Of a stretch of DNA of 64,000 nt, positions 1 to 64,000 are shown one piece after another. The notes beneath the pieces were generated by a model that was not told the origin of the DNA, searched no databases, and saw nothing but the letters and a program-made list of their open reading frames with translations. How positions within the stretch are numbered: the stretch's first letter is position 1; every line of letters begins with the position of its first letter. The position numbers and the translations under genes were made by a program. This DNA comes from Rugamonas violacea (lineage in GTDB: Bacteria; Pseudomonadota; Gammaproteobacteria; Burkholderiales; Burkholderiaceae_D), in assembly GCF_016461825.1 (NCBI RefSeq), contig NZ_JAEMNU010000113.1, positions 1 to 64,000 of the forward strand, written 5' to 3'.

Positions 1-55
1 AGTAGTACGGGACAGCGCCGAGCAGCTGATGAAGTGGAAATGGGCACAGCTTAAA

Positions 56-838
56 TTAACTGGCAGAGTGTCTTGACTGACGGGTCCACTTTATACCGAC
101 GGTATAAACGTCTTTCGCACCGACTGATGTTTTAATTACATTCGGGCCACCTTGTTGAACAATAGACCAAGCTTCATCAATCAGTCCAACTACTCCAGCT
201 CGTCCTACATCAAATACTCCATGTTCTCCTGCGCGCAACGGTTGATCTTCCACGTGGCGTAGGACGTGTTGGATACGATTGCCATACTGTGCATCAGGAC
301 CATACTCTAGTCCTAATGGGGATTCCCAAGTTCGATTGCCGAGATAGTTGAGCCGTCCGGCGGCATTCGCGCTATTGGTCTCGGAAAGTGCATTACGTAT
401 GCTAGAGACGGCGTCGGTACCCAAGGTACCTAGGATAGGCAGTGCTGCACCCAGCGCACCCAAAGATGCTTTACCGCCTAGCTCATAATATTTCCCATCG
501 GTCGCTGCACCGAAATAGCTTAATGGGCTCGCATCGCGAATAAAAGCAGTCGTGGAATCAATGGCGCCGCCGACACTTGCGGCGGACATAAATTGCGATG
601 CTCGGTTCCAAGTGTCGGAGTCGCCTGTCGCAAAGTCGTAAAGCGTGCTGGCACCGTTTGAAACGGCACGTACAACTGCGCTAGGTAGGGACGTGATGCT
701 ATCCCTTGCTCCGCTCCAAACCGCTCCAGTCTCCAATTCGCCCAAAGTTGGGACACGATAAGGCGCGCTTGGTGCTACCAAGTTGCCGTTGATATTCCAG
801 AACCCTTGCCGCCTGCTACACCATAGGTTTATACACAT
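56..838 (-). pseudogene. Polymorphic-toxin-like C-terminal fragment
   Basis: This open frame of 260 codons looks like a piece of a large secreted polymorphic toxin (RHS, hemagglutinin or CDI type), not a complete protein. Residues about 60-160 are Ala/Gly/Ser-rich and resemble the pre-toxin stretch of such proteins. Residues about 185-230 carry a YGNRIQHVLRHVED...HGVFDV...VGLIDEAW pattern that I associate with nuclease-like toxin tips of this type. Both ends look wrong. The first codons (MCINLW) lie inside an inverted repeat shared with the transposase fragment to the right. The last residues after VYTVGIKW do not continue the expected fold. There is no RBS of note and no signal peptide, and base composition is lower in GC than the rest of the window. 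No immunity gene is visible. The exact toxin family is uncertain. Confidence 0.45.
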
Positions 839-1029
839 CTTTTTTCGCCAATAAAATCAAACACTTACAAAGCACCAGCTGTTGCAGAAACAGCAATCCC
901 GGAGTGCCTGCCCGATGGATTTCCCGTCAACGCACAACGACTTTGCTCAATTTTTAAGCAAAAACACTCAAAAAGTGCGGTTCTTGCGGGCCAGTGCGAC
1001 GGTCAGAAAAAGATGTGTGTAAACCTATG
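822..1029. repeat. 23-bp inverted repeat pair, 162 bp apart
   Basis: The arms are 822-844 and 1007-1029 and match at 22 of 23 positions as an inverted repeat; the core reads AGATGTGTRTAAACC. The apparent ATG codons of the toxin fragment and of the transposase fragment both fall in these arms. The arms are therefore probably remnants of element ends, and those start codons are fortuitous. The 162 bp between the arms hold no convincing gene. Confidence 0.7.
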
Positions 1030-1441
1030 CTGCTACACACGTCGCTGGCAAATCGAGACGAGTTACCGAGAACTCAAGCAGACCATGCTGGGCATGGTGC
1101 TAACGTTGCGCAGCAAGACTGTCGAGGGTGTGTATCAAGAGATTTGGGGAGCGCTCACCGCCTATAACTTGGTGAGACTAGAGATCGCGAAGGCGGCACT
1201 GACCGTGAAATGCGACCCGACGGAGATCAGTTTCATCCGCGCCTTCCACGTGGTCCAATACGAATTGCATTGGGCGGCCATCACGCGCGCGCAGGGCAAA
1301 CTAGCGTCGTTGCTGCAACGACTTCGCCAGCGTTTGGTATCACTGCTCAAGGAAGAACAGTCCGGTCGAAAATTCGACCGGGCCGTCAAAGCCTTACCTC
1401 AACGCTATACCGTCCGTGTCTTGAAAAGAGACCTTAACTGA
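1013..1441 (+). pseudogene. IS4-family transposase, C-terminal fragment
   Basis: The 142-codon frame encodes the end of a DDE transposase of the IS4 family. The YREK signature (Y-x2-R-x3-E-x6-K) is exact in YTRRWQIETSYRELK at residues about 8-22. The Glu of this motif is the third catalytic acidic residue, and the downstream helical tail is typical. The N-terminal two thirds, with the two catalytic Asp residues, are absent, so the gene is dead. The first residues (MCVNLCC) come from the inverted repeat, not from the transposase. No intact terminal repeats of a full insertion sequence were found around it. Confidence 0.8.
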
Positions 1442-1490
1442 ACGGCATTACACTCGAGAGCGGGCTTTTTCTTGATTTTGCAATCGAATT

Positions 1491-1567
1491 TGGAGGCGAG
1501 GGTCGGAATCGAACCGACCTAGACGGCTTTGCAGGCCGTTTCGTCGCCCCACTCCCACAACGATGCC
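1491..1567 (-). tRNA. tRNA-Cys (GCA) with aberrant 5' half
   Basis: Read on the minus strand, the 3' part is an excellent tRNA-Cys: anticodon stem ACGGC/GCCGT around loop CUGCAAA (anticodon GCA at about 1529-1531), variable CTAG, T-arm GTCGG-TTCGATT-CCGAC, acceptor strand CCTCGCC and an encoded TCCA end. The 5' part does not fit. The expected acceptor strand GGCGAGG is missing; GGCATCG at the 77-nt position pairs at only four of seven positions, and the D-arm fits poorly. It may be a degenerate gene or a 3' tRNA remnant left by integration. Functionality is doubtful. Confidence 0.45.
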
Positions 1568-1686
1568 GACCCAGCAAGGTTTCCCCCCTTTATTTCTTGA
1601 CTATGGATTAAAATCACCTGCTTTCAAAGCATGGCGCGCATACAATGCGTTGGCCTTATACACCTGCAAACAATTCAGGGGACACG

Positions 1687-3069
1687 ATGGTAGATGGTAA
1701 GAATGAACTCAAGCGGGGCCTGAAAAGCCGCCACATCCAGCTCATTGCGCTGGGCGGGGCGATCGGCACCGGCCTGTTCCTGGGCATCGCGCAGACGATC
1801 AAGATGGCCGGCCCCTCGGTGCTGCTGGGCTATGCGCTGGCCGGCGTGATCGCCTTCCTCATCATGCGCCAGCTCGGCGAGATGGTGGTCGACGAGCCGG
1901 TCGCCGGCTCGTTCAGCTACTTCGCCGACAAGTATTGCGGCCACCTGGCCGGCTTCATGTCGGGCTGGAACTACTGGGTGCTGTACGTGCTGGTCAGCAT
2001 GGCCGAGTTGTCGGCCGTCGGCATCTACGTGCAGTATTGGTGGCCGGCCATCCCCTCGTGGGTGTCGGCGTTGGGCTTCTTCGTGGTCATCAACGCCATC
2101 AGTCTGTGCAACGTCAAGGCCTTCGGCGAGATGGAGTTCTGGTTCGCCATCATCAAGGTGGTGGCCATCGTCGGCATGATCGTCTTCGGCGCCTACCTGC
2201 TGATCTCCGGCGACGCCGGACCGCAGGCCAGCATCGCCAACCTGTGGCAGCACGGCGGCTTCTTCCCCAACGGCTTCGGCGGCCTAGTGATGGCGATGGC
2301 CGTCATCATGTTCTCCTTCGGCGGCCTGGAGTTGGTCGGCATCACCGCCGCCGAGGCGGACGAGCCGTCGAAAACCATCCCCAGCGCCACCAACCAGGCG
2401 ATCTATCGCATCCTGATCTTCTATATCGGCGCGCTGGGCATCCTGCTGTCCTTGTATCCGTGGGAAAAAGTGGTCACCGGCGGCAGCCCCTTCGTGCTGA
2501 TCTTCCACGCGCTCAACAGCAACATGGTCGCCAACGTGCTCAACGTGGTGGTGTTGACGGCCGCCTTGTCGGTGTACAACAGCTGCGTCTACTGCAACAC
2601 CCGCATGCTGTACGGCCTGGCGCTGCAAGGCAACGCGCCGCGTTCGCTGCTCAAGGTCAACGGTCGCGGCGTGCCGCTGAAGGCGCTGGCGGTGTCGGCC
2701 ACCGCCACCGGCATCTGCGTGCTGCTCAACTACTTCATGCCGGGCAAGGCGTTTGAAATGTTGATGGGCCTGGTGGTCTCCGCCCTCATCATCAACTGGG
2801 CGATGATCAGCTGGATCCACCTGCGCTTCCGCGCGGCCAAACTTGCCGCCGGCCAGAGCACCGCCTTCCGCAGCCTGGGCCATCCGCTGACCAACTACCT
2901 GTGCCTGGCCTTCCTGGCCGGCATCCTGGTGGTGATGTACCTGACGCCGGATCTGCGCCTGTCGGTCTACCTGATCCCGGCTTGGCTGGGCGTGCTGGGC
3001 GTCGGTTACTGGATACGCCAGCGCAAGGCGAGCACCGCGGTCAGCCCGCTGGCCGGCTCGCAACGCTAG
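1687..3069 (+). CDS. aroP: AroP-like aromatic amino acid permease
   Basis: This inner-membrane amino acid/proton symporter of the APC superfamily (AAT family) has 460 residues and about 12 predicted transmembrane helices. The N-terminus reads LKRGLKSRHIQLIALGGAIG, the signature of the family. Long stretches such as LGEMVV.EPVAGSFS, GWNYWVLYVLV, FGEMEFWFAIIKV, FSFGGLELVGITAAEA and LSVYNSCVYCN are close to what I know of E. coli AroP, so transport of Phe, Tyr and Trp is the best guess; other permeases of this group (PheP, ProY) are alternatives. I chose the ATG at 1687 because AGGGG lies just upstream (1677-1681) and the protein then begins like AroP; an in-frame ATG at 1645 has no such site. 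The gene stands alone and ends at a hairpin. Confidence 0.88.
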   Translation: MVDGKNELKRGLKSRHIQLIALGGAIGTGLFLGIAQTIKMAGPSVLLGYALAGVIAFLIMRQLGEMVVDEPVAGSFSYFADKYCGHLAGFMSGWNYWVLYVLVSMAELSAVGIYVQYWWPAIPSWVSALGFFVVINAISLCNVKAFGEMEFWFAIIKVVAIVGMIVFGAYLLISGDAGPQASIANLWQHGGFFPNGFGGLVMAMAVIMFSFGGLELVGITAAEADEPSKTIPSATNQAIYRILIFYIGALGILLSLYPWEKVVTGGSPFVLIFHALNSNMVANVLNVVVLTAALSVYNSCVYCNTRMLYGLALQGNAPRSLLKVNGRGVPLKALAVSATATGICVLLNYFMPGKAFEMLMGLVVSALIINWAMISWIHLRFRAAKLAAGQSTAFRSLGHPLTNYLCLAFLAGILVVMYLTPDLRLSVYLIPAWLGVLGVGYWIRQRKASTAVSPLAGSQR

Positions 3070-3075
3070 ACCACG

Positions 3076-3095
3076 ATCCCTCCACCCGGAGGGAT
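3076..3095 (+). terminator. Hairpin after aroP
   Basis: A perfect 8-bp stem (ATCCCTCC/GGAGGGAT) with loop ACCC sits seven bases after the aroP stop and is followed by a short T run. It is terminator-like but weak. Its right arm GGAGGG is about 20 bases before the next ATG, so it may also influence that gene. Confidence 0.45.
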
Positions 3096-3115
3096 TTTCA
3101 CATTCAAGGCTCCCC

Positions 3116-4474
3116 ATGTCCGACCTGTTGATCAAATTGAACCGCAACCGCGCCGCCGCCGCCGTCATCAAGGCGCTCGGCCTGCCCAATCCGGTCGAGC
3201 TGGCGCGCGCCGAGGGCGGCTACGTCGCCCTGCCCTTCGCCGGCAAGACGGTGTTGCTGGCCGGCGCGGCCGGCGGTTACGCGGGCGAGGCCCTGCTCGC
3301 CGCCGTCGGCGCGGCCGGCGCCGCGCCGCTGCGCCAGGCGCCGGCCGACGCCGCCGCGCGCATCGACGTCGCGCTGCTCGACGCCACCGGCTGCGCCACG
3401 CCGGCCGCGCTGCGCGCGCTGTACGACACCTTCCATCCGCTGATGCGGCGCATCGCCCGCAACGGCCGCGTGCTGATCGTGGCGGCGCCGCCGGAACTGG
3501 CCGCCGACCCGCTGGCGGCCGCCGCGGCGCGTGGCGTCGAAGGTTTCAACCGCTCGCTGGGCAAGGAGCTGGGCAAGCAAGGCGTCACCGTCAACCTGGC
3601 CTATGTGGCGCCGGACGCGGTCGAGCGGCTGGCCGGCGTGCTGCGCTTCTTCGGCGGCGTGCAGACCACCTACGTGTCCGGCCAGACGGTGCGGCTGACC
3701 TCGCGCGTCACGGCGCCGGCGGCGCTGCCCTTCACTGCGGCGCTGGCCGGCAAGGTGGCGCTGGTCACCGGCGCGGCGCGCGGCATCGGCCTGGCGACGG
3801 CGCAGCGGCTGGTGGAGGAAGGCGCCAGCGTCGTCTGCCTCGACGTGCCCGCTGCGGCGGACGACCTGCAACGCGCCTGCGCCGACATCGGCGCCACGGC
3901 GCTGCCGTTGGACATCGCCACGGCCGAGGCGCCGGCCCGGCTGGCCGCGTTCTGCAAGGAGAAGTTCGGCGGCGTCGACATCGTCGTGCACAACGCCGGC
4001 ATCACCCGCGACCGCACACTGGCCAATATGAAGGAGCACTACTGGGACATGGTGGTCGGCATCAACTTCGCCGCCATCGCGGCGATCGATGCCGCACTGC
4101 TGGCCGACGGCGTGCTGCGCGACGAAGGCCGCATCGTCTGCCTGTCGTCGATCAGCGGCGTGGCCGGCAACTTCGGCCAGACCAACTACGCCACCAGCAA
4201 GGCCGCGCTGATCGGTTATGTGGCGGCGCAAGCGCCGTTGCTGGCGCCGCGCGGCATCGCCATCAACGCCATCGCGCCCGGCTTCATCGAAACGGCGATG
4301 ACGGCGCAGATGCCTTTCCTCACCCGCGAGATCGGCCGCCGCGTCAACTCGCTACAGCAGGGCGGCCAGCCGCGCGACGCCGCCGAGCTGATCGCCTTCC
4401 TGTGCACGCCGGGCTGCTACGGCGTCAGCGGCGAAACCATCCGCGTCTGCGGCCAGGGCCTGATCGGCGCCTGA
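3116..4474 (+). CDS. FabG-type 3-oxoacyl-ACP reductase, high-molecular-weight form
   Basis: This 452-residue short-chain dehydrogenase is of the large FabG4 type: an N-terminal Rossmann-like domain of about 200 residues without a clean cofactor motif, then a full SDR domain. The C-terminal domain has the NAD(P)-binding TGAARGIG at residues 218-225, the NAG motif (VHNAGITRD), and the Ser-x12-Tyr-x3-Lys catalytic set in SSISGVAGNFGQTNYATSK. The likely reaction is NAD(P)H-dependent reduction of 3-oxoacyl thioesters (ACP or CoA). It is a lone gene between aroP and the convergent chalkophore operon, whose last stop is only 16 bp away. I see no reason to link it to that operon. Confidence 0.85.
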   Translation: MSDLLIKLNRNRAAAAVIKALGLPNPVELARAEGGYVALPFAGKTVLLAGAAGGYAGEALLAAVGAAGAAPLRQAPADAAARIDVALLDATGCATPAALRALYDTFHPLMRRIARNGRVLIVAAPPELAADPLAAAAARGVEGFNRSLGKELGKQGVTVNLAYVAPDAVERLAGVLRFFGGVQTTYVSGQTVRLTSRVTAPAALPFTAALAGKVALVTGAARGIGLATAQRLVEEGASVVCLDVPAAADDLQRACADIGATALPLDIATAEAPARLAAFCKEKFGGVDIVVHNAGITRDRTLANMKEHYWDMVVGINFAAIAAIDAALLADGVLRDEGRIVCLSSISGVAGNFGQTNYATSKAALIGYVAAQAPLLAPRGIAINAIAPGFIETAMTAQMPFLTREIGRRVNSLQQGGQPRDAAELIAFLCTPGCYGVSGETIRVCGQGLIGA

Positions 4475-4490
4475 CGGTGGCCTGGCTGCC

Positions 4491-5084
4491 CTAGCGCGGC
4501 AGCGCGGTCCAGCCGGGAAAGCTGTCGAGCTCATAGCCGGCGAGGTGGAAGACGCCGACATCCTCGGCCGGGCGTGGCAGCTGGCCGTCGAGCGAGTCCA
4601 GCGAAACCCGCTCGACGCGCCGGCCGGCCGCCAGGGTATTCGGCTTCCAGCCGATGATCCAGTCGTCGCTGTCGCGCCGGCCAAGCACCACGCCGACGGC
4701 GGCGCTGCGGTCGAGCACCGCCCAGCGCGCGGCGGAGGCCGACAGCAAGGCCTGTGTCAGCTCGTCGTCGAGCCGTTCGCGCCACGCCGACTGCGCCAGC
4801 CAACGCCCGACCCAGATGTAGAACGACCAGCCCATGCTCAGCTGTTCGCGCCGCGCCCAGGCCATGAAGGGCTCGAAGATCGCCATGCCGTCGGCATCGG
4901 CGATGTCGAGCAGGCCGGGGCAGATGTCGAACAAGGTGTGCCAGTAGGCGCGAATGCTGATGTCGATACGCACATGGGCGCGGCAGCCGGGCGGGAAGTC
5001 GGCGCGCGCGGCGGGATCGGCCAGGCGCGCCAGCAGCTCGCTGTCCTTGACCAGGCGACCGGGTGCCGCGCCCGCTGGCGTCAT
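4491..5084 (-). CDS. mbnC: MbnC-like partner of the DUF692 oxidase
   Basis: This 197-residue protein has no signal peptide and lies directly downstream of the MbnB-like gene, where methanobactin loci encode MbnC. In known systems MbnB and MbnC form a complex that oxidises Cys residues of the MbnA precursor to oxazolone/thioamide groups; MbnC helps bind the leader peptide. Visible features are a Trp-rich middle (about residues 70-105), an acidic region and a conserved-looking C-terminal segment ending in FHLAGYELDSFPGW. The family is poorly conserved, so the name rests mainly on position, size and the neighbouring precursor. The ATG at 5084 is used here; an in-frame GTG at 5099 overlaps the mbnB stop as GTGA and would add five residues, which fits translational coupling. 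Confidence 0.7.
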   Translation of the reverse strand: MTPAGAAPGRLVKDSELLARLADPAARADFPPGCRAHVRIDISIRAYWHTLFDICPGLLDIADADGMAIFEPFMAWARREQLSMGWSFYIWVGRWLAQSAWRERLDDELTQALLSASAARWAVLDRSAAVGVVLGRRDSDDWIIGWKPNTLAAGRRVERVSLDSLDGQLPRPAEDVGVFHLAGYELDSFPGWTALPR

Positions 5085-5095
5085 TTTCGGCACGC

Positions 5096-5959
5096 TCACG
5101 ATGCTACCGCCAGCGCGGCTACCGACGTGCCCGCCCGCGCCCGCGCCGGCGTCGGCGTCGGCTTCGGCTCCGGCGGGAAAATGGCGCGCAAGGCCAGCAG
5201 ATCGGCACGCACGCTGTCGATGTCGATGTTCTCGTCGCGCTCGTAGGTGATGGTGGCGCCGGCCTTGGCGATCACGTCGCGGTGGCGGCGTAGGCAGGCC
5301 AGCGTGTCCTGCGCCAGCGCGCGGTCGTGCGTATCCACGGTGACGCCCTCGTCGATGAAGGCGCCGGCATAACCGGCCACGTGGAAGTGGCTGGCGCCCG
5401 CCATCACCTCGCGCCAGGCCGACACATCGGGGCCATCGTTGCGCCAGGCGCAGACCGCGTTGGAGACGTCGAACAAGGTGCCGGCGCCGGTGTCGTGCGA
5501 CAGCTGCTGAAAAAAAGCCGGGGCGGCGTGGCCACCGTCGACGATGGACGGGTAGTTTTCGAAATGGATGCTCTGCCCCAGCAGCGACTGCCACAGCGCG
5601 GCGCGTTCGCGCACGCGCTCGTAGTCGGCGGCGTAATCGATCTCGCCGAGGTGGAACAAGGCGCGGCCCTGGTGGCTGAAGCAGGCGATATGGTCGGACA
5701 CGTACAGCGGCCGCAGCGCCTCGATGTAAGGCCGCAGACGCGCGGCGAAGTCGCGCAGGAAGTCCTCTTCGCATTCGATGAAGCGGGAGAACATGATGTG
5801 GAAGGCGACCGGTAGGTCGAAGGCCTCGGCCAGTTCCTGCGGCGGCACCTGCATGAAGTTATCGATCAGCAGTTCGCAATAATCGATGGCGCCCTCTTGT
5901 GCCAGCTGTCTGACCAGGGGCAGCGTTTCGCCCAGTGTGAAGTTGAATCCGATGCGCAT
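5096..5959 (-). CDS. mbnB: MbnB-like multinuclear iron oxidase (DUF692/MNIO)
   Basis: The 287-residue protein is a TIM-barrel DUF692 enzyme, the class of multinuclear non-haem iron oxidases that modify Cys in ribosomal peptides (MbnB, TglH and relatives). Candidate metal ligands are H54 (AFHIMF), H90 (VSDH), E134 (HFENYP), D164 (LFDVSN), H193 (HVAGY), D209/H211 and E240. The C-terminus has a Pro/Ala/Arg tail after about residue 262. I chose the ATG at 5959 because AAGGGAG lies five to six bases upstream; the longer frame to 6073 runs into the leader. DUF692 proteins also serve other peptide systems, but here the gene lies between an MbnA-like precursor and an MbnC-like partner, with MbnP, MbnH and a TonB receptor upstream. 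That context supports copper-chalkophore synthesis. Confidence 0.85.
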   Translation of the reverse strand: MRIGFNFTLGETLPLVRQLAQEGAIDYCELLIDNFMQVPPQELAEAFDLPVAFHIMFSRFIECEEDFLRDFAARLRPYIEALRPLYVSDHIACFSHQGRALFHLGEIDYAADYERVRERAALWQSLLGQSIHFENYPSIVDGGHAAPAFFQQLSHDTGAGTLFDVSNAVCAWRNDGPDVSAWREVMAGASHFHVAGYAGAFIDEGVTVDTHDRALAQDTLACLRRHRDVIAKAGATITYERDENIDIDSVRADLLALRAIFPPEPKPTPTPARARAGTSVAALAVAS

Positions 5960-5979
5960 ACATACTCCCTTCAAAACGG

Positions 5980-6021
5980 GCGGCGGCGCTTGCCACGCAA
6001 GGCGCGTGCAAACGCCGCCGC
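5980..6021 (-). terminator. Strong hairpin between mbnA and mbnB
   Basis: On the transcribed strand a 9-bp GC stem (GCGGCGGCG/CGCCGCCGC) continues, after one mismatch, into TTGC/GCAA and then ACGC/GCGT around a short loop. It is followed by CCGTTTTGA. This looks like a partial terminator or RNA-stabilising hairpin in the 83-bp gap, a common way to make more precursor peptide than enzymes. Confidence 0.6.
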
Positions 6022-6042
6022 AGTCATGCCGAATGAACGACC

Positions 6043-6132
6043 TTAGGACTTGGCGCCGCAGCTGCTGGCGCAACGCATGCCGGTACGACCTGCCACTTGG
6101 ATCTCTACTTTTTTGACGATGACGATTTTCAT
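6043..6132 (-). CDS. mbnA: MbnA-like methanobactin precursor peptide, 29 aa
   Basis: This short gene encodes a 29-residue peptide with a basic/hydrophobic leader (residues 1-19, MKIVIVKKVEIQVAGRTGM) and a core RCASSCGAKS (residues 20-29). The leader shows the K-I-x3-K-K...V.GR pattern of known MbnA leaders (OB3b MbnA has KIAQKKVLPVIGR). The core, with two Cys spaced CxxxC after Arg, resembles the RCASTCAA core I recall for Methylocystis methanobactin. In that family each of the two Cys becomes a heterocycle plus thioamide and the pair binds Cu(I). The start is secure: AGGA lies seven bases upstream, and no other frame fits. The gene sits 60 bp downstream of mbnH and is followed by a hairpin and then mbnB. 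The chemistry and copper role are inferred by homology. Confidence 0.85.
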   Translation of the reverse strand: MKIVIVKKVEIQVAGRTGMRCASSCGAKS

Positions 6133-6192
6133 GGTGTTTCCTATCGATTGAAAGTTGAACTGCAAGATTGCGTTGAACATGTGCCGCGTTGG

Positions 6193-7497
6193 CTACCTCC
6201 CTTTCTGGTTAGATGAATCCGTTTTGCGCCGGGCCCCGGCCGGGTCGGCGTGGCGCTCGGTTCGCAAGAAGTCGGCATCGCTAAGGGCGGCCAGAAAGGC
6301 TTTCAGGTCGCCCACCTCCCGCTCGCTCAGCTCGAAGCCTTCGATGAACTGGCTACGCAAGGGGTTCGGTCCAACGGTGCCAAGCGCGGCGCGGCCCTTG
6401 ACCGCGTAGTGCCGCCGGATCGCCTGGTCCAAAGTGGCGACCGAGCCGTCGTGCATATACGGCGCGGTCAGCGCCACATTGCGCAGGCTGGGTGTGCGGA
6501 AGCGCCCTTCATCCTGAGGCTCGCCGCTGAATTCGCGTAGTCCCTGCTGGCCGGGTGGATAGGCGCCCTTGCCGTCGACGTTGTACAAGCCGGTGTTGTG
6601 GTAACCGGTTTCCGCCTCGGGCAGGCGGCGGTGGATCTGGTTGTCGGTGAAGTGCAGGCCGCCGTGGCAGTGGTAGCACTCCAGCCGGTCGCCGAAGAAC
6701 AGCGTCTCGCCACGCTTGGCCGAGGCGGAGATGGCCGCGCTCTTGCCCTCGTAACGGTAGCGGTCGTAGGGCGAGTTCATCGACAACAGGCTGCGCTCGA
6801 AGGCGGCGATGGCGCGGGTCACCGACCACAGCGAGATGTCGCCGCCGCGCTCGGGGAAGGCGCGGGCGAACTGGCGGCGATAGCTGGGCTTCGCTTTCAG
6901 GCGGGCCAACAACACATCCTCGCGGCCGGCCATGCCCATCTCCACCGGATGGTCGCCGAACAGCGGCACCAACGCCTGCTGCTCCAGCGTGGTCAGGTTG
7001 GGATTGGCCCAAGTCAGCGTGGGCAGGTAGGCGACGTTTGCCAGCGGCATGGCGTTGCGCAGGCCGACCATGCCGGTGCTACCCAGGGCCAGCTTGCGGC
7101 CGTCGCTGAAGCCGCGCGCCTGCTCGTGGCAGCCGGCGCAGGACTGCGTGCGGTTGGCCGACAGGCCTTTGTCGTAAAACAGCGCGCGGCCAAGCGCGAC
7201 CTTGGCCTCGCTCATCGGATTGTCGTCCGGGACCAGCGGCTCCGGTGCCCATGCCGGCAGGCGCCATCGGTAGGCAGGTGGCGCGGCGGCGGTCGGGCGC
7301 GCGGAACCCGCGCCGGCTGCGGCCACTGCGGTCCCTGCGTCCGCTGCGGTCCCCGCGTCCCCTGCCGCCATGGCAGCGCCGCTGGCCGCGACAGCGCCGA
7401 GCAGGCCGGCGGCGAGCAGGCCGGCCAGTGAGCTCACTGCGGCCGTTCGGGTCTGGCGGGCCTCACGGCTCCTGCGGATCTGGCCGATGCAGCTCAT
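6193..7497 (-). CDS. mbnH: MbnH-like di-haem cytochrome c peroxidase family enzyme
   Basis: This 434-residue periplasmic protein belongs to the di-haem MauG/cytochrome c peroxidase superfamily, in the branch that pairs with MbnP (metallo-mystery pair). It has an N-terminal hydrophobic signal region (about residues 20-45), an Ala/Gly-rich linker to about 75, and two haem c motifs, CAGCH at 120-124 and CYHCH at 274-278. A TAPYMHDGS segment near 344-352 resembles the region that positions the second haem in such enzymes. In methanotrophs MbnH uses peroxide to convert a Trp of MbnP to kynurenine, creating a copper site. The ATG overlaps the mbnP stop by 4 bp (ATGA), so the pair is translationally coupled. 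Confidence 0.88.
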   Translation of the reverse strand: MSCIGQIRRSREARQTRTAAVSSLAGLLAAGLLGAVAASGAAMAAGDAGTAADAGTAVAAAGAGSARPTAAAPPAYRWRLPAWAPEPLVPDDNPMSEAKVALGRALFYDKGLSANRTQSCAGCHEQARGFSDGRKLALGSTGMVGLRNAMPLANVAYLPTLTWANPNLTTLEQQALVPLFGDHPVEMGMAGREDVLLARLKAKPSYRRQFARAFPERGGDISLWSVTRAIAAFERSLLSMNSPYDRYRYEGKSAAISASAKRGETLFFGDRLECYHCHGGLHFTDNQIHRRLPEAETGYHNTGLYNVDGKGAYPPGQQGLREFSGEPQDEGRFRTPSLRNVALTAPYMHDGSVATLDQAIRRHYAVKGRAALGTVGPNPLRSQFIEGFELSEREVGDLKAFLAALSDADFLRTERHADPAGARRKTDSSNQKGR

Positions 7498-8342
7498 GGC
7501 TTGCGCAGCACGCCGAACACGCGCTGCGGTCCGCCACCGCGCAAGCCGAGCGCCTCGAACACGCCGGCGCAGTCGGGATCGTCGGCGGCCGCCATGCAGC
7601 CGGGGGCGGTGCCGGGCGTCTGCATGTCCAGCCGGGTTTGCGCGATCAACGCGGACAAGTCGAGCAGCACGCTGTCGCGGGCCGGGTCGAACTGCTCCAA
7701 CGCCACCGCCACCCGGTTCGGCTGCAGGCAATTGGTGGCCGGCGCGCGCATGCTCGCCGCCTGGCAGGCGCTGCTGCCGAGGTGGATGGGGAAGCCGGTT
7801 TTCTTGTCGCCGCCCTGCACCTCCAGCTCGAATTTCATGAAGCGGTAGCCGGACTGCCAGCTCCAGAACATCGCCGTCTGGTTCAGCGGCGCGCTGGCCA
7901 GGGTCGAGTCGGCGTGGTTCAGCGCCGTCGGCACGCCCAGCGTGAAGCGCAGGCCGCGATAGCGTCCGGCCGGCAGCGTGCCGGTCAGCGCGGTGTGCAT
8001 GGCCGGCGTGCCGTTGCGACAGGACGCCTGGCCGTTCTCGAAATCGAGCATGGCGACGTCGTGGTTCTGCCAACGGCCATCCTGTTCCAGTTTGACCGCC
8101 ACGCCATGTCCATCCTCGTCGACCAGTTCGAGCGCCGAGACGAACAGGCGCAGATCGCCGAACACCACGCTGGACTGGGCCGCGCCCTGCCCTTCGTAAC
8201 GCTGGCCGCAGCGCAGCGGCTGGCCGGCCAACTGCGGCTCGAATTGAATGCTGACGCGCTGCTCGGCGGCCTCCGCCGCCCAAGTGGTGGTGCCGGCGCC
8301 CAGCGCGGCAACGCAGGCCAGGGCCTGGATGGTTCGTTTCAT
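7494..8342 (-). CDS. mbnP: MbnP-like copper-binding periplasmic protein
   Basis: The 282-residue protein has a clear signal peptide (MKRTIQALACVAALGAGTTTWA) and is of the metallo-mystery-pair four-Cys type. Mature Cys residues occur in PLRCGQ, ASCRNG, SACQAAS, TNCLQP and in GCMAAADDPDC near the C-terminus. The motif MFWSWQSGYRFMKFE supplies the conserved Trp residues among which the kynurenine-forming Trp is expected; which one is modified cannot be told here. Known MbnP binds copper after modification by MbnH, and the two genes overlap here. It lies 15 bp downstream of the receptor gene. The role, periplasmic copper handling during chalkophore uptake or release, is inferred from the family. 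Confidence 0.85.
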   Translation of the reverse strand: MKRTIQALACVAALGAGTTTWAAEAAEQRVSIQFEPQLAGQPLRCGQRYEGQGAAQSSVVFGDLRLFVSALELVDEDGHGVAVKLEQDGRWQNHDVAMLDFENGQASCRNGTPAMHTALTGTLPAGRYRGLRFTLGVPTALNHADSTLASAPLNQTAMFWSWQSGYRFMKFELEVQGGDKKTGFPIHLGSSACQAASMRAPATNCLQPNRVAVALEQFDPARDSVLLDLSALIAQTRLDMQTPGTAPGCMAAADDPDCAGVFEALGLRGGGPQRVFGVLRKP

Positions 8343-8357
8343 TTCTGTTCTCCTTGT

Positions 8358-10433
8358 TTAGAATGTCCAACCCAGCGTGGCCTGCAGCGCACGGCCCATT
8401 TCGACCACGCGCGAGGTCGGATTCTCGCTCTGGTAGACGATATAGCGCTTGTCGGCCAGGTTGCTGATGCCGGCCGACAGTTCCAGCTGCGGCGCCGCGT
8501 CGGGGCGCCAGTGGACGAACAGGTCGTGGCTGGCGTAGCCGGCCGTGCGGCGCTCCAGCGTGCTGTCGCGCGACTGCGCGGCGACCAAGCGGCTACGCCA
8601 GTTCAGGCGCCAGCCCTGGCGCTGCCAGCGCAGGTTGGCGACCAGCTTGTCGGGTGGGGCGAACAGGCTCTGGTCGGAGTCGGCGTCGCGCACACGCAGT
8701 AGGCTGTAGGCCAGGTCGGCGCGCCAGGCACCGTTGCGCCAGCCCCATTCCAATTCGACGCCGTGGCGCCGCGCGCTGCTCTTGTTCTGGCTTTGGAAGA
8801 CCAGCCCGCGTCCCTTGAACGGGAAGCTGCGCTGATAGGCGCCGACGACGGCGGTGGTGATCAGATCGTCGACGGTGGAATAGAACACACTGCCCTTCAT
8901 CTGCACCCGGTCGCCGGCGTTGAACCAGCCGCGCCCGTCGTAGTTGGCACCAAGCTCCAAGGTGCGGTCGGTCTCGGGGCGCAGCGCCGGATTGGGTGCG
9001 AAGTTGAACAGGCAGCCGGTGCAGCTCAGGTTCATATACGCTTCGCTTAGCGACGGCGCGCGGTAGGACTCGCCGACACTGGCCCAGCCCTGCCATTGCG
9101 GCGTGAAGCGCAGCGCCGCCGTCAGCTTGGGCGACAGGTGACCTTGCCGAGCGTCCGGGCCGCTGCCGCCGTCGACATGGGTGCTGTAGCGGTCGTAGCG
9201 CGCGGCCGGCGTCAGCAACCAGGCGTCGCCGAGGCGCCATTCGTCCTGCACGAAGACGCCGGCCACCGTTTGACGGCCCGGCGGCGTCACCGGATTGGGC
9301 TGGCCGCCGTTGCGGGCGTCCTGCTCGTCGCGGTAGCCGTCGAGGCCGTAGCTAAGTCGGTGCCGGCCCCAGCGCGCGGTGCGCTGCACGCCGCCGCCCT
9401 GGGTGCGGGTGAAGCTGCTGCTGGCGGCCAGGCTCTGGGCCGGGTTGGCTTCGGCGCTGGCGTCCTGCCGCGTCCGATACAACTGGGCGCTCAGCGTTGG
9501 CGCGCCGGCGCTGTCGGTCTGTTCGATCCCGAGGGTGGTCTGCGACTGCTCGCTCAGGTTGCGCTGCACCGGCACGGCGCCGGGCTGGCCAAGGGAGGCG
9601 TCGGACTGCGGATTGTTCGGCCGCAGCGCGCTTTCCCGGTAGGCGCGGTGGCTCAGGCGCAGGCGCAGGTCCGGCCGCAAGGCATAGCCGAGCTTGAGCA
9701 GCCCCTGGCTGGCGTGGCCGTCGTTCGGCGCCAGCTCGCCGCCACCACCCTGGCGGATCGCGCCCCAGTCGCGCCGGCCCAGCGCCAACAGCGCGTCGAA
9801 CGCACCCTGTTTGGCATAGGCGCGGGTCTGCAGCGCACGGCCCGCTTCGCCGCCATCGTGGCCGAGGCGCGCGTCGGCGCCCCAGTTGCGGCCCGGCGCC
9901 AGCAGGTCGCGTGCCGATACGGTGTTCAGCGCCAGCACGCCGCCCAGGCCGCCGCTGCCGTACAAGGCCGAGCTGGCGCCGCGCAGCACCTCGACGCTGG
10001 ACAGCAACCACGGGTCGACGAAAATCGGCGCGCTCAGGCCGGAGGCGGCGTTGATACGCGCGCCGTCGACCAGCAGCGTGACCTCTTTGCCGCTATAGCC
10101 GCGCAGCGTGGGTTGGCGGCCGGCGCCGCGCGGGCCGCCGCCGAAATCGACGTTGGGCAGGTCCTGCAGCGCGTCGCCGATGCTGCGGGCCTGGCGTTCG
10201 GCGAAGGCGCCGGCGTCGATCTTGCTGACCGGCGCGGCGGCGTCCTTCAGCAACTGCGGCGTGCGCGTCGCGCTGACGACGATGCTGTCGAATGTGTCGA
10301 TGGCGGCCGCGTCCTCGCTGGCGAAGGCCGGCGCATAGCCGCCGCCCAAGGCGAGCGTCAGGGCGACGCTGCCGGCGAGCGGGTGGCGGCGCAGGACTGC
10401 GCCCTTCGTAAGGACGGAGTTCTTCTGTTTCAT
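8358..10433 (-). CDS. mbnT: MbnT-like TonB-dependent receptor
   Basis: This outer-membrane TonB-dependent receptor has 691 residues. After a signal peptide (hydrophobic about 20-38) comes a TonB-box-like DSIVVSATR near residue 49, a plug domain with LRGYSGKEVTLLVDGARIN and VEVLRGASSALYGSGGLGGVL, and a beta-barrel that ends in the aromatic residue of LGWTF. The size and plug match siderophore/haem receptors. The substrate is assigned from context: it heads an operon that encodes a methanobactin-like precursor, its maturation enzymes and MbnP/MbnH, so import of the copper-loaded peptide is the natural role. In well-known methanobactin loci the same position is taken by mbnT. A receptor for another organism's chalkophore remains possible. 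Confidence 0.82.
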   Translation of the reverse strand: MKQKNSVLTKGAVLRRHPLAGSVALTLALGGGYAPAFASEDAAAIDTFDSIVVSATRTPQLLKDAAAPVSKIDAGAFAERQARSIGDALQDLPNVDFGGGPRGAGRQPTLRGYSGKEVTLLVDGARINAASGLSAPIFVDPWLLSSVEVLRGASSALYGSGGLGGVLALNTVSARDLLAPGRNWGADARLGHDGGEAGRALQTRAYAKQGAFDALLALGRRDWGAIRQGGGGELAPNDGHASQGLLKLGYALRPDLRLRLSHRAYRESALRPNNPQSDASLGQPGAVPVQRNLSEQSQTTLGIEQTDSAGAPTLSAQLYRTRQDASAEANPAQSLAASSSFTRTQGGGVQRTARWGRHRLSYGLDGYRDEQDARNGGQPNPVTPPGRQTVAGVFVQDEWRLGDAWLLTPAARYDRYSTHVDGGSGPDARQGHLSPKLTAALRFTPQWQGWASVGESYRAPSLSEAYMNLSCTGCLFNFAPNPALRPETDRTLELGANYDGRGWFNAGDRVQMKGSVFYSTVDDLITTAVVGAYQRSFPFKGRGLVFQSQNKSSARRHGVELEWGWRNGAWRADLAYSLLRVRDADSDQSLFAPPDKLVANLRWQRQGWRLNWRSRLVAAQSRDSTLERRTAGYASHDLFVHWRPDAAPQLELSAGISNLADKRYIVYQSENPTSRVVEMGRALQATLGWTF

Positions 10434-10624
10434 GGTGTATCCAATTCAGCTGCATCAACGACCGGCGCGCGGCGTGACCGTAGGCGCGCGCAAGGACGCG
10501 CGGTGCGAGCCAAGTGCTGATGCAATGGCGCGCGCGACGTCGTCGGTCCGTCAAGTTATGGCTAGGTTGTAGGTAAGGTCGGCGCGGACGCGCCGCATCT
10601 GGCGGTGTGCGCGCTGGGGATGGC
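10434..10624 (-). promoter_or_regulatory. 191-bp leader upstream of mbnT
   Basis: This gap separates the DUF2946 gene from mbnT. It may hold a separate mbnT promoter: TTGACG occurs on the minus strand at about 10551-10556, but I see no good -10 at the right spacing. No Fur-like or other clear operator was recognised. Whether mbnT is cotranscribed with the DUF2946 gene is open. Confidence 0.3.
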
Positions 10625-11023
10625 TCAGCAGGCGGCGGGCGGCGCGCGCGGGTGGGCGGCCGACCAGGAGAACAGCGGTGTCGGCGCGTGGTAGAACAGC
10701 GAGGGGAAAACGGCGTGCCCGCCCTGCACCGCGAACGGCGTCGGCAGGGCCGGCGGCGGCATGGCGGCGCCGGCGTGGCTCATGCAATAGGGGCAGTGTT
10801 CGAGGTGATGCAGCACCGAGTCGGACGAGGTCGGGCCGCTGTCGGCCACGCTCTGGTCGAGCGCGACCATCTTGTTGCCGGCCACCGAGCAGACCTCCAC
10901 CAGCGTCGGCGCGCCATGCAGCGCCGCCAGCGCGTGGGATACCGAGGGGGCGAGCGCATTGAGCAGGATGGCGAAACACGCGATCCAGATATGCAGCCGA
11001 GTACGCCTCAGGAATTTACTCAT
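10625..11023 (-). CDS. DUF2946-type small protein with CPYC motif
   Basis: This 132-residue protein has an N-terminal hydrophobic helix (HIWIACFAILLNALAP, about residues 11-26) that acts as signal or anchor, and a HLEHCPYCMSHAG motif near residues 80-92, which is the hallmark of DUF2946. Such proteins often sit beside TonB receptors and copper-handling genes, and the His/Cys cluster could bind a metal. It precedes mbnT in the same direction and may be the first gene of the chalkophore operon. The ATG at 11023 is used; a TATAAT box ends only eight bases upstream, so the transcript may begin at or very near the start codon. The function is not known. Confidence 0.75.
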   Translation of the reverse strand: MSKFLRRTRLHIWIACFAILLNALAPSVSHALAALHGAPTLVEVCSVAGNKMVALDQSVADSGPTSSDSVLHHLEHCPYCMSHAGAAMPPPALPTPFAVQGGHAVFPSLFYHAPTPLFSWSAAHPRAPPAAC

Positions 11024-11030
11024 AACCAAC

Positions 11031-11059
11031 ATTATAACAAAGGCATTGCCGCGCGTCAT
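11031..11059 (-). promoter_or_regulatory. Promoter (extended -10) before the DUF2946 gene
   Basis: On the minus strand ATGACG (11054-11059, four of six to TTGACA) is followed after exactly 17 bases by a perfect TATAAT (11031-11036) preceded by TGT, an extended -10. Start of transcription would fall at about the ATG at 11023, implying a leaderless or very short-leadered message for the chalkophore locus. Confidence 0.6.
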
Positions 11060-11102
11060 GTGCCGCGTCGCGGTGTTAAGGGCGCATCGAATAAGCTGAA
11101 TT

Positions 11103-11135
11103 CGTCGTTCCGCGTCGGCGGAACGACGGGTTTTT
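11103..11135 (+). terminator. Perfect 11-bp hairpin with T run
   Basis: CGTCGTTCCGC (11103-11113) and GCGGAACGACG (11118-11128) form an 11-bp stem with a 4-base loop, followed on the plus strand by GGTTTTT. It has textbook form for forward transcription, yet the genes on both sides are on the minus strand. It probably ends the long exopolysaccharide transcript from the right through the stem alone, or shields the region from forward read-through. Confidence 0.55.
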
Positions 11136-11157
11136 AAAGGTGCTCTTAACGCGCCGG

Positions 11158-12900
11158 CTAAGCCTCCGGCGTTCGCGCCGCGCCGCCGTCGCACATCGAC
11201 CAGTACTTGTCGTAGACGTAGGCGGTGTTGATCAGGTAGGCGTAGTCGCGCACGCCGAGGCGGGTCATCCACACCGCCGCGCTCAGCGCACTGCGGCTGA
11301 TCAGGTGGCGCGGGAAGCTGCGGTTGCCCAGCACGCGCTTGCCGCGCGCCGCCGTGTTGCGCTGCATCTGGCGCACGGTGCCGGAGTCGAAGTAGTCCTC
11401 CCATTGGTATTTCAGGCCGGCCGGCGCGGCGACGTCGCAGGGCACGTGGCCGGGATAGGCCTGCCACGGCAGCGTCGCCAGGCCATTGGGGAACTTGCGC
11501 AGCCACTCGATATAGAAGCGGTGCTGCATATATGGCTCGCACTGGTGGCGCAGGATGGTGGCGAGGAAGTCGGCGTCGAAGAACGGCAGCTGGAATTCGA
11601 TGCGTTCGACGTCGAGGTCTTCGAAGTGCTGGACCAGGTGGCGGCGCTGGTCGTTCTGCAGCAGGAACAGGTGGAAGGCGCGGCCCGGATCGCTGCTGGC
11701 GATGCCGGCCAGCTCCTCCTCGGCGCCCTGGAACGGCAGCGCCGTCAACGCCTTGCGCATGGCCGGCTGGATGATGCGGCCCGGCAGGCCCTTGTTGAAC
11801 AGGGTGACGGCCTCGCGCCGGTCGCCGCGCCGCATCGCCTCTAGAATCGGCCGGGTCAGGTAGACGTGGCCCAGCGCGACGCTGCCGCCGTCGCCGGACC
11901 AGATCAAACCGGCGCTGCCGGCGCCGAAGCGCTCCTTCAGCCACAAGGCCAGCGCGTCCTTGCGGTAGCCCTGGGCGACGTTGTCGCCGTTGGTCACCAA
12001 CTGGGCGTGGCGGGTGTTGAGCTTTTCCGCCACCAGCGTGGCGAACACCTGGTCCTGGGTGTGGTCGGGCGCGAAGTTGACGGTGTGGAGCTCATCGACG
12101 ATCAAGTCCAGGCCGCCAACGATGGCGCGCGAATCGAGGCCGCCGCTGAGAAAACAGGTGGCGCTGGCGGCCCGCCGCTGGCGCCGCCGCAGCGCGTCGA
12201 GGAAGGCGTCGTAGCATTGCTCGAGCGCCTGCGCACCGCCCTCCTCCGGTGTGCCGGCCTGCCAGTCCCAGTAGTTGTGGTGGCCGACGGCGCCGTCCAC
12301 GCAGCGCGTCACCTCGGCGCCGGCCAGCATGCGGATGCCGCTGTAGGCGGTACGCGTGCCGAGCGGGTAGCCGAAGGTGGCGATCTCGGTGACGCCGCGC
12401 ACGTCGAAGGTTTTGCCGACCTGCGGCAGCGCCTCCAGCACGCGCAGCGCGGTGGCGAACACCACCACGTCCTCGTCGTGCCAAACATATAGCGGCCGCA
12501 CGCCGACCTTGTCGACGAACAGCAGCAACAGATGGCGCTCCTGCTCGTAGTGCACGCCGCAGAAGGTGCCACGGCTTTGCGCCAGAGCGTCCCAATTGCT
12601 GGCACCGAGCTGACGCTGCAGCAGGGCCAAGTCGCGCGCCCGGTCCCAGTCCGGCGCCGACTCGCCCTCGCGCATCAGCGGCTCGCCGGCGACGGCGCTG
12701 ACATTGCCGGCGTCGTCGCGCAACAAAGCCGGCACGCCGAAGGCGCCGACGTCGCCCTTGAGCAGGAAGAAGGCGCCGGTGTTGACTTGCTCGATCTGCT
12801 CGTCCGCATGGCGCGACAGATTGTCGCGCAAATCGGCGCACAATTGCGGCGACAAGGGCTTGTTACGGTCGAGACTAAACGCTCCGGCGAAAAATGACAT
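11158..12900 (-). CDS. Asparagine-synthase-like protein lacking catalytic Cys2
   Basis: This 580-residue protein has the two-domain layout of glutamine-dependent asparagine synthetases. The ATP-binding PP-loop is intact (SGGLDSR, residues 252-258). The N-terminal glutaminase-like domain begins MSFFAG, with Ser where the essential nucleophile Cys2 should be, so it cannot release ammonia from glutamine in the usual way. It may use free ammonia or another amine, or the domain is structural, as in beta-lactam-synthetase-like relatives. It is the last gene of the minus-strand exopolysaccharide run, 37 bp after the flippase, and ends just before a strong hairpin. The most likely job is amidation or amide-bond formation on a sugar or carboxyl group of the polymer. 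Confidence 0.75.
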   Translation of the reverse strand: MSFFAGAFSLDRNKPLSPQLCADLRDNLSRHADEQIEQVNTGAFFLLKGDVGAFGVPALLRDDAGNVSAVAGEPLMREGESAPDWDRARDLALLQRQLGASNWDALAQSRGTFCGVHYEQERHLLLLFVDKVGVRPLYVWHDEDVVVFATALRVLEALPQVGKTFDVRGVTEIATFGYPLGTRTAYSGIRMLAGAEVTRCVDGAVGHHNYWDWQAGTPEEGGAQALEQCYDAFLDALRRRQRRAASATCFLSGGLDSRAIVGGLDLIVDELHTVNFAPDHTQDQVFATLVAEKLNTRHAQLVTNGDNVAQGYRKDALALWLKERFGAGSAGLIWSGDGGSVALGHVYLTRPILEAMRRGDRREAVTLFNKGLPGRIIQPAMRKALTALPFQGAEEELAGIASSDPGRAFHLFLLQNDQRRHLVQHFEDLDVERIEFQLPFFDADFLATILRHQCEPYMQHRFYIEWLRKFPNGLATLPWQAYPGHVPCDVAAPAGLKYQWEDYFDSGTVRQMQRNTAARGKRVLGNRSFPRHLISRSALSAAVWMTRLGVRDYAYLINTAYVYDKYWSMCDGGAARTPEA

Positions 12901-12937
12901 GTGGCTTTTCCTTGGTCCCTGATTAAATGGTTGTGGC

Positions 12938-14404
12938 CTACTCGGCGTGGACCGCTTGCGGCACGCCGCCCTTGCCGAACAGCGCGGCGCCGATTTCCTG
13001 CAAGGCGGCGCGGTTCAGCGCCAGCGCGCTGAGCAGATAGCTGGCGGCGCCGACCAGCACCTCGACCGCCAGCACGACGCGGCGGTCCGGATAGGCGCGC
13101 AGCGCCAGTTGCACCGCCCACACGGCGCCGAACATGGCGGCGCCGCATAACAACGACGGCGCGACATGCCGGCTGACCTGGGCCAGCGTCAGGCCGACCA
13201 CCGCCACCATGCGCCGCGTGTTGATCAGCAGGACCACCGGATAAGCCAGCAGCCAGGCGTAGGCCACGCCGACCAGGCCCCACTGCGTGCCCAGCAAAAA
13301 AGCCAGCGGCATGATGGCGCAACCGACCAACACGTTCTGCATGGCCACCTCGGGGTGGCCGACGGCGTCCGTCACGCTGGGCAGAAAACCGACGATGGCG
13401 CGCAGCGGCATGACCAGGGCCAGCACCTGCAATGGCATCACGGCGCCGCTCCAGCCCGGCCCGAGCAGCACGGCGACCAGCTCCGGCGCCACGCTGGCGA
13501 TGCCCCACAGGACCGGGAAGGCGACGAAACCGAGCATGCGCAGCACCTTCAACAACTGCGCGGCGATCAGGCTGCGGTCGTGCTGGTGGCGGGCGAAGGC
13601 GGGAAACGCCACCTGATTGAGGATGGAGGAGACGCGCTGCACCGGCATCGAGGCCAGGTGCATCGCCACCGAGTACATGCCCAGCATCTCGCTGCCCAGC
13701 ACGCGGCCGACGATGACCACGTCGATCTGGGTGAAGAACATCCACAGGAAGCGCGACACCGTCACCTTGCCGCCGAAGGACAGCAGTTTGCGCATGCCGC
13801 CGACGGCGAAGCTGGGCCAGTGGCGGAACGGCGCGATGCTGTTGACCAGCACGGTGCGCCACACCGTCGCGCCGACGTTGCCCAGCACCAGAGCCCAAAC
13901 GCCATAGTGGCCCAGCGCCAGCAGCAGCGTGGCCACGCTGGTGAAGATGGCGGTGCTCAGGTCGATCAGCGAGCGCTTCTTGTATTCGAGCTGGCGCTGC
14001 AGCAGCACCTCCGGCACCACCGCCAGCGGCGTGAAAAGGAACTGCACCGACAGCACGCGCAGCACCAGCACCAGCCGGGGTTCGTCGTAGAACACGGCCA
14101 TCGCCGGCGCCAGCAGGTTGAGCAGCAGGCACAGCGCCCAGTTCACCAGCAGGAAGATGCCGAAGGCCTGGCGCAGCTCGCGCGTGTTGACCTCCTGCGC
14201 CTGCACCAGCGCCGGCCCCAGGCCGACCTCGGCCACCATGTTCATGAAGACGATCAGCACCGAGGCCATGGCCAGCAGGCCGTAGTCGGCCGGCGCCAGC
14301 AGGCGCATGACGACGATGGTGATGCCCCAGGTGACCAGCTGGCCGCTGAACTTCGCGCCGGCGGTCCACTTCAGGCCGCGCAGCACGTCCGTCTTGAGAC
14401 TCAT
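12938..14404 (-). CDS. Polysaccharide flippase (Wzx/PST type)
   Basis: The 488-residue protein is a multi-spanning membrane transporter of the MOP/PST group, with about 12-14 hydrophobic helices and the typical start MSLKTDVLRGLKWTAGAKF...LLAPADYGLLAMA. It should flip lipid-linked repeat units of the polysaccharide across the inner membrane. WzxC/AmsL-like proteins share the FDVVIVGR-like stretch, seen here as FTQIDVVIVGRVLG. The start codon overlaps the deacetylase stop by 4 bp (ATGA), which excludes longer starts. It belongs with the O-antigen-ligase-like protein and glycosyltransferases upstream. The substrate is unknown. Confidence 0.85.
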   Translation of the reverse strand: MSLKTDVLRGLKWTAGAKFSGQLVTWGITIVVMRLLAPADYGLLAMASVLIVFMNMVAEVGLGPALVQAQEVNTRELRQAFGIFLLVNWALCLLLNLLAPAMAVFYDEPRLVLVLRVLSVQFLFTPLAVVPEVLLQRQLEYKKRSLIDLSTAIFTSVATLLLALGHYGVWALVLGNVGATVWRTVLVNSIAPFRHWPSFAVGGMRKLLSFGGKVTVSRFLWMFFTQIDVVIVGRVLGSEMLGMYSVAMHLASMPVQRVSSILNQVAFPAFARHQHDRSLIAAQLLKVLRMLGFVAFPVLWGIASVAPELVAVLLGPGWSGAVMPLQVLALVMPLRAIVGFLPSVTDAVGHPEVAMQNVLVGCAIMPLAFLLGTQWGLVGVAYAWLLAYPVVLLINTRRMVAVVGLTLAQVSRHVAPSLLCGAAMFGAVWAVQLALRAYPDRRVVLAVEVLVGAASYLLSALALNRAALQEIGAALFGKGGVPQAVHAE

Positions 14405-15422
14405 GCGCGCTCCCCCTGCGGCCGGCGCGGCAGCGCCAGCTGTTCGGCCGGCGCGGTCAGGTTGCGCGCCAGGCGCAGCAGGAAAGGCGCGGCGCGCCGG
14501 TCCCATGGCGTGAAGCGCGGCAGTTGGAACAGGTCAGGCGCGCCCTGGCTGGCGCCCCAGGCGGTGCTGACGGCGCCTTCGAAGCCGAGCTCGCGGGCGA
14601 TCGCCACATGCTCGGCGGTGTAGTCCTCGCCCGGTTTGCCGTTCGGGTAGGCCAGCAGGCGCACCGGCGCGCCCGTCATCGCCTCCAGCGCCAGCTTGCC
14701 CTGCTCGATCTCGGCGCGCGCCTGCGCCGCCGACAGCCGCGCCAGGATCGGATGGTTGACCGTGTGGGCGCCGATCTCCATGCCGGCGGCGTGCAGCTGG
14801 CGCAGCTGGGCGGAGCTCATCATCAGGTCGTCGCGCAGCGTCACGCCGCACAGTGCGATCAACCAGTCGACCTGCTCCTGGCGCTGCGCCATCGGCAGGT
14901 ATTTGAGCTTGCCGATCAGCGCGGCGATGCTGTCGCGGCGCTGCTGCGGCGTGCCGATCGGATAGTCGGCCAGACCCAGCGGCCTGGCGTCGATGCTGGC
15001 GCCGCGCGCGTTGCGCACCAGTTCGATGATGCTGTCGTTCCACATGCGGCCGCCGTCGATGAAGCCGCTGGCGACGAAGAAGGTGGCCGGCAACTGGTGC
15101 TTCTGCAGCAGCGGCAGCGCCACCTCGGCGTTGTCGGCATAGCCGTCGTCGAAGGTGATGCAGGCGGCGCGCGCCGGCAGCGTGCCGGCACGCAGATGAC
15201 GCACGGCGTCGAGCAGCGGCAGCACCTTGAAGCAGGACTTGAGCAGCGCCAGTTGGCGGTCGAACTCCAACTGCTCCATCTGCTCGGGGAACAGCGCGTC
15301 GCGCTGCGCCAGCACGCGGTGGTAAATCAGGATGGACAAGCCCTGGCGGCCGCCACGCGCCAACGGCGACAGCAGCGCGCGGCCGAGAAGCGCGCCGGCC
15401 ATGCGGCCCAGTCGCAGGCCGC

Positions 15423-15426
<4 letters not shown>
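14401..15426 (-). CDS. Polysaccharide deacetylase family protein (NodB fold)
   Basis: This 341-residue protein has the metal-binding TFDDGYADN motif (residues about 91-99) and the H-x3-H motif in GAHTVNHP, both signatures of carbohydrate esterase 4 enzymes. The YHRV motif near residue 35 is also usual. It would deacetylate N-acetyl groups of the exopolysaccharide or a precursor. No clear secretion signal is seen; a basic start (GRMAGALLGRALLSPLARGG) could be a weak anchor. It is the second deacetylase of the cluster. It overlaps its neighbours on both sides by 4 bp, so it is part of one coupled unit. Confidence 0.83.
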
Positions 15427-16891
<1,465 letters not shown>

Positions 16892-16895
<4 letters not shown>

Positions 16896-18304
16896 GGCAC
16901 CGCCCTGCCCGGCTGGGCCGCGTCGACCTTACTGGAGACATAGCGGAATTTGCCCGACTTCTCCGGCAGGATGCGCTCGACCTGCTCCAGCTCGATGCGC
17001 ACGGCGGCGCCGAGACGGCGGCGCAGGCCCTGCTCCAGCAGCGCGCGCAACGCCGGCGTGAGCGCGCCGTCGAGCACCAGTTGGACACGGGTCAGTTGCA
17101 GGCTCTCCTGCACGATCTTGAAGGCCTTCACCTCGGGCCGGTCGCGCAGCACATAGACCAGGGCCAGGCCGTGCATCACGGTGCCGTCGGCGGCGACGAC
17201 GAAGTCGGTGCTGCGGCCCTGGATGTCGTTGAGCAGCGGCAGGCCGCGGCCGCAGGCGCAGGGCTGGTCGGACAAGGTGCCGACGTCGCCGGTGCGGTAG
17301 CGGATGAAGGGATAGTCGCCGCTGGCCAGGTGGGTGACGACGATCTCGCCGGACTGGCCGTCCGGCAGCGGCTGGCCGTCCGGCGCGATGATCTCGACGA
17401 TGATGTCCTCGGCGGTCAGGTGCATGCCGCCCTCGGGACACTGGTGGGCGATGAAACCGGCGTCGCGGCCGCCGTAGCCGTTGGCCACCGGGCAGCCGAA
17501 GGCGGCGCTGATCTGCTCGCGCTGCTCGGCGTACAGCAGCTCGGAGGTGACGAAGGCGACGCGGATGCCCAGGTCGTCCAGCCGCACGCCACGGGCGACG
17601 GCGTGGCGGGCGATGTGCGACAGCGCCGAGGGATAGCCGAACACCATGCGCGGCCGGCGCCGGCGGATGCTGGCGATGAAGCCGTCCAGCCGCGCCTCGG
17701 ACATGTCGAACGCCGGCAGCAGCTCGGTGCGCAGCATGGCGTCGCGCGCCGCGCGCACGCGGTCCTGCGCGCCGAGTTCGATCGGCGAACCCCAGACGAC
17801 AATCTCGGGGTCGCCGATGTCGACCGCCCACCAGCGGGTGGCGCGCCATTTGGCGCCGACGTCGTGGCTGACGCGCTCCTTGCCGATGTAGAAAACCAGC
17901 GGTTCGCCGCTGGAGCCGCCGGTGTTGAAGCGGGCCAGCGGGCCGGCGTCGTCGGCGCGCAAGCGGGCCGACTGGCTGCGCATCACGCTCTTGTCGCTTA
18001 GCGGCAGGCGGGCCAGGTCGGCCAGGCTGCGCAGGTCGCGCTGCGGGTCGAAGCCCAGCGTGGCGAACAGCTCGCGGTAGTAAGGCACTTGGCGGCCGGC
18101 GCGCAACAGCAACCGGCGCAAGCGTTCGAGCTGAAGCTGGCGCAGCTGCTCCGGCTTCAAATACTGGGTCTGTTCCAGTTGCCGGCGCACGCGCACGCTG
18201 CTATGCCGCTTGAGCCGCTCGTGCAAGGGGAACAGCAAGCCGGACACCAAGCGCGTGTAGATGGTGCGGCGGGCCGGCGCCGCCAGGTGCGACGGCGCGC
18301 TCAT
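16892..18304 (-). CDS. CapK/PaaK-type adenylate-forming enzyme
   Basis: This 470-residue protein resembles phenylacetate-CoA ligase-like CapK proteins. The AMP-binding motif FNTGGSSGEPLVFY is at about residues 128-141, followed by GYPSALSHIARH, GYGGRDAGFIAHQC, the adenylation motif YRTGDVG and a C-terminal lysine-containing EKSGKFRYV. A Cys-rich ACACGRGLP is typical of this branch. It should activate a carboxylic acid as an acyl-adenylate; the acid and acceptor are unknown. CapK homologues are common in capsule and XrtA loci and may load an acyl or amino group that decorates the polymer. It starts at an ATG that overlaps the preceding glycosyltransferase stop by 4 bp. Confidence 0.82.
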
Positions 18305-19410
18305 GATTTGGCCGCCAGGGTGCCGACCGGCGCCGCCAGGGCGTCGCGATAAACCTGGGACAGCAGCGGCTTCACGCTGGGCCAGCAATACTGCTGCACC
18401 TGGTCGAGGCCATTCTGGATCAGGCGTTCGGCCAGCGCCGGCTCGGCCGCCAGGCGCAGCACGGCGTCGGCCAGCGCGCGCGGATCGGCCGGCGGCACCA
18501 GCAGCGCGGTGCGCCCCGCCTCGACCATGAAGCTCACGCCGCCGACATTGGTGCTGACGATGGGCACGCCGCTGGCCAGCGCCTCCAACAGGCAGTTGGG
18601 CATGTTGTCGACCAGGCTGGGATTGAGCAGGATGCCGGCCTGGCGGTACAGCGCCGCCATCTGGGCGTGCTCGACGCGGCCGCTGAAACGCACCGCGTGG
18701 GCCACGCCCAACTCGGCCGCCAGCGCCTCCAGTTCCGTCCGCAGCGGGCCGCTGCCGGCAATCGTCAGGCGCGCCTCCGGGTGGACCGCCAACACCAGGG
18801 CGAAGGCGCGCAGCGCGCCGGCGTTGTCGTAGATCGCTTCCAGATTGCGCGCCACCAGCAGGTGCAGGCGATTGGCCGGCGCCTGCGAGGGCACGGGCGC
18901 GCTGCGGAAGCGCGTCAGGTCGATGATGTTCGGCACCACCAGCGCCTGGTAACCGCGCGCGCCGAACACCGCCGCCAGATAACCCGACGGCACGATCAGC
19001 GCCTGGGCGCGGCGCAAGGTCAGCGCCACCACGGCGGCCGAGGCGCGCAGGAAGGGTTCGGCCTCGCCGCCGCGGTAGTTGACCACCACCGCCGTGCCAC
19101 GCAGGCGGGCGATGCAGATGGCCGGCGCCGCGTACAGGTGCCAGGACCAGCCGGAGTTGGCCATCACATGGACCAGGTCGACCCGGCCGGCCACACGCCA
19201 CAGCCGCCACACATACGGCAGCAGGCGGAACACGGCGCGCACGCCCTTCAGACGCGCGCTCCAGGCCGGCACATAAGGGGCGTTGACCTGGACCGTTTCG
19301 ACTTCCGAACCGGCCGCCTGCAGCAGCGCGGCCAGTTGCAAGGTTTGATTGGCCATGCCGCCCGACGGCGGTGGCAGCGGCCCCACCAGGCCGACGCGCA
19401 AGCCGTTCAC
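18301..19410 (-). CDS. Glycosyltransferase family 4
   Basis: This 369-residue retaining glycosyltransferase has the GT-B fold. The N-terminus VGLVGPLPPPSGGMANQT is the usual nucleotide-free domain start with a Gly-rich loop. The C-terminal donor-binding half has SGRVEHAQMAALYRQAGILLNPSLVDNMPNCLLEALASGVPIVSTNVGG, with the E-x7-E motif region of GT4 enzymes. The start is taken as GTG at 19410, overlapping the upstream stop as GTGA and fitting the pattern of the whole operon; the longer frame upstream lies inside the neighbouring gene. It should add one sugar to the lipid-linked repeat unit in the cytoplasm. Donor and acceptor are unknown. Confidence 0.82.
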   Translation of the reverse strand: MNGLRVGLVGPLPPPSGGMANQTLQLAALLQAAGSEVETVQVNAPYVPAWSARLKGVRAVFRLLPYVWRLWRVAGRVDLVHVMANSGWSWHLYAAPAICIARLRGTAVVVNYRGGEAEPFLRASAAVVALTLRRAQALIVPSGYLAAVFGARGYQALVVPNIIDLTRFRSAPVPSQAPANRLHLLVARNLEAIYDNAGALRAFALVLAVHPEARLTIAGSGPLRTELEALAAELGVAHAVRFSGRVEHAQMAALYRQAGILLNPSLVDNMPNCLLEALASGVPIVSTNVGGVSFMVEAGRTALLVPPADPRALADAVLRLAAEPALAERLIQNGLDQVQQYCWPSVKPLLSQVYRDALAAPVGTLAAKS

Positions 19411-20675
19411 GGCGCCACCGCCGCAGCGGACAGCGGCGCGTACACCGCCTGGTAGCGCGCCACGCTGGCGTCCCAGTTGCGCTCGGCCTCGACGAAGCCA
19501 CGGCCGCGCCGGCGCAGCTCGGGCCACTGGGCCGGATTGTCCAGCAATTCCAGCACCTGCTGCGCCAGCGCGGCGGGATCGCCGGCGCTGAACAACAGGC
19601 CGGTGCGGCCGTGTTCAATCAACTCGCGGTGGCCGCCGACGTCGGAGGCCACCAGCAAGCGGCCCTGGGCCATCGCCTCCAAGGGTTTGAGCGGCGTCAC
19701 CAGGTCGGTCAGGCGCATCTTCAGGCGCGGGTAGATCAGCACGTCGATCAGGTCGTAGTAGCGTTTGACCTGCTCGTGCGGCACGCGGCCGGTGAACACC
19801 ACCTGCCCGGCCAGGTCCAGCGCCTGCGCCTGCGCCTTCAGCGCCTGCTCCTGCGGGCCGCCGCCGACCAGCAGCACGCGGATCTCGGGGCGGGCGCGCA
19901 GCAGCACAGGCAGCGCCTGCAGCAGCAGCGCCAGTCCCTCGTAGGAATAGAAGGAGCCGATGAAGCCGAGCACCGTCTTGCCGTCCAGGCCGAGGCTGGC
20001 GGCCAGCGCCTGGTCGGCCGTGCCGGCGACGGCGAAGTCGCCCAGGTCGACCGCGTTGGGGATGACCGACACCTTGGCGCTGGCGATGCCACGGCTGACG
20101 ATCTCGGCGCGCAAGCCTTCGCAAATGGTGGTGGCGGCCTGCGCCCGCTTCAGCGCCCAGGTTTCCATGGCGCGGGTCAGGCGGTAGCGCACACCCCACT
20201 CGCTGCTGGTGCCGTGGTCGACGGCGGCGTCCTCCCAGAAGCCGCGCACCTCGTACACCACCGGGATGCCGAGGCGGCGGCCGACCAGCAGGGCCGCCAC
20301 CGCGTTCAGGGCGGGCGAATGGGCGTGCAGGATGTCCGGCTTGACCTCGCGGGCGACGCGCAGCAGGCTGCCGTACAGTCCCGTGATGACGGCCAACTGG
20401 CGCAGCACCGGCAGGCGCGCCAGCCAACCGCGCGCCGGCGCGGTGCGGTGGAAGCCGAGACCCTCGACCAGTTCGTAGTCGTGGGTCGAGGCGCCCTGCT
20501 TGGCGCCGGTGACGTGGTATGTGTCCCAGCCCCGCGCGCGCTGGCCCAGCAGGATGGAGCGGCTGCGGAAGGTGTAGCCGCTGTGCAGCGGGATCGAATG
20601 GTCGAGCACATGCAGGATGCGCAGCGGCGCGCGCACTGTCGTCGCGGTGCCGGCGGCGGCGGTGACGTCGTTCAT
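19407..20675 (-). CDS. Exosortase A-associated glycosyltransferase (stp3 type)
   Basis: This 422-residue GT4 enzyme has the start RILHVLDHSIPLHSGYTFRSRSIL, which I associate with the XrtA-associated glycosyltransferase group of Daro_2409. Other marks are HAHSPALNAVAALLVGRRLG, VYEVRGFWEDAAVDHGT and the donor-site region YPRLKMRLTDLVTPLKPLEAMAQG. It works in the cytoplasm on the lipid-linked saccharide. The gene overlaps both neighbours (amidotransferase upstream, GT4 downstream) by 4 bp. The specific sugar is unknown. Confidence 0.88.
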   Translation of the reverse strand: MNDVTAAAGTATTVRAPLRILHVLDHSIPLHSGYTFRSRSILLGQRARGWDTYHVTGAKQGASTHDYELVEGLGFHRTAPARGWLARLPVLRQLAVITGLYGSLLRVAREVKPDILHAHSPALNAVAALLVGRRLGIPVVYEVRGFWEDAAVDHGTSSEWGVRYRLTRAMETWALKRAQAATTICEGLRAEIVSRGIASAKVSVIPNAVDLGDFAVAGTADQALAASLGLDGKTVLGFIGSFYSYEGLALLLQALPVLLRARPEIRVLLVGGGPQEQALKAQAQALDLAGQVVFTGRVPHEQVKRYYDLIDVLIYPRLKMRLTDLVTPLKPLEAMAQGRLLVASDVGGHRELIEHGRTGLLFSAGDPAALAQQVLELLDNPAQWPELRRRGRGFVEAERNWDASVARYQAVYAPLSAAAVAP

Positions 20676-22567
20676 GCCGCCGCCTCCTTGCGCAGGAAGG
20701 CCTCGAACATCAGCAGGCTCCAGATCGGCGCGCTGTAGTCGCGCCGGCCGGACTCGTGGTGTTCGACCATCTCGCTCAGGTAGGCGCGGTTGAAGATGCC
20801 GGCGTCGGCCAGCACGGGGCCGAGCAGCGCGCTGCGCATGCGCTCACGCAGCGGGCCACGGAACCAGGCGGCCAGCGGCACGGAAAAACCCATCTTTTTC
20901 CGGTACAGGATTTCCTGCGGCAGATGCGCCTCCAGGCTCTTCTTGAACACGTACTTGCCCTCGCCGCCGTTCAGCTTCATCTCCGGCGGCAGGCCGGAAA
21001 CCCACTCGACCAGTTGGTGGTCGAGCAGCGGCACGCGCACTTCCAGCGCGTGGGCCATGCTGGCGCGGTCGACCTTGGTCAGGATGTCGCCCGGCAGATA
21101 GGTCTTCAGATCGAGATACTGCAGCAGCGACAGCGGGTCCTGGGTCGGCGAGCGGCGCGCGTGGGCCTGCATCACCTCGACGGCGCGGTAGCCCTGCAGC
21201 TTCTGCTGGAAGGGTTTGCTGAACAACTGGGCGCGCATCTGGTCGCTCATCAGCGAGACGCCGTGGAAGTAGGCCTCCACCAAGCCGCGCGACAGCGCCT
21301 CGAAGGTGGTCTTGGCGCGGAACACGCGCGGCGCCCAGTCGGCCTTCGGATAGTATTTGCCCAGCGTGCCGAACACCGAGCGGCGCAGCGCCAGCGGGAT
21401 GCGGCCGCGCACCGCGTGTTCGGCCATGGCGTAGCGGTAGCGCCGGTAGCCGGCGAAGTTCTCGTCGCCGCCGTCGCCCGACAGCGCCACCGTGACGCGG
21501 CGCCGGGCCAGTTGGCAGACCCGGTAGGTGGGGATGGCCGAGCTGTCGGCGAAGGGCTCGTCGTACAGGTCGGCCAAGGTGTCGAGCAGGCTGTAGTCGT
21601 CGGTGTCGACGGTGTCGGCGTGGTGGGCGGTGCGATACAACTGGGCCACTTGGGCGGCGTGGGCCGACTCGTCGAAGGCCTTGTCGTTGAAGGCGATCGA
21701 GCAGGTGTTGACCGGCTGGTCGCTGAGCCCGGCCATCATCGCCACGATGGCGCTGGAGTCGACGCCACCGGACAGGAAGGCGCCCAACGGCACCTCGGCC
21801 ACCAAGCGGATGCGCACCGCCTCGCGCAGCCGCTCGATCAACTCGCCCTGGGCGTCGCGCTGGGTCATGCCGTGGTGTAGCTTGAACGGCACGTCCCAGT
21901 AGCGCTGCGGCTGGGCCGGCGGCGCGCCGACCTGCTGCAGCAGGGTGTGGCCGGGCGCCAGCTTGAGCGCGCCCTGGTAGATGGTGCGCGGCTCGGGCAC
22001 GTAGCCGAAGGCGAAGTACTCCTCGACGGCGCAGGGGTCGATGGCGCGCGGCAGGCCGGGCAGGCTGCGCAGCGCCTTCAGCTCGGAGCTGAAGGCCAGC
22101 ATGCCGTCGGGTAGCATGGCGTAGAACAGCGGCTTGACGCCGAGCCGGTCGCGCGCCAGGAACAACTGGCGCTGATTGCGGTCCCACAGGCCGAAGGCGA
22201 ACATGCCACGGAAGCGCTCGACGCAGGCCGCGCCCCACTGTTCCCAGGCGTGGACGATGACCTCGGTGTCGCAGCGCGTGCGGAACACGTGGCCCAGGCC
22301 CTGCAGCTCGGCCATCAACTCGCGGTAGTTGTAGATCTCGCCGTTGTAGCAGACCATCACGCTGCCGTCCTCGTTGCCCATCGGTTGCAGGCCGCTGCTC
22401 AAGTCGATCACCGACAGGCGGCGGTGGCCGAAACCCAGGCCCGGTTCGACATACACGTTGCCCTGGTCGGGGCCGCGATGGTGCTGCGTCTCGTTCATGC
22501 GGCGCAGCAGCGCCGGGTCGATGCTGCGGCCGCCACGGGTGTCCAACATGCCTACTATTCCGCACAT
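20672..22567 (-). CDS. XrtA/PEP-CTERM amidotransferase (asparagine synthase type)
   Basis: The 631-residue protein is a full glutamine-dependent asparagine-synthetase homologue. It starts MCGIVGMLD, so the nucleophile Cys2 is present; NGEIYN and the glutaminase pocket follow. The synthetase domain has the PP-loop SGGVDSS at residues 266-272 and SGDGGDENFAGYRRY. It belongs to the amidotransferase group found in exosortase A loci and probably amidates a uronic-acid or amino-acid carboxyl in the polymer; true asparagine synthesis is less likely in this setting. It is the only one of three asparagine-synthase homologues in the window with a standard Cys2. It overlaps the next gene by 4 bp and the preceding one by 13 bp. 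Confidence 0.9.
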   Translation of the reverse strand: MCGIVGMLDTRGGRSIDPALLRRMNETQHHRGPDQGNVYVEPGLGFGHRRLSVIDLSSGLQPMGNEDGSVMVCYNGEIYNYRELMAELQGLGHVFRTRCDTEVIVHAWEQWGAACVERFRGMFAFGLWDRNQRQLFLARDRLGVKPLFYAMLPDGMLAFSSELKALRSLPGLPRAIDPCAVEEYFAFGYVPEPRTIYQGALKLAPGHTLLQQVGAPPAQPQRYWDVPFKLHHGMTQRDAQGELIERLREAVRIRLVAEVPLGAFLSGGVDSSAIVAMMAGLSDQPVNTCSIAFNDKAFDESAHAAQVAQLYRTAHHADTVDTDDYSLLDTLADLYDEPFADSSAIPTYRVCQLARRRVTVALSGDGGDENFAGYRRYRYAMAEHAVRGRIPLALRRSVFGTLGKYYPKADWAPRVFRAKTTFEALSRGLVEAYFHGVSLMSDQMRAQLFSKPFQQKLQGYRAVEVMQAHARRSPTQDPLSLLQYLDLKTYLPGDILTKVDRASMAHALEVRVPLLDHQLVEWVSGLPPEMKLNGGEGKYVFKKSLEAHLPQEILYRKKMGFSVPLAAWFRGPLRERMRSALLGPVLADAGIFNRAYLSEMVEHHESGRRDYSAPIWSLLMFEAFLRKEAAA

Positions 22568-23775
22568 GATTCGATTCCTTTTTTCTTCCCGGCCGCGTCC
22601 GCGACGACGTCGGCCTCGACGTGACGCAGTTGATCGTAGAGTTGCTGGTAAGCGGACACCATCGCGCCCATGCTGTAGTGGCGCAGCACCCGCTCGCGGC
22701 CGGCGGCGCCGTGGCCGGCCGCCAAGTCCGGCGCCAGCGCGTAGCGTTGCAGCGCCGCCGCCATGGCCAGCGGATCGCCGGCCGGCACCAACGTGCCGGT
22801 GACGCCCTCCTCCACCACCTCGGGAATGCCGCCGACCCGCGTGCCGACCACGGCCAGGCCGCAGGCCATCGCCTCCAGCGCGGCGCCGGGCGTGCCCTCG
22901 GCCAGCGAGGAGATGGCGAACAGGTCGAAGCCGCGCAGCAGCGCCGGCACGTCGCCGCGGGCGCCGGGCAGCCAGACCACGTCGGCCAGGCCGGCGGCGT
23001 CGACGCGGCCGCGCAGCGTCGCCAGCAGCGGGCCGTCGCCGACGATGGCCAGGCGCAGCCGGGGTGCCAACGCCGGCGCGCGCTGGCGCAGCAGCATGAA
23101 GGCGGCCAGCAGGCCGCAGTGGTCCTTGATGTCCTGGATGCGGCCGACCGTGCCGATGACGATGCAGTCGGCCGCGAAGCGGCGTGTGATTTCACCGGTG
23201 GCGCCGACGGCGCCGGCGGCGGGCTGGAAGCGCTCGGTGTCGATGCCGTTGGCCAGCAGGCGGCTGCGGGCCGGCCGCACGCCGATCACCTCGCGGCTCC
23301 AGGCCAGCATGGCGGCCGAATTGGCATAGCAGCAGTGGTAGAACGGGCGCATCAGCCGGCGCAGGAAGTTGTGCTTGCGGTTGCTGCCGTCCAGGTCGCC
23401 CAGCTCGCGGCCGTGGGCGCCGTTGACGCGCACCGGCACGCCGGCCAGCAACGCCACCGGGGCGTACTCGATGGCCGACAGGTTGTAACTGTGGAAGACG
23501 GCGGGGCGCAGCCGGCGCAACAGGCGCCACAAATGCAGATGGGTGGCCGGCGACAGGCCGGGCCGCTTGTGCAGCGCGTGCAGGCCGACCCCGGGCCGGG
23601 TGATTTTTTGCGCGAAGGCGGGACTGTAGTCGCTCAGGCAGATCACCGCGTGGCGGTAGCTGGCCGCCGGCATGCGGTTGATGCGCTCGACCAGCAGCGT
23701 CTCCATGCCGCCGCAGTCGAAACGGTAGATCAGGTGAACCACCAGCGGCACGGCTGGCACATCGGACTGCGTCAT
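22555..23775 (-). CDS. Sugar transferase, PEP-CTERM/XrtA-associated (stp2)
   Basis: This 406-residue GT4-type transferase carries the family start VVHLIYRFDCGGMETLLVERINRMP and the stretch HSYNLSAIEYAPVALLAGVPVRVNGAHGRELGDLDGSNRKH, typical of the second XrtA sugar transferase. The C-terminal half has the donor site around SSLAEGTPGAALEAMACGLAVVGTRVGG. It transfers a sugar onto the growing lipid-linked oligosaccharide in the cytoplasm. It is the first gene after a 208-bp gap that contains a good promoter, so it probably heads the second transcriptional unit of the locus. The C-terminal tail is Lys-rich (AAGKKKGIESCAE). Confidence 0.9.
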   Translation of the reverse strand: MTQSDVPAVPLVVHLIYRFDCGGMETLLVERINRMPAASYRHAVICLSDYSPAFAQKITRPGVGLHALHKRPGLSPATHLHLWRLLRRLRPAVFHSYNLSAIEYAPVALLAGVPVRVNGAHGRELGDLDGSNRKHNFLRRLMRPFYHCCYANSAAMLAWSREVIGVRPARSRLLANGIDTERFQPAAGAVGATGEITRRFAADCIVIGTVGRIQDIKDHCGLLAAFMLLRQRAPALAPRLRLAIVGDGPLLATLRGRVDAAGLADVVWLPGARGDVPALLRGFDLFAISSLAEGTPGAALEAMACGLAVVGTRVGGIPEVVEEGVTGTLVPAGDPLAMAAALQRYALAPDLAAGHGAAGRERVLRHYSMGAMVSAYQQLYDQLRHVEADVVADAAGKKKGIESCAE

Positions 23776-23870
23776 CGTAGCTCCTTGCTGAGGGCGAGGG
23801 TGGTAGCGGGCGAACTCAGTGTGGCGCCGAGAAAATCGCGCGCGGCGACCGGCGCCGCCACGCTGTTTTC

Positions 23871-23899
23871 ATCATACGAAGAAAATACAATAATAACAA
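23871..23899 (-). promoter_or_regulatory. Sigma-70-type promoter before stp2
   Basis: On the minus strand TTGTTA (23894-23899) and TATGAT (23871-23876) are separated by exactly 17 bases in an AT-rich island within otherwise GC-rich sequence. The start of transcription would be about 23864, leaving a leader of about 90 nt before the stp2 ATG. It probably drives stp2 to the asparagine-synthase-like gene at 11158. Confidence 0.65.
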
Positions 23900-23920
23900 C
23901 ACCACTGGCGTTGCCGGTCA

Positions 23921-23949
23921 GAAGTTTTTGTTTTGAAAACAACAACTTC
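23921..23949 (-). terminator. Imperfect inverted repeat downstream of stp1
   Basis: GAAGTT...GTTTT-G-AAAAC...AACTTC is a symmetrical repeat with 3-base internal loops, 35 bp after the stp1 stop. It lacks a U tract, so it is only a weak candidate terminator; it could instead be an operator just upstream of the stp2 promoter. Confidence 0.35.
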
Positions 23950-23983
23950 CTGTTAACTAAGGCAGGTTTTTGCCGGACGTCCA

Positions 23984-25252
23984 TCATGCCGCCCCCGCCC
24001 CCGCCGCCCCCGCCAACGTGTGCATAGCCACGCCGTCCCGCCCGGCCGCCGGTGCCGCCGCCAGCAACGCCAGCAGGGGCGCCAGCTTGGCGCCCCAGCC
24101 GTAGTCCGCCTCGACGCGGGCGCGCGCGGCGCGGCCCATGCCGGCTTGCGGATGGGCCAGCGCCTGGCAGACGGCGCTGGCGAAGGCGGCCGGCTCGGCG
24201 GCCAGCAGCAACTCGCTGCCCGGCGTGGCGACGATGCCCTCCAGCGCCTGCGGCGTCAGCACCACGGTGCGCGCCATCGCCATCGCCTCCAGCACCTTGT
24301 TCTGGATGCCGCGCGCCACCCGCAGCGGCGCCACCGCCAGCTCGGCGTGCTGTAGATACGGCCGCACGTCGGGCACGGTGCCGCTGACGCTGACGCCGTC
24401 CAACTTGGCCAGCGCCAGCACGGCCGGGGTCGGCCGCGCGCCGACGATGTGGAAGCGCACCGCCGGCTGTTCGCGCCGCACCAGCGGCAGGATCTCGCGG
24501 GCGAACCACTCGACCGCGTCGACGTTGGGCCAGTAGTCCATCGCGCCGGTGAACACCACGGCGCGCTGGCCGGGCGGATACGGGTTGACGCTGTCGAGCT
24601 GGGGCGCGAAATAGACCGTGTCGACGCCGTTGTTGAAGTGGCCGATGTGGCCGGCGCTCTCCGGCGCCAGCTGGGCGAACAGCGCGGCCTCCTCGCGCGA
24701 GACGAACAAGGCGGCGTCGCTGCGGGCCGCCACGGCGCGCTCGTAGCGCAGCAGGCGGCTGGCCTCGTAGCGGTACAACTGGCTGGCCGGCCAGCGTTTC
24801 TTCTCGGCGTACTGGCGCCACTTGTCCGAGTCGACGTCACAGAAGTCGATCACACTGCGCAAGCCGGCCGCCTGCGGCACGTACTGCGCCATCGGCGCAG
24901 AGAACACCACGACGCGGCCGATATTGCGCTCGGCCATGGTGGCGGCGACCCAGGCGCGCATCCGGCGATCGCTATAGAAGTCGAGCGACAGCGCGCGGTT
25001 GGCCAGCAGCGCGCGCAGGCCGCGCAGCCGGCCGCGCAACGGCGACAGGGGCAGGAAATTGGCCGAGGCGCACAGCGCCCGCACCTGCGGCACGTGCCGC
25101 CAGTCGTCGGCGTCGTCGATGAAGGTGCCCAGGTGGACGCGGTAGTGCTGCGTCAATTGGCGCAGCAGGTGGTAGGAGCGGATCTTGTCGCCCTTGTTGG
25201 GGGGATATGGCATGCGGTGCACCAGCAACAGCAACTCGTCCATCTGCGTCAT
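23984..25252 (-). CDS. Sugar transferase, PEP-CTERM/XrtA-associated (stp1)
   Basis: The 422-residue glycosyltransferase begins MTQMDELLLLVHRMPYPPNKGDKIRSYH, the recognisable start of the first XrtA-associated sugar transferase. FCDVDSDKWRQYA, the FTGAMDYWPNVDAVEWF stretch and the C-terminal PLRVARGIQNKVLEAMAMA donor site confirm a GT4-like GT-B enzyme. The ATG at 25252 overlaps the FemAB stop by 4 bp; longer frames run inside that gene. The end of the gene is Ala/Gly/Pro-rich. It works in the cytoplasm on the exopolysaccharide precursor; sugar specificity is unknown. Confidence 0.9.
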   Translation of the reverse strand: MTQMDELLLLVHRMPYPPNKGDKIRSYHLLRQLTQHYRVHLGTFIDDADDWRHVPQVRALCASANFLPLSPLRGRLRGLRALLANRALSLDFYSDRRMRAWVAATMAERNIGRVVVFSAPMAQYVPQAAGLRSVIDFCDVDSDKWRQYAEKKRWPASQLYRYEASRLLRYERAVAARSDAALFVSREEAALFAQLAPESAGHIGHFNNGVDTVYFAPQLDSVNPYPPGQRAVVFTGAMDYWPNVDAVEWFAREILPLVRREQPAVRFHIVGARPTPAVLALAKLDGVSVSGTVPDVRPYLQHAELAVAPLRVARGIQNKVLEAMAMARTVVLTPQALEGIVATPGSELLLAAEPAAFASAVCQALAHPQAGMGRAARARVEADYGWGAKLAPLLALLAAAPAAGRDGVAMHTLAGAAGAGAA

Positions 25253-26346
25253 CCCAGGTCCTTGACTATATAAGGACCGATAAAGTTCGCCAACCCCAGC
25301 GGCAGGCGGCGCCAGAGCTTGATCATCAACTGGTACTTCGGATTCAGCGGATTGACGTCCGGCAGCGCGCGCGAGGCGTGCAACTGGTAGGCGTAGGGCA
25401 GCGGCGTGGCCTCGAAGCCCCAGTTGTGCTTGAAGTCGTAGGCGCCGGTGCCGCGCTTGCTGCGGCCGAAGTCGAACAGGCGGCAGCCGCGCGCGGCGGC
25501 GGCCTGCATCAAGTTCCAGTACATGAAGTCGTTGCCGGCCACCTCGCGCGCCAGCGGCATGCCGCCGCCGTAGTAAGGCAGCACCTCGTCGCGGAAGAAG
25601 AAACTGAGCACGCCGCCGACCAGGTCGTCGCCGCGCACGATGCTGCGCACCTCGCAGTCGTCGCCGAAGACCTGCTTGAGCAGGGCGAAATAGCGCTTGG
25701 AGAACACCGGCGTGCCGAGCCGGTGCACGCTGTTCGAATAGGCGGTGAAGAAGCGCTCGACGTCCTGTTCGACCACGCCCCGCAGGCCGCACTTGATACC
25801 CTTGCGCACCATGGCGCGCTGCTTGCGCGGGATCGCGTTCATATTCGTCTCGTCGTCGGCGACGATGGCCTTGCGGAAGGTGACATACAAGTCGCTGCCG
25901 TGCCAGTCGGCGCCGGCGCACGGCACGGCGTTCAAATGGCGATACTCCAGGTGGCCGGCGCCCAGTTCCTTGGCCAACCGTTGCGCGGCCTGGTCGAGCA
26001 TGGCGCGGGCCGGCTCGGACAACGCCGCCACGCCGCCGTAGACGCAGAACGGCAGCGCCGCCAGCGAGTGGCCGAACAGCCGGCTCTTGATCTGCGCCAG
26101 CGGCAGCACGCCCTGGATATGGCCGTCCTGCTCGACATAATAGAACCAGGTGCGGTGGCCGAATTCCTGCTCGATCACCTGCTGCCAACCGGCGCGGTGG
26201 AAAAAGCTCGCCTCGGGGCAGCGCTGCACGAAGGCGTCCCAGCGCAGCCGGTCGCCCGGCTGCATCAACTGCAGGTGTAGACGCTCGGCGCCGCCCGCCG
26301 GCGCGGCATCCAAGCGCGCCGACGGCGCATCCATCATCATGTTCAT
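25249..26346 (-). CDS. FemAB-family protein, XrtA/PEP-CTERM-associated
   Basis: This 365-residue protein has the double GNAT fold of FemAB/BioF2 enzymes. Motifs include CPEASFFHRAGWQQVIEQEFGHRTWFYYVE, FCVYGGVAALSE, NMNAIPRKQRAMVRKGIKCGL and the C-terminal FDFGRSKRGTGAYDFKHNWGFE, all characteristic of the XrtA-associated group. FemAB enzymes transfer aminoacyl groups from tRNA or acyl groups to peptides or sugars. Here an aminoacyl or acyl decoration of the exopolysaccharide is plausible but not shown. It overlaps both neighbours by 4 bp (ATGA). Confidence 0.9.
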   Translation of the reverse strand: MNMMMDAPSARLDAAPAGGAERLHLQLMQPGDRLRWDAFVQRCPEASFFHRAGWQQVIEQEFGHRTWFYYVEQDGHIQGVLPLAQIKSRLFGHSLAALPFCVYGGVAALSEPARAMLDQAAQRLAKELGAGHLEYRHLNAVPCAGADWHGSDLYVTFRKAIVADDETNMNAIPRKQRAMVRKGIKCGLRGVVEQDVERFFTAYSNSVHRLGTPVFSKRYFALLKQVFGDDCEVRSIVRGDDLVGGVLSFFFRDEVLPYYGGGMPLAREVAGNDFMYWNLMQAAAARGCRLFDFGRSKRGTGAYDFKHNWGFEATPLPYAYQLHASRALPDVNPLNPKYQLMIKLWRRLPLGLANFIGPYIVKDLG

Positions 26347-27248
26347 GCCTTCTCCAAGAAAATGCGGTCCATCCGGTCCCAGGCGAAATCGCGCGTCAGC
26401 GCACGGATCCGCCCCTCCATGCGTGCAATGTTGACGTAGTGGCGGAAGCGCGTCTTGACGCCGGCGAGGTGTTGGCGCGGTTGACCGGTGTCAAGCTCCC
26501 AGGGATGGAAGTAGAAGATCGCCGCTTGGCCGTCGTGTTGGTTGACGCGGCGCATCAGCCGGCGCGACAACGCGTAGGGCAGCAGGCGGAAGTAGCCGCC
26601 GCCGCCGACCGGAAGGTTGCGATTAAGCAACCTCACCGTGCTGATCGGCACCTCCAGCAGGCCGTCCGGGCCGTTCGGCCGGAAGGCGAAACGGGGCGCC
26701 TGCGGCATGCCGTAGTGGTCGTGGCTGATCGGGTAGATGCTCGAACTGTAGCGGTAGCCGGCCTGCTGCAGCTCGTCGAGCGCCCACAGGTTGGCGGCGC
26801 CGATCGAAAAGCTGGGGGCGCGGTAGCCGAGCACGGGCCGGCCGGCCAGGTCCTCCAGGATCGCCTTGCTGCGGCGGATATCCTCGCCGAAGGCGGCGCG
26901 GTCCTGGTCGCTGGCGCGCAGGTGGGCGTAGCCGTGGCTGGCCAGCTCGTGGCCGGCGTCGACGATGCGCCCGACCATGGCCGGGTAGCGCTCGGCGATC
27001 CAGCCCAGGGTGAAGAAGGTGGCGCTGGCGCCGCCCTCGGCCAGGATGGCCAGGATGCGTTCGATGTTGGCCTCGACCCGGCATTCGCGCTGCGGCCAGC
27101 TGTCCGGCGTGATGAAGGGGGCGAAGGCCGACACCTGGAAGTAGTCCTCGACGTCGATGGTCATCGCGTTGCGGATGGGCGCGGGCGGCCGGCCGGCGGG
27201 CGCCGCGTCGGCCCGGCCGGCGCCGGACGCGCCAGCCTCAGCCGCCAT
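26343..27248 (-). CDS. XrtA-associated polysaccharide deacetylase (DUF3473)
   Basis: The 301-residue protein has the NodB-type deacetylase fold with the variant metal motif TIDVEDYFQV near residue 30, GHELASHGYAHLR (H-x3-H) and GYRAPSFSIG. The C-terminal DUF3473 segment contains FYFHPWELDTGQPR and a long helical end. It is the deacetylase normally present in XrtA loci and probably removes N-acetyl groups from the polymer or its precursors. I prefer the ATG at 27248 because GGAGG precedes it by five bases; an ATG at 27260 adds four residues. It overlaps wecB by 11 bp and FemAB by 4 bp. Confidence 0.9.
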   Translation of the reverse strand: MAAEAGASGAGRADAAPAGRPPAPIRNAMTIDVEDYFQVSAFAPFITPDSWPQRECRVEANIERILAILAEGGASATFFTLGWIAERYPAMVGRIVDAGHELASHGYAHLRASDQDRAAFGEDIRRSKAILEDLAGRPVLGYRAPSFSIGAANLWALDELQQAGYRYSSSIYPISHDHYGMPQAPRFAFRPNGPDGLLEVPISTVRLLNRNLPVGGGGYFRLLPYALSRRLMRRVNQHDGQAAIFYFHPWELDTGQPRQHLAGVKTRFRHYVNIARMEGRIRALTRDFAWDRMDRIFLEKA

Positions 27249-28401
27249 GACCGCCTCCACGGCGCCGCTCCAGCCAGTCGAGCAGGATGGCGGCGATGCG
27301 CACGGCGGCCTGGCCGTCCCAGTAGCGCGGCTGGCGGCCGCGCTTGCCGCCGTCGGCCAACAGCGCCGCGTGCAGCGCCAGGATGCGCGCCGGGTCGGTG
27401 CCGGCGATGGTGTTGGTGCCCTGCTCGACGGTGATCGGCCGCTCGGTGTTCTCGCGCAGCGTGATGCAGGGCACGCCGAGCGCCGTGGTCTCCTCCTGGA
27501 TGCCGCCGGAGTCGGTCAGCACCAGGCGGGCGTCCTTCATCAGGCCGAGCATCTCCAGGTAGCCCATCGGCGGCAGCGGCAGGATGGCGGCGGCGTCGAG
27601 CCGGCCGCCCAGGCCGAAACGCTCGATGGCGGCGCGGGTGCGCGGATGCACGGGGAACATCAGCGGCGTGCTGGCGCCGATCCGCAGCGCCGTGTCGAGC
27701 AGCGCGGCCAGCGTCTCGGCCTGGTCGACGTTGCTGGGCCGGTGCAGCGTCAGCACGCCGTAGCCGCCCTCGCCCGCGCCGAAACCGGGCCGGCCGTGCT
27801 GCTCGGCCAGGGTGGCGGCCGACACCGCGCGCGGCAGGTTGTGCAGCAGCGTGTCGATCATCACGTTGCCGACGAAGTGGATGCGTTCGGCGGCGACGCC
27901 CTCGCGGCGCAGGTTGTCGGCGGCGCTCTCCTCGGTGGTGAACAACAGGTCGGACAGCTGGTCGGTCAGCACCCGGTTGATCTCCTCGGGCATGGCGCGG
28001 TCGCCGCTGCGCAGGCCGGCCTCGACGTGGACCACGGCGATGCCCTTCTTGGCCGCCACCAGCGCGCAGGCCAGCGTCGAATTGACGTCGCCGACCACCA
28101 GCAGCGCGTCCGGCGCGTACTGGTCGAGCACCTTCTCGACGCGCAGCATCACCTCGGCGGTCTGCGCGGCGTGGCTGCCGGAGCCGACCTCCAGGTTGTC
28201 GTCCGGCGCCGGGATGCCGAGCGCCTCGAAGTACTGGCTGTTCATCGCCACGTCGTAGTGCTGGCCGGTGTGCAGCAGGCGCGCCTCGACGGCCGGCGCG
28301 TGCGCCTTCAGCGCCGTCAGGATCGGGGCGATCTTCATGAAGTTGGGGCGGGCGCCGACCACGCAGAGGATGCGCAGCGGCGGGTGCTGGATTGCGGTCA
28401 T
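27238..28401 (-). CDS. wecB: UDP-N-acetylglucosamine 2-epimerase (non-hydrolysing)
   Basis: The 387-residue enzyme interconverts UDP-GlcNAc and UDP-ManNAc. The start RILCVVGARPNFMKIAPIL, the HVEAGLRSGDRAMPEEINR block (residues about 115-135), FPVHPRTRA and the ligand-binding LTDSGGIQEETTALGVPCITLRENTERPITVEQGTN are all conserved. It supplies ManNAc or a ManNAc-derived uronic acid for the repeat unit; no UDP-ManNAc dehydrogenase is in the window. It lies five bases downstream of the ATPase gene and overlaps the deacetylase. Confidence 0.93.
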   Translation of the reverse strand: MTAIQHPPLRILCVVGARPNFMKIAPILTALKAHAPAVEARLLHTGQHYDVAMNSQYFEALGIPAPDDNLEVGSGSHAAQTAEVMLRVEKVLDQYAPDALLVVGDVNSTLACALVAAKKGIAVVHVEAGLRSGDRAMPEEINRVLTDQLSDLLFTTEESAADNLRREGVAAERIHFVGNVMIDTLLHNLPRAVSAATLAEQHGRPGFGAGEGGYGVLTLHRPSNVDQAETLAALLDTALRIGASTPLMFPVHPRTRAAIERFGLGGRLDAAAILPLPPMGYLEMLGLMKDARLVLTDSGGIQEETTALGVPCITLRENTERPITVEQGTNTIAGTDPARILALHAALLADGGKRGRQPRYWDGQAAVRIAAILLDWLERRRGGGHGG

Positions 28402-28405
28402 GGTG

Positions 28406-29422
28406 TCACTCCAGATTGTCGACGGATAGATTGGCCACGGCCTGGCCGCGGACGATCTTTTTCAATACGCTGAGCACCGAGCCGAGCGTCTTCTCCAGCC
28501 GCAGGATGCGCTCGTCGAGCAGCGCCGGGTACTGGTTGGAGAAGATCGCCGTCTCGCCCTCGTCGAGGGCGACGGCGGCGAGGCCCTCGGGCTGGGCCGG
28601 CTGGCCGAACTCCTGCTCGATGTCCTGCACCACGATCTGCACCTCGGCCGCCGTGAAGTGGCGGATCTCTTCGAGGAAACCCATCAGCAGCAGGCGGTCG
28701 CACAGGTGGTTGGTCTTGCGCGGGATGCCGCCGCTGTAGGCGTAGATGGCGGCCTGGGCGTCGGCGGTGAAGGACAGCTTGTCATCGTGCCAGCCGACCG
28801 TGTGCAGGCGGTGTTCGACGTAGGACCGGGTGTCGGCCGGGTCCATCGGCCCCAGGTGGTAGCTGGCGATGACGCGCTGGCGCAGCTGCTGCATGTCCTG
28901 CCGGTGCAGGGTGACGCGGAACTCCGGTTGGCCGAGCAGGAAGGTCTGCAGCAGCGACTCGCTGTCGGTCTGGAAGTTCGACAGCATGCGCAGCTCCTCG
29001 ACCACCCGTGGCGTCAGGTTCTGCGCCTCGTCGATGACCAGCAGCGCGCGCCGGCCCTGGGCGCCGCAGCCGCGCAGGAAGGTCTCCAGCCGGGCCAGGA
29101 TCACCGGCTTGCTGGCGCCGTCCTCGCAGGGCAGGCCGAAGCAGCTGGCCACCATGCGCAAGGTGTCGTCGCAATTGAGCTGGGTGTTGACGATGTGGGC
29201 GACGACGAAGCCGTCCGACTCGATCTGCTGGAACAGCGTGCGCACCAGCGTGGTCTTGCCGGCGCCGATCTCGCCGGTGACGACGATGAAGCCCTCGCCC
29301 TGCGCCAGGCCGTACTCGAGGTAGGCCATGGCGCGCGTGTGGCCTTTGCTGCCGAAGAAGAAGTGGGGATCGGGCCGCAGGCTGAAGGGCCGTCCGCTGA
29401 GTCCGTAGTATGTCTCGTACAT
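28406..29422 (-). CDS. XrtA/PEP-CTERM-associated ATPase (ExeA-like)
   Basis: This 338-residue AAA-type ATPase begins MYETYYGLSGRPFSLRPDP, the standard start of the XrtA-associated ATPase group. It has Walker A GEIGAGKTT (residues 50-58), Walker B LLVIDEAQNL (128-137) and the GGIPRKTNHLCDRLL sensor region. The C-terminal 60 residues form a likely coiled coil (ALLDERILRLEKTLGSVL). Relatives include general secretion ExeA/GspA. Its exact role in polysaccharide export is unknown. It is preceded by the outer-membrane barrel gene, 16 bp away. Confidence 0.92.
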   Translation of the reverse strand: MYETYYGLSGRPFSLRPDPHFFFGSKGHTRAMAYLEYGLAQGEGFIVVTGEIGAGKTTLVRTLFQQIESDGFVVAHIVNTQLNCDDTLRMVASCFGLPCEDGASKPVILARLETFLRGCGAQGRRALLVIDEAQNLTPRVVEELRMLSNFQTDSESLLQTFLLGQPEFRVTLHRQDMQQLRQRVIASYHLGPMDPADTRSYVEHRLHTVGWHDDKLSFTADAQAAIYAYSGGIPRKTNHLCDRLLLMGFLEEIRHFTAAEVQIVVQDIEQEFGQPAQPEGLAAVALDEGETAIFSNQYPALLDERILRLEKTLGSVLSVLKKIVRGQAVANLSVDNLE

Positions 29423-29438
29423 CGCTGGTGCGCTCCGC

Positions 29439-31049
29439 TTATAACTTCAGTGAGAGTGAGAGCGCCACGGCGTTCTCGGTGTAGGCGCCGCTGCCCGACA
29501 GGCCGTCGCCATGGACGCGGCGCAGCTCGACGTTGCCGCTCAGGCGCGGCTGGAACTGGCGGCTGAGCTGCAGGCGCAGGCTGCGCTGGCGGCTGCCCAG
29601 GCCGGTCGAGAGCGAACGGGTGTTGCCGATGTCGGCGCTCAGGGTGGCGCCGAAGCGCGACGACGGGTGCCAGTTCAGCGCCACGCTGGCGCCGCGCTGG
29701 CGGGTGTCGTCGTTGATGGTTTCGTTGCTGCTGCCGAGCAGCGCGCTGTCGCTCTGCCGCGCCGACAGGGCGCTGCGCCGCGTGTCGTACACGCTGAACA
29801 TGGTGATGGTGCGCGCCGTGTTCAGGCCGACCGAGGCCTGCAACTGCTTCTGCAGGCTGTAGCGGTTGCTGAAGTAGTTGACGCTGGTGGCCAGCGAGCG
29901 CGGCAGGCTGTTGGCGCGGATGTAGGCCTCGACCGCCTGCGCGCGCAGCAGCGGATCGCTGATCGTCGCCGACATCAGCCGGTTCAGCATGTCGGCCGTG
30001 CTGACGGCGGCCGGCAGCAGGAACTGCGAGCGGCTGGTGGTGACCGAGTCGTCGTAGTGGACGCTCCAGACGGTGTTGCGGCTGCGGTGCTGCAGCGCCA
30101 GGCTGTTGCTGGCGCCGTAGTAGCGGCCGCCGTGACTGAGTTGCAGGCTGCTGCGCTGGGTCGGCGTCCAACGCAGGCCGGTGCTCCAGGAGCGGCCCTG
30201 GCTGACGCCGCCCAGGCCGTAGTCCAGCTTGTCGTAACCCAGGCCCAGGCTCAGGTTGAGGCTGGGCGCGACGCCGTAGTTGAGCGAGCCGTTGGCGCCG
30301 CTGCTGCTCGAATCGGGCGCCACGCTGTCATGCTGGCGCTGTTTGCTCAGCTGCAGTCCCCAGCCCAGGCTGCGCAAGGCCGGGCCGCTGGCCAGGCTGG
30401 CGAACAGATTGTCCGACTGGCTGCGGCCGAAGGCGGCGTTGTTGGAGTCCACCTGGTCGCGCGTGTAACGCAGTTCCAGGTCGGCGCCGACGCCCAGGCG
30501 GCGCCGCAAATAGGGGCTGATGCTGATGGTGCGCACCTCGTTGCGGTTGACCGTGCTGTAGCCCTGGTCGCTGAGCTGCGGGCCGAAGGCCGAGGTGCTC
30601 TGCTGACTGATGGAAGCGGCGCTGTCGAGGAACAACCAGTCCTCGATCAGGCGCGCGTTGGCGCTGGCCTGCAGTTGGCTCTGGTGGCGCTGGCTGTTGG
30701 CGTCGTCGCCGCCGCCGGTGTAGAAGTGCAGCTGGTAGGCCATTTTCAGGTTCAGCCGGGCGGTCTGCTCGCTGAGGCTGAAGCCGGGCGCCGCCTCCTC
30801 CACCACGCGGCCGTGGGCACGCTCGGGCGGCGCCATGTTGGCGTTGTCGGTGGCGCTGGCGCGCAGCTCGACGCTGGGACTGAAGACCAAGTCCGCCCGG
30901 CAGGCCGGCGCGAACAGCAGCGCCAGCACGGCCGCCAGCAAGCGCGGGCGCGGGCACGGCGGCACGGGCCGGCGCCGCGCGATGCCGACCGCAGCGGCCG
31001 GGGCGGCCGCCACGGCGCCAACCGTCGCTCTACCCATAGTGGTAGTCAT
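29439..31049 (-). CDS. XrtA-associated outer-membrane beta-barrel protein
   Basis: The 536-residue protein has a basic start and a hydrophobic segment (RLLAAVLALLFAPACRA) consistent with a signal peptide ending near residue 52. The mature part begins DLVFSPSVELRASATDNANMAPPERAHG and is rich in alternating hydrophobic/polar strands with many Gln, Ser and Arg, ending in LSLSLKL, as expected for a barrel. It matches the TIGR03016-type barrel that accompanies the ATPase and kinase in XrtA loci, and may be the outer-membrane port for the polymer. The start at 31049 overlaps the kinase stop; an ATG at 31037 is an alternative. A long N-terminal Ala/Pro-rich stretch before the signal is unusual. Confidence 0.85.
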   Translation of the reverse strand: MTTTMGRATVGAVAAAPAAAVGIARRRPVPPCPRPRLLAAVLALLFAPACRADLVFSPSVELRASATDNANMAPPERAHGRVVEEAAPGFSLSEQTARLNLKMAYQLHFYTGGGDDANSQRHQSQLQASANARLIEDWLFLDSAASISQQSTSAFGPQLSDQGYSTVNRNEVRTISISPYLRRRLGVGADLELRYTRDQVDSNNAAFGRSQSDNLFASLASGPALRSLGWGLQLSKQRQHDSVAPDSSSSGANGSLNYGVAPSLNLSLGLGYDKLDYGLGGVSQGRSWSTGLRWTPTQRSSLQLSHGGRYYGASNSLALQHRSRNTVWSVHYDDSVTTSRSQFLLPAAVSTADMLNRLMSATISDPLLRAQAVEAYIRANSLPRSLATSVNYFSNRYSLQKQLQASVGLNTARTITMFSVYDTRRSALSARQSDSALLGSSNETINDDTRQRGASVALNWHPSSRFGATLSADIGNTRSLSTGLGSRQRSLRLQLSRQFQPRLSGNVELRRVHGDGLSGSGAYTENAVALSLSLKL

Positions 31050-31962
31050 AGGTTTCGGTGCCCGCGAAGTCGCGGCTCTTGTTGTAGATCAGGCTGACGT
31101 TGTCGCAGCCCTCGAGACGGCGCAGGCCCTCCAGCACGGCGTGCTGGGTGGTCTGCTGCGACTCGACCACCACCACGATCTGGCCCATGTGGCCGGCCAG
31201 CACGCGCGCCTCGCTGGTCAACAGCAGCGGCGGCGAGTCGAAGATGATGATGCGGTCCGGGTAGCGCTGGGCGATCTCCAGCACCAGCGCCTTCATGCTC
31301 TGGCTGGCCAGCAGCTCGGTGGCGCGCAGGTTGGCGGTGCCGGCCGGCAGGATGCTGAGGGTGTTGACGTTGGTGCGCAACATCACGTCGGCCAGGTCAA
31401 GGCTGTCGTCGAGCAGCAGGTCCATCAGGCCCGGCTGCGGCGGCAGGCCGAGCGCCTTCAGCACCGAGGGCCGGGCGACATCGGCGTCGATCAGCAGCAC
31501 GGTGTGGTCGAGCTCCATGGCGATGCTCATCGCCAGGTTGATCGAGCAGTAGGTCTTGCCCTCGCCCGCCAGCGCGCTGGTGATCATCACCAGATTGCTG
31601 GGCAGGACGGCGGTGCCGCCGGGGAAGGCCTTTTTCAATATGGGGCGCTTGATGACGCGGAAGTCCTCGACCAGCAGGGTGCGGCCGCCGGCCACGGTGA
31701 TCAGGCCGCGCTCCTGCATGCGCGCCAGATCCAGTTCGACCTCGCGGGTGCGCCGCGTTGGCGCGCTTGGCATGCTTGGCGTTGGCGTTGGCGTTGGCGT
31801 TGGCGCAGGCGCAGGCGGCATGGCCGTGGCCGTGGCCGCGCCGTGTCCCTCGTCGCGCAGCGGGCCGGCGCCGGCCGTACTCTCGGCCGCGCGCGCCAGC
31901 GCCGGCCCGCGCTCCTGTCGACCGTGCTCGATCCGCCCCGCCGCTTTTTCGATAATGCTCAT
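31030..31962 (-). CDS. XrtA-associated tyrosine autokinase (BY-kinase)
   Basis: The 310-residue cytoplasmic kinase has Walker A ITSALAGEGKTY (about 128-138), the Walker A' motif LLIDADVARPS (157-167) and Walker B IIIFDSPPLLL. The C-terminal YDYHY cluster is the expected autophosphorylation site. It is the stand-alone ATPase part that works with the chain-length determinant encoded just upstream, controlling polymer length and export. Residues about 40-68 form a Pro/Thr/Ala linker (repeated Thr-Pro) encoded by a GGCGTT-type hexamer repeat near 31778-31802. A good GAGGAC site precedes the ATG at 31962. Confidence 0.9.
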   Translation of the reverse strand: MSIIEKAAGRIEHGRQERGPALARAAESTAGAGPLRDEGHGAATATAMPPAPAPTPTPTPTPSMPSAPTRRTREVELDLARMQERGLITVAGGRTLLVEDFRVIKRPILKKAFPGGTAVLPSNLVMITSALAGEGKTYCSINLAMSIAMELDHTVLLIDADVARPSVLKALGLPPQPGLMDLLLDDSLDLADVMLRTNVNTLSILPAGTANLRATELLASQSMKALVLEIAQRYPDRIIIFDSPPLLLTSEARVLAGHMGQIVVVVESQQTTQHAVLEGLRRLEGCDNVSLIYNKSRDFAGTETYDYHYG

Positions 31963-31991
31963 GCTGTCCTCACACTGCTGCGTTGGTTCGG

Positions 31992-33527
31992 CTACAAGGA
32001 AGGGCGGAGGATGGCCAGGCCGATCACTCCGCAATAGGTGCTCACCAGCGAGAGCACCGCCAGCCCGAAGGCGTACAGGCGGCGGCGCCGCTTGACCGTC
32101 TCGGCCTGGGTCCAGTTCATGTTGACGCTGCCCAGCACCGGCAGGCCGCTGACCTCGCGCAGGCTGTGCTGGCTGAGGAAGGTCGGCCGGATCTGGCTCA
32201 TCAGCAGCGCGCCGCCGACGCCGGCCACCAGCGCCGCCGCCAGCACCATGGCGTACAAGCGCGGCCGGTTCGGGCCGGCCGGCGTCAGCGGCACGCTGGG
32301 CGGATCGATGACGCGGAAGCTCATCATGTCGGTCGCCGAGCTCAGGTCGCCCGACAGCTTGGCCGCCTCGCGCCGGTTGACCAGCTTCTCGTAGTTTTCC
32401 TTGTTCACCTGGTAGTCGCGGTTGAGCTGGGCCAGCTGGGCCTCGACCTCGGGCGCCGCCGTGCTCTGCGACTGCAGGCGCCCCAAGCGGGTGGCGTATT
32501 CGGCCACGCGCGCCTTCAGGCCGGCCATGCGCGCCTCCTCCACCGACAGCGCGACGTTCATCTGCTGCAGCATCGGGCTGTAGCTGGCGCCGGGGTCGGT
32601 GACGCGGGTGCGCTTGGCCTCCTCGCGCTTCTTCGCCTCGAGCTGCTCGATCAAACGCTTGGCCGAGACGATGTCCGGATGGTTCTCGGTGTATTGCAAA
32701 CGCAGGCCGTCGAGGTTCTTGTTGATGGCCGAAATGCGCGAGTCCAGCTCGGGATTGATCAGCGCCGGCTCGGTGGCGACGCCGCCGACCGGCGCCGGGT
32801 CCTCGCCGGCGATCTGCCGCTTGATGGCGTTGCGCGACATCTCGGCCTCGGTGTACTCCAGCTTGGCCTGGCTCAGATGGTCGGTCAGCTCGGCCAGCTT
32901 GCTCGAATAGTCGCTGCCCTGGCGCGGCAGCAGGCCCATGTTGCGGATCTTGAAGTCCTTCAGCGCGTTCTCGCCGGTGGCCAGCTTGTCCTCGTAGTTT
33001 TTGATCTGCTCGTCGATGAACTGCACGGCCTTCTCCGAGTCCTGCTTCTTGCCGCCGAAGCTGCCCTCGACGAAGATGGTCAGCAGCGACTGCACCACGT
33101 CCTTGCCCAGCTTGGGCTTGGGGTTGTTGTAGGAGATCGTGTAGATGTCGTCGCGCTCGGTGCCGCCGACCTTGATCTGCGCCATCAGCTCGTCGGCCAG
33201 GCGCTCGTGCTCGTTGGAACTCTTGGCCTGGACGTCGAGGTCGACCATGCGCATGACGCGCTCGACGTTGGGCCGGCTGATCAGGGTGCGGCGCATGAAC
33301 ATCACCTGCTGCTCGACGTTGGGCAAGGTGGTCATGCCGGCCATCAGCGGCTTGAGGATGCTTTGCGTGTCGACGTAGACCCGGGCCGAGGCCTGGTAGT
33401 CGGCCGGCAGGCGGTAGACGTAGATGCCGCCGGCGATGCCGACGATCCAACTGATCGCCACCGCATACCAACGGTACTTGGCGATCGCCTTCAAAAAGGC
33501 CAACAACATCGCTATCAATTCAGCCAT
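31992..33527 (-). CDS. XrtA-associated polysaccharide chain-length determinant
   Basis: The 511-residue inner-membrane co-polymerase (PCP, Wzz type) has transmembrane helices near residues 17-36 and about 430-450 and a third hydrophobic segment near the end. A long periplasmic coiled-coil region lies between. Start motifs RWYAVAISWIVGIAGGIYVYRLPADYQASARVYVDTQSILKPLMAG are typical, as is the Pro-rich FRVIDPPSVPLTPAGPNRP before the second helix. It partners the downstream kinase (29-bp gap) and sets chain length of the exopolysaccharide. It is the first gene of the long minus-strand run and faces a divergent promoter region. Confidence 0.92.
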   Translation of the reverse strand: MAELIAMLLAFLKAIAKYRWYAVAISWIVGIAGGIYVYRLPADYQASARVYVDTQSILKPLMAGMTTLPNVEQQVMFMRRTLISRPNVERVMRMVDLDVQAKSSNEHERLADELMAQIKVGGTERDDIYTISYNNPKPKLGKDVVQSLLTIFVEGSFGGKKQDSEKAVQFIDEQIKNYEDKLATGENALKDFKIRNMGLLPRQGSDYSSKLAELTDHLSQAKLEYTEAEMSRNAIKRQIAGEDPAPVGGVATEPALINPELDSRISAINKNLDGLRLQYTENHPDIVSAKRLIEQLEAKKREEAKRTRVTDPGASYSPMLQQMNVALSVEEARMAGLKARVAEYATRLGRLQSQSTAAPEVEAQLAQLNRDYQVNKENYEKLVNRREAAKLSGDLSSATDMMSFRVIDPPSVPLTPAGPNRPRLYAMVLAAALVAGVGGALLMSQIRPTFLSQHSLREVSGLPVLGSVNMNWTQAETVKRRRRLYAFGLAVLSLVSTYCGVIGLAILRPSL

Positions 33528-33869
33528 CGATTCAACTCGCCAAAGTGGGGTTGGGGCATCCCGAGCGGCGCTCGTGAACGTTGTTTAAATAGCATTTCAA
33601 GACGCCTATCATACCCGAACCGGGCAATATTTGTTGTTATAAATTTATTTCAAAACTAGCATCTAATTAGCCTTCGCCACGGGCGTGCGCGGCCAAGGCC
33701 GCCCCGCCACAGGCGGCGCGGGCCGACCTGCGGAGGCGCACCGGCCCGAAAAAAAATTCTCTTTCAACAACGACCTTCGGCGGCCGGTTGTGGTATAAAA
33801 TAAACATGCAAAAATGAAAACACTGCGTGCTTCCCATGCATGTTTTGCCGCCACCAGAGAGGAAATGCC
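33528..33869. promoter_or_regulatory. Divergent promoter region, 342 bp
   Basis: This intergenic region separates the minus-strand exopolysaccharide operon from the plus-strand export gene. It has two AT-rich islands (about 33580-33665 and 33750-33815) around a GC-rich middle. Candidate -10 boxes are TATAAA on the plus strand at 33793-33798 and TATGAT on the minus strand near 33610; neither has a clear -35. I see no gene and no convincing sigma-54 site here. Confidence 0.5.
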
Positions 33870-34502
33870 ATGAGGTTTGCGTCAATGAAATCGAGCTGGA
33901 CGCGCCGCGCCGCGCCGCTGCTGCTGCTCGCCCTGGGTGCTTGCTCGAGCCTGCGCCAGGCGCCGCTCGAAGCGCCGGCCGCCGCCGCCGTCCCCGCCAG
34001 CGAGTACCGCATCGGTCCCGGCGACAACATCAACATCATGGTCTGGCACAATCCCGAGGTGTCGATGACGGTGCCGGTGCGGCCCGACGGCATGATCACC
34101 ACGCCGCTGGTCGAAGACCTCGAAGCCAGCGGAAAAACCTCGACCCAGTTGGCGCGCGACATCGAGAAGAAGCTGGCCAAGTACCTGCAGGAACCGATGG
34201 TGACGGTGATCGTCACCGGCTTCGTCGGCATCTACTCGGAGCAGATCCGCGTCATCGGCCAGGCGGCGCGGCCGCAGGCGCTGCCCTACCGGCGCGACAT
34301 GTCGCTGATGGACGTGCTGATCGCCGTCGGCGGCGTCACCGAGTTCGCCGCCGGCAACCGCGCCAGCATCATCCGCACCATCGACGGCAAACCACACAAG
34401 TTGGCGGTGCGCCTGAGCGACCTGATCCGCGAAGGCGACATCTCGGCCAACCTGCCGATGCGCCCGGGCGACGTGCTGGTGATCCCGGAGAGCTTCTTCT
34501 AG
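33870..34502 (+). CDS. XrtA-associated polysaccharide export lipoprotein (Wza-like)
   Basis: The 210-residue protein has a lipoprotein signal peptide with lipobox LALGAC (Cys near residue 24) and a polysaccharide export (Poly_export) domain starting YRIGPGDNINIMVWHNPEVSMTVPVRPDGMITTPLVEDLEASG, followed by a SLBB-like segment (IRVIGQAARPQALPYRRDMSLMDVLIAVGGVTEFA). It is shorter than E. coli Wza, as usual in this group. It forms the periplasmic/outer-membrane channel for the polymer together with the chain-length determinant encoded divergently. The ATG at 33870 has GAGAGGAA upstream; the 30-nt longer frame lacks a site. Confidence 0.92.
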   Translation: MRFASMKSSWTRRAAPLLLLALGACSSLRQAPLEAPAAAAVPASEYRIGPGDNINIMVWHNPEVSMTVPVRPDGMITTPLVEDLEASGKTSTQLARDIEKKLAKYLQEPMVTVIVTGFVGIYSEQIRVIGQAARPQALPYRRDMSLMDVLIAVGGVTEFAAGNRASIIRTIDGKPHKLAVRLSDLIREGDISANLPMRPGDVLVIPESFF

Positions 34503-34521
34503 GATTTATTGCCTTGCGGAA

Positions 34522-34540
34522 GTGTCGGAAAACTTTACAC
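34522..34540 (+). promoter_or_regulatory. 19-bp upstream element, copy 1
   Basis: GTGTCGGAAAACTTTACAC recurs almost unchanged at 37706-37724 (17 of 19 identical). Both copies lie upstream of a sigma-54 promoter, here about 95 bp from it, so this is a likely enhancer-binding-protein site. The downstream TTTTCCGAC also lets this copy form a 9-bp hairpin just after the export gene. Confidence 0.65.
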
Positions 34541-34634
34541 TTTTCCGACCGGCTTCCCTGGCGCATGCCGCCGCCCCGACGCTTCCAACGCTAAGCCCTT
34601 GATTCGCAAAGGCGGTGCGGCGCAGTAACTTTCA

Positions 34635-34650
34635 TGGCGCACATATTGCT
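34635..34650 (+). promoter_or_regulatory. Sigma-54 promoter of the HPr-rel-A unit
   Basis: TGGCGCACATATTGCT has the invariant GG (-24) and GC (-12) ten bases apart and matches TGGCACG-N4-TTGCW except at two less conserved positions. It lies 64 bp upstream of the first cassette ATG. Confidence 0.75.
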
Positions 34651-34713
34651 TTGCAACACAGCACGAAGAGACGGCAGCGGCCGCTCGCGCACCGTCAATT
34701 TTTCAGGAATGGA

Positions 34714-35292
34714 ATGGCTATGCAAGAATCGCACGACAAGCAGGAAACGCCCCCCGCGACCGGCGCCCCCGCGCTGAGCCCGGCCGGCCGGGCGCGTCGA
34801 CGTCTGGCCACCGCCGGCGTGGCCGCCTCCGGCGTGCTGCTCACCGTGGCCAGCCAGCCCGGCATGGCCTGCGACATCTGCCGCTCGCCGTCGGGCTTCC
34901 TGTCCGGCGCGCTGCAGAGCCAGCACCTGCGCAACACGGTCTGCTCGGGCCGCTCGCCGGTGTACTGGAAAGGCAACGACAACTGGCCCAACCGCATCGC
35001 CAAGACCACCAAATTCAGCACCATCTTCAGTTGCACCTCCGCCAACCGCAGCTACAAGGACGCGACCCTGCAGCAGATGCTGGCCGGCCAATCCTTCGAC
35101 AACCACAAGATCGGCCAGTATCTGGCGGCCGCCTACCTCAACGTGCAGGCCAAGCTGAGCAGCTTCCAGAACTTGCTGATGCTACAAACCATCTGGCAGG
35201 AATACCAGACCAAGGGCTATTACGCGCCGATCGCCGGGAAAAAATGGTACGCCTATGACATCGCCTTCTACCTGTCGGGAACCATGTCTTGA
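34714..35292 (+). CDS. Secreted Cys-containing protein preceding the HPr-rel-A cassette
   Basis: I do not recognise this 192-residue protein by name. The N-terminus has ARRRLATAG followed by a hydrophobic VAASGVLLTVAS and an AxA-like site (PGMA), which reads as a twin-arginine-like or Sec signal peptide. The mature part begins CDICRSPSGFLSG and contains further Cys in TVCSGRS and IFSCTSANRS, then a Gln/Tyr-rich helical half. AGGA lies five to six bases before the ATG at 34714 (34720 is an alternative). It is driven by the sigma-54 promoter at 34635 and is followed closely by PqqD-like, HprK-like and nucleotidyltransferase genes. It may be the substrate of that cassette; this is only inferred from position. 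Confidence 0.7.
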   Translation: MAMQESHDKQETPPATGAPALSPAGRARRRLATAGVAASGVLLTVASQPGMACDICRSPSGFLSGALQSQHLRNTVCSGRSPVYWKGNDNWPNRIAKTTKFSTIFSCTSANRSYKDATLQQMLAGQSFDNHKIGQYLAAAYLNVQAKLSSFQNLLMLQTIWQEYQTKGYYAPIAGKKWYAYDIAFYLSGTMS

Positions 35293-35320
35293 GGCCGGCG
35301 CCGCCGGCCGCAGCCGCGCC

Positions 35321-35617
35321 GTGTGGCGCATGAGCGTCGGCCAGTTGGCGGCCAGCCGCCACTGGGACGACGAGTTCGTGGTCTACAACAACCTGTCGGG
35401 CGACACCCACCTGCTCGGCGCCGACGCCATGCTGGTGCTACAGCGGCTGCAACAGGGCGAGGCCGACGAGGCCGCCCTGCTCGCGCTCCTGCGCGACAGC
35501 GCCGCGCCGACAACGGCAGCAGCGCCGGCCGCCGGCCACGCCGAGCTGGCCACCGAGCTGGCGCAGATGCTCGACGACCTGCGCCGCCTGGCGCTGATCG
35601 ACACCACGCCATGCTGA
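35321..35617 (+). CDS. HPr-rel-A system PqqD-family protein
   Basis: The 98-residue protein has the PqqD-like fold seen in peptide-chaperone (RiPP recognition) domains: WRMSVGQLAASRHWDDEFVVYNNLSGDTHLLGADAMLVLQRLQQGE, then a helical end (ELAQMLDDLRRLALID). The phrase FVVYN.LSGDTHLL is the recognisable mark of the version in HPr-rel-A cassettes. A GTG at 35321 gives the usual short N-terminus (VWRM); ATG at 35330 is the alternative. No strong RBS is visible, so coupling to the upstream gene is likely. It overlaps the kinase start by 7 bp. Confidence 0.85.
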   Translation: MWRMSVGQLAASRHWDDEFVVYNNLSGDTHLLGADAMLVLQRLQQGEADEAALLALLRDSAAPTTAAAPAAGHAELATELAQMLDDLRRLALIDTTPC

Positions 35618-36570
35618 CCGTGGCCGCGCTCAGTCCGACCGAGCTGGCCGAGCGCCTAGCCGGCGACGGCCTGCACCTGCGCACCGCCGGTTTCAGCGTC
35701 TGCCTGCGCAGCGGCATCGCCAGCGTGGCGCACGGCATCGGCCTGCTGTACGCCGACTATCCACTACTGGCGGCCGACGACTTCGCCGACTTCCGCCTCA
35801 GCCTGGAACGGCCGGCCGGCGCGCGCCGCTGGTTCAAGCCGCAGGTGCGCCTGCTCTACGACGGCAACTCGCTGTTCCAGCCGCTACCGCTGGCGCAGGC
35901 CTTCCCGATGTTCGAATGGGGCCTGAACTGGTGCGTCTCCAGCCGCGCCAACGAATTCCTCATCGTCCACGCCGCCGTGGTGGAAAAGCACGGCTGCGCG
36001 GCGATCCTGCCGGCGCCGCCCGGCTCGGGCAAGAGCACGCTGTGCGCCGCCCTGGTCGGCCGCGGCGGCTGGCGCCTGCTGTCCGACGAGCTGACCCTGA
36101 TCCGCCTGGGCGATGGCCGGGTGGTGCCGCTGCCGCGTCCGGTCAGCCTGAAGAACGGCTCGATCGACGTGATCCGCGACTACCTCGGCGACGCCGTGTT
36201 GAGCCCGGCGGTGCGCGACACCGTCAAGGGCACGGTGGCCCATCTGAAAGCGCCAAGCGACAGCGTGGCGCGCGCCGCCGAGACGGCGCGCCCGGCCTGG
36301 CTGCTGTTCCCCCAGTACCGCGCCGGCGCCGCCCTGCGCCTCGACGCGCTGAGCCGGGCGCAAGCCTTCATGCGCGTGGCCGGCAACAGCTTCAACTACA
36401 GCCTGCTGGGCCGCCGCGGTTTCGACGCCCTCGGCCGGGTGGTCGACGGCAGCGCCGGCTACACCTTGGAGTACGGCCAGCTCGACGACGCGCTGGCCCT
36501 GTTCGAGCGGCTGGCCGAGCAACAACTGGCCGAGCAACTGGCCGCACGGCCGGCCGAGCGCGCCGCATGA
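35611..36570 (+). CDS. HprK-related kinase A
   Basis: This 319-residue protein is related to HPr(Ser) kinase/phosphatase but has no HPr target in sight. The P-loop PAPPGSGKST is at residues 134-143, in the context EFLIVHAAVVEKHGCAAILPAPPGSGKSTLCAALV, followed by LLSDELTLI and the RPVSLKNGSIDVI segment. It should phosphorylate (or dephosphorylate) a serine or another group on an unknown partner, perhaps the secreted protein encoded upstream before export. It is the defining gene of the HPr-rel-A cassette. It overlaps the PqqD-like gene by 7 bp and the nucleotidyltransferase by 4 bp, so all three are coupled. Confidence 0.9.
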   Translation: MLTVAALSPTELAERLAGDGLHLRTAGFSVCLRSGIASVAHGIGLLYADYPLLAADDFADFRLSLERPAGARRWFKPQVRLLYDGNSLFQPLPLAQAFPMFEWGLNWCVSSRANEFLIVHAAVVEKHGCAAILPAPPGSGKSTLCAALVGRGGWRLLSDELTLIRLGDGRVVPLPRPVSLKNGSIDVIRDYLGDAVLSPAVRDTVKGTVAHLKAPSDSVARAAETARPAWLLFPQYRAGAALRLDALSRAQAFMRVAGNSFNYSLLGRRGFDALGRVVDGSAGYTLEYGQLDDALALFERLAEQQLAEQLAARPAERAA

Positions 36571-37661
36571 GGCGGCCGCCGCTGGTCCTGCGCGCCATGC
36601 GCCAGCCGGAACTGTGCGTCGGCCTCTGCGCCGGCGACTGGGACCTGCTGCTGCGCCAGGCCGGCGCCGCCCATCTGCTGGCCAGCCTGGCGGCCATGTT
36701 GGCCGAGCGCCAGCTGCTGGCCCAGGTGCCGGAGCGGCCGCGCGCCCACCTGGGCTGGGCGCAGGCGCTGGCCGAGCGCCACGCCCAGGCGGTGCAGTGG
36801 GAGGTGCGCGAGATCGCCCGCGCGCTGGCCGGCCTGCAGCTGCCGCTGATCCTGTTGAAGGGCGCCGCCTACGCCATGGCCGCGCTGCCCACCGCGCGCG
36901 GCCGGCTGTTCTCCGACATCGACATCCTGGTGCCGAAGGACAGCCTGGACGAGGTCGAGGCGGCGCTGATGCTGCACGGCTGGGTGGCCCAGCACCAGGA
37001 CGCCTACGACCAGCGCTACTACCGCGAGTGGATGCACGAGCTGCCGCCGATGCAGCACGCGCGGCGCCAGACCTTCATCGACGTGCACCACGCCATCCTG
37101 CCGCCCACCGCCGCCGCCCGGCCCGATCCGGCGCTGCTGCGCGCGGCGGCGCGGCCGCTGCCCGGCCACGCCGGCCTGCAGACGCTGGCGCCGCTCGACC
37201 TGGTGCTGCACAGCGCCACCCACCTGTTCTACGACAGCGAATTGAGCCACGGCCTGCGCGACCTGGTCGACATCCACCGCCTGCTGCTGCAATACGGCGC
37301 CGAGGCCGGCTTCTACCAGCGCCTGGCCGAACGGGCCGCCCGCCTGCAACTGCAACGGCCGCTGTTCTACGCGCTGCGCTACAGCGCCCGGCTGCTGCAC
37401 ACGCCGGTGCCGGCCTATCTGAGCGACGCCGGCGCCGCCGCCGCGCCGGCCGCCTGGCGGCTGGCCCTGATGGACGCCCTGTTCAGCCGCGCCCTGCTGC
37501 CGCGCCACGCCAGTTGCGACGACGCTTGCAGCGGCGCCGCCCGCTTCCTGCTCTACATCCGCGGCAACTGGCTGCGCATGCCGCCGCTGCTGCTGACCCG
37601 CCACCTGCTGCACAAGGCCTTGCTGTCGCCCAAGGCCGAACCGGGCGCCGACCCGGCCTGA
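36567..37661 (+). CDS. Nucleotidyltransferase-fold protein of the HPr-rel-A cassette
   Basis: The 364-residue protein has the minimal nucleotidyltransferase signature LLKGAAYAMAAL (from residue 96) and GRLFSDIDILVPKDSLDEVEAAL (about 113-133), where SDIDIL carries the two catalytic Asp residues. The rest is helical, with DVHHAILP and HSATHLFYDSELSHGLRDLVDIHRLL, typical of the family linked to PqqD/HprK-like genes. It may transfer a nucleotide or phosphosugar to a peptide or sugar; the substrate is unknown. The ATG overlaps the kinase stop by 4 bp. Confidence 0.85.
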   Translation: MRRPPLVLRAMRQPELCVGLCAGDWDLLLRQAGAAHLLASLAAMLAERQLLAQVPERPRAHLGWAQALAERHAQAVQWEVREIARALAGLQLPLILLKGAAYAMAALPTARGRLFSDIDILVPKDSLDEVEAALMLHGWVAQHQDAYDQRYYREWMHELPPMQHARRQTFIDVHHAILPPTAAARPDPALLRAAARPLPGHAGLQTLAPLDLVLHSATHLFYDSELSHGLRDLVDIHRLLLQYGAEAGFYQRLAERAARLQLQRPLFYALRYSARLLHTPVPAYLSDAGAAAAPAAWRLALMDALFSRALLPRHASCDDACSGAARFLLYIRGNWLRMPPLLLTRHLLHKALLSPKAEPGADPA

Positions 37662-37705
37662 AGCGGCGGGGCGGCCAAGTCGGCCGGCGATGCCGCCGAC
37701 AAACA

Positions 37706-37724
37706 GTGTCGGAATTCTTTACAC
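37706..37724 (+). promoter_or_regulatory. 19-bp upstream element, copy 2
   Basis: GTGTCGGAATTCTTTACAC is the second copy of the element at 34522. Its ends GTGT/ACAC form an imperfect dyad. It lies 62 bp upstream of a sigma-54 promoter, a spacing that suits activator binding. Confidence 0.7.
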
Positions 37725-37786
37725 CGGCGGCGGCCGGTGGCCAGGTACAGCATGCAAGTCATTGATTTTCATCAATAAGCGTGCCC

Positions 37787-37802
37787 TGGCCCAATTCCTG
37801 CT
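37787..37802 (+). promoter_or_regulatory. Sigma-54 promoter of the PEP-CTERM gene
   Basis: TGGCCCAATTCCTGCT has GG and GC ten bases apart and fits the -24/-12 consensus with three mismatches outside the invariant bases. It lies 75 bp upstream of the ATG at 37877. PEP-CTERM genes in Zoogloea are known to need RpoN with PrsK/PrsR, which agrees. Confidence 0.72.
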
Positions 37803-37876
37803 TATAGACAAGTGTTCCGGCTTCAGCGGTTCAAAAATTGCGATTCAACACCATACCCCGTTCGAGGAGATTTCTA

Positions 37877-38764
37877 ATGCACATGCCACTGGTCCGAAAA
37901 TATGCGCTCACCGCCCTTGCCGGCGCGATGATCCTGCTGGGCAGCACGTCACAAGCACTGGCGGCGCCGACCGCGCCGATATTCACCATCAACCCGGCGG
38001 CGCTGGGTCTGGGCGGCCCCATCTTCGGTCCGAACACGCCGTTCCAGGCCAACCAGATCAGCGGCACCTCGTCGGAACTGCTGCACACCTCCGGCAACAG
38101 CCACTTCGGCAGCGGCTGGATCGACCTGAGCAGCTTCGCCCTGAACAGCGCCGGCCTGAGCCCGCTCGCCACCGGCCTGGATATCAACTACGGCCTGTTC
38201 ATCACCTTCCAGCTCAAGGACGTGCTGGTGTCGGGCACCATCAACGTCCCCGGCAGCGCCAACAAGGTGACCCAGCTGGACTTCCAGTTCTGGGCCGATC
38301 CGCACAACCAGAACACCTACACCCCATCGAGCGCCGCCGGCCTGGGCACCGAAGCGACCGTCGCCGATGTCGGCGGCGACGACATCATGCTCGCCGTCGG
38401 CAGCCTGGTCCAAGGCGTATCGGGCATCAACGCCCTGGGTGGCGCCTTCCTCAACTCGATCCAGTCCTTCGCCACCTGCAGCGGCGCCGGCACGGCCAAT
38501 CTGGCCGGCACGACGATCGCGGCGGCCGGTTGCTTGAACGACATCGGCAGCAACTTCTTCGCCTCGCCGAAACCGTTCTACGGCATCGCCTTCGACGCCT
38601 TCAACAACACCACCCAGGGTCCGGCCACCAACGGCGGCCTGCTGGCCATCAACCAGGCGGTCGGCAACATCGACTTCAACAAGATCCCTGAGCCCGGTTC
38701 GCTGGCCCTGGTCGGCCTGGGTCTGCTGGGCATGGTCGCCGCCGGCCGCCGTCGCGGCGCCTAA
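37877..38764 (+). CDS. PEP-CTERM sorting-domain protein (PepA-like)
   Basis: The 295-residue exported protein has a signal peptide (ALTALAGAMILLGSTSQALA, about residues 8-27) and a C-terminal PEP-CTERM domain: IPEPGSLALVGLGLLGMVAAG followed by RRR. Exosortase should cleave near Pro-Glu-Pro and attach or release the protein at the surface. The middle (INPAALGLGG, HFGSGWIDLSSFALNSAG, NYGLFITFQLKDV) resembles the flocculation-associated PepA group. It is preceded by the 19-bp element and a sigma-54 promoter, and followed by a strong terminator, so it is monocistronic. I chose the ATG at 37877 because of GAGGAGA upstream; the longer frame from 37838 breaks the signal peptide. Confidence 0.9.
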   Translation: MHMPLVRKYALTALAGAMILLGSTSQALAAPTAPIFTINPAALGLGGPIFGPNTPFQANQISGTSSELLHTSGNSHFGSGWIDLSSFALNSAGLSPLATGLDINYGLFITFQLKDVLVSGTINVPGSANKVTQLDFQFWADPHNQNTYTPSSAAGLGTEATVADVGGDDIMLAVGSLVQGVSGINALGGAFLNSIQSFATCSGAGTANLAGTTIAAAGCLNDIGSNFFASPKPFYGIAFDAFNNTTQGPATNGGLLAINQAVGNIDFNKIPEPGSLALVGLGLLGMVAAGRRRGA

Positions 38765-38791
38765 GGCTCGCACCGGGTTCGCCCGCCACCG

Positions 38792-38823
38792 ACAGCCCGT
38801 CGCTTTGCGCGGGCTGTTTTTTT
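38792..38823 (+). terminator. Rho-independent terminator after the PEP-CTERM gene
   Basis: ACAGCCCG (38792-38799) pairs with CGGGCTGT (38810-38817) around a 10-base loop and is followed by an uninterrupted T tract. This is a textbook intrinsic terminator. Confidence 0.9.
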
Positions 38824-38856
38824 ATCCTCCGCAGCACGCCTTCTGAAGCACGCCCT

Positions 38857-39900
38857 ATGAATGCAAGTTTCATCCCCCAACTGGCGCGCATCGGCGCCCT
38901 GGCGCCGTCGGCCGACAACAGCCAGCCGTGGACCCTGCGCTGGGACGGCCGCGAGCTGTCGCTCAACTATGCCGACCGGCACGGCGCCGGCGGCGTCTTC
39001 AACGCCGACAGCCACGCCACGCTGATGGCGGTCGGCGCGGTGCTGGAAAACCTCGACATGGCGCTGGCCGCCAATGGCCTGGCGGCCGACTGGCGCATGG
39101 GCAACGGCGGCGGCCAGCCCTACGCCGCGCTGGGCCTGCCCCGCCTGCCGCCGCGCTTCAGCGCGCCGGACGGCCCGCTGCTGCGCCACACCAACCGGCT
39201 CGGCTTCCGCGCCACGCCGCTGCCGGCCGACCTGATCTCCCAGCTCGGCCTGGGCGACGACCGCGCGCTCAAGCTGCTGGTCGAGCGCGGCCAGCGCAAG
39301 CGCCTGGTGCGGCTGGTGCGGCTGTGCTCGGAGGCGCGCTTTTGCAACCGGGCGCTGCACGACTGGCTGTTCGACAGCCTGCGCCACACGCCGCAGCAGG
39401 TGGCGCGCGGCGACGGCCTCGATGTCGACAGCCTGGGCCTGCCGCCCGGCGGCCGGCAAATGCTGCGCTTCATCTCGCACTGGCCGCGCCTGGCCGTGCT
39501 GAACCGCTTCGGCGCCTACAAGCTGCTGGCCTTGTCGGAGGTCAAGCTGATCGCCGCCGCGCCCGGCCTGCTGTGCGTCACCGGCGGCGCCGACCGCAAC
39601 AGCATCATCGACGCCGGCCGGCGCATGACGCGCGTCTGGACCGCGCTGAATCTGCAAGGCATCGCCGCGCAACCCTATTACGTCGTCACCGACCAGCTCA
39701 ACCGGCGCCGCAACGGCACGCTGGCGGCCGGTTTCGACGGCGCGATGACGGCGGTCGAACAGGAGGTGGCCGCCCTGCTGGGGCTGGCCGAGGGCAGCAT
39801 GTTGCACATGATATTGCGCGTCGGCTATCCGGCCGACGCGCCGTTGCGCTCGCGCCGTTTGCCGTTGGAGGCGGTGTTCCACGACGCCAGCGCGGCCTGA
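38857..39900 (+). CDS. Nitroreductase-like protein (Acg type)
   Basis: This 347-residue protein has the N-terminal pattern LARIGALAPSADNSQPWTLRWDGREL, which corresponds to the FMN-binding start of nitroreductase-fold proteins (R..APS..N.QPW). The second half contains GLLCVTGGADRNSIIDAGRRMTRVWTALNLQGIAAQP, again as in the Acg-like branch. These proteins may store or sequester flavin and not reduce nitro compounds. It lies between the PEP-CTERM gene and prsT, and similar genes occur in other XrtA loci. The role there is unknown. Confidence 0.75.
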   Translation: MNASFIPQLARIGALAPSADNSQPWTLRWDGRELSLNYADRHGAGGVFNADSHATLMAVGAVLENLDMALAANGLAADWRMGNGGGQPYAALGLPRLPPRFSAPDGPLLRHTNRLGFRATPLPADLISQLGLGDDRALKLLVERGQRKRLVRLVRLCSEARFCNRALHDWLFDSLRHTPQQVARGDGLDVDSLGLPPGGRQMLRFISHWPRLAVLNRFGAYKLLALSEVKLIAAAPGLLCVTGGADRNSIIDAGRRMTRVWTALNLQGIAAQPYYVVTDQLNRRRNGTLAAGFDGAMTAVEQEVAALLGLAEGSMLHMILRVGYPADAPLRSRRLPLEAVFHDASAA

Positions 39901-40053
39901 GGCGGGCGGCGGCGCAACAGGCGGCGCGACGACGGTGGATTTGCGGAAAAGTCATAGCATTTTGCTATGCTTGTTTGCTACACTGCTTCGTCAACGGGAA
40001 TCGCCGCGCCATGCCGCGGCCCCGTCCGCCCGCTCTACCAGATAGGGAAACAT

Positions 40054-42825
40054 ATGCCGCGTAACACGCTTCGAATTGCCAGGCTCACCGGCGCCGTGCT
40101 GGCGCTGGCCATCTCCGTCGCCGCCTGCGAGCGGCCGCAATCGGCCGCCGTGCTGCTCGGCGAGGCCAAGCAGTATCTGCAAAAGGGCGACACCAAGGCG
40201 GCGCTGATCCAATTGAAGAACGCCGTGGCGCAGAGCCCGGACAACGCCGAGGCGCGCCTGCTGCTGGGCAAGTTGTACAACGACATCGGCGACGCCGCCT
40301 CGGCCGAGAAGGAGGCGCGCCGGGCGCTGGCGCTGAAGGCCGATCCGCTGGCCGCCAAACAGGCGCTGGGCGAGGCCCTGCTGAGCCAGGGCCAGTTCCA
40401 GAAGGTGCTCGACGAGAGCGCCGGCGCCGCGGAGCAGACCGTGCCGGCGCTGCTGAACCTGCGCGGCAAGGCCTATCTCGGTCTGCGCCAGCCGGCCCAG
40501 GCCAAGGCGGCGTTCGAGGCGGCGCTAAGCTCGCACGCCGACGACGCCGACGCGCTGATCGGCCTGGCCCGCCACGCGCTGGGCGAGCAGGACCTGGACG
40601 CCGCCGCGCGCCACGTCGAGCGCGCCATCGCCGCCAACCCCGGCAACCTGGACGCCTGGTTCTTCAAGGGCGAGATGCTGCGCGCCCAGGAGCAGACGGC
40701 GCCGGCCCTGGCCGCCTACGACCAGATCATCCAGCTCAGCCCGAACAACGCCGCCGCCCGCCTGATGAAGGCCCACCTGCTGATCGGCAAGGGCGACTAC
40801 AAGGAGGCCGGCGCCGAGATCGCCGCCGCGCGCAAGAGCACGCCGCACGGCCTGCAGATGTACTACGCCCAGGCCCGGCTCGACTACGCCCAGGGCCGCA
40901 ACAAGGAGGCGATGGAGACGCTGCAACAGATCCTCAGCACCGCCACCGAGCACGCGCCGACCATCCTGATGGCCGGCGCCGTGCAGTTCAACCTGGGCTC
41001 GATGACCCAGGCCGAGCAATACCTGCGCAAGTACCTGGAGATCGAGCCGAAGAGCCTGTACGCCCGCAAGCTGCTGGCCTCGACCTTGCTCAAGCTCGAC
41101 CGTGGCGCCGAGGCGACCGCCCTGCTGGCGCCGCTGCTCAAGGAAGGCAGCCAGGACGCCCAGCTGTACGCCCTGGCCGGCGAGGCCGCGATGAAGGTCA
41201 AGCAGTACGCCAAGGCCAGCGACTACCTGGTCAAGGCCAGCACGCTGGCGCCGCAGCAGGCGCCCATCCACACCGCGCTCGGCCTGAGCCGGTTGGCCCA
41301 GGGCGACAACGGCCGCGCCGTGCGCGAGCTGGAAATCGCCAACGAGCTCGACAAAAAATCCTCCCAGGCCGGCATCCTGCTGGCGATGACCCAGCTGCGC
41401 CTGGGCGAGTTCGCCAAGGCGATGGCGGTGGCCGAGGCGCTGGAGAAGAACGAGCCGGACAACCCGGTGCTGCAAAACCTGAAGGGCGAAATCCTGCTGG
41501 CGCAAAAAGACCTGCATGGCGCCCGCGCCAGCTTCGAGCGGGCGCTCGGCAAGCAGGCCTACTTCTTCCCCGCCACGGCCAGCCTGGCCAAGCTGGACAT
41601 GCTGGAGCGGCGCCCCGCCGACGCCGTCAAGCGGCTGCAGGCCTTGCTGGCGCAGGAGCCGAAGAAGACGCAGGCGATGACCGCGCTGGCCAGCCTGGCG
41701 GTGGCGCGCAACGACGACGCCGACACCGCCAACTGGCTGGAGCGCGCCTACAACGTCGATCCGGCCGAGGCGGACCCGGCGATCCGCCTGGCGCAGTACT
41801 ACAACGCCAGGGGCAAGCCGCAGAAGGCGCTGACCATCGCCAAGAATCTACAGACCAGCAATCCGGGCAATCCCGAGGTGATCGACCTGCTGGCGCAGAC
41901 GCTGGCGGCCAACGGCGACCAGGCCGGCGCGCTGGAGGCCTTCAGCCAACTGGCCAAGCTGCTGCCGGCCTCGTACGCGACGCAATTCCGCATCGCCCAG
42001 CTGTACATGAGCATGAACAATCTGCCGGCGGCGGCCGGCGCCTTGAAGACCACGCTGGCGCTGAAGCCCGACTTCATCGAGGCGCACATGGCGCTGGCGG
42101 CGCTGGAGGTGCGCCGGGGCAAACCGGAGGCCGCCATGCAGACCGCCCGCCATCTGCAAACCACCTGGCCCAAGCTGCCGGTCGGCTATCTGCTGGAGGG
42201 CGACGTGCTGCTCGGCCAGGCCAAGCCGCAGCCGGCCGTGGCCGCCTTCGAGCAGGCCTACGCGCGCGGCAAGGAGGCGCCGATCGCCATCATCAAGCTG
42301 CACCAGGCGATGGACCAGGCCGGCCAGCGCGGCAAGGCCGACCAGTTGCTGGCGCAGTGGTTGGCCGAGCGGCCGAAGAGCGTCAGCGTGCGCATGTACG
42401 CCGCCACGCTGGACCGCACGCCGCAGCAGGCGGCCGCCATCCAGGCCTTCCTGGCGGTGCTGAAGATCGAACCGAACAATATCGACGCGCTCAACAACCT
42501 GGCCTGGGCCTACGCCCGGCAAAAGGACCCGCGCGGCCTGCCCTACGCCGAGCAGGCCTACCGCCTGGCCGCCGACAACCCGGCCGTGCTCGACACGCTG
42601 GGCTGGATTCTGCTGGAACAGGGCGACGCCGCGCGCGGCCTGCCGCTGCTGCGCAAGGCCACCACCTTGGCCAGCGAGTCGGCCGACCTGCGCTACCATC
42701 TGGCGGTGGGCCTGTTCCGTTCCGGCGACAAGCTCGCCGCCAAGCAGGAGATCACGCGGCTGATCGGCCTCGACAAGGCCTTCGCAGACAATGCCGACGT
42801 CAAGTCGATGCTGGCGAAGCTGTAG
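40054..42825 (+). CDS. prsT: PrsT: XrtA/PEP-CTERM TPR-repeat lipoprotein
   Basis: The 923-residue protein has a lipoprotein signal (LALAISVAAC, Cys near residue 25) and then more than twenty tetratricopeptide repeats running to the C-terminus, for example YLQKGDTKAALIQLKNAVAQSPDNAEARLLLGKLY near residues 40-75. This is the length and pattern of PrsT, the large TPR lipoprotein that co-occurs with exosortase A. It is probably a periplasmic or outer-membrane scaffold for polymer export or PEP-CTERM protein handling. I chose the ATG at 40054 (GGGAAA upstream), since the frame from 39967 would bury the lipobox. A CATAGCA/TGCTATG inverted repeat lies at about 39954-39970, upstream. Confidence 0.92.
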   Translation: MPRNTLRIARLTGAVLALAISVAACERPQSAAVLLGEAKQYLQKGDTKAALIQLKNAVAQSPDNAEARLLLGKLYNDIGDAASAEKEARRALALKADPLAAKQALGEALLSQGQFQKVLDESAGAAEQTVPALLNLRGKAYLGLRQPAQAKAAFEAALSSHADDADALIGLARHALGEQDLDAAARHVERAIAANPGNLDAWFFKGEMLRAQEQTAPALAAYDQIIQLSPNNAAARLMKAHLLIGKGDYKEAGAEIAAARKSTPHGLQMYYAQARLDYAQGRNKEAMETLQQILSTATEHAPTILMAGAVQFNLGSMTQAEQYLRKYLEIEPKSLYARKLLASTLLKLDRGAEATALLAPLLKEGSQDAQLYALAGEAAMKVKQYAKASDYLVKASTLAPQQAPIHTALGLSRLAQGDNGRAVRELEIANELDKKSSQAGILLAMTQLRLGEFAKAMAVAEALEKNEPDNPVLQNLKGEILLAQKDLHGARASFERALGKQAYFFPATASLAKLDMLERRPADAVKRLQALLAQEPKKTQAMTALASLAVARNDDADTANWLERAYNVDPAEADPAIRLAQYYNARGKPQKALTIAKNLQTSNPGNPEVIDLLAQTLAANGDQAGALEAFSQLAKLLPASYATQFRIAQLYMSMNNLPAAAGALKTTLALKPDFIEAHMALAALEVRRGKPEAAMQTARHLQTTWPKLPVGYLLEGDVLLGQAKPQPAVAAFEQAYARGKEAPIAIIKLHQAMDQAGQRGKADQLLAQWLAERPKSVSVRMYAATLDRTPQQAAAIQAFLAVLKIEPNNIDALNNLAWAYARQKDPRGLPYAEQAYRLAADNPAVLDTLGWILLEQGDAARGLPLLRKATTLASESADLRYHLAVGLFRSGDKLAAKQEITRLIGLDKAFADNADVKSMLAKL

Positions 42826-42954
42826 CGGCGGGGCGGCGCGGCGCCGGCGTCTGAGCCGGCGCTGTGCGGGCGCTGTGCGGGCGTCCGATCCGGCGCGGCG
42901 CCGGCCCGGATCAGGCCCTCCCCGCACCCGGCTCAAACCCAACCCGGACCCGGC

Positions 42955-43830
42955 TCAGGACTTGCCCAGCGCCTTGAGGTACATGCGCTTGCCGATGACG
43001 ATGGCCAGGCGCTGCAGCGGATTGCTGCTGCCGCCGGGACGCCAGGTGTGCACCAGCTTGCCGCGATAGGCGTCGAACTGCATGCCGTGCGGCGCCGCCC
43101 TCACCTTGCCGCGTCCCAGCAAAATCTTCATCGCCTCGGCCGCCGCCAGGCCGGCGCACAGCTGGCAGGCCATGATGGTCGACGGACCGCGCCGCTCGGC
43201 CAGGTTGACCGCCGCCGGCACCACCAGATAGGGCCGGTGCAGGCCGGCCGGCGCCAGGCCGACCAGGAAGCGGATCGCCTTGTCATCCTCCGGCAGCTGG
43301 CCCCATTGGAAGTACTGCTCGAAGGTGGTCTGGCCGGGCAGGAAGTTGAGCAGCGCCGTGCCGATGCCCAAGGGCGCCGCCGTGCTGGCCGGGATGGCCA
43401 GTTCGGCGCAACGGGCGAAGGTTTTCTGCCGCACGTCGAAGGCGAAGAAGTCGTAGCTGTCCAAATAGTAGTCGACGCCGGCCAGGAACTGCTCCAGGTT
43501 GGCGTCGTTGACGCCCTGCGGGAAGACCTGGATGTCGGCCTCGGGGTTGATGTCGCGGATCATCCGCGCCACCACCTCGACCTTGGGCTGGCCCAGGCTG
43601 GACATGGTGGCGCCCACCTGGCGGTTGAAGTTGGGCAGGTCGAAGGTGTCGAAATCGGCGATGTGGAAGGCGCCGACGCCGAGCCGGGCCAAGGTCACCG
43701 CGTGCACGCTGCCGACTCCGCCCATGCCGCCGATGGCGACGCGCTTGCCGCGCAGCCTGGTCTGCTCGTCCGGTGTGAGCCAGCCGATGTTGCGCGAGAA
43801 GGCCTGCTGGTAGTCGAAGGCGGCCGCCAT
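42955..43830 (-). CDS. ThiF/E1-like adenylyltransferase
   Basis: The 291-residue protein has the E1/ThiF nucleotide-binding fold: RVAIGGMGGVGSVHAVTLARLGVG (Gly-rich loop 34-41), IADFDTFDLPNFNRQVGA (58-75, with the Arg/Gln that contact ATP), and VDYYLDSYDFFAFDVR. E1-like enzymes adenylate the C-terminus of a small protein or peptide, as in ThiF, MoeB and microcin MccB. There is no ubiquitin-like or ThiS partner nearby. It is one base away from the stop of an exosortase-associated acyltransferase and shares its direction, so the two are likely cotranscribed. Its substrate is unknown. Confidence 0.82.
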   Translation of the reverse strand: MAAAFDYQQAFSRNIGWLTPDEQTRLRGKRVAIGGMGGVGSVHAVTLARLGVGAFHIADFDTFDLPNFNRQVGATMSSLGQPKVEVVARMIRDINPEADIQVFPQGVNDANLEQFLAGVDYYLDSYDFFAFDVRQKTFARCAELAIPASTAAPLGIGTALLNFLPGQTTFEQYFQWGQLPEDDKAIRFLVGLAPAGLHRPYLVVPAAVNLAERRGPSTIMACQLCAGLAAAEAMKILLGRGKVRAAPHGMQFDAYRGKLVHTWRPGGSSNPLQRLAIVIGKRMYLKALGKS

Positions 43831-43831
43831 G

Positions 43832-44620
43832 TCAGCGGTTTTCGCGCAGACGGGAGATCAGGCCCTGCTCCTCGCGCGGCGAGTAGAACAGCGGGTAGAA
43901 GGAGCGGTTGCCGGCCGCCTCGGGCGGATTGCCGCCGAAACGGTTGATCTGCTCGGTCACATAGGCGTAGCTGAGCCACAACAGGTAGGCCGGCGCGTTG
44001 ACCCGTGGGTTGCTCTTCGGCTCGCCCAGGCAGGTGAAGCCGAGCTTGTTCTCGTAGAAGGCGCGGTGGCGCGGGTTGACCTCGATGAACAGGTCGGTGC
44101 AGCCGTGGATGTCGCGCGCCATCAGCGTCGACAGGTGGAACAGCGCGGCCATCGGCTCCTTCGAGCGGACCCGGGGGTCGAAGGCGAACTTGGTGATTTC
44201 GCACAACTTCTTGCCGGGCCCGCGATAGGGCGCGATCTCGTCGCGGAAGATCTCGTCGGCCAGCAGGCCGATCGGCGCCGCGTCGATGCCCAGGGTCAGC
44301 GTGCCGACCGCCTCGCCCTTGTCGCTGGCGGTCAGGGTGATGCGGTTCGGGTCGTCGCTCAGCACGTGGCTGCCGGAATAGCCGCGCCAGGCGTACATGC
44401 GGTTGATCAGCAGGCTGGCCTTGTTGCGGCCCTCGGCGGTGTCGGCCATCCGCAAGCCGAAGGCGCGGTTGTCGGTGAGCAGGTCGACCACGCCGGCCTC
44501 GCCGGTCTCATCGTTCTCATCGGTCTCTTCCGGCGCGGCCTGGTCCGGGCGGCGCGGCGCCGGCTCGCCCTGCGCCGCGCGCTGTTCAACAGTATCGGCT
44601 GCATCGTTTTTATGCTTCAT
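43832..44620 (-). CDS. PEP-CTERM/exosortase-associated acyltransferase 1
   Basis: The 262-residue protein belongs to the GNAT-like group related to acyl-homoserine-lactone synthases and N-acyl amino acid synthase FeeM. Marks are LINRMYAWRGYSG, ITLTASDKGEAVGTLTLGID, CEITKFAFDPRVRSKEPMAALFHL and DLFIEVNPRHRAFYENKLGFTCLGE. The first 45 residues are an acidic, low-complexity extension rich in Glu/Pro. GGAGGAG precedes the ATG at 44620, which I prefer to the upstream ATG at 44683. It may make an N-acylated small molecule or acylate a component of the exopolysaccharide. A second copy lies 125 bp upstream. Confidence 0.88.
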   Translation of the reverse strand: MKHKNDAADTVEQRAAQGEPAPRRPDQAAPEETDENDETGEAGVVDLLTDNRAFGLRMADTAEGRNKASLLINRMYAWRGYSGSHVLSDDPNRITLTASDKGEAVGTLTLGIDAAPIGLLADEIFRDEIAPYRGPGKKLCEITKFAFDPRVRSKEPMAALFHLSTLMARDIHGCTDLFIEVNPRHRAFYENKLGFTCLGEPKSNPRVNAPAYLLWLSYAYVTEQINRFGGNPPEAAGNRSFYPLFYSPREEQGLISRLRENR

Positions 44621-44745
44621 CTGCTCCTCCGGGGGTGGCGGCGTGCGAGCGCATAGCAAGTTGCACGTTGTCATAATATACACTCGTTTTACTCAGAATA
44701 TTAGCAATTTTGAATTTTTCACCACCCTCCCGCGGCCGCGTCGCC

Positions 44746-45492
44746 TCAGCGCAACGCCAGCAACCGTGCGGTGATGCCGGCCTCTTCGGCCGGGCCGAAA
44801 AAGTAGGGATACAGCGAACGCTCGCCGCCTTCGTGGCCGCGTCCGCCCAGCGCGGCGATCTGCCGTTCCATGTGTTCCAGGCTGACCCGCAGCAGATAGG
44901 CGGTGGCGTCGACGCGCGGGTTGTAGCGGCTGTCGGCGACCTGCTCGAAGCCGAGCATGTCCTGGTAGTAGCGGCGGTGGCGCGGGTTAACCTCGACGAA
45001 GGCGTCGCTGCAATGGTGGACCTTGCGGGCGTAGAGGAACAGGATGTGGAACAGCGAGGCCAGCGCCAGCTTGGAGTGCGGCACCGGGTCGATGGCCAGC
45101 TTGGTCACCTCGCAGACCCGGGCGCCGTCGCGCCGGCAGGCGTCGATCTCCTCCTTGAACACGGCGTCGGCCTGGATGCCGGCAGCCGAATCGATGGTCA
45201 GGCTGACGGTGCCGAACAGCCGGCCCTCGCCGGAGGCGGCCAGCGTGACGCGCTGCGGATGGGATTCAAGCCGGTGCTGCTCGCCGTAGCCGCGCCATTG
45301 GTAGCGCCGGTTGATCAACTGGCTGGACGAGTGGCGCGCCGCGTCGAGGTCGGCCAGGTGGATGCCGAAGGACGCGGCGGCGGACGCCACCGGCTCGCCG
45401 CCGGGCAGCCATTTGATGTCCTGGATGATGGCCGAGCCGTATTGCTCCGCGTTCCAGTCGAGCGCAAGTAGCGAGTTGAGGCGATTTTCCAT
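44746..45492 (-). CDS. PEP-CTERM/exosortase-associated acyltransferase 2
   Basis: This 248-residue paralogue of the next gene has the same blocks: LINRRYQWRGYGE, VTLAASGEGRLFGTVSLTID, CEVTKLAIDPVPHSKLALASLFHI and DAFVEVNPRHRRYYQDMLGFEQVAD. It lacks the acidic N-terminal extension. The ATG at 45492 has GAGGAAC upstream. The two copies differ through much of their length, so the duplication is not recent and they may use different acyl donors or acceptors. A 250-bp non-coding region separates it from the divergent methyltransferase. Confidence 0.87.
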   Translation of the reverse strand: MENRLNSLLALDWNAEQYGSAIIQDIKWLPGGEPVASAAASFGIHLADLDAARHSSSQLINRRYQWRGYGEQHRLESHPQRVTLAASGEGRLFGTVSLTIDSAAGIQADAVFKEEIDACRRDGARVCEVTKLAIDPVPHSKLALASLFHILFLYARKVHHCSDAFVEVNPRHRRYYQDMLGFEQVADSRYNPRVDATAYLLRVSLEHMERQIAALGGRGHEGGERSLYPYFFGPAEEAGITARLLALR

Positions 45493-45741
45493 CCAACTGT
45501 TCCTCGTGGCGTGCGGTGGTTCAAGAATTGAGCCGCCGTGCGCCAGCACAGCGGCCGCGCGAGCGGAATACTAGCGTAAGACGACAAAACAACACCGCAC
45601 GATACGAGCTCAGGTGTGCGCAGAATGAGGCTGGGCCGGGGCTGGCGCACCACGGTGAAGAAAAATATCTAGGCGTCCGGCAATTTTTCACATTACAATA
45701 AATACATCGTTTTTCCACTCCCCAACCCCGACCGGAACCCC
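45493..45741. promoter_or_regulatory. Divergent intergenic region
   Basis: This 249-bp region lies between the acyltransferases (minus) and the methyltransferase (plus). The right third is AT-rich and contains TACAAT (plus, about 45693), a candidate -10 without a good -35. TAGTAT on the minus strand near 45572 is a weak counterpart. Nothing else is recognised. Confidence 0.4.
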
Positions 45742-46398
45742 ATGATCGAGTCCGTCACCGCCCCGCTCTACGGCGACTATCCGCGCAACGAAATGCATCC
45801 CTACCTGCCGGCCGGCGCCGGCCGCGTGCTCGACGTCGGCTGCCACACCGGCGCCTTCGGCCGCTCGCTCAAACGCCTCGGCGTGCCGGAGGTGTGGGGC
45901 ATCGAGCTCAACGCCGAGGCCGCCGCCGCCGCCGAGGCCCACCTGGACCGTGTGCTGGTCGGCGCCTTCTCGGCCGAGCTGGTGCCGGACGGCCACTTCG
46001 ACGCGATCTTCTTCAACGACGTGCTCGAACACATGAGCGATCCGGGCGCGGCGCTGCGCGTCGCCGTGGCCAAGCTCAAGCCGGGCGGCAAGGTGGTCGC
46101 CTCGATCCCCAACCTGCGGCATATCGACAACCTCGAACACATGCTGCTCGACAAGGACTTCCGCTACGAGGCCAACGGCGTGCGCGACCTGACCCATCTA
46201 CGCTTCTTCACGCGCAAGAGCATCCCCCGACTGTTCGAACAGAACGGCTACACCATCGAGCAACTGGCCGGCATCAACGAGAGCTGGTGGACGCCGCAAC
46301 TGTGGCGCCGCCTGGCCTTCCGCCTGTTCCCCGACTACCTGGCCGACACCCGCTTCATCCAGTACGCGGTGGTGGCGGCGCCGGGCGCGCCGGGCTAG
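45742..46398 (+). CDS. Class I SAM-dependent methyltransferase
   Basis: The 218-residue enzyme has the SAM-binding motif VLDVGCHTGAFGRSL (residues about 29-43), the acidic motif II WGIELN, motif IV FDAIFFNDVLEHMSDP and the post-motif LKPGGKVVASIPN. This is the small Methyltransf_11/25-type fold found near glycosyltransferases. It could O-methylate a sugar or lipid precursor. It is a single plus-strand gene that converges on the next glycosyltransferase operon. The stop codon lies within a 22-bp tandem duplication. Confidence 0.85.
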   Translation: MIESVTAPLYGDYPRNEMHPYLPAGAGRVLDVGCHTGAFGRSLKRLGVPEVWGIELNAEAAAAAEAHLDRVLVGAFSAELVPDGHFDAIFFNDVLEHMSDPGAALRVAVAKLKPGGKVVASIPNLRHIDNLEHMLLDKDFRYEANGVRDLTHLRFFTRKSIPRLFEQNGYTIEQLAGINESWWTPQLWRRLAFRLFPDYLADTRFIQYAVVAAPGAPG

Positions 46399-46435
46399 CG
46401 CGCCCGCCGGGCCGGGCTAACGCGCCCGCCGGGCC
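46392..46435. repeat. 22-bp tandem duplication over a stop codon
   Basis: Two adjacent 22-bp units (46392-46413 and 46414-46435) differ at one base, so that the methyltransferase stop TAG is echoed as TAA in the second copy. It sits in the short space between two convergent genes. Confidence 0.85.
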
Positions 46436-46442
46436 GGCCCGC

Positions 46443-47471
46443 TCAAGCCGCGCGCCGCCAGCGCGCCAGCCGCGCGCGCAGGACCGCGCGGGGATCGAGC
46501 AGCAGCTGGCTGAGCAAAAACGGCGCGCGGCACATCAACTGGCGCAACCACCAGGGACTGCGCAGGCGCGCCGGCGGCGGGCCGAAGCGGCGCCATTGCG
46601 CGTCCCAGAAGCCGGCCACCACGGCGCGGCACTTGGCCTCCTCGCCGGCCGCGCGCAGCGTGGCGAGCTCGCCCAGCGACTGCGCCAGCAGGTGGCGCAA
46701 CAGGCCGCGCCGGCGCGCCGGCGGCGTGTGCTCGCGCCAAAACAGCCAGGCGTTGCGCGCGCTCAGGTACAAGGCCAGTTCGCTGTACTGGCGCACCGGC
46801 CGGCTGGCGTGCCAGGCGCGCGCCTCCTGGCAGTAGGCGGCGGCCATGCCGTGGGCGGCGATGCGGGCGCTCAACTCGTTGTCCTCGTAGTAGGCGAAGT
46901 AGCGTTCGTCGAGCAGGCCGATGCCGGCCAGCGCCTCGCAGCGCAGCATCAGCGCGGTGCCCGGCACCATCACCGGCAGACCGGGCGGACGCGGCGCCGT
47001 CGGCAGCGAGGGCCGCACCGAGCAGTGCCGGTCCCAGTCCAGCCAGGCCGCCACCATCTGCGGCTTCTCGCGCGCGTCGAGGCAGTAGATCAGCGGCGAC
47101 AGCGCGGCCAGTTGCGGCTCGGTGCGCATCTGGCACAGCATGGCGGCGATCGCCGCGCCGTCGATCTCGCAGTCGTTGTTGAGCATCAGCACCGCCTCGT
47201 GGCCGCGCGCCAGCGCCAGCCGCAGGCCGTGGTTCTGCCCGGCGGCGAAGCCGGCGTTGCGCTGCAACCGCAGCACCTCGACGGCGGGGAAGCGCGCCGC
47301 CAGCTCGGCGCGCGGATCTTCGCGCGAGCCGTTGTCGATCACCAGCACCTGCCACGGCAGGTCGTCGGCGTCGTCGATGCGCTGCGCCTCCAGCGTCGCC
47401 AGGCAGGCCAGCGTGTCGGCCAGGCCGTTCCAGTTGAGGATGCTGATCAGCAGTGGCGCCCGGGCCATCAT
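46443..47471 (-). CDS. Glycosyltransferase family 2 (rhamnosyltransferase-like)
   Basis: The 342-residue GT-A enzyme begins LLISILNWNGLADTLACLATLE and has LVIDNGSRED, LRLQRNAGFAAGQNHGLRLAL, the metal-binding LMLNNDCEID (DxD-like NDC) and DERYFAYYEDNELSARIAAHG (the ED motif region). These are standard for inverting GT2 enzymes of the WcaA/rhamnosyltransferase group. It has a C-terminal helical part with no clear membrane anchor. The ATG at 47471 overlaps the upstream stop by 4 bp. It ends a minus-strand run that starts at 55607. Confidence 0.85.
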   Translation of the reverse strand: MMARAPLLISILNWNGLADTLACLATLEAQRIDDADDLPWQVLVIDNGSREDPRAELAARFPAVEVLRLQRNAGFAAGQNHGLRLALARGHEAVLMLNNDCEIDGAAIAAMLCQMRTEPQLAALSPLIYCLDAREKPQMVAAWLDWDRHCSVRPSLPTAPRPPGLPVMVPGTALMLRCEALAGIGLLDERYFAYYEDNELSARIAAHGMAAAYCQEARAWHASRPVRQYSELALYLSARNAWLFWREHTPPARRRGLLRHLLAQSLGELATLRAAGEEAKCRAVVAGFWDAQWRRFGPPPARLRSPWWLRQLMCRAPFLLSQLLLDPRAVLRARLARWRRAA

Positions 47472-48571
47472 GGCGCCGCCCCCGCCAACTCGGCGCGCCA
47501 GTCGGCCAGCACGCGCGCCAGGGCAAACCGCGGCTGGCCGCTGACGCGCGGCCGCTCGCCGTGCTGCCAGCGGCGCAAGGTGGCGGCGTAGCCGTCGGCG
47601 GCGCCGAGCAGGTTCAGGCCGCGCTCGCCGACCGGACGCAAGGCCGGCCAGCGCCAGAACACGCTGTCGGCCAGCGCGCGCACGCGCGGCACGGCGATCA
47701 ACTGGCCTGGACCGCTGAGCACCTCGGCGGCGGCGCCCACGCCGTGGGTCAACACCGGCGTGCCGACCGCGTTGCTCTCGGCCAGCACCAGGCCGAAGGT
47801 CTCCGGATACACATAGTTCGGATAGAAGGCGCACAGCGCGCTGCGCAGGTGCTGCATCAGCACGTGGTGCGGGATCGCGCCGAGGTTGACCACGCCGGGC
47901 TGGGCGTCCAGCGCGGCGCTGCGGTAGCCGGGGTTGGCCAGGTACAGGCGCAGCGCCGGATTGCGCTTGTGCAGATGGCGGAACAGGTGCAGCGTGTAGT
48001 CCAGCCCCTTGTGCGGCGAGGAAAAGAAGGCCAGCTTGTTCGGGTCGTAGTCGGCGGCCGCGCCGCCCTGCCCGGCCGCGCCCACACCGTCGACGTCGAC
48101 CGGATTGTAGATGCGCACCACGCGCGGCCGCTCGGCCTCGGCCAGCGCGGCCAGCAGTTGGCGTACCTGGCCGGCGTGGAAATCGGACACGCAGACCAGC
48201 GTCACGCCGGCCGCCGCCAGCCGCGCGGCGTGGGCCAGCAGCTTGTCGCCCCGGCCGCTGCCGGGTCCGGACAGGTCGTGCAGCCATAGCCAGATGGGCG
48301 CCTGCGGATAGCGCTGGCGTTGCGCCAGCGCGGCGGCCGGCTCGCGCAGCACCACCACGTGGCTGGCCTCGGGCACCGCGCCGTCGGCGCCGGCGCCGGC
48401 GCCGGCCAGGTAGCGGCCCTGGTCCTGCGCCCGGTTGTGCTGCAGCACGCGCGCGTCCAGGCCCTCGGCGATGCGGATCACCGTCGCCTCGGTGCCGCCC
48501 AGGGCGCCGCCGCGCAAGGTATCGAGGTTGTAGGGCGCCGGCGCGACCGGGTCAACAATCAGCGTTCGCAT
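47468..48571 (-). CDS. Glycosyltransferase family 4-like protein
   Basis: This 367-residue protein has a GT-B layout: RGGALGGTEATVIRIAEGLDARVLQHN at the start, PIWLWLHDLSGPGS, VCVSDFHAGQV, RIYNPVDVDG, FFSSPHKGLDYTLHLFRHL and the donor site YPETFGLVLAESNAVGTPVLTHGVGAAAEV. It is a cytoplasmic sugar transferase of unknown specificity. It overlaps the upstream acyltransferase-3 gene by 20 bp, unusual among the 4-bp overlaps here. Confidence 0.82.
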   Translation of the reverse strand: MRTLIVDPVAPAPYNLDTLRGGALGGTEATVIRIAEGLDARVLQHNRAQDQGRYLAGAGAGADGAVPEASHVVVLREPAAALAQRQRYPQAPIWLWLHDLSGPGSGRGDKLLAHAARLAAAGVTLVCVSDFHAGQVRQLLAALAEAERPRVVRIYNPVDVDGVGAAGQGGAAADYDPNKLAFFSSPHKGLDYTLHLFRHLHKRNPALRLYLANPGYRSAALDAQPGVVNLGAIPHHVLMQHLRSALCAFYPNYVYPETFGLVLAESNAVGTPVLTHGVGAAAEVLSGPGQLIAVPRVRALADSVFWRWPALRPVGERGLNLLGAADGYAATLRRWQHGERPRVSGQPRFALARVLADWRAELAGAAP

Positions 48572-49712
48572 CGTTCTTCCTTTGCGCGGCGGCCAGCGCC
48601 GGCGCCGATGCCGCTACCGATGCCGCTACCGATGCCGTTGCAGATGCAGATGCAGAAGCGCGCCAGTTCCAGGCCTGCGATTTGAAACGCAGCGCCGGTT
48701 GTTCAACCCAGTGCCAGCTCAGGCGACCGCACAGATAGGCCAGCGCGATGGTGGCCAGGGCCAGCGCCAGCGGGGAAATCGTCGGCAGATACCAGGCCAG
48801 CAGCTTGCCGACCGGCCAACCGTACAGGTAGACGCCATAGGAGGCGTCCGGCATGTCCTGCGTGCGCCGCAGCAGCGGGCCGCCGGCGGCAAAGGCGCAA
48901 TAGAACAGCAGATAGGCGCCGCCGAGCAGCAGGCCGGCCTCGGCGCTGGCCGGCTGGGTCAAACCGGCCAGCAGCACGGCCAGCGCCAGCAAGGCGCCGC
49001 GAGCGCTGTAGACGATGACGGCGCGGTAGCTGAAGTAGCTGGCGCCGGTGAAGAAGCAGCTGTAGAAGCGCAGCATCAGCAGCGTCTCCTCGCGGGCGGC
49101 GCCGGCCAGCGCCGGCCAGGCGCCCAGCGCCAGGGCGCCCCACAGCGACAGGCACAGCACCAACACGGCGAGCGGGGCGTGACGCCAGCGCAGCAGTCCG
49201 GCCAGGCCCAGCGCCAGCACCGTCAGGTAGCAGAGGAACTCGTAGTGGATGGTCCACATGGCGCCGTTGACGCTGGGGTAGTGGCTGCCGACGAAGGTGG
49301 CCGGCGTGACCGGGGTGTCGAGCAGCAGCAGGCTGCGCGCCAGGCCGCCCCACCAGAACTGGCCGTAGTAGCCGCCGCCGGCGCCCAGCGCGCCGACCAC
49401 GAAGGCCGACAGCAGCGCCGCCAACAGATAGCCGGGCACGATGCGCAGCAGGCGCTTTTGCAGGAAGGCCAGCGGCTGCGGCCGGCCCAGCCAACTTTGC
49501 AGGATCAGGTAGCCGCTGAGGATGAAGAAGCCGTCGACCGCCAGCTCGCCGAAGGACAGCGTGTGGAACAGGCGGCTGAGCAGCTCGCGGCTACGGTCGC
49601 CGTCGAGCATCTCCGGCGCATGCGAGACGATCACCAGCAGCGCCAGCGCCAGCCGGATCAGGTTGAAGTTGTTGTGCCGGCCGGGCGCGGCCGCCATGCT
49701 CCGCGCCGTCAT
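48552..49712 (-). CDS. Acyltransferase 3 family membrane protein
   Basis: The 386-residue inner-membrane protein has about ten helices and the acyltransferase-3 marks NFNLIRLALALLVIVSHAPEM (with the catalytic His in VSHA), FFILSGYLIL, and MWTIHYEFLCYL. Such enzymes (OatA/OafA type) O-acetylate polysaccharides from the cytoplasmic side. The C-terminal 35 residues are a low-complexity Ala/Ser tail encoded by repeats of a 12-base unit (about 48605-48640). The ATG at 49712 overlaps the GT2 stop by 4 bp. Confidence 0.87.
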   Translation of the reverse strand: MTARSMAAAPGRHNNFNLIRLALALLVIVSHAPEMLDGDRSRELLSRLFHTLSFGELAVDGFFILSGYLILQSWLGRPQPLAFLQKRLLRIVPGYLLAALLSAFVVGALGAGGGYYGQFWWGGLARSLLLLDTPVTPATFVGSHYPSVNGAMWTIHYEFLCYLTVLALGLAGLLRWRHAPLAVLVLCLSLWGALALGAWPALAGAAREETLLMLRFYSCFFTGASYFSYRAVIVYSARGALLALAVLLAGLTQPASAEAGLLLGGAYLLFYCAFAAGGPLLRRTQDMPDASYGVYLYGWPVGKLLAWYLPTISPLALALATIALAYLCGRLSWHWVEQPALRFKSQAWNWRASASASATASVAASVAASAPALAAAQRKNDANADC

Positions 49713-50686
49713 CGTTTCAGCACGATGCCCAGCGCCAGCGGGATCGAGTAGAAGAAGGTCTGCGGATCGACCCGCCACTGCTGGCCCAGCAGGGCCGGCG
49801 CGATCGCCTTGCGGTGGCGCAGCCGGTGCAGCAGGTCGGCGACGAAGCTGCGCCGCAGGCCACTGACCGTGCGCCGGTTGGCGGCGCGGTGCTGCTCGCT
49901 GAGCTTGAACAGGCGCGGCAGGGCCTTCTGGTATTTGATCTCGTGGTGCAGCCGCAGCAGCGACTTCTCGGTGCCCCAGCCGGAGCCGGAGAAGATGTTG
50001 ACGCCGGCGCCGTAACGGCACTCGCACTCGGCCGAAAAGGCGATGCGCCGGGTCAGCGTGCACAACTCCAGCCAGAACAGGTAGTCCTCGCCGGCATACA
50101 CGAACTGCTCGCGGAAACGCAGCGTCGGGAAGCGCGCGTAGCGATACACCACGGTCGAGGTGCCGATGATGTTCCCCATCAGGATCTGGTCGAACATGTC
50201 GCCGGCATAGGCGTGCAGCTGCTCGCCGCCGCCCAGCTGCGGATGCTGCGCCGGCGCGATGCGGCCGGCGCGCTGGAAGGCGCTGACGCTCTGGTTGAGC
50301 TGGAAATGGTCGGCGAAATAAAAATCGTGGCCCTGCCCCAGCGCCGTGCGGGCGCGCTGCAGGTGCTGCTCGGTCCACTCGTCGTCGGAATCGAGGAAGG
50401 CGACGTACTCGACGCCCTTGGGCACTTCGGCCAGGCCACAATTGCGCGCCGCCGCCGGGCCGGCGTTGGCCTGCTCGACGATGCGGATGCGCGCGCCGTG
50501 TTCGGCCAGCAGCGCCGCCAGCTCCTCGCGCGCCGGCACCGGCGAGGCGTCGTCGATGATGATGATGTGGTCGGCGCCGGCGCCGCGCTGCGCCAGGATC
50601 GAGCCCACCGCCTTGAGCAGGATGCCGGGGCGGGTCTGGTAATACGGGATCACCACCGCCAGGCGTTCGGCCAGGTGTTCAGACAT
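49709..50686 (-). CDS. Glycosyltransferase family 2
   Basis: The 325-residue GT-A enzyme has VVIPYYQTRPGILLKAVGSILAQ, IIIIDDASPVPAREEL, IVEQANAGPAAARNCGL and the catalytic metal site FLDSDDEW. The middle part with MFDQILMGNIIGTSTVVYRYARFP and YAGEDYLFW is as in GT2 enzymes of surface-polysaccharide loci. No membrane segment is evident. It overlaps the asparagine-synthase gene upstream by 8 bp. Confidence 0.86.
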   Translation of the reverse strand: MSEHLAERLAVVIPYYQTRPGILLKAVGSILAQRGAGADHIIIIDDASPVPAREELAALLAEHGARIRIVEQANAGPAAARNCGLAEVPKGVEYVAFLDSDDEWTEQHLQRARTALGQGHDFYFADHFQLNQSVSAFQRAGRIAPAQHPQLGGGEQLHAYAGDMFDQILMGNIIGTSTVVYRYARFPTLRFREQFVYAGEDYLFWLELCTLTRRIAFSAECECRYGAGVNIFSGSGWGTEKSLLRLHHEIKYQKALPRLFKLSEQHRAANRRTVSGLRRSFVADLLHRLRHRKAIAPALLGQQWRVDPQTFFYSIPLALGIVLKR

Positions 50687-52529
50687 GGCGGTCCTCGTGC
50701 TGTTGATACCACTGCTCCAGCATCATCAGCACCCAAACCATGGTGCCGTGGTAGCCGGCGTGCTCGCGCAGGTGCTGGCTGAGCAGCTGTTCGATGAAGG
50801 CCGGCCGCACCACGCCGCGCCCGGCCAGCGAGTGCAGGCTGGCCGTGGCCAACTCGCGCAGGCCGGCGTGGTCCTGCAACCAGACGCCGAACGGCAGGCC
50901 GAAACCGTGCTTCTCCTTGCGCAGGATGGCCTCCGGCAGGAAGCCGCGCAGCGCCTCCTTGAAGAAGTAGCGCAGCTGCGTGCCCTTGAGCTTCTGCGCC
51001 GGCGTCAGCCGCGCCGAGAAGGCCACCATGGCGTCGTCGAGGAAGGGAAAGGCGACCTGCACGCCGGCCAGTTCGCAGGCCTTGACCACCTTCGGCAGGT
51101 CGTTGTCGGTCAGCGTGATCTTCAGGTCCAGCGCCATCATGCGGTTGATCAGGCTGCGCGCCTCGCTGCGGCCGTAGGTGGCGCTCAGGCTGGCCAGCGG
51201 CGCGCCGGCGTCGGTCTGGGCCAGGAAGTCGTCGGTAAACACCTGCGTCGGACCGTAGCGGCCCAGCAGGTTGTAGGTCTCCAGCCGCGCCGGCATGGCC
51301 ACCGAGGCCTGCGCGATGTAGCTGTGCGCCTTGCGCGTCAGGTACAGGCGGTCGCGCCCGGGGAAGTGGTTGACGGCCGGCTCCAGCGCGCGCCGCAGCA
51401 GGCGCGGTAGTCGCTCGTAGCGGGCGAACACGCTCTGCTTGGCGTAGCGCTCGTTGCCGCCGAATAGCTCGTCGCCGCCGTCGCCGCCCAGCAGGCGTTC
51501 GATGCCGTCGGCCCGCGCCAGCTTGGCGCAGTAGTAGGCCGGCACCGCCGAGGCGTTGCCGAACGGTTGGTCGAACACGGCGCCGATCTGCGGGATGGCG
51601 CTGACCACGTCCTCCGGCGTCACATAGTAGGCGTGGTGCTCGGTGTGGAAGTGCTCGGCGGCGATGCGGGCGTAGGCCGACTCGTCGTACTCGGGCGCGT
51701 CGAAACCGATCGAATAGGTGCGCGCCGGTGCGCCACCGACCTCGCTGAGGACGCCGGCGATGGTCGAGCTGTCGGTGCCGCCGCTGAGGAAGGCGCCGCT
51801 GCGGGCGCCGTCGGCGGCCTCCTTGACGCTGCTGCGCAAGACTTGGCGGAACTGCTCGCGCAGCTCGCCGAACGAGCTGCCGCCCTGCTCCTCGAAGGCG
51901 ATGCGCCAGTAGCACTGCTGCTCGACCCGGCCTTGGCGGAAGTGCAGGTAGTGGCCGGCGGCCAAACGCCGCTGCTCGCGGTAGATGCTGTCCGGGCCGG
52001 GCACCATGTGGAAATAGACATAGTTGTAGATGCTCTGCGGGTCGATGCGCGACGGCGCGGCCGGATGGCGGCGCAGCGCGTCGGCGGTGGAGGCGAACAC
52101 CAGCGTCTCGCCGCTCAGCTGCCAGCTCAAGGGCAAGGTGCCCATGCGGTCCAGGGCCAGCAGCGCCTCGCCGGCCGTCTCGTCGATCAGGCACAGCGCG
52201 AAAGAGCCGGCCAGCTGCCGGCACAACAGCTCGGGGCCCTGGCGCCACAGTCCGGCCAGCACGCGGCCCAGGCCCTCGCCCTGGGCTTGCTGCGCCAGCG
52301 CCGTGTCGCGCAGGCGCGGCCGGCCCCAGATCGCCAGTTGCAAGGGGCCGACCCGCAGCAGCAGCGCGGCGCCCGGCGTGGCCGCCACGGCGACGGCGCT
52401 GAGTTTGCCGACGTGGCTGTGCAGCGCGGCGTCGTCGAAGCGCTGCATCGGCACGGCCATGGCGTTGAGCAGGCCGCGCTGGCCGTCCTCCTGGCCGCCG
52501 TGGCCGATCCAGCCGCAGATACCGCTCAT
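50679..52529 (-). CDS. Asparagine-synthase homologue with altered N-terminus
   Basis: This 616-residue protein has an AsnB layout. The synthetase domain is intact: AFLSGGTDSSTIAG (PP-loop 249-255) and LLGGDGGDELFGGNERYA. The N-terminal domain begins MSGICGWIG, so Ser occupies position 2 and a Cys sits at position 5. The usual Cys2 nucleophile is therefore displaced or lost, and glutamine hydrolysis is doubtful. It probably forms an amide in the polymer or on a small molecule, and is common in exosortase A loci. The ATG overlaps the stop of a 30-codon ORF by 4 bp. Confidence 0.85.
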   Translation of the reverse strand: MSGICGWIGHGGQEDGQRGLLNAMAVPMQRFDDAALHSHVGKLSAVAVAATPGAALLLRVGPLQLAIWGRPRLRDTALAQQAQGEGLGRVLAGLWRQGPELLCRQLAGSFALCLIDETAGEALLALDRMGTLPLSWQLSGETLVFASTADALRRHPAAPSRIDPQSIYNYVYFHMVPGPDSIYREQRRLAAGHYLHFRQGRVEQQCYWRIAFEEQGGSSFGELREQFRQVLRSSVKEAADGARSGAFLSGGTDSSTIAGVLSEVGGAPARTYSIGFDAPEYDESAYARIAAEHFHTEHHAYYVTPEDVVSAIPQIGAVFDQPFGNASAVPAYYCAKLARADGIERLLGGDGGDELFGGNERYAKQSVFARYERLPRLLRRALEPAVNHFPGRDRLYLTRKAHSYIAQASVAMPARLETYNLLGRYGPTQVFTDDFLAQTDAGAPLASLSATYGRSEARSLINRMMALDLKITLTDNDLPKVVKACELAGVQVAFPFLDDAMVAFSARLTPAQKLKGTQLRYFFKEALRGFLPEAILRKEKHGFGLPFGVWLQDHAGLRELATASLHSLAGRGVVRPAFIEQLLSQHLREHAGYHGTMVWVLMMLEQWYQQHEDRHV

Positions 52530-52618
52530 CGTCGCACTCCCGCCGGGTGCATTTTTGGCGCCAAGCGGGTGTTCGACATGGCGCTCAACATCAGGCCCAA
52601 CATAATAAGGTGCGACAT
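52526..52618 (-). CDS. Putative 30-aa small protein
   Basis: A short ORF encodes MSHLIMLGLMLSAM followed by a basic tail ending GVRR. It has a strong ribosome site (GGAG six bases before the ATG at 52618), and its stop TGA overlaps the next ATG in the ATGA arrangement used throughout the locus. The first half is hydrophobic and could insert in the membrane. It may be a real small protein or a leader ORF that couples translation of the asparagine-synthase homologue. I do not recognise a family. Confidence 0.5.
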   Translation of the reverse strand: MSHLIMLGLMLSAMSNTRLAPKMHPAGVRR

Positions 52619-52665
52619 GGGCACTCCTTCAATCGATGCCGCCGGCCAGCGGCCGGCAGGGGGGT

Positions 52666-53982
52666 TCAGACCAGTACTTCCAGCGCCGCCGGGTGGCCCA
52701 GGAAGGCCTGCGGACTGGCAGTCCAGCCATAGGCGCCCGACTGCAGCACGGCGACCAGGTCGCCGGGGCCGGCCACGGCCAGCTCCATCTGCTCGGCCAG
52801 CAGGTCGAGCGGCGTACACAGCGGACCGACCACGGAGACGCGCTCGCGCGGCCCGCCGGCGACGCGGTTGCCCACCACCACAGGATAATTTTTGCGGATC
52901 ACCTGGCCGAAATTGCCCGAGGCGGCCAAGTGGTGATGCAGGCCGCCGTCGGTCACCAGGAAGACCTTGCCGCGCGACTCCTTGCGCTCGATCACCCGGC
53001 AGACGTAGACGCCCGCCTCGGCCACCAGATAGCGTCCCAGCTCGATGTCGATGCGGGTGCCCGGCAGTTGCTGGCGCGCCGCCGCGACGATGCCGTGCAG
53101 ATGGCGGCCGACGGCGTCGAGGTCGAGCCGCTGCTCGCCGGGGAAGTAAGGCACGCCGAAGCCGCCGCCCAGGTTCAGCGTGCGCAGCTGGCCGGGCCAG
53201 TGCCGCGCCAGGCGCACCGCCAGCGCCAATGTCTGGTCCTGCGCCTCGGCCAGCGCGGCGGCGCTGAGGTTCTGCGAGCCGCTGTAGATGTGCAGGCCGC
53301 GCACATCCAGCGCCAGTTGGGCCGCCTCGGCCAACATCGCCGGCACGCGCTCGGCGTCGACGCCGAACTGCTTGGCGCCGCCGCCCATGCTCATGCCGGC
53401 GCGCTGCAGCTCGAAGTCGGGGTTGACCCGCACCGCCACCAGCGGACGTATGCCCAGGCGGCTGCCGATGGCGGCGATGCGCCGCATCTCCTGTTCGGAC
53501 TCCATGTTCAACACGCAGCCGGCGGCGATGGCGCAAGCGAGTTCCTGATCGCGCTTGCCGGGGCCGGCGAAGCTGATGTCGTCGGCCGCCATCGGCGTGT
53601 CGAGGGCGACCCGCAACTCGCCGCCAGAGGCGACGTCGAGGCCGTCGACCAGGCGCGCCATGTGCTGCACCACGGCCGGCATCGGATTGGCCTTCATGGC
53701 GTAGTGCAGATGCACCTCGGCCGGCAGCGCGCGGCGCAACTGCGCCACGCGCTCGCTCAATTGCGCGCGGTCATACGCGTAGAACGGCGTCTGGCCGACC
53801 CGCTCGGCCAGACGTTGCAGCGTCATGCCGCCCAGTTGCAGGCTGTCGTCGCGCACCGCGAACTGGTTCAGCGGGGCGTGCTGCGGTGGCGGACGCACGG
53901 GCGCGGCAGGCGCTATAGGAGCAGTAGGCGCGCCCGCTGCCGCTGCCGCTGCCGGGATAGCGTCGGGTAGCGGCGCGCTCAT
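52666..53982 (-). CDS. PLP-dependent decarboxylase, exosortase A-associated
   Basis: The 438-residue enzyme belongs to the fold-type III ornithine/diaminopimelate decarboxylase family. The PLP lysine is K97 in HYAMKANP; GLDVASGGEL, GGGAKQFGV, LNLGGGFGVPY (phosphate-binding Gly-rich loop) and GPLCTPLD follow in order. It is the exosortase A-associated form, whose amino-acid substrate is unknown. An Ala/Pro-rich extension occupies residues 8-36. It is coupled by a 4-bp overlap to the AMP-forming ligase upstream, which suggests they act on one metabolite. Confidence 0.9.
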   Translation of the reverse strand: MSAPLPDAIPAAAAAAGAPTAPIAPAAPVRPPPQHAPLNQFAVRDDSLQLGGMTLQRLAERVGQTPFYAYDRAQLSERVAQLRRALPAEVHLHYAMKANPMPAVVQHMARLVDGLDVASGGELRVALDTPMAADDISFAGPGKRDQELACAIAAGCVLNMESEQEMRRIAAIGSRLGIRPLVAVRVNPDFELQRAGMSMGGGAKQFGVDAERVPAMLAEAAQLALDVRGLHIYSGSQNLSAAALAEAQDQTLALAVRLARHWPGQLRTLNLGGGFGVPYFPGEQRLDLDAVGRHLHGIVAAARQQLPGTRIDIELGRYLVAEAGVYVCRVIERKESRGKVFLVTDGGLHHHLAASGNFGQVIRKNYPVVVGNRVAGGPRERVSVVGPLCTPLDLLAEQMELAVAGPGDLVAVLQSGAYGWTASPQAFLGHPAALEVLV

Positions 53983-55607
53983 GGCGTCGGCTCGGCGAAG
54001 GCGGCGACGAACTGCAGACTAAGCAGCTTGCGGTCGATCTTGCCGTTCGGGTTGCGCGGCAGGCTCTCCGGCCAGATGACGATCTTCGCCGGCAGCATGT
54101 AGCCGGGCAGCTCGGGCCGACAGGCCGCCAACAGCGCCTCGGCGGTCAACGCAACGCCGTCGCGGGCGCTGGCCACCACCACGATGGCCTGGCCCAACGC
54201 CGGATGCGGCACGCCGAAGGCGGCCGCCTCGGCCACCTGCTGGCGGGCGTACACCACCTCCTCGATCTCCGCCGGGCTGACCCGGTAACCCGAGGTCTTG
54301 ATCATCTCGTCGTTGCGGCCGATGAAGTAGAGGAAGCCCTCGGCGTCCTTGCGCACCGTGTCGCCCGACCAAACGGCGACCTCCGGCAGGGTCAGGCCGG
54401 ACAGGCGCGGCGACAGCACGCGGTAGCGCAGCGCCGTGTTGACCGGATCGTTCCAGTAGCCCATGCCGACCAACGCGCCACGGTGCACCAGCTCGCCCGG
54501 CTCGTCGGCTTCGCACTCGCTGCCGTCCGGCCGCAGCACCATGACCTCGGCGTTGGGGATGGCCCGGCCCATCGAATCGGGACGCCGCTCCAGCTCCTCG
54601 GGCGGCAGATAGGTCGAGCGGAAGGCCTCGGTCAGGCCATACATCAGGAAGGGCCGCGCCGCCGGCAGCGCGCGGCGCAGCGCGTCCAGCGTCACGCGCG
54701 GCATGGCGCCGCCGGAGTTGGTCAGATAGCGCAGCGTGCAATCGGCCGGCCAGTTCAAGCCGGCCAGTTGACGCCACAGCGGCGGCACGCCGGCCAGGCC
54801 GGTGATGCGCTCGTCGCGCACGGCGTGCAGCACGTCCTGCGGCAACAGGTGGTTGAGCAGCACCACGCTGGCGCCGGCGCGGAAACCGGTGGTCAGTTGG
54901 CTCAGGCCGTAGTCGAAGCTCAAGGGCAGCACCGCCAGGATGCGGTCGGCCGGCGAGTTGTCCAAATACTCGGCGACGCTGTGGGCGCCGGCCACCAGGT
55001 TACGGTGCGACAGCACCACGCCCTTCGGCTTGCCGGTGCTGCCCGAGGTGTACATGATGGCGGCCATGTCGGCGTCGACGCAGCGGTGCGGCGCCACGGC
55101 GTCGGCCGCGCCGGCGGCATCGAGCAAGGCGCCGGCGGCCATCAGCTCGTCCCAGCCGAGCAAGCGCAGAGCGGGCAGCTCGGCCAACTCGGGCACTGCG
55201 GCGCCGGCCGCCAAACCGGTGAGCAGCACCAGGCGCAGCTCCGGGCAGCCGGCCAACGCCGGCTTGAGCAGGCGCAGGCGCTCGACCGAGGTGACCAGGA
55301 CGCCGACATTGCAATCGGCCAGAATATACGCCACCTGCTCCGGTTTGAGCAGCGGGTTGACCGGCACGAAGGTGCCGCCGGCCGCCGCCGCGCCGAACAT
55401 GGCGGTGACGTTTTCCAGATTTTTTTCCAGGTACACCGCCAGGCGCTCCTGCCGCGCCAGACCGTGGCGCAACAGCGCGCTGGCGGCGCCGCGCACGGCG
55501 CCGGCCAGGCCGGCGTAATCGAGCCGGCGGGCGCCATACACCAGCGCCTCCGCGCCGGGCGCCCGACGCGCCGCCTCAAACAATAGATCGTGCACCAGTT
55601 GACTCAT
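53979..55607 (-). CDS. Acyl-CoA ligase (AMP-forming), exosortase A-associated
   Basis: The 542-residue adenylate-forming enzyme has the P-loop-like YTSGSTGKPKGVVLSH (186-201), the A5 motif YGLTEAFRSTYL, the A7/A8 motifs WSGDTVRKDAEGFLYFIGRNDEMIKTSGYRVSP and the catalytic lysine in NPNGKIDRK near residue 530. It activates a carboxylic acid, probably an amino acid or fatty acid, and could load the acyl carrier protein encoded at 58269. The ATG at 55607 has TAGGGTG upstream; the longer frame reaches into the promoter region. It is the first gene of the minus-strand half of this block. Confidence 0.9.
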   Translation of the reverse strand: MSQLVHDLLFEAARRAPGAEALVYGARRLDYAGLAGAVRGAASALLRHGLARQERLAVYLEKNLENVTAMFGAAAAGGTFVPVNPLLKPEQVAYILADCNVGVLVTSVERLRLLKPALAGCPELRLVLLTGLAAGAAVPELAELPALRLLGWDELMAAGALLDAAGAADAVAPHRCVDADMAAIMYTSGSTGKPKGVVLSHRNLVAGAHSVAEYLDNSPADRILAVLPLSFDYGLSQLTTGFRAGASVVLLNHLLPQDVLHAVRDERITGLAGVPPLWRQLAGLNWPADCTLRYLTNSGGAMPRVTLDALRRALPAARPFLMYGLTEAFRSTYLPPEELERRPDSMGRAIPNAEVMVLRPDGSECEADEPGELVHRGALVGMGYWNDPVNTALRYRVLSPRLSGLTLPEVAVWSGDTVRKDAEGFLYFIGRNDEMIKTSGYRVSPAEIEEVVYARQQVAEAAAFGVPHPALGQAIVVVASARDGVALTAEALLAACRPELPGYMLPAKIVIWPESLPRNPNGKIDRKLLSLQFVAAFAEPTP

Positions 55608-55876
55608 TCGACACCCTATCAAGTCCAGAGCTGCGACGGCGCGGCGGCGCGGCGGCCGGCGCGGCAAATATCAAAATTACAACGATAGTCACGTATGGTA
55701 CGCGGCCCGGGATGAGCTGTAAAGAAACTTAGTTGCAAAAACGACAGTTTCAATTTTACTACGCAAAGTCCTTACCTGGCGCTATACTCATGGCTGCGCA
55801 ACATCATGATCTGGCGCACGGTGCGACCGTGCGCCCTTTGATTCCGATCCAAGCAGCACCAGACAGATGGGGTTTC
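55608..55876. promoter_or_regulatory. Divergent promoter region, 269 bp
   Basis: This region separates the ligase operon (minus) from the aminotransferase operon (plus). The central part (about 55670-55790) is AT-rich. A possible plus-strand -10, TATACT, lies at about 55783-55788 without a clear -35. I found no sigma-54 site or copy of the 19-bp element. Confidence 0.45.
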
Positions 55877-57178
55877 ATGAACAGCTATGATGTCGACGCG
55901 CCCCTGTCGCTGGACACAGCCGCGCCGCCGCGTCCGCCCCGGGCCGCCGCCCAGCAACAACAGCAACAACAGCAACCCCACGCCGACGCCGACTATCCGC
56001 GTCCGGCGCTGCCGGTCACGCCGGTGCTGTCGCTGGCCTCGCTGCGCCGGGGCGGCGCGCGCCGCGTGCCCTGTATCCTCGACGCCGGCCAACTGCGCCT
56101 GGTCACCAGCGGCCGCATCGCCATCGCCCTGGCGCTGCGCGAAATGGGCATCGGTCCCGGCGCCCGCGTGCTGCTGCCGGCCTACCACTGCGCCTCGATG
56201 GTCGAGCCGGTGATCTGGTGCGGCGCCGAACCGGTGTTCTACCGCATCCGGCCGGACGCCTCGGTCGATCTGGACGACGTCGCCGCCAAGCTGGACGCCG
56301 ACTGCCGACTGCTGATGGTCACCAACTACTTCGGCTTTCCCCAGCAGCTGCACAGCATCCGCGCCTTCTGCGACGCGCGCGGCCTGCGCATGCTGGAGGA
56401 CTGCGCCCACTCCTTCCTCGGCGAGCACCAGGGCCGCCCGTTGGGCAGCTTCGGCGACTACGCCATCGCCAGCAGCATGAAGTTCTTCCCCATGTACGAA
56501 GGCGGCTGCCTGGTCTCGGCGCGCCACGACCTGGGCGGCGTGACACTCAGCTCGGCCGGCGCCGGCTTCGAGGCCAAGGTCCTGCTCAGCACCCTGGAAG
56601 ACGCCTTCGCCTACCGCCGCCTGCCCGTGCTGAAAGCCTTGTGCAGCCTGCCGCTACGCGCCAAGAACCTGCTGTGGAACCGCATCAAGGCGCGCCACGC
56701 CGGCGCCACCGCCGCGCTGGCGCCGGACTCCTCGGACGGCGGTTTCGGCTTCGACCCGGCCTGGCTGACCAAGCGCTCGTCCTACTGCGCGCGCCTGCTG
56801 CTCAAACTGGTCTCGCGCGAGCGCATGGCCGCCCTGCGCCGACGCCATTACCAACGCATCGCCGACGCCGTCGCCGGCCTGCCCGGCTGCCGCCCGCTGT
56901 TCGATACGCTGCCCGACGGCGTTTGCCCGTGGGTCTTCCCGCTGCTGGTCGACGCGCCCGAACCGGTGTTCGACGCCCTCAAGCGCGCCGCCGTGCCGGT
57001 GATCCGCTTCGGCGAATACCTGTGGCCCGGCGTCGACGCCACGGTCTGCCCGGTCAGCGTCGACCTGTCGCGCCGCGTGCTGCAATTCCCCTGCCACCAG
57101 GAGCTGCGCGAGACGGAACTGGGCTGGATGATCGAGCAGATCACATCGGTGTTACGTCAACCAAGGAAACCAACATGA
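55877..57178 (+). CDS. DegT/DnrJ/EryC1-type aminotransferase
   Basis: The 433-residue PLP enzyme has the fold-type I layout of sugar aminotransferases: VTSGRIAIALALREMGIGPGARVLLPAYHC at the start of the domain, LEDCAHSFLGEHQGRPLGSFGDYAIAS and the PLP lysine K202 in SSMKFFPMYEGG. The motif differs from the usual SFFPTK order, so it may have an altered substrate. Residues 1-45 are an extension with eight Gln in a row. The ATG at 55877 is used; an upstream in-frame ATG exists at 55790. It likely makes an amino sugar for the repeat unit, and is coupled by ATGA to the next gene. Confidence 0.8.
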   Translation: MNSYDVDAPLSLDTAAPPRPPRAAAQQQQQQQQPHADADYPRPALPVTPVLSLASLRRGGARRVPCILDAGQLRLVTSGRIAIALALREMGIGPGARVLLPAYHCASMVEPVIWCGAEPVFYRIRPDASVDLDDVAAKLDADCRLLMVTNYFGFPQQLHSIRAFCDARGLRMLEDCAHSFLGEHQGRPLGSFGDYAIASSMKFFPMYEGGCLVSARHDLGGVTLSSAGAGFEAKVLLSTLEDAFAYRRLPVLKALCSLPLRAKNLLWNRIKARHAGATAALAPDSSDGGFGFDPAWLTKRSSYCARLLLKLVSRERMAALRRRHYQRIADAVAGLPGCRPLFDTLPDGVCPWVFPLLVDAPEPVFDALKRAAVPVIRFGEYLWPGVDATVCPVSVDLSRRVLQFPCHQELRETELGWMIEQITSVLRQPRKPT

Positions 57179-58266
57179 GCTGGATCGTCCTGCCCGCCGG
57201 CGCTTTCGAGGGCTACAAACAGCAATGGCGCGAACTGAACGCCGCCAGCGCCGCCTCGCCGCTGCTCGACCCCGACTTCGTCACCCCGCTGCTGGCCGAA
57301 TTCGCCAACGGCCAGGAACTGCTGGTGTGCTATGTGCGCGACGGCGTCACGCTGTTGATGGGCATCGTCGTGCCGCGCCGGCGCGGCGTCTGGGAGACCT
57401 TCCAGCCGTCGCAGGCGCCGCTCGGCATCTGGCTGCAGCGCCCCGGGGTCGACGCCGCGCCGCTGCTCGACAGCCTGATGCGCAAGCTGCCCGGCACGCC
57501 GCTGATCTTCGGCCTGACCCAGTGCGATCCCTGGCACGGCCCGCGCCCGAGCGACAGCGCGACCCAGAACAGCATCGACTACATCGACACCGCCCACATC
57601 ACGGTGCACGGCAGCTTCGACGACTACTGGGCCGCGCGCGGCAAGAACCTGCGCGCCAACATGAAGAAGCAGCGCGCCAAGCTGCACAAGGAAGGCATCG
57701 TCGCGCGCCTGCAGATCAGCCGCGCGCCCGAGGAGATGGCCGAGGCGGTGCGCGACTTCGGCCGGCTGGAAAGCGCCGGCTGGAAGGCCGGCCTGGGCAC
57801 CGCCCTGCATGGCGACAACGACCAGGGCCGCTTCTACCGCGGCATGCTGGAGGCCTTCTGCCGCCGCGATAGCGCCAGCGTCTACCGCTACTGGTTCAAT
57901 GAGCAGCTGGTGGCGATGGACCTGTGCGTCGAGGGCAACGGCATGATCGTCGTGCTCAAGACCAGCTACGACGAGAGCGTCGCCTCGGGCCTGTCGCCCA
58001 GCCTGCTGATGCGCGAAGAGTGCTGCCGCCTGTTCTTCGAGCAGGCCCGCTTCGGCCGCGTCGAATTCTACGGCAAGGTGCTCGAATGGCACACCCGCTG
58101 GACCGAAGAGATCCGCACGCTCTACCACCTGAACCACTATCGCTGGCCGGGACTGGTGCGCCTGCACCGCTTCTCGCGCCGCTCGCCCACCCTGCTCGGC
58201 CAACTGCGCGCCCGCCTGGCGCCGCGCGCGGCGCCGCCGAGTCCCGTTAGCAGTCCTTTGGAGTAG
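57175..58266 (+). CDS. GNAT/FemAB-like acetyltransferase
   Basis: This 363-residue protein has the BioF2/CelD-type acetyltransferase fold: SPLLDPDFVTPLLAEFANGQELLVCYV, FDDYWAARGKNLRANMKKQRAKLHKEG, FGRLESAGWKAGLGTALHGDNDQGRFYRGMLEAFCRR and GLSPSLLMREECCRLFFEQ. It is distinct from the XrtA FemAB protein at 25249. It would N-acylate the amino sugar made by the upstream enzyme, or transfer from the acyl carrier protein encoded next. AAGGAAAC precedes the ATG. Confidence 0.82.
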   Translation: MSWIVLPAGAFEGYKQQWRELNAASAASPLLDPDFVTPLLAEFANGQELLVCYVRDGVTLLMGIVVPRRRGVWETFQPSQAPLGIWLQRPGVDAAPLLDSLMRKLPGTPLIFGLTQCDPWHGPRPSDSATQNSIDYIDTAHITVHGSFDDYWAARGKNLRANMKKQRAKLHKEGIVARLQISRAPEEMAEAVRDFGRLESAGWKAGLGTALHGDNDQGRFYRGMLEAFCRRDSASVYRYWFNEQLVAMDLCVEGNGMIVVLKTSYDESVASGLSPSLLMREECCRLFFEQARFGRVEFYGKVLEWHTRWTEEIRTLYHLNHYRWPGLVRLHRFSRRSPTLLGQLRARLAPRAAPPSPVSSPLE

Positions 58267-58268
58267 AC

Positions 58269-58514
58269 ATGTATCTTGGTGAAGTCAAACACATCCTCGG
58301 CGCCGTCCTCAGTCTGGGCGAACGCAGCGCCGACTTCGACGCCGATTCGCCACTGCTGGGCAGCGTCCCCGAACTCGACTCGATGGCGGTGGTGCAGCTG
58401 ATCACCGCGCTCGAAGAGCAGTTCGGCATCACCGTGCACGACGACGAGATCGGCGCGGCCACCTTCGCCACCGTCGGCAGCCTGGCCCGCTTCGTCGAGG
58501 CCAAGCTGGCATGA
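58269..58514 (+). CDS. Acyl carrier protein
   Basis: The 81-residue protein is a typical ACP: four helices and the phosphopantetheine serine S38 in PELDSMAVVQLITALEEQFGITV. It is two bases downstream of the acetyltransferase and overlaps the hydrolase start by 4 bp. It is probably a dedicated carrier, charged by the ligase at 53979 or the CapK-like enzyme at 16892, not the fatty-acid AcpP. Confidence 0.9.
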   Translation: MYLGEVKHILGAVLSLGERSADFDADSPLLGSVPELDSMAVVQLITALEEQFGITVHDDEIGAATFATVGSLARFVEAKLA

Positions 58515-59344
58515 CGCAGTCCGCCGCCGCACCCGGCGCCCTGCCCTTCTTCCTGCCGGCCGAGGCGGGCGAACGCTTCTGCCTGTACCACGCCCCCGCC
58601 GGCCGCTGCCGTGGCGCCGTGCTCTACCTGCATCCCTGGGGCGAAGAGATGAACAAGGCGCGCCGCATGGCCGCCTTGCAATCGCGCGCGCTGGCCCAGC
58701 TGGGCTACGGCGTGCTGCAGCTCGACCTGTACGGCTGCGGCGACAGCGCCGGCGACGCCGCCGACGCCCGCTGGGAGATCTGGCTGGCCGACGTGGCCAA
58801 CGGCGCCACCTGGCTGCGCCAGCGCCTGGACCAGCCGCTGACCCTGTGGGGCCTGCGCCTGGGCGCCCTGCTGGCGCTCGACTATGCGCGCGCCGCGCCC
58901 GGCGTGGCGCAACGCCTGCTGCTGTGGCAAACCCCGGCCAACGGCGCCACGCTGCTGACCCAATTCCTGCGCCTGCGGATGGCCGGCCAGCTGCTGGCCG
59001 AGGGCGCCGCCGAGGACAACAGCACCGCCGCGCTGCGCCGCCAATTGGCCGACGGCGCCACACTGGAGATCGCCGGCTACGCGCTGGCGCCGGCGCTGGC
59101 CGCCAGCATCGACGCGCTCGACGCCGCCGCGCTGACCGTGACCGGCTGCCCGGTGCATTGGCTCGAAGTGGCGCCGCGCGGCGACGGCCAGCTGACGCCG
59201 GCCTCGGCCCGCATCACCCAGGCCTGGCGCGACAAGGGCGTCGACCTGCACTGCCACCCGCTGGTCGGCGCGCAGTTCTGGGCGACGCAGGAAATCAGCG
59301 AAAACCCCGCCCTGCTCGATACCAGCTGCGCCATACTGGCCTAG
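58511..59344 (+). CDS. Alpha/beta hydrolase, exosortase A-associated (hydrolase 2)
   Basis: The 277-residue protein has the alpha/beta-hydrolase start RGAVLYLHPWGEEMNKARRMAA and the LDLYGCGDSAGD turn. The nucleophile elbow reads WGLRLGALLA, so Arg116 sits where Ser or Cys is expected; the canonical nucleophile is absent. It belongs to the exosortase A hydrolase 2 group. It may be a non-hydrolytic acyl-binding protein or use another residue. It is coupled to the ACP by a 4-bp overlap. Confidence 0.85.
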   Translation: MTQSAAAPGALPFFLPAEAGERFCLYHAPAGRCRGAVLYLHPWGEEMNKARRMAALQSRALAQLGYGVLQLDLYGCGDSAGDAADARWEIWLADVANGATWLRQRLDQPLTLWGLRLGALLALDYARAAPGVAQRLLLWQTPANGATLLTQFLRLRMAGQLLAEGAAEDNSTAALRRQLADGATLEIAGYALAPALAASIDALDAAALTVTGCPVHWLEVAPRGDGQLTPASARITQAWRDKGVDLHCHPLVGAQFWATQEISENPALLDTSCAILA

Positions 59345-59352
59345 GACGCACC

Positions 59353-60417
59353 ATGCTCTTCGACGAACACGCCCTGCAATTTTCCTGCGACGACGCCGCC
59401 CTGATCGGTATCCTCAGCCGGCCGCGCCAGGCCGCCACGCGCGGCGTGCTGGTGGTGGTGGGCGGGCCGCAGTACCGCGCCGGCAGCCACCGCCAATTCA
59501 CCCTGCTGGCGCGCGCGCTGGCCGCGCAAGGCATTCCGGTGCTGCGTTTCGACTACCGCGGCATGGGCGACAGCGAGGGCACGGCGCGCGACTTCGAGGC
59601 GGTCACCACCGACCTGCGCGCCGCCATCGACGAATTCACCCGCCAGGTGCCGACGTTGTGCGACATCGTCATCTGGGGTCTGTGCGACGCCGCCAGCGCC
59701 GCCCTGTTCTACGCCTCCGGCGACCCGCGCGTGGCCGGCCTGGTGCTACTCAACCCCTGGGTGCGCACCAGCGAAAGCTACGCCCGCACGACCCTGCGCC
59801 ACTACTATTTGGCGCGGCTGCGCCAGGGCGAGTTCTGGCGCAAGCTGCTGGGCGGCCGCTTCGACCTGCGCGCCGCCGCCGCCTCGCTGCGCCAACTGCT
59901 ACAAGCCAGCCGCGCCGGCACGCCGGCCACCGCCGGCGCCGGTGGCGCGCCGTTGCCCGGCAACGAGGCCCTGATCGGCGGCGTGCGCCTGCGCGCCGGC
60001 GCCGGCAGGGATGGCGCCAGCGGTAACGGCGCAGGCGGCACCGATGGCAGCAACGGCACCAGCGGCGGCGGCGGCAACGCAAGCGGCGCTGCCGGCGACA
60101 CGCGCAGCGCCGCAGCGCCGGCCGGCCCTTCGGCCAAGTCCGACATCAGCGCGCCGGCCGGCGCCGCCGCCCTGCCGGAGCGCATGCTGGCCGGGCTGCG
60201 CTACTTCCCCGGCAAGGTGATGTTCATCTTCAGCGGTAACGATTTGACGGCAAAGGAATTCCTCGACATGGTCGATTCATCGAAACACTGGCGGCGCCTG
60301 CTGGCGGCACCGCGCATCAGCCGCCATCTGCTGGCCGATGCCGACCACACCTTCTCGCGCGCCGCCTGGCGCGATGAGGTGGCGCGGCTGACCGCCGACT
60401 GGGTACGCTCATGGTGA
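59353..60417 (+). CDS. Alpha/beta hydrolase, exosortase A-associated (hydrolase 1)
   Basis: This 354-residue protein has GVLVVVGGPQYRAGSHRQFTLLARALAAQG, LRFDYRGMGDSEG and the nucleophile elbow WGLCDAASAA with Cys111 as the likely nucleophile, as in dienelactone hydrolases. A C-terminal His lies in DADHTFSRA. Residues about 188-275 are a Gly/Ala/Ser-rich low-complexity insertion that separates the two halves of the fold and looks like an expanded loop. It is the exosortase A hydrolase 1 type, probably an acyl thioesterase or editing enzyme for the carrier protein. AGGA precedes the ATG. Confidence 0.87.
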   Translation: MLFDEHALQFSCDDAALIGILSRPRQAATRGVLVVVGGPQYRAGSHRQFTLLARALAAQGIPVLRFDYRGMGDSEGTARDFEAVTTDLRAAIDEFTRQVPTLCDIVIWGLCDAASAALFYASGDPRVAGLVLLNPWVRTSESYARTTLRHYYLARLRQGEFWRKLLGGRFDLRAAAASLRQLLQASRAGTPATAGAGGAPLPGNEALIGGVRLRAGAGRDGASGNGAGGTDGSNGTSGGGGNASGAAGDTRSAAAPAGPSAKSDISAPAGAAALPERMLAGLRYFPGKVMFIFSGNDLTAKEFLDMVDSSKHWRRLLAAPRISRHLLADADHTFSRAAWRDEVARLTADWVRSW

Positions 60418-61769
60418 GGAGCGTGCTGATGATCGCCTTCCACTATCCGCCCATGCGCGGCAGCAGCGGCATCCAGCGCACGCTGACCTTCAGCCAGCAC
60501 CTGCCGCAACACGGCTGGCAGCCGTTGCTGCTGTCGGCCCACCCGCGCGCCTACGCCAACAGCGGCGCCGACCAGTTGGCCGAAATCCCGGCCGACATGG
60601 TGGTGCGGCGCAGCTTCGCCCTCGACACCTCGCGCCACCTGTCCATCGCCGGCCGCTATCCGCTGCTGCTGGCCCTGCCCGACCGCTGGAGCGCCTGGCT
60701 GCTCGGCGCCGTGCCGGCCGGCCTCGGCCTGATCCGCCGCCACCGCCCGGCGCTGATCTGGTCGACCTATCCGATCGCCACCGCCCACCTGATCGGCCTG
60801 GCGCTGCACCGCCTGACCGGCCTGCCCTGGGTGGCCGACCTGCGCGACCCGATGACCGACCACGACTACCCCTCGCATCCGCTGACGCGGCGCGTCTACC
60901 GCTGGATCGAGCGGCAAACCATCGCCCGCTGCAGCGTCGCCGTCTGCACCACGCCGGGCGCCATCCAGACCTACCGCGCGCGCTTCCCCGACATTCCGGC
61001 CGAACGCTACGCCCTGATCGAGAACGGCTACGACGAGGCCAACTTCGCCCAGGCCGGCGGCACCGCGCCACCACGCGCGGCGGCCAACGCCGCCGACTAC
61101 GCCGACACCGCCACCACAGCCACCACAGCGGCGACGCCGGCCACCGGGCCGCTGACCTTGGTGCACAGCGGCGTGATCTACCCGTCCGAGCGCGATCCCC
61201 GGCCGCTGTTCGCCGCGCTGGCCGAGCTGCAGCGCGCCGGCCATGTCTCGCCGCAGCGGCTGCAGGTGGTGCTGCGCGCCACCGGCCACGACGACTATCT
61301 GCGCCCGCTGCTGCGGGAATACGGCATCGAGCAGCTGGTCAGCCTGGCCCCGCACATCGCCTACCGCGCCGCCCTCGGCGAAATGTTGAGCGCCGGCGGC
61401 CTGCTGGTGCTGCAGGCGGCCAACTGCAACCACCAGATCCCGGCCAAGCTGTACGAATACTTCCGCGCCGGCCGGCCCATCCTGGCACTGACCGACGCCG
61501 CCGGCGACACCGCCGCCGCGCTGCGCAAGGCCGGCATCGACACCATCGCCCAACTCGACTCCAGCGAAGACATCATGCAGCAGCTACTCCGCTTCCTCAC
61601 CCTGGCCGAGGCCGGCCAGGCTCCGCTCGCCTCCGCCGCCGCCGTCGCCGCCAGTTCGCGCGCGGCGCGCAGCGCCCAGCTGGGCGAACTGCTCGACCGC
61701 GTCGCACTGCGCGCCGACACCGCCGGCCGCGCCCTGCCACAAGCCGGCAGCGAAGGTGGCGCGCCATGA
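60411..61769 (+). CDS. Glycosyltransferase family 4
   Basis: The 452-residue GT-B enzyme begins MVRSVLMIAFHYPPMRGSSGIQRTLTFSQHLP and has STYPIATAHLIGLALHRLTGLPWVADLRDPM, ALIENGYDEANF and a C-terminal donor-binding half with QIPAKLYEYFRAGRPILALTD. The first part matches the Glyco_transf_4-type acceptor domain. A short Ala/Thr-rich insertion (about 222-245) is unusual. It overlaps the hydrolase by 7 bp and the next gene by 4 bp. The sugar is unknown. Confidence 0.85.
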   Translation: MVRSVLMIAFHYPPMRGSSGIQRTLTFSQHLPQHGWQPLLLSAHPRAYANSGADQLAEIPADMVVRRSFALDTSRHLSIAGRYPLLLALPDRWSAWLLGAVPAGLGLIRRHRPALIWSTYPIATAHLIGLALHRLTGLPWVADLRDPMTDHDYPSHPLTRRVYRWIERQTIARCSVAVCTTPGAIQTYRARFPDIPAERYALIENGYDEANFAQAGGTAPPRAAANAADYADTATTATTAATPATGPLTLVHSGVIYPSERDPRPLFAALAELQRAGHVSPQRLQVVLRATGHDDYLRPLLREYGIEQLVSLAPHIAYRAALGEMLSAGGLLVLQAANCNHQIPAKLYEYFRAGRPILALTDAAGDTAAALRKAGIDTIAQLDSSEDIMQQLLRFLTLAEAGQAPLASAAAVAASSRAARSAQLGELLDRVALRADTAGRALPQAGSEGGAP

Positions 61770-62461
61770 CGGCCCGTCCGTCGCCAGGCCTGTCCGCATC
61801 CCTGTCTGTGCCGGTGTCGGCACACGCCAGGCTGGCCGCGCGCCTGCTGCTGGCCGCCGGCCTGCTGCTGCCGGCCGCGCCGCTGCTGGCCGCCGGCAAA
61901 TTCTGCGGCGAGCTGACCGCCTCCTTCGGCCCCTTCGACTACCGCCGCGCCGAATTCGCCACCAACCTGGCGATGGTCGAACAGGCCCACTTCACCGACG
62001 ACGTCGCCCAGGGCGTGCACGGCAACACCGGCACCCTGGGCGCCGACATCAGCTACACGCTGCACGTCTTCCCCAACCACACCCGCGCGCTCGAATCGAT
62101 CAGCAGCATCACCGCGCGGCAGAAGGTGACCCAGCTGCCGGGCGCGAAGTATCCGACCGAGTGCTACTTCGACCGCGCCATCCGCTTCGCCCCCGACGAC
62201 GGCGCGGTGCGCGCCGCCTACGCCAGCTTCTACCGCACGCAGGGGCAGAGCGACAAGGCCTTCGCCATGCTGAGCCAGGCCGTCGAGCTGTCGCCCGAGA
62301 ACGCCGCCATCCAGTACAACATCGGCCTGGTCTACCTGCAGCGCAAGGACTATCCGAACGCCCTGCTGCACGCCCAGCGCGCCTACGCCCTCGGCTTCCC
62401 GCTGCCCGGCCTACGGCAAAAGTTGGTCGCCGCCGGACAATGGCCTGAACCGCCGAAATGA
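61766..62461 (+). CDS. Secreted TPR-repeat protein
   Basis: The 231-residue protein has a long signal peptide (LAARLLLAAGLLLPAAPLLAAG, about residues 22-43) and ends with tandem TPR units (VRAAYASFYRTQGQSDKAFAMLSQAVELSPENAAIQYNIGLVYLQRKDYPNALLHAQRAYALG). The first mature part has two Cys (FCGELT, ECYFDRA) that may form a disulfide. It is probably periplasmic and may scaffold the adjacent O-antigen-ligase-like membrane protein. I do not recognise a named family. Confidence 0.78.
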   Translation: MTARPSPGLSASLSVPVSAHARLAARLLLAAGLLLPAAPLLAAGKFCGELTASFGPFDYRRAEFATNLAMVEQAHFTDDVAQGVHGNTGTLGADISYTLHVFPNHTRALESISSITARQKVTQLPGAKYPTECYFDRAIRFAPDDGAVRAAYASFYRTQGQSDKAFAMLSQAVELSPENAAIQYNIGLVYLQRKDYPNALLHAQRAYALGFPLPGLRQKLVAAGQWPEPPK

Positions 62462-64000
62462 CGGGCCTCGCCGCGCGCCGCCTGCTGGCGCTGCCGCTGC
62501 TGGCGGCGCTGCTGTGGTCACTCTCGGTGTATCCGGCATATGTGCCGGCGCTGGCCACCGGCCTGGCAGCCTACGCCGCGCTGCTGTGCTGGCGGCCACA
62601 ACTCTGGCTGCTGGTGGTGCCGGCGCTGCTGCCGGTGTTCGACCTGGCACCCTACACCGGCTGGTACTTCCTTGAGGAGCTCGACCTGCTGCTGCTGACC
62701 ACCGTGGTGGTCGGCTACTGGCGCAGCGCGCCGGCCCGCACGCCGCCCCTGCACGCACCGTCCATGTCCGCGCCGTCCATGCATGCGCCGTCCGTCGGCG
62801 CCGCCCGCCCGCTGGCGCCGACGGCGCCGTTGCTACAACTGCCCGGCGCGGTGCGCCTGGGCGTGCTGCTGGTCGGCGCCAGCGTCGCCATCGCCGCCTG
62901 GATCGGCGTGCAGCCGCTGCCTGCGCTGGACGCCAACTCCTTCGCCAACTACCTGAGCCCCTACAACAGCCTGCGCGTGGCCAAGGGCTTCGCCTGGCTG
63001 CTGCTGCTGTATCCGCTGCTGCGGCGCCACGCCAGCGCCGCCAACCTGGCGCGCTACTTCGTGCCCGGCATGCTGCTCGGTCTGGCCGGCGCCAGCCTGG
63101 CGGTGGCCTGGGAGCGCGCCGTCTTCCCCGGCCTGCTCAACTTCTCCAGCGACTACCGCCCCACCGCGCCGTTCTCCGCCATGCACACCGGCGGCGCCGC
63201 GCTCGACGCCTACCTGGCCATGGCCTTCCCCTTTGTCGCCTGCTGGCTGCTCGACCACCACGCCCGGCGGCGCCTGGTCGCCGCCCTGCTGCTGTTGGGA
63301 CTTGGCGTCTACGCCGGCCTGGCCACCTTCTCGCGCGACGTCTACCTGGCCTACGGCTGCTCGGCCGCCATCATCGGCCTGCTGGCCCTGCAACGCTGGC
63401 GCCGTCACGGCGAGCTCGACGCCCACAAGACCGGCTGGACGCTGGCCCTGGTGGCGCTGGCCGCGCTGCTGCTGCGCGAGGTGTTCGGTTCCAGCGGCTA
63501 CCGTGGCCTGGGCGCCGCCCTCGGCTTGCTGGCGGCCGCCGCGCTGCTGGCCGCCAGCGGCCGCGGACGCTGGCCGCGCGCCTGGCTGGCGGCCGGCGCG
63601 CTGACACTGCTGCTGCTCGATCTGGCCTGTTATTTTTACCTGCGCGAGGGCGCACCGCCCGGCACCGACAAGGGCGCCTACTTGGCCTACGCGCTGTCGG
63701 CCGCGGTCTTCGCGCTGGCCCTGCCGCTGTCGCAGCGCGGCCACGGCGGCGGCGCCGGCGACCTGTCGCTGGCCACGCTGGCCTTTCCCGGCCTGGGACT
63801 GAGCACCGCGCTGGTGGCCGAGCACTGGGGCGGCGCGGCGGCGCGGCCCGCCATCCTCGCCGCCATCGCGTTGGCGGTTGCGCTGGTGGCGCTGCGCTGG
63901 CGGCGTGGCGCCGCGCTGTGGACGCTGAACCGGCGCAGCATCGCCGCCGGCCTGTGCTGCGCCATGGCCATGGCCATCGCCATCCCGCTGGTCGGCAGCT
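62458..64000 (+). CDS. O-antigen-ligase-like membrane protein (partial)
   Basis: An open frame starts at the ATG at 62458, overlapping the TPR-protein stop by 4 bp, and runs off the window end (514 codons without a stop). It encodes a multi-spanning membrane protein with many Leu/Ala helices. The stretch ATFSRDVYLAYGCSAAIIGLLAL and the preceding large extracytoplasmic loop region (FPGLLNFSSDYRPTAPFSAMHTGG) resemble O-antigen ligase/polymerase proteins. A short Ser-Met-Ala-Pro repeat (residues about 98-112) is a low-complexity cytoplasmic or periplasmic loop. It may polymerise the repeat unit. The true length is unknown. Confidence 0.75.
   Translation, partial: MTGLAARRLLALPLLAALLWSLSVYPAYVPALATGLAAYAALLCWRPQLWLLVVPALLPVFDLAPYTGWYFLEELDLLLLTTVVVGYWRSAPARTPPLHAPSMSAPSMHAPSVGAARPLAPTAPLLQLPGAVRLGVLLVGASVAIAAWIGVQPLPALDANSFANYLSPYNSLRVAKGFAWLLLLYPLLRRHASAANLARYFVPGMLLGLAGASLAVAWERAVFPGLLNFSSDYRPTAPFSAMHTGGAALDAYLAMAFPFVACWLLDHHARRRLVAALLLLGLGVYAGLATFSRDVYLAYGCSAAIIGLLALQRWRRHGELDAHKTGWTLALVALAALLLREVFGSSGYRGLGAALGLLAAAALLAASGRGRWPRAWLAAGALTLLLLDLACYFYLREGAPPGTDKGAYLAYALSAAVFALALPLSQRGHGGGAGDLSLATLAFPGLGLSTALVAEHWGGAAARPAILAAIALAVALVALRWRRGAALWTLNRRSIAAGLCCAMAMAIAIPLVGS

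Follow-up and report, generated by a model that had tools for sequence, protein, structure and literature searches.

The 64,000-nucleotide stretch of Rugamonas violacea DNA analysed here (the window) carries a four-gene HPr-rel-A cassette immediately before a PEP-CTERM gene, which raises the question of whether these two units are controlled together. The product of the first cassette gene (34714–35292) is 192 aa long, carries a Tat-like RR signal, as read by eye, and has no Pfam or NCBIfam match. Three further genes encode, in order, a PqqD-family peptide chaperone of the HPr-rel-A system (35330–35617; TIGR04353, 62.5 bits, cut-off 35), an HprK-related kinase A (35611–36570; TIGR04352, 380.5 bits, cut-off 200) and a nucleotidyltransferase (36567–37661; PF14907, NTP_transf_5, 189.2 bits, cut-off 31.2). 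As in the HPr-rel-A system of NCBIfam, the kinase and PqqD families are thus both present above their cut-offs, with the nucleotidyltransferase next in line, and the gene order of the cassette is fixed within the family. Downstream are the genes for PepA, a flocculation-associated PEP-CTERM protein (37877–38764; NF033554, 156.2 bits, cut-off 80), and for PrsT, the TPR protein of the PrsK/PrsR/PrsT set (39967–42825; TIGR02917, 821.5 bits, cut-off 312.2). The genes for PrsR (711.7 bits) and PrsK (751.4 bits) lie just past the right end of the window. To the left of the cassette, an XrtA-system exopolysaccharide export protein is encoded (33840–34502; TIGR03027, 234.8 bits, cut-off 180), and its gene occupies the same position in 35 of 50 family loci. 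All these genes within the window are on the plus strand.

A sequence-only reading of the window had reported a 19-bp element shared by the two units. Indeed, the 19-mer GTGTCGGAANNCTTTACAC occurs in exact copies at 34522–34540 and 37706–37724 of the plus strand, and the window contains no third match with up to 3 mismatches (shuffled sequences average 0.02). The proposed length was too generous, however: the outer G and C vary in relatives, and the conserved element is one of 17 bp, TGTCGRNNNNNYTTACA. The predicted PrsR (PEP-CTERM) boxes, both exact matches on the plus strand, accordingly span 34523–34539 before the cassette (TGTCGGAAAACTTTACA) and 37707–37723 before pepA (TGTCGGAATTCTTTACA). 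The 17-mer core TGTCGGAANNCTTTACA has exactly two matches in the 6.93-Mb genome (34523 and 37707) and none in the reversed control. The strict motif is not scattered, since no site has 1 mismatch and two sites have 2; these two (L003 and L004) were rejected as regulatory sites, no convincing promoter being associated with them. At up to 3 mismatches the search of this genome is hardly informative, because 55 matches were obtained versus 44 in the control. A looser, two-part search for a box and a GG-N10-GC-type site yielded 10 matches versus 1 in the control. This pattern was built after the sites at 34522 and 37706 had been seen, and these two match by construction; two further matches precede PEP-CTERM genes, and six of the ten resemble GC-rich coding DNA, as judged from the letters rather than from annotation. 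Another candidate, L008 (TGTCGGGTTTATTTACA), fits the loose box, but the best sigma-54 score downstream of it is 10, and it was discarded.

Each box is followed by a predicted sigma-54 (-24/-12) promoter of the GG-N10-GC type, as the sequence-only reading had noted: that of the cassette (34635–34650, plus strand; TGGCGCACATATTGCT) lies 95 nt past its box and that of pepA (37787–37802, plus strand; TGGCCCAATTCCTGCT) 63 nt past its own. A comparable module is known. Haft et al. (2006) predicted a "motif 1" before PEP-CTERM genes and assigned it to PrsR; their module consists of an intergenic 17-nt motif ending in TTTACA, a spacer of 32–92 nt (average 62.8) and a -24(GG)/-12(GC) site (PMC1569441). 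Judged by that description, both window boxes have the same length and 3' end, both are followed by a -24(GG)/-12(GC) site, and PrsK, PrsR and PrsT are encoded nearby; the window element fits motif 1 and is not new. The new part is the place of this known box before the HPr-rel-A cassette, a modification cassette rather than a PEP-CTERM gene. Its spacer is 3 nt beyond the range of Haft et al., whereas that of pepA lies inside it. The section of that paper on the module mentions a few sites before genes other than those of PEP-CTERM proteins, and helical phasing goes unmentioned in it (PMC1569441). In Zoogloea, a PEP-CTERM gene is reported to be under PrsK-PrsR and RpoN control (PMC9012009). 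For Aquincola, control of pepA by RpoN1 and a mapped transcription start are reported, as is the failure of plasmid-borne prsK-prsR to restore flocs in the mapped mutant (PMC9850573). A search of open-licence literature revealed no publication on HPr-rel-A, its regulation, partner gene or function and no paper joining it to PEP-CTERM; the sequence-only reading had likewise remarked that such a link is not known to have been described.

The box is widely conserved before the cassette. With at most one mismatch, it is found in 44 of the 50 same-family genomes carrying the cassette, against a mean of 0.15 of 50 in shuffled 900-bp windows of the same loci; here, the box consensus was derived from the loci that were later counted, and one partial, sub-cut-off HprK match (G020) had been dropped. 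In a second survey, of 64 named loci left after 16 repeating family genomes had been removed, the consensus was fixed beforehand, and the box is present in 49 loci versus 2 in the reverse orientation, extending to Malonomonas (Desulfuromonadales). Both counts overstate independence because the genomes are related. Six family cassettes lack the box (G015, G023, G055, G078, G097 and G100), all of them in genomes encoding PrsR; at least four belong to named Noviherbaspirillum species, but another species of that genus, N. denitrificans (G151), does carry it. Among the named loci, 15 of 64 are without a box, some having little upstream DNA, and 5 of the 49 with a box (L160, L192, L202, L212 and L220) show no good promoter or an odd distance. 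The surveyed loci contain 60 further box-plus-promoter sites, and 51 of these precede a PEP-CTERM-like ORF.

A sigma-54 score of at least 12 is reached after the box in all 44 box-bearing family loci versus 19% of shuffles. GG-N10-GC-like sites are common, and 35% of random windows attain this score; the cassette promoter of G003 does so without the GC. With the threshold raised to 13, 38 of 44 family loci still qualify, compared with 4% of the shuffled sequences and 12% of windows drawn at random from the box-bearing family loci. Both the abundance of such sites and the marginal enrichment of the strict motif at 3 mismatches are what would be expected if a loose consensus had been matched by chance beside chance promoters. 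This explanation is contradicted by the conservation in both surveys, far above the 0.15 expected in the first, as well as by the phased spacing described below, and we regard it as hardly credible.

Across the sampled genomes, the box-plus-promoter module has 364 matches, versus 4 in the reversed control. Among the 150 of these that were listed, the spacing peaks at 41, 51–52, 62–63, 73–74, 84–85 and 93–95 nt, i.e., with a period of about 10.7 bp; the pattern allows gaps of 38–98 nt only, and the spacing statistics assume independent sites, which these are not. Both spacers of the window fall on this ladder. The phasing looks as if activator and polymerase must face the same side of the helix. 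Four hits at 69 nt have similar sequences and come from one genus (g6). The cassette sites have features of their own in comparison to the module of Haft et al.: their commonest spacer is 92–99 nt (43 of 91) rather than about 63 nt, and their -24 element is weaker than that of PEP-CTERM promoters, TGGCA being present in 18 of 79 cassette promoters versus 54 of 60 PEP-CTERM promoters among sites scoring at least 13. These data also bear on the origin of the two boxes. The locus holds a pair of almost identical 19-mers separated by 3.2 kb, and a single upstream region could have been duplicated locally to produce them, in which case regulation would not be shared. Yet, their spacers differ, both types of site recur in distant species, each with its own sequence and spacing, and elsewhere the box of the cassette differs in sequence from the one next to it, e.g., TGTCGAGATACCTTACA and TGTCGGTTTACTTTACA in G011. 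A duplication is thus contradicted by the cross-species comparison and is very improbable.

PrsR is encoded in all 50 family genomes with the cassette versus 29 of 145 without it, and in 46 of the 50 named genomes examined. The module is found in 66 of 79 genomes with PrsR versus 4 of 116 without a PrsR over the cut-off, and one Chromatiaceae draft (L168) has the box before the cassette, but PrsR was not found in its genome. The box might instead be the target of a different sigma-54 activator that recognises a similar site, for example a second PrsR-like protein or another NtrC-family regulator. Indeed, R. violacea has two proteins that pass the PrsR cut-off, one at 711.7 bits and one, on contig C125, at 711.1 bits, several sampled genomes likewise carry two PrsR, and the four genomes mentioned above have the module without a PrsR over the cut-off. 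However, these four are drafts, 86–91% complete, and elsewhere the module tracks PrsR; some genomes with a boxed cassette list a single PrsR over the cut-off (e.g., G085, G151 and G030), and a paralogue would still be within the PrsR family. Another activator is therefore unlikely. The earlier proposal that a single sigma-54 activator, in all likelihood PrsR, co-regulates the cassette and the PEP-CTERM gene gains support from the conservation of the box, from the co-occurrence of the cassette with PrsR and from the genome-wide link between the module and PrsR.

Collectively, with a probability of roughly 0.88, the two boxes are copies of the exosortase (PEP-CTERM) enhancer, through which PrsR and sigma-54 activate pepA and the HPr-rel-A cassette. 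The regulatory link of the cassette to the PrsR box is very likely, on the basis of box, promoter, phased spacing, PrsR co-occurrence and fixed gene order; PrsR binding and sigma-54 dependence are what we infer from these features. In the proposed mechanism, the kinase PrsK would switch on the response regulator PrsR, which would bind the 17-bp box and, by DNA looping, activate sigma-54 polymerase held at the downstream -24/-12 site. pepA and the cassette, comprising the exported protein, PqqD, the HprK-like kinase and the nucleotidyltransferase, would be turned on separately.

The first-gene protein is encoded by every one of the 50 family genomes that carry HprK_rel_A, and 1 of 145 others gave a weak match; at most 16 candidates were scored per genome, so that weak relatives elsewhere could escape. 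At confident scores, it is confined to sampled genomes with the kinase. Its signal suggests that the product is probably Tat-exported. Its predicted structure is confident for the core, which starts at about residue 78, but not for the N-terminal part. A Foldseek comparison with the PDB gave nothing at E ≤ 0.001 and three matches up to E 10, and none of 14 chains compared by VIA-align reached Z ≥ 2, which is not proof of a new fold. The kinase model (pLDDT 94.5) has a predicted HprK/PEPCK kinase fold, matching Lactobacillus casei HprK/P (PDB 1kkl) with Z 12.3 and an rmsd of 3.1 over 138 residues, and a PEPCK with Z 15.3.

PqqD resembles the B1 proteins of lasso peptide systems, and the pairing of an HPr-kinase homologue with a nucleotidyltransferase is likewise shared with lasso clusters. 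Those of paeninodin and pseudomycoidin encode both enzymes, K and N, in one cluster; K phosphorylates the C-terminal Ser, and N then puts hexoses on the phosphate (PMC8498205). The likely partner in the HPr-rel-A cassette is different, being a protein of about 190 aa with a Tat-like signal rather than a short precursor. Its last residue varies among relatives, with no conserved Ser, in an alignment of 41 sequences (21 listed) from which 9 of 49 references, the most distant, were left out. Neither a lasso cyclase nor a leader protease was found among the four genes between the two boxes. A lasso-peptide cluster was rejected on these grounds. Elsewhere in the window, an asparagine-synthase-like gene (20672–22567) scores above the XrtA amidotransferase cut-off and below the lasso cyclase cut-off. 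By analogy with the K and N enzymes, the cassette may phosphorylate and glycosylate the first-gene product, presumably before its exit by the Tat route. A bolder and rather doubtful idea is that the exosortase regulon holds a stand-alone phosphoglycosylation machine, in which PqqD presents the protein in the cytoplasm to the kinase and the nucleotidyltransferase, these enzymes add phosphate and then sugar, and Tat export delivers the product into the matrix.

The helical spacing rule offers a sharper means of finding PrsR targets. The first-gene protein is named as the likely partner of the cassette enzymes, and both timing and partner are directly testable. The cassette would be tied to the slime and surface-protein (exosortase) programme: as a member of the PrsR/sigma-54 regulon, it is likely made alongside the floc- and matrix-forming PEP-CTERM proteins. 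If the phosphoglycosylation idea is true, lasso-type tailoring chemistry would be applied to a whole exported protein, and the finished product would take its place in the matrix alongside PEP-CTERM proteins and exopolysaccharide.

The sequence-only reading placed one 19-mer, followed each time by a sigma-54 promoter, upstream of both the HPr-rel-A cassette and pepA, and this is borne out: exact copies lie at 34522 and 37706 (0.02 are expected by chance in the window), and -24/-12 promoters were found at 34635 and 37787. Box 1, the 17-bp core of the first copy, has the gene for an XrtA-type exopolysaccharide export protein (33840–34502) on its left and is followed by its promoter, a 192-aa unclassified protein (34714–35292), PqqD_rel_X, the HprK_rel_A kinase, a PF14907 nucleotidyltransferase, box 2, the second promoter, and PepA. 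An Acg-like FMN oxidoreductase gene (38857–39900), whose score is below the model's cut-off, lies between pepA and prsT, which starts at 39967. PrsR (C17:64928–66298), with PrsK adjoining, is located just beyond the right window end. Between 12.9 and 33.5 kb, most genes scanned matched XrtA exopolysaccharide-locus families. A second PrsR-like gene (L224, C125, about 28278–29606; 711.1 bits, above the family cut-off) does not share a contig with the exosortase locus; two PrsR genes likewise occur in several related genomes.

The element matches the module of Haft et al. 2006, composed of a motif of 17 nt that ends with TTTACA, a spacer averaging 62.8 nt (range, 32–92), and a sigma-54 site, reported upstream of 99 of 167 proteobacterial PEP-CTERM genes, with PrsR put forward as reader of the motif (PMC1569441). 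Excerpts of an Aquincola study describe pepA as RpoN1-dependent with a mapped -24/-12 start, an enhancer upstream having been predicted earlier, and a mutant that plasmid-borne prsK-prsR did not rescue (PMC9850573). A Zoogloea PEP-CTERM gene is under PrsK-PrsR and RpoN control, as summarised in an excerpt of a Shinella paper (PMC9012009).

The complete genome, 6,927,337 bases on 173 contigs, has the 17-bp core at the two places of the finding and nowhere else, with no match in the reversed control. A looser box, TGTCG-N6-YTTACA, gave four sites against one in the control: the same two, one on contig C54 upstream of a PEP-CTERM gene with TGGACCCGAAATTGCT downstream, and one on C13, where a promoter was looked for and none is present. 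Searching for box and promoter together gave ten matches against one in the control, comprising both sites of the finding, the one before the C54 gene, one before another PEP-CTERM gene on C82, and six resembling coding DNA. The apparent targets in this genome are thus the HPr-rel-A cassette and three PEP-CTERM genes; weaker boxes would escape the search.

Of 195 family genomes, 50 have HprK_rel_A above the cut-off (49 relatives and the window; one extra partial match was left out), and the order PqqD, kinase, nucleotidyltransferase is identical in all 50 loci. The first cassette gene was detected in 49 by BLAST and in 50 by profile. A box with at most one mismatch to TGTCGRNNNNNYTTACA, a consensus derived from these same loci, precedes the cassette in 44 of the 50 (Markov-shuffle mean, 0.15). 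Sigma-54 scores reached at least 12 in 44/44 box loci, against 19% of shuffles and 35% of random windows, and at least 13 in 38/44, against 4% and 12%. Six family cassettes lack the box (G015, G023, G055, G078, G097, and G100). PrsR is present in all six genomes (loci L101, L097, L091, L084, L086, and L081 for G015, G055, G078, G097, G023, and G100, respectively). Judged by eye, G015, G055, and G078 share an AT-rich upstream stretch of another kind, perhaps a site for another regulator.

Because the consensus came from the first-set loci, it was applied unchanged to a second set of 64 loci (80 named loci minus 16 repeating first-set genomes). The box lies within 2 kb upstream of the cassette in 49 of these, against two in reverse orientation, although in five of the 49 (L160, L192, L202, L212, and L220) it is followed by no good promoter or by one at an odd distance. 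Taxa with the box include Sulfuricella, Nitrotoga, Thiobacillus, Rhodoferax, Dechloromonas, a Chromatiaceae draft, and Malonomonas rubra of the order Desulfuromonadales.

PrsR was above the cut-off in 50/50 cassette genomes versus 29/145 family genomes without the cassette, and the module was present in 66/79 PrsR genomes versus 4/116 others; the Fisher values for the PrsR counts (3e-26 and 2e-33) overstate the evidence since the genomes are related, but presence and absence vary even inside several genera (g24, g31, g33, g42, and g44). In total, 364 module matches were obtained versus four in the reversed control. Among the 50 named genomes queried out of 64, 46 have PrsR; the other four (L150, L152, L168, and L178) are MAG records by title, and L168 has a box before its cassette despite no PrsR being found. 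Collectively, box conservation, PrsR co-occurrence, and module distribution support the proposal, made from the window alone, that the cassette and pepA are co-regulated by one sigma-54 activator, plausibly PrsR, and the original observation is confirmed as a whole.

Among the 150 matches listed of 364, the gap between box and promoter peaks at 41, 51–52, 62–63, 73–74, 84–85, and 93–95 nt, a periodicity of about 10.7 nt; of the periods tried, 10.75 fitted best, with a resultant of 0.79. We read these steps as placing activator and polymerase on the same helix face, as looping would require. For cassette sites of both sets (n = 91), the gaps are 92–99 nt (43), 83–89 nt (19), 72–78 nt (19), and 62–64 nt (6); for other sites in cassette loci, the commonest gap is 60–65 nt (29/64). 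At sites scoring at least 13, the -24 element is TGGAA in 29/79 cassette promoters and TGGCA in 54/60 others, suggesting a weaker or tuned cassette promoter. A PEP-CTERM-like ORF lies downstream of 51 of these 60 other sites; seven of the remaining nine have no complete 100-aa ORF in reach, and two (L143 and L150) have another ORF. In the latter, box and promoter occur about 2 kb past the kinase domain start and precede ORFs of 318 and 287 aa with similar HPY-containing C-terminal tails, not PEP-CTERM-like, which are possible further regulon members.

The 192-aa protein has no match in Pfam or NCBIfam and no good fold match in the PDB. Its family, aligned from the window and 40 of the 49 relatives, has two invariant Arg residues ahead of a hydrophobic stretch, followed by Cys-x-SPSG and an SPGYWK-like motif. 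A simple twin-arginine pattern, a crude measure on unprocessed frames read from the upstream stop, occurs in 68 of 111, and in our reading the protein would carry a Tat signal. With at most 16 candidates scored per genome, the family profile matched all 50 HprK_rel_A genomes and one of 145 others (E 7e-4), the listed places being at the cassette save for a weak second match in G151; over both sets it matched 111 of 114 loci, the remotest ones weakly. Since the family is paired with HprK_rel_A, the protein is likely a partner or substrate of the cassette enzymes. A confident model of the kinase is similar in fold to PEPCK (Z 15.3) and also, across 138 residues, to HprK/P (Z 12.3). The nucleotidyltransferase of a lasso-peptide tailoring system is, we assume, a PF14907 member. 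By analogy with that system, in which, according to an excerpt of PMC8498205, an HPr-kinase homologue phosphorylates a C-terminal Ser and the nucleotidyltransferase adds hexoses to the phosphate, we tentatively suggest that the first protein might receive a phosphate, and perhaps also a sugar, from the cassette enzymes before it is exported.

The open-licence papers searched yielded none on HPr-rel-A or its kinase model and none joining PEP-CTERM with 'HPr kinase'; for PEP-CTERM with PqqD, it yielded a 2011 paper which, in the excerpt available, concerns a ribosomally made electron carrier. The element is already known; as far as we found, the HPr-rel-A cassette is new as its probable target.
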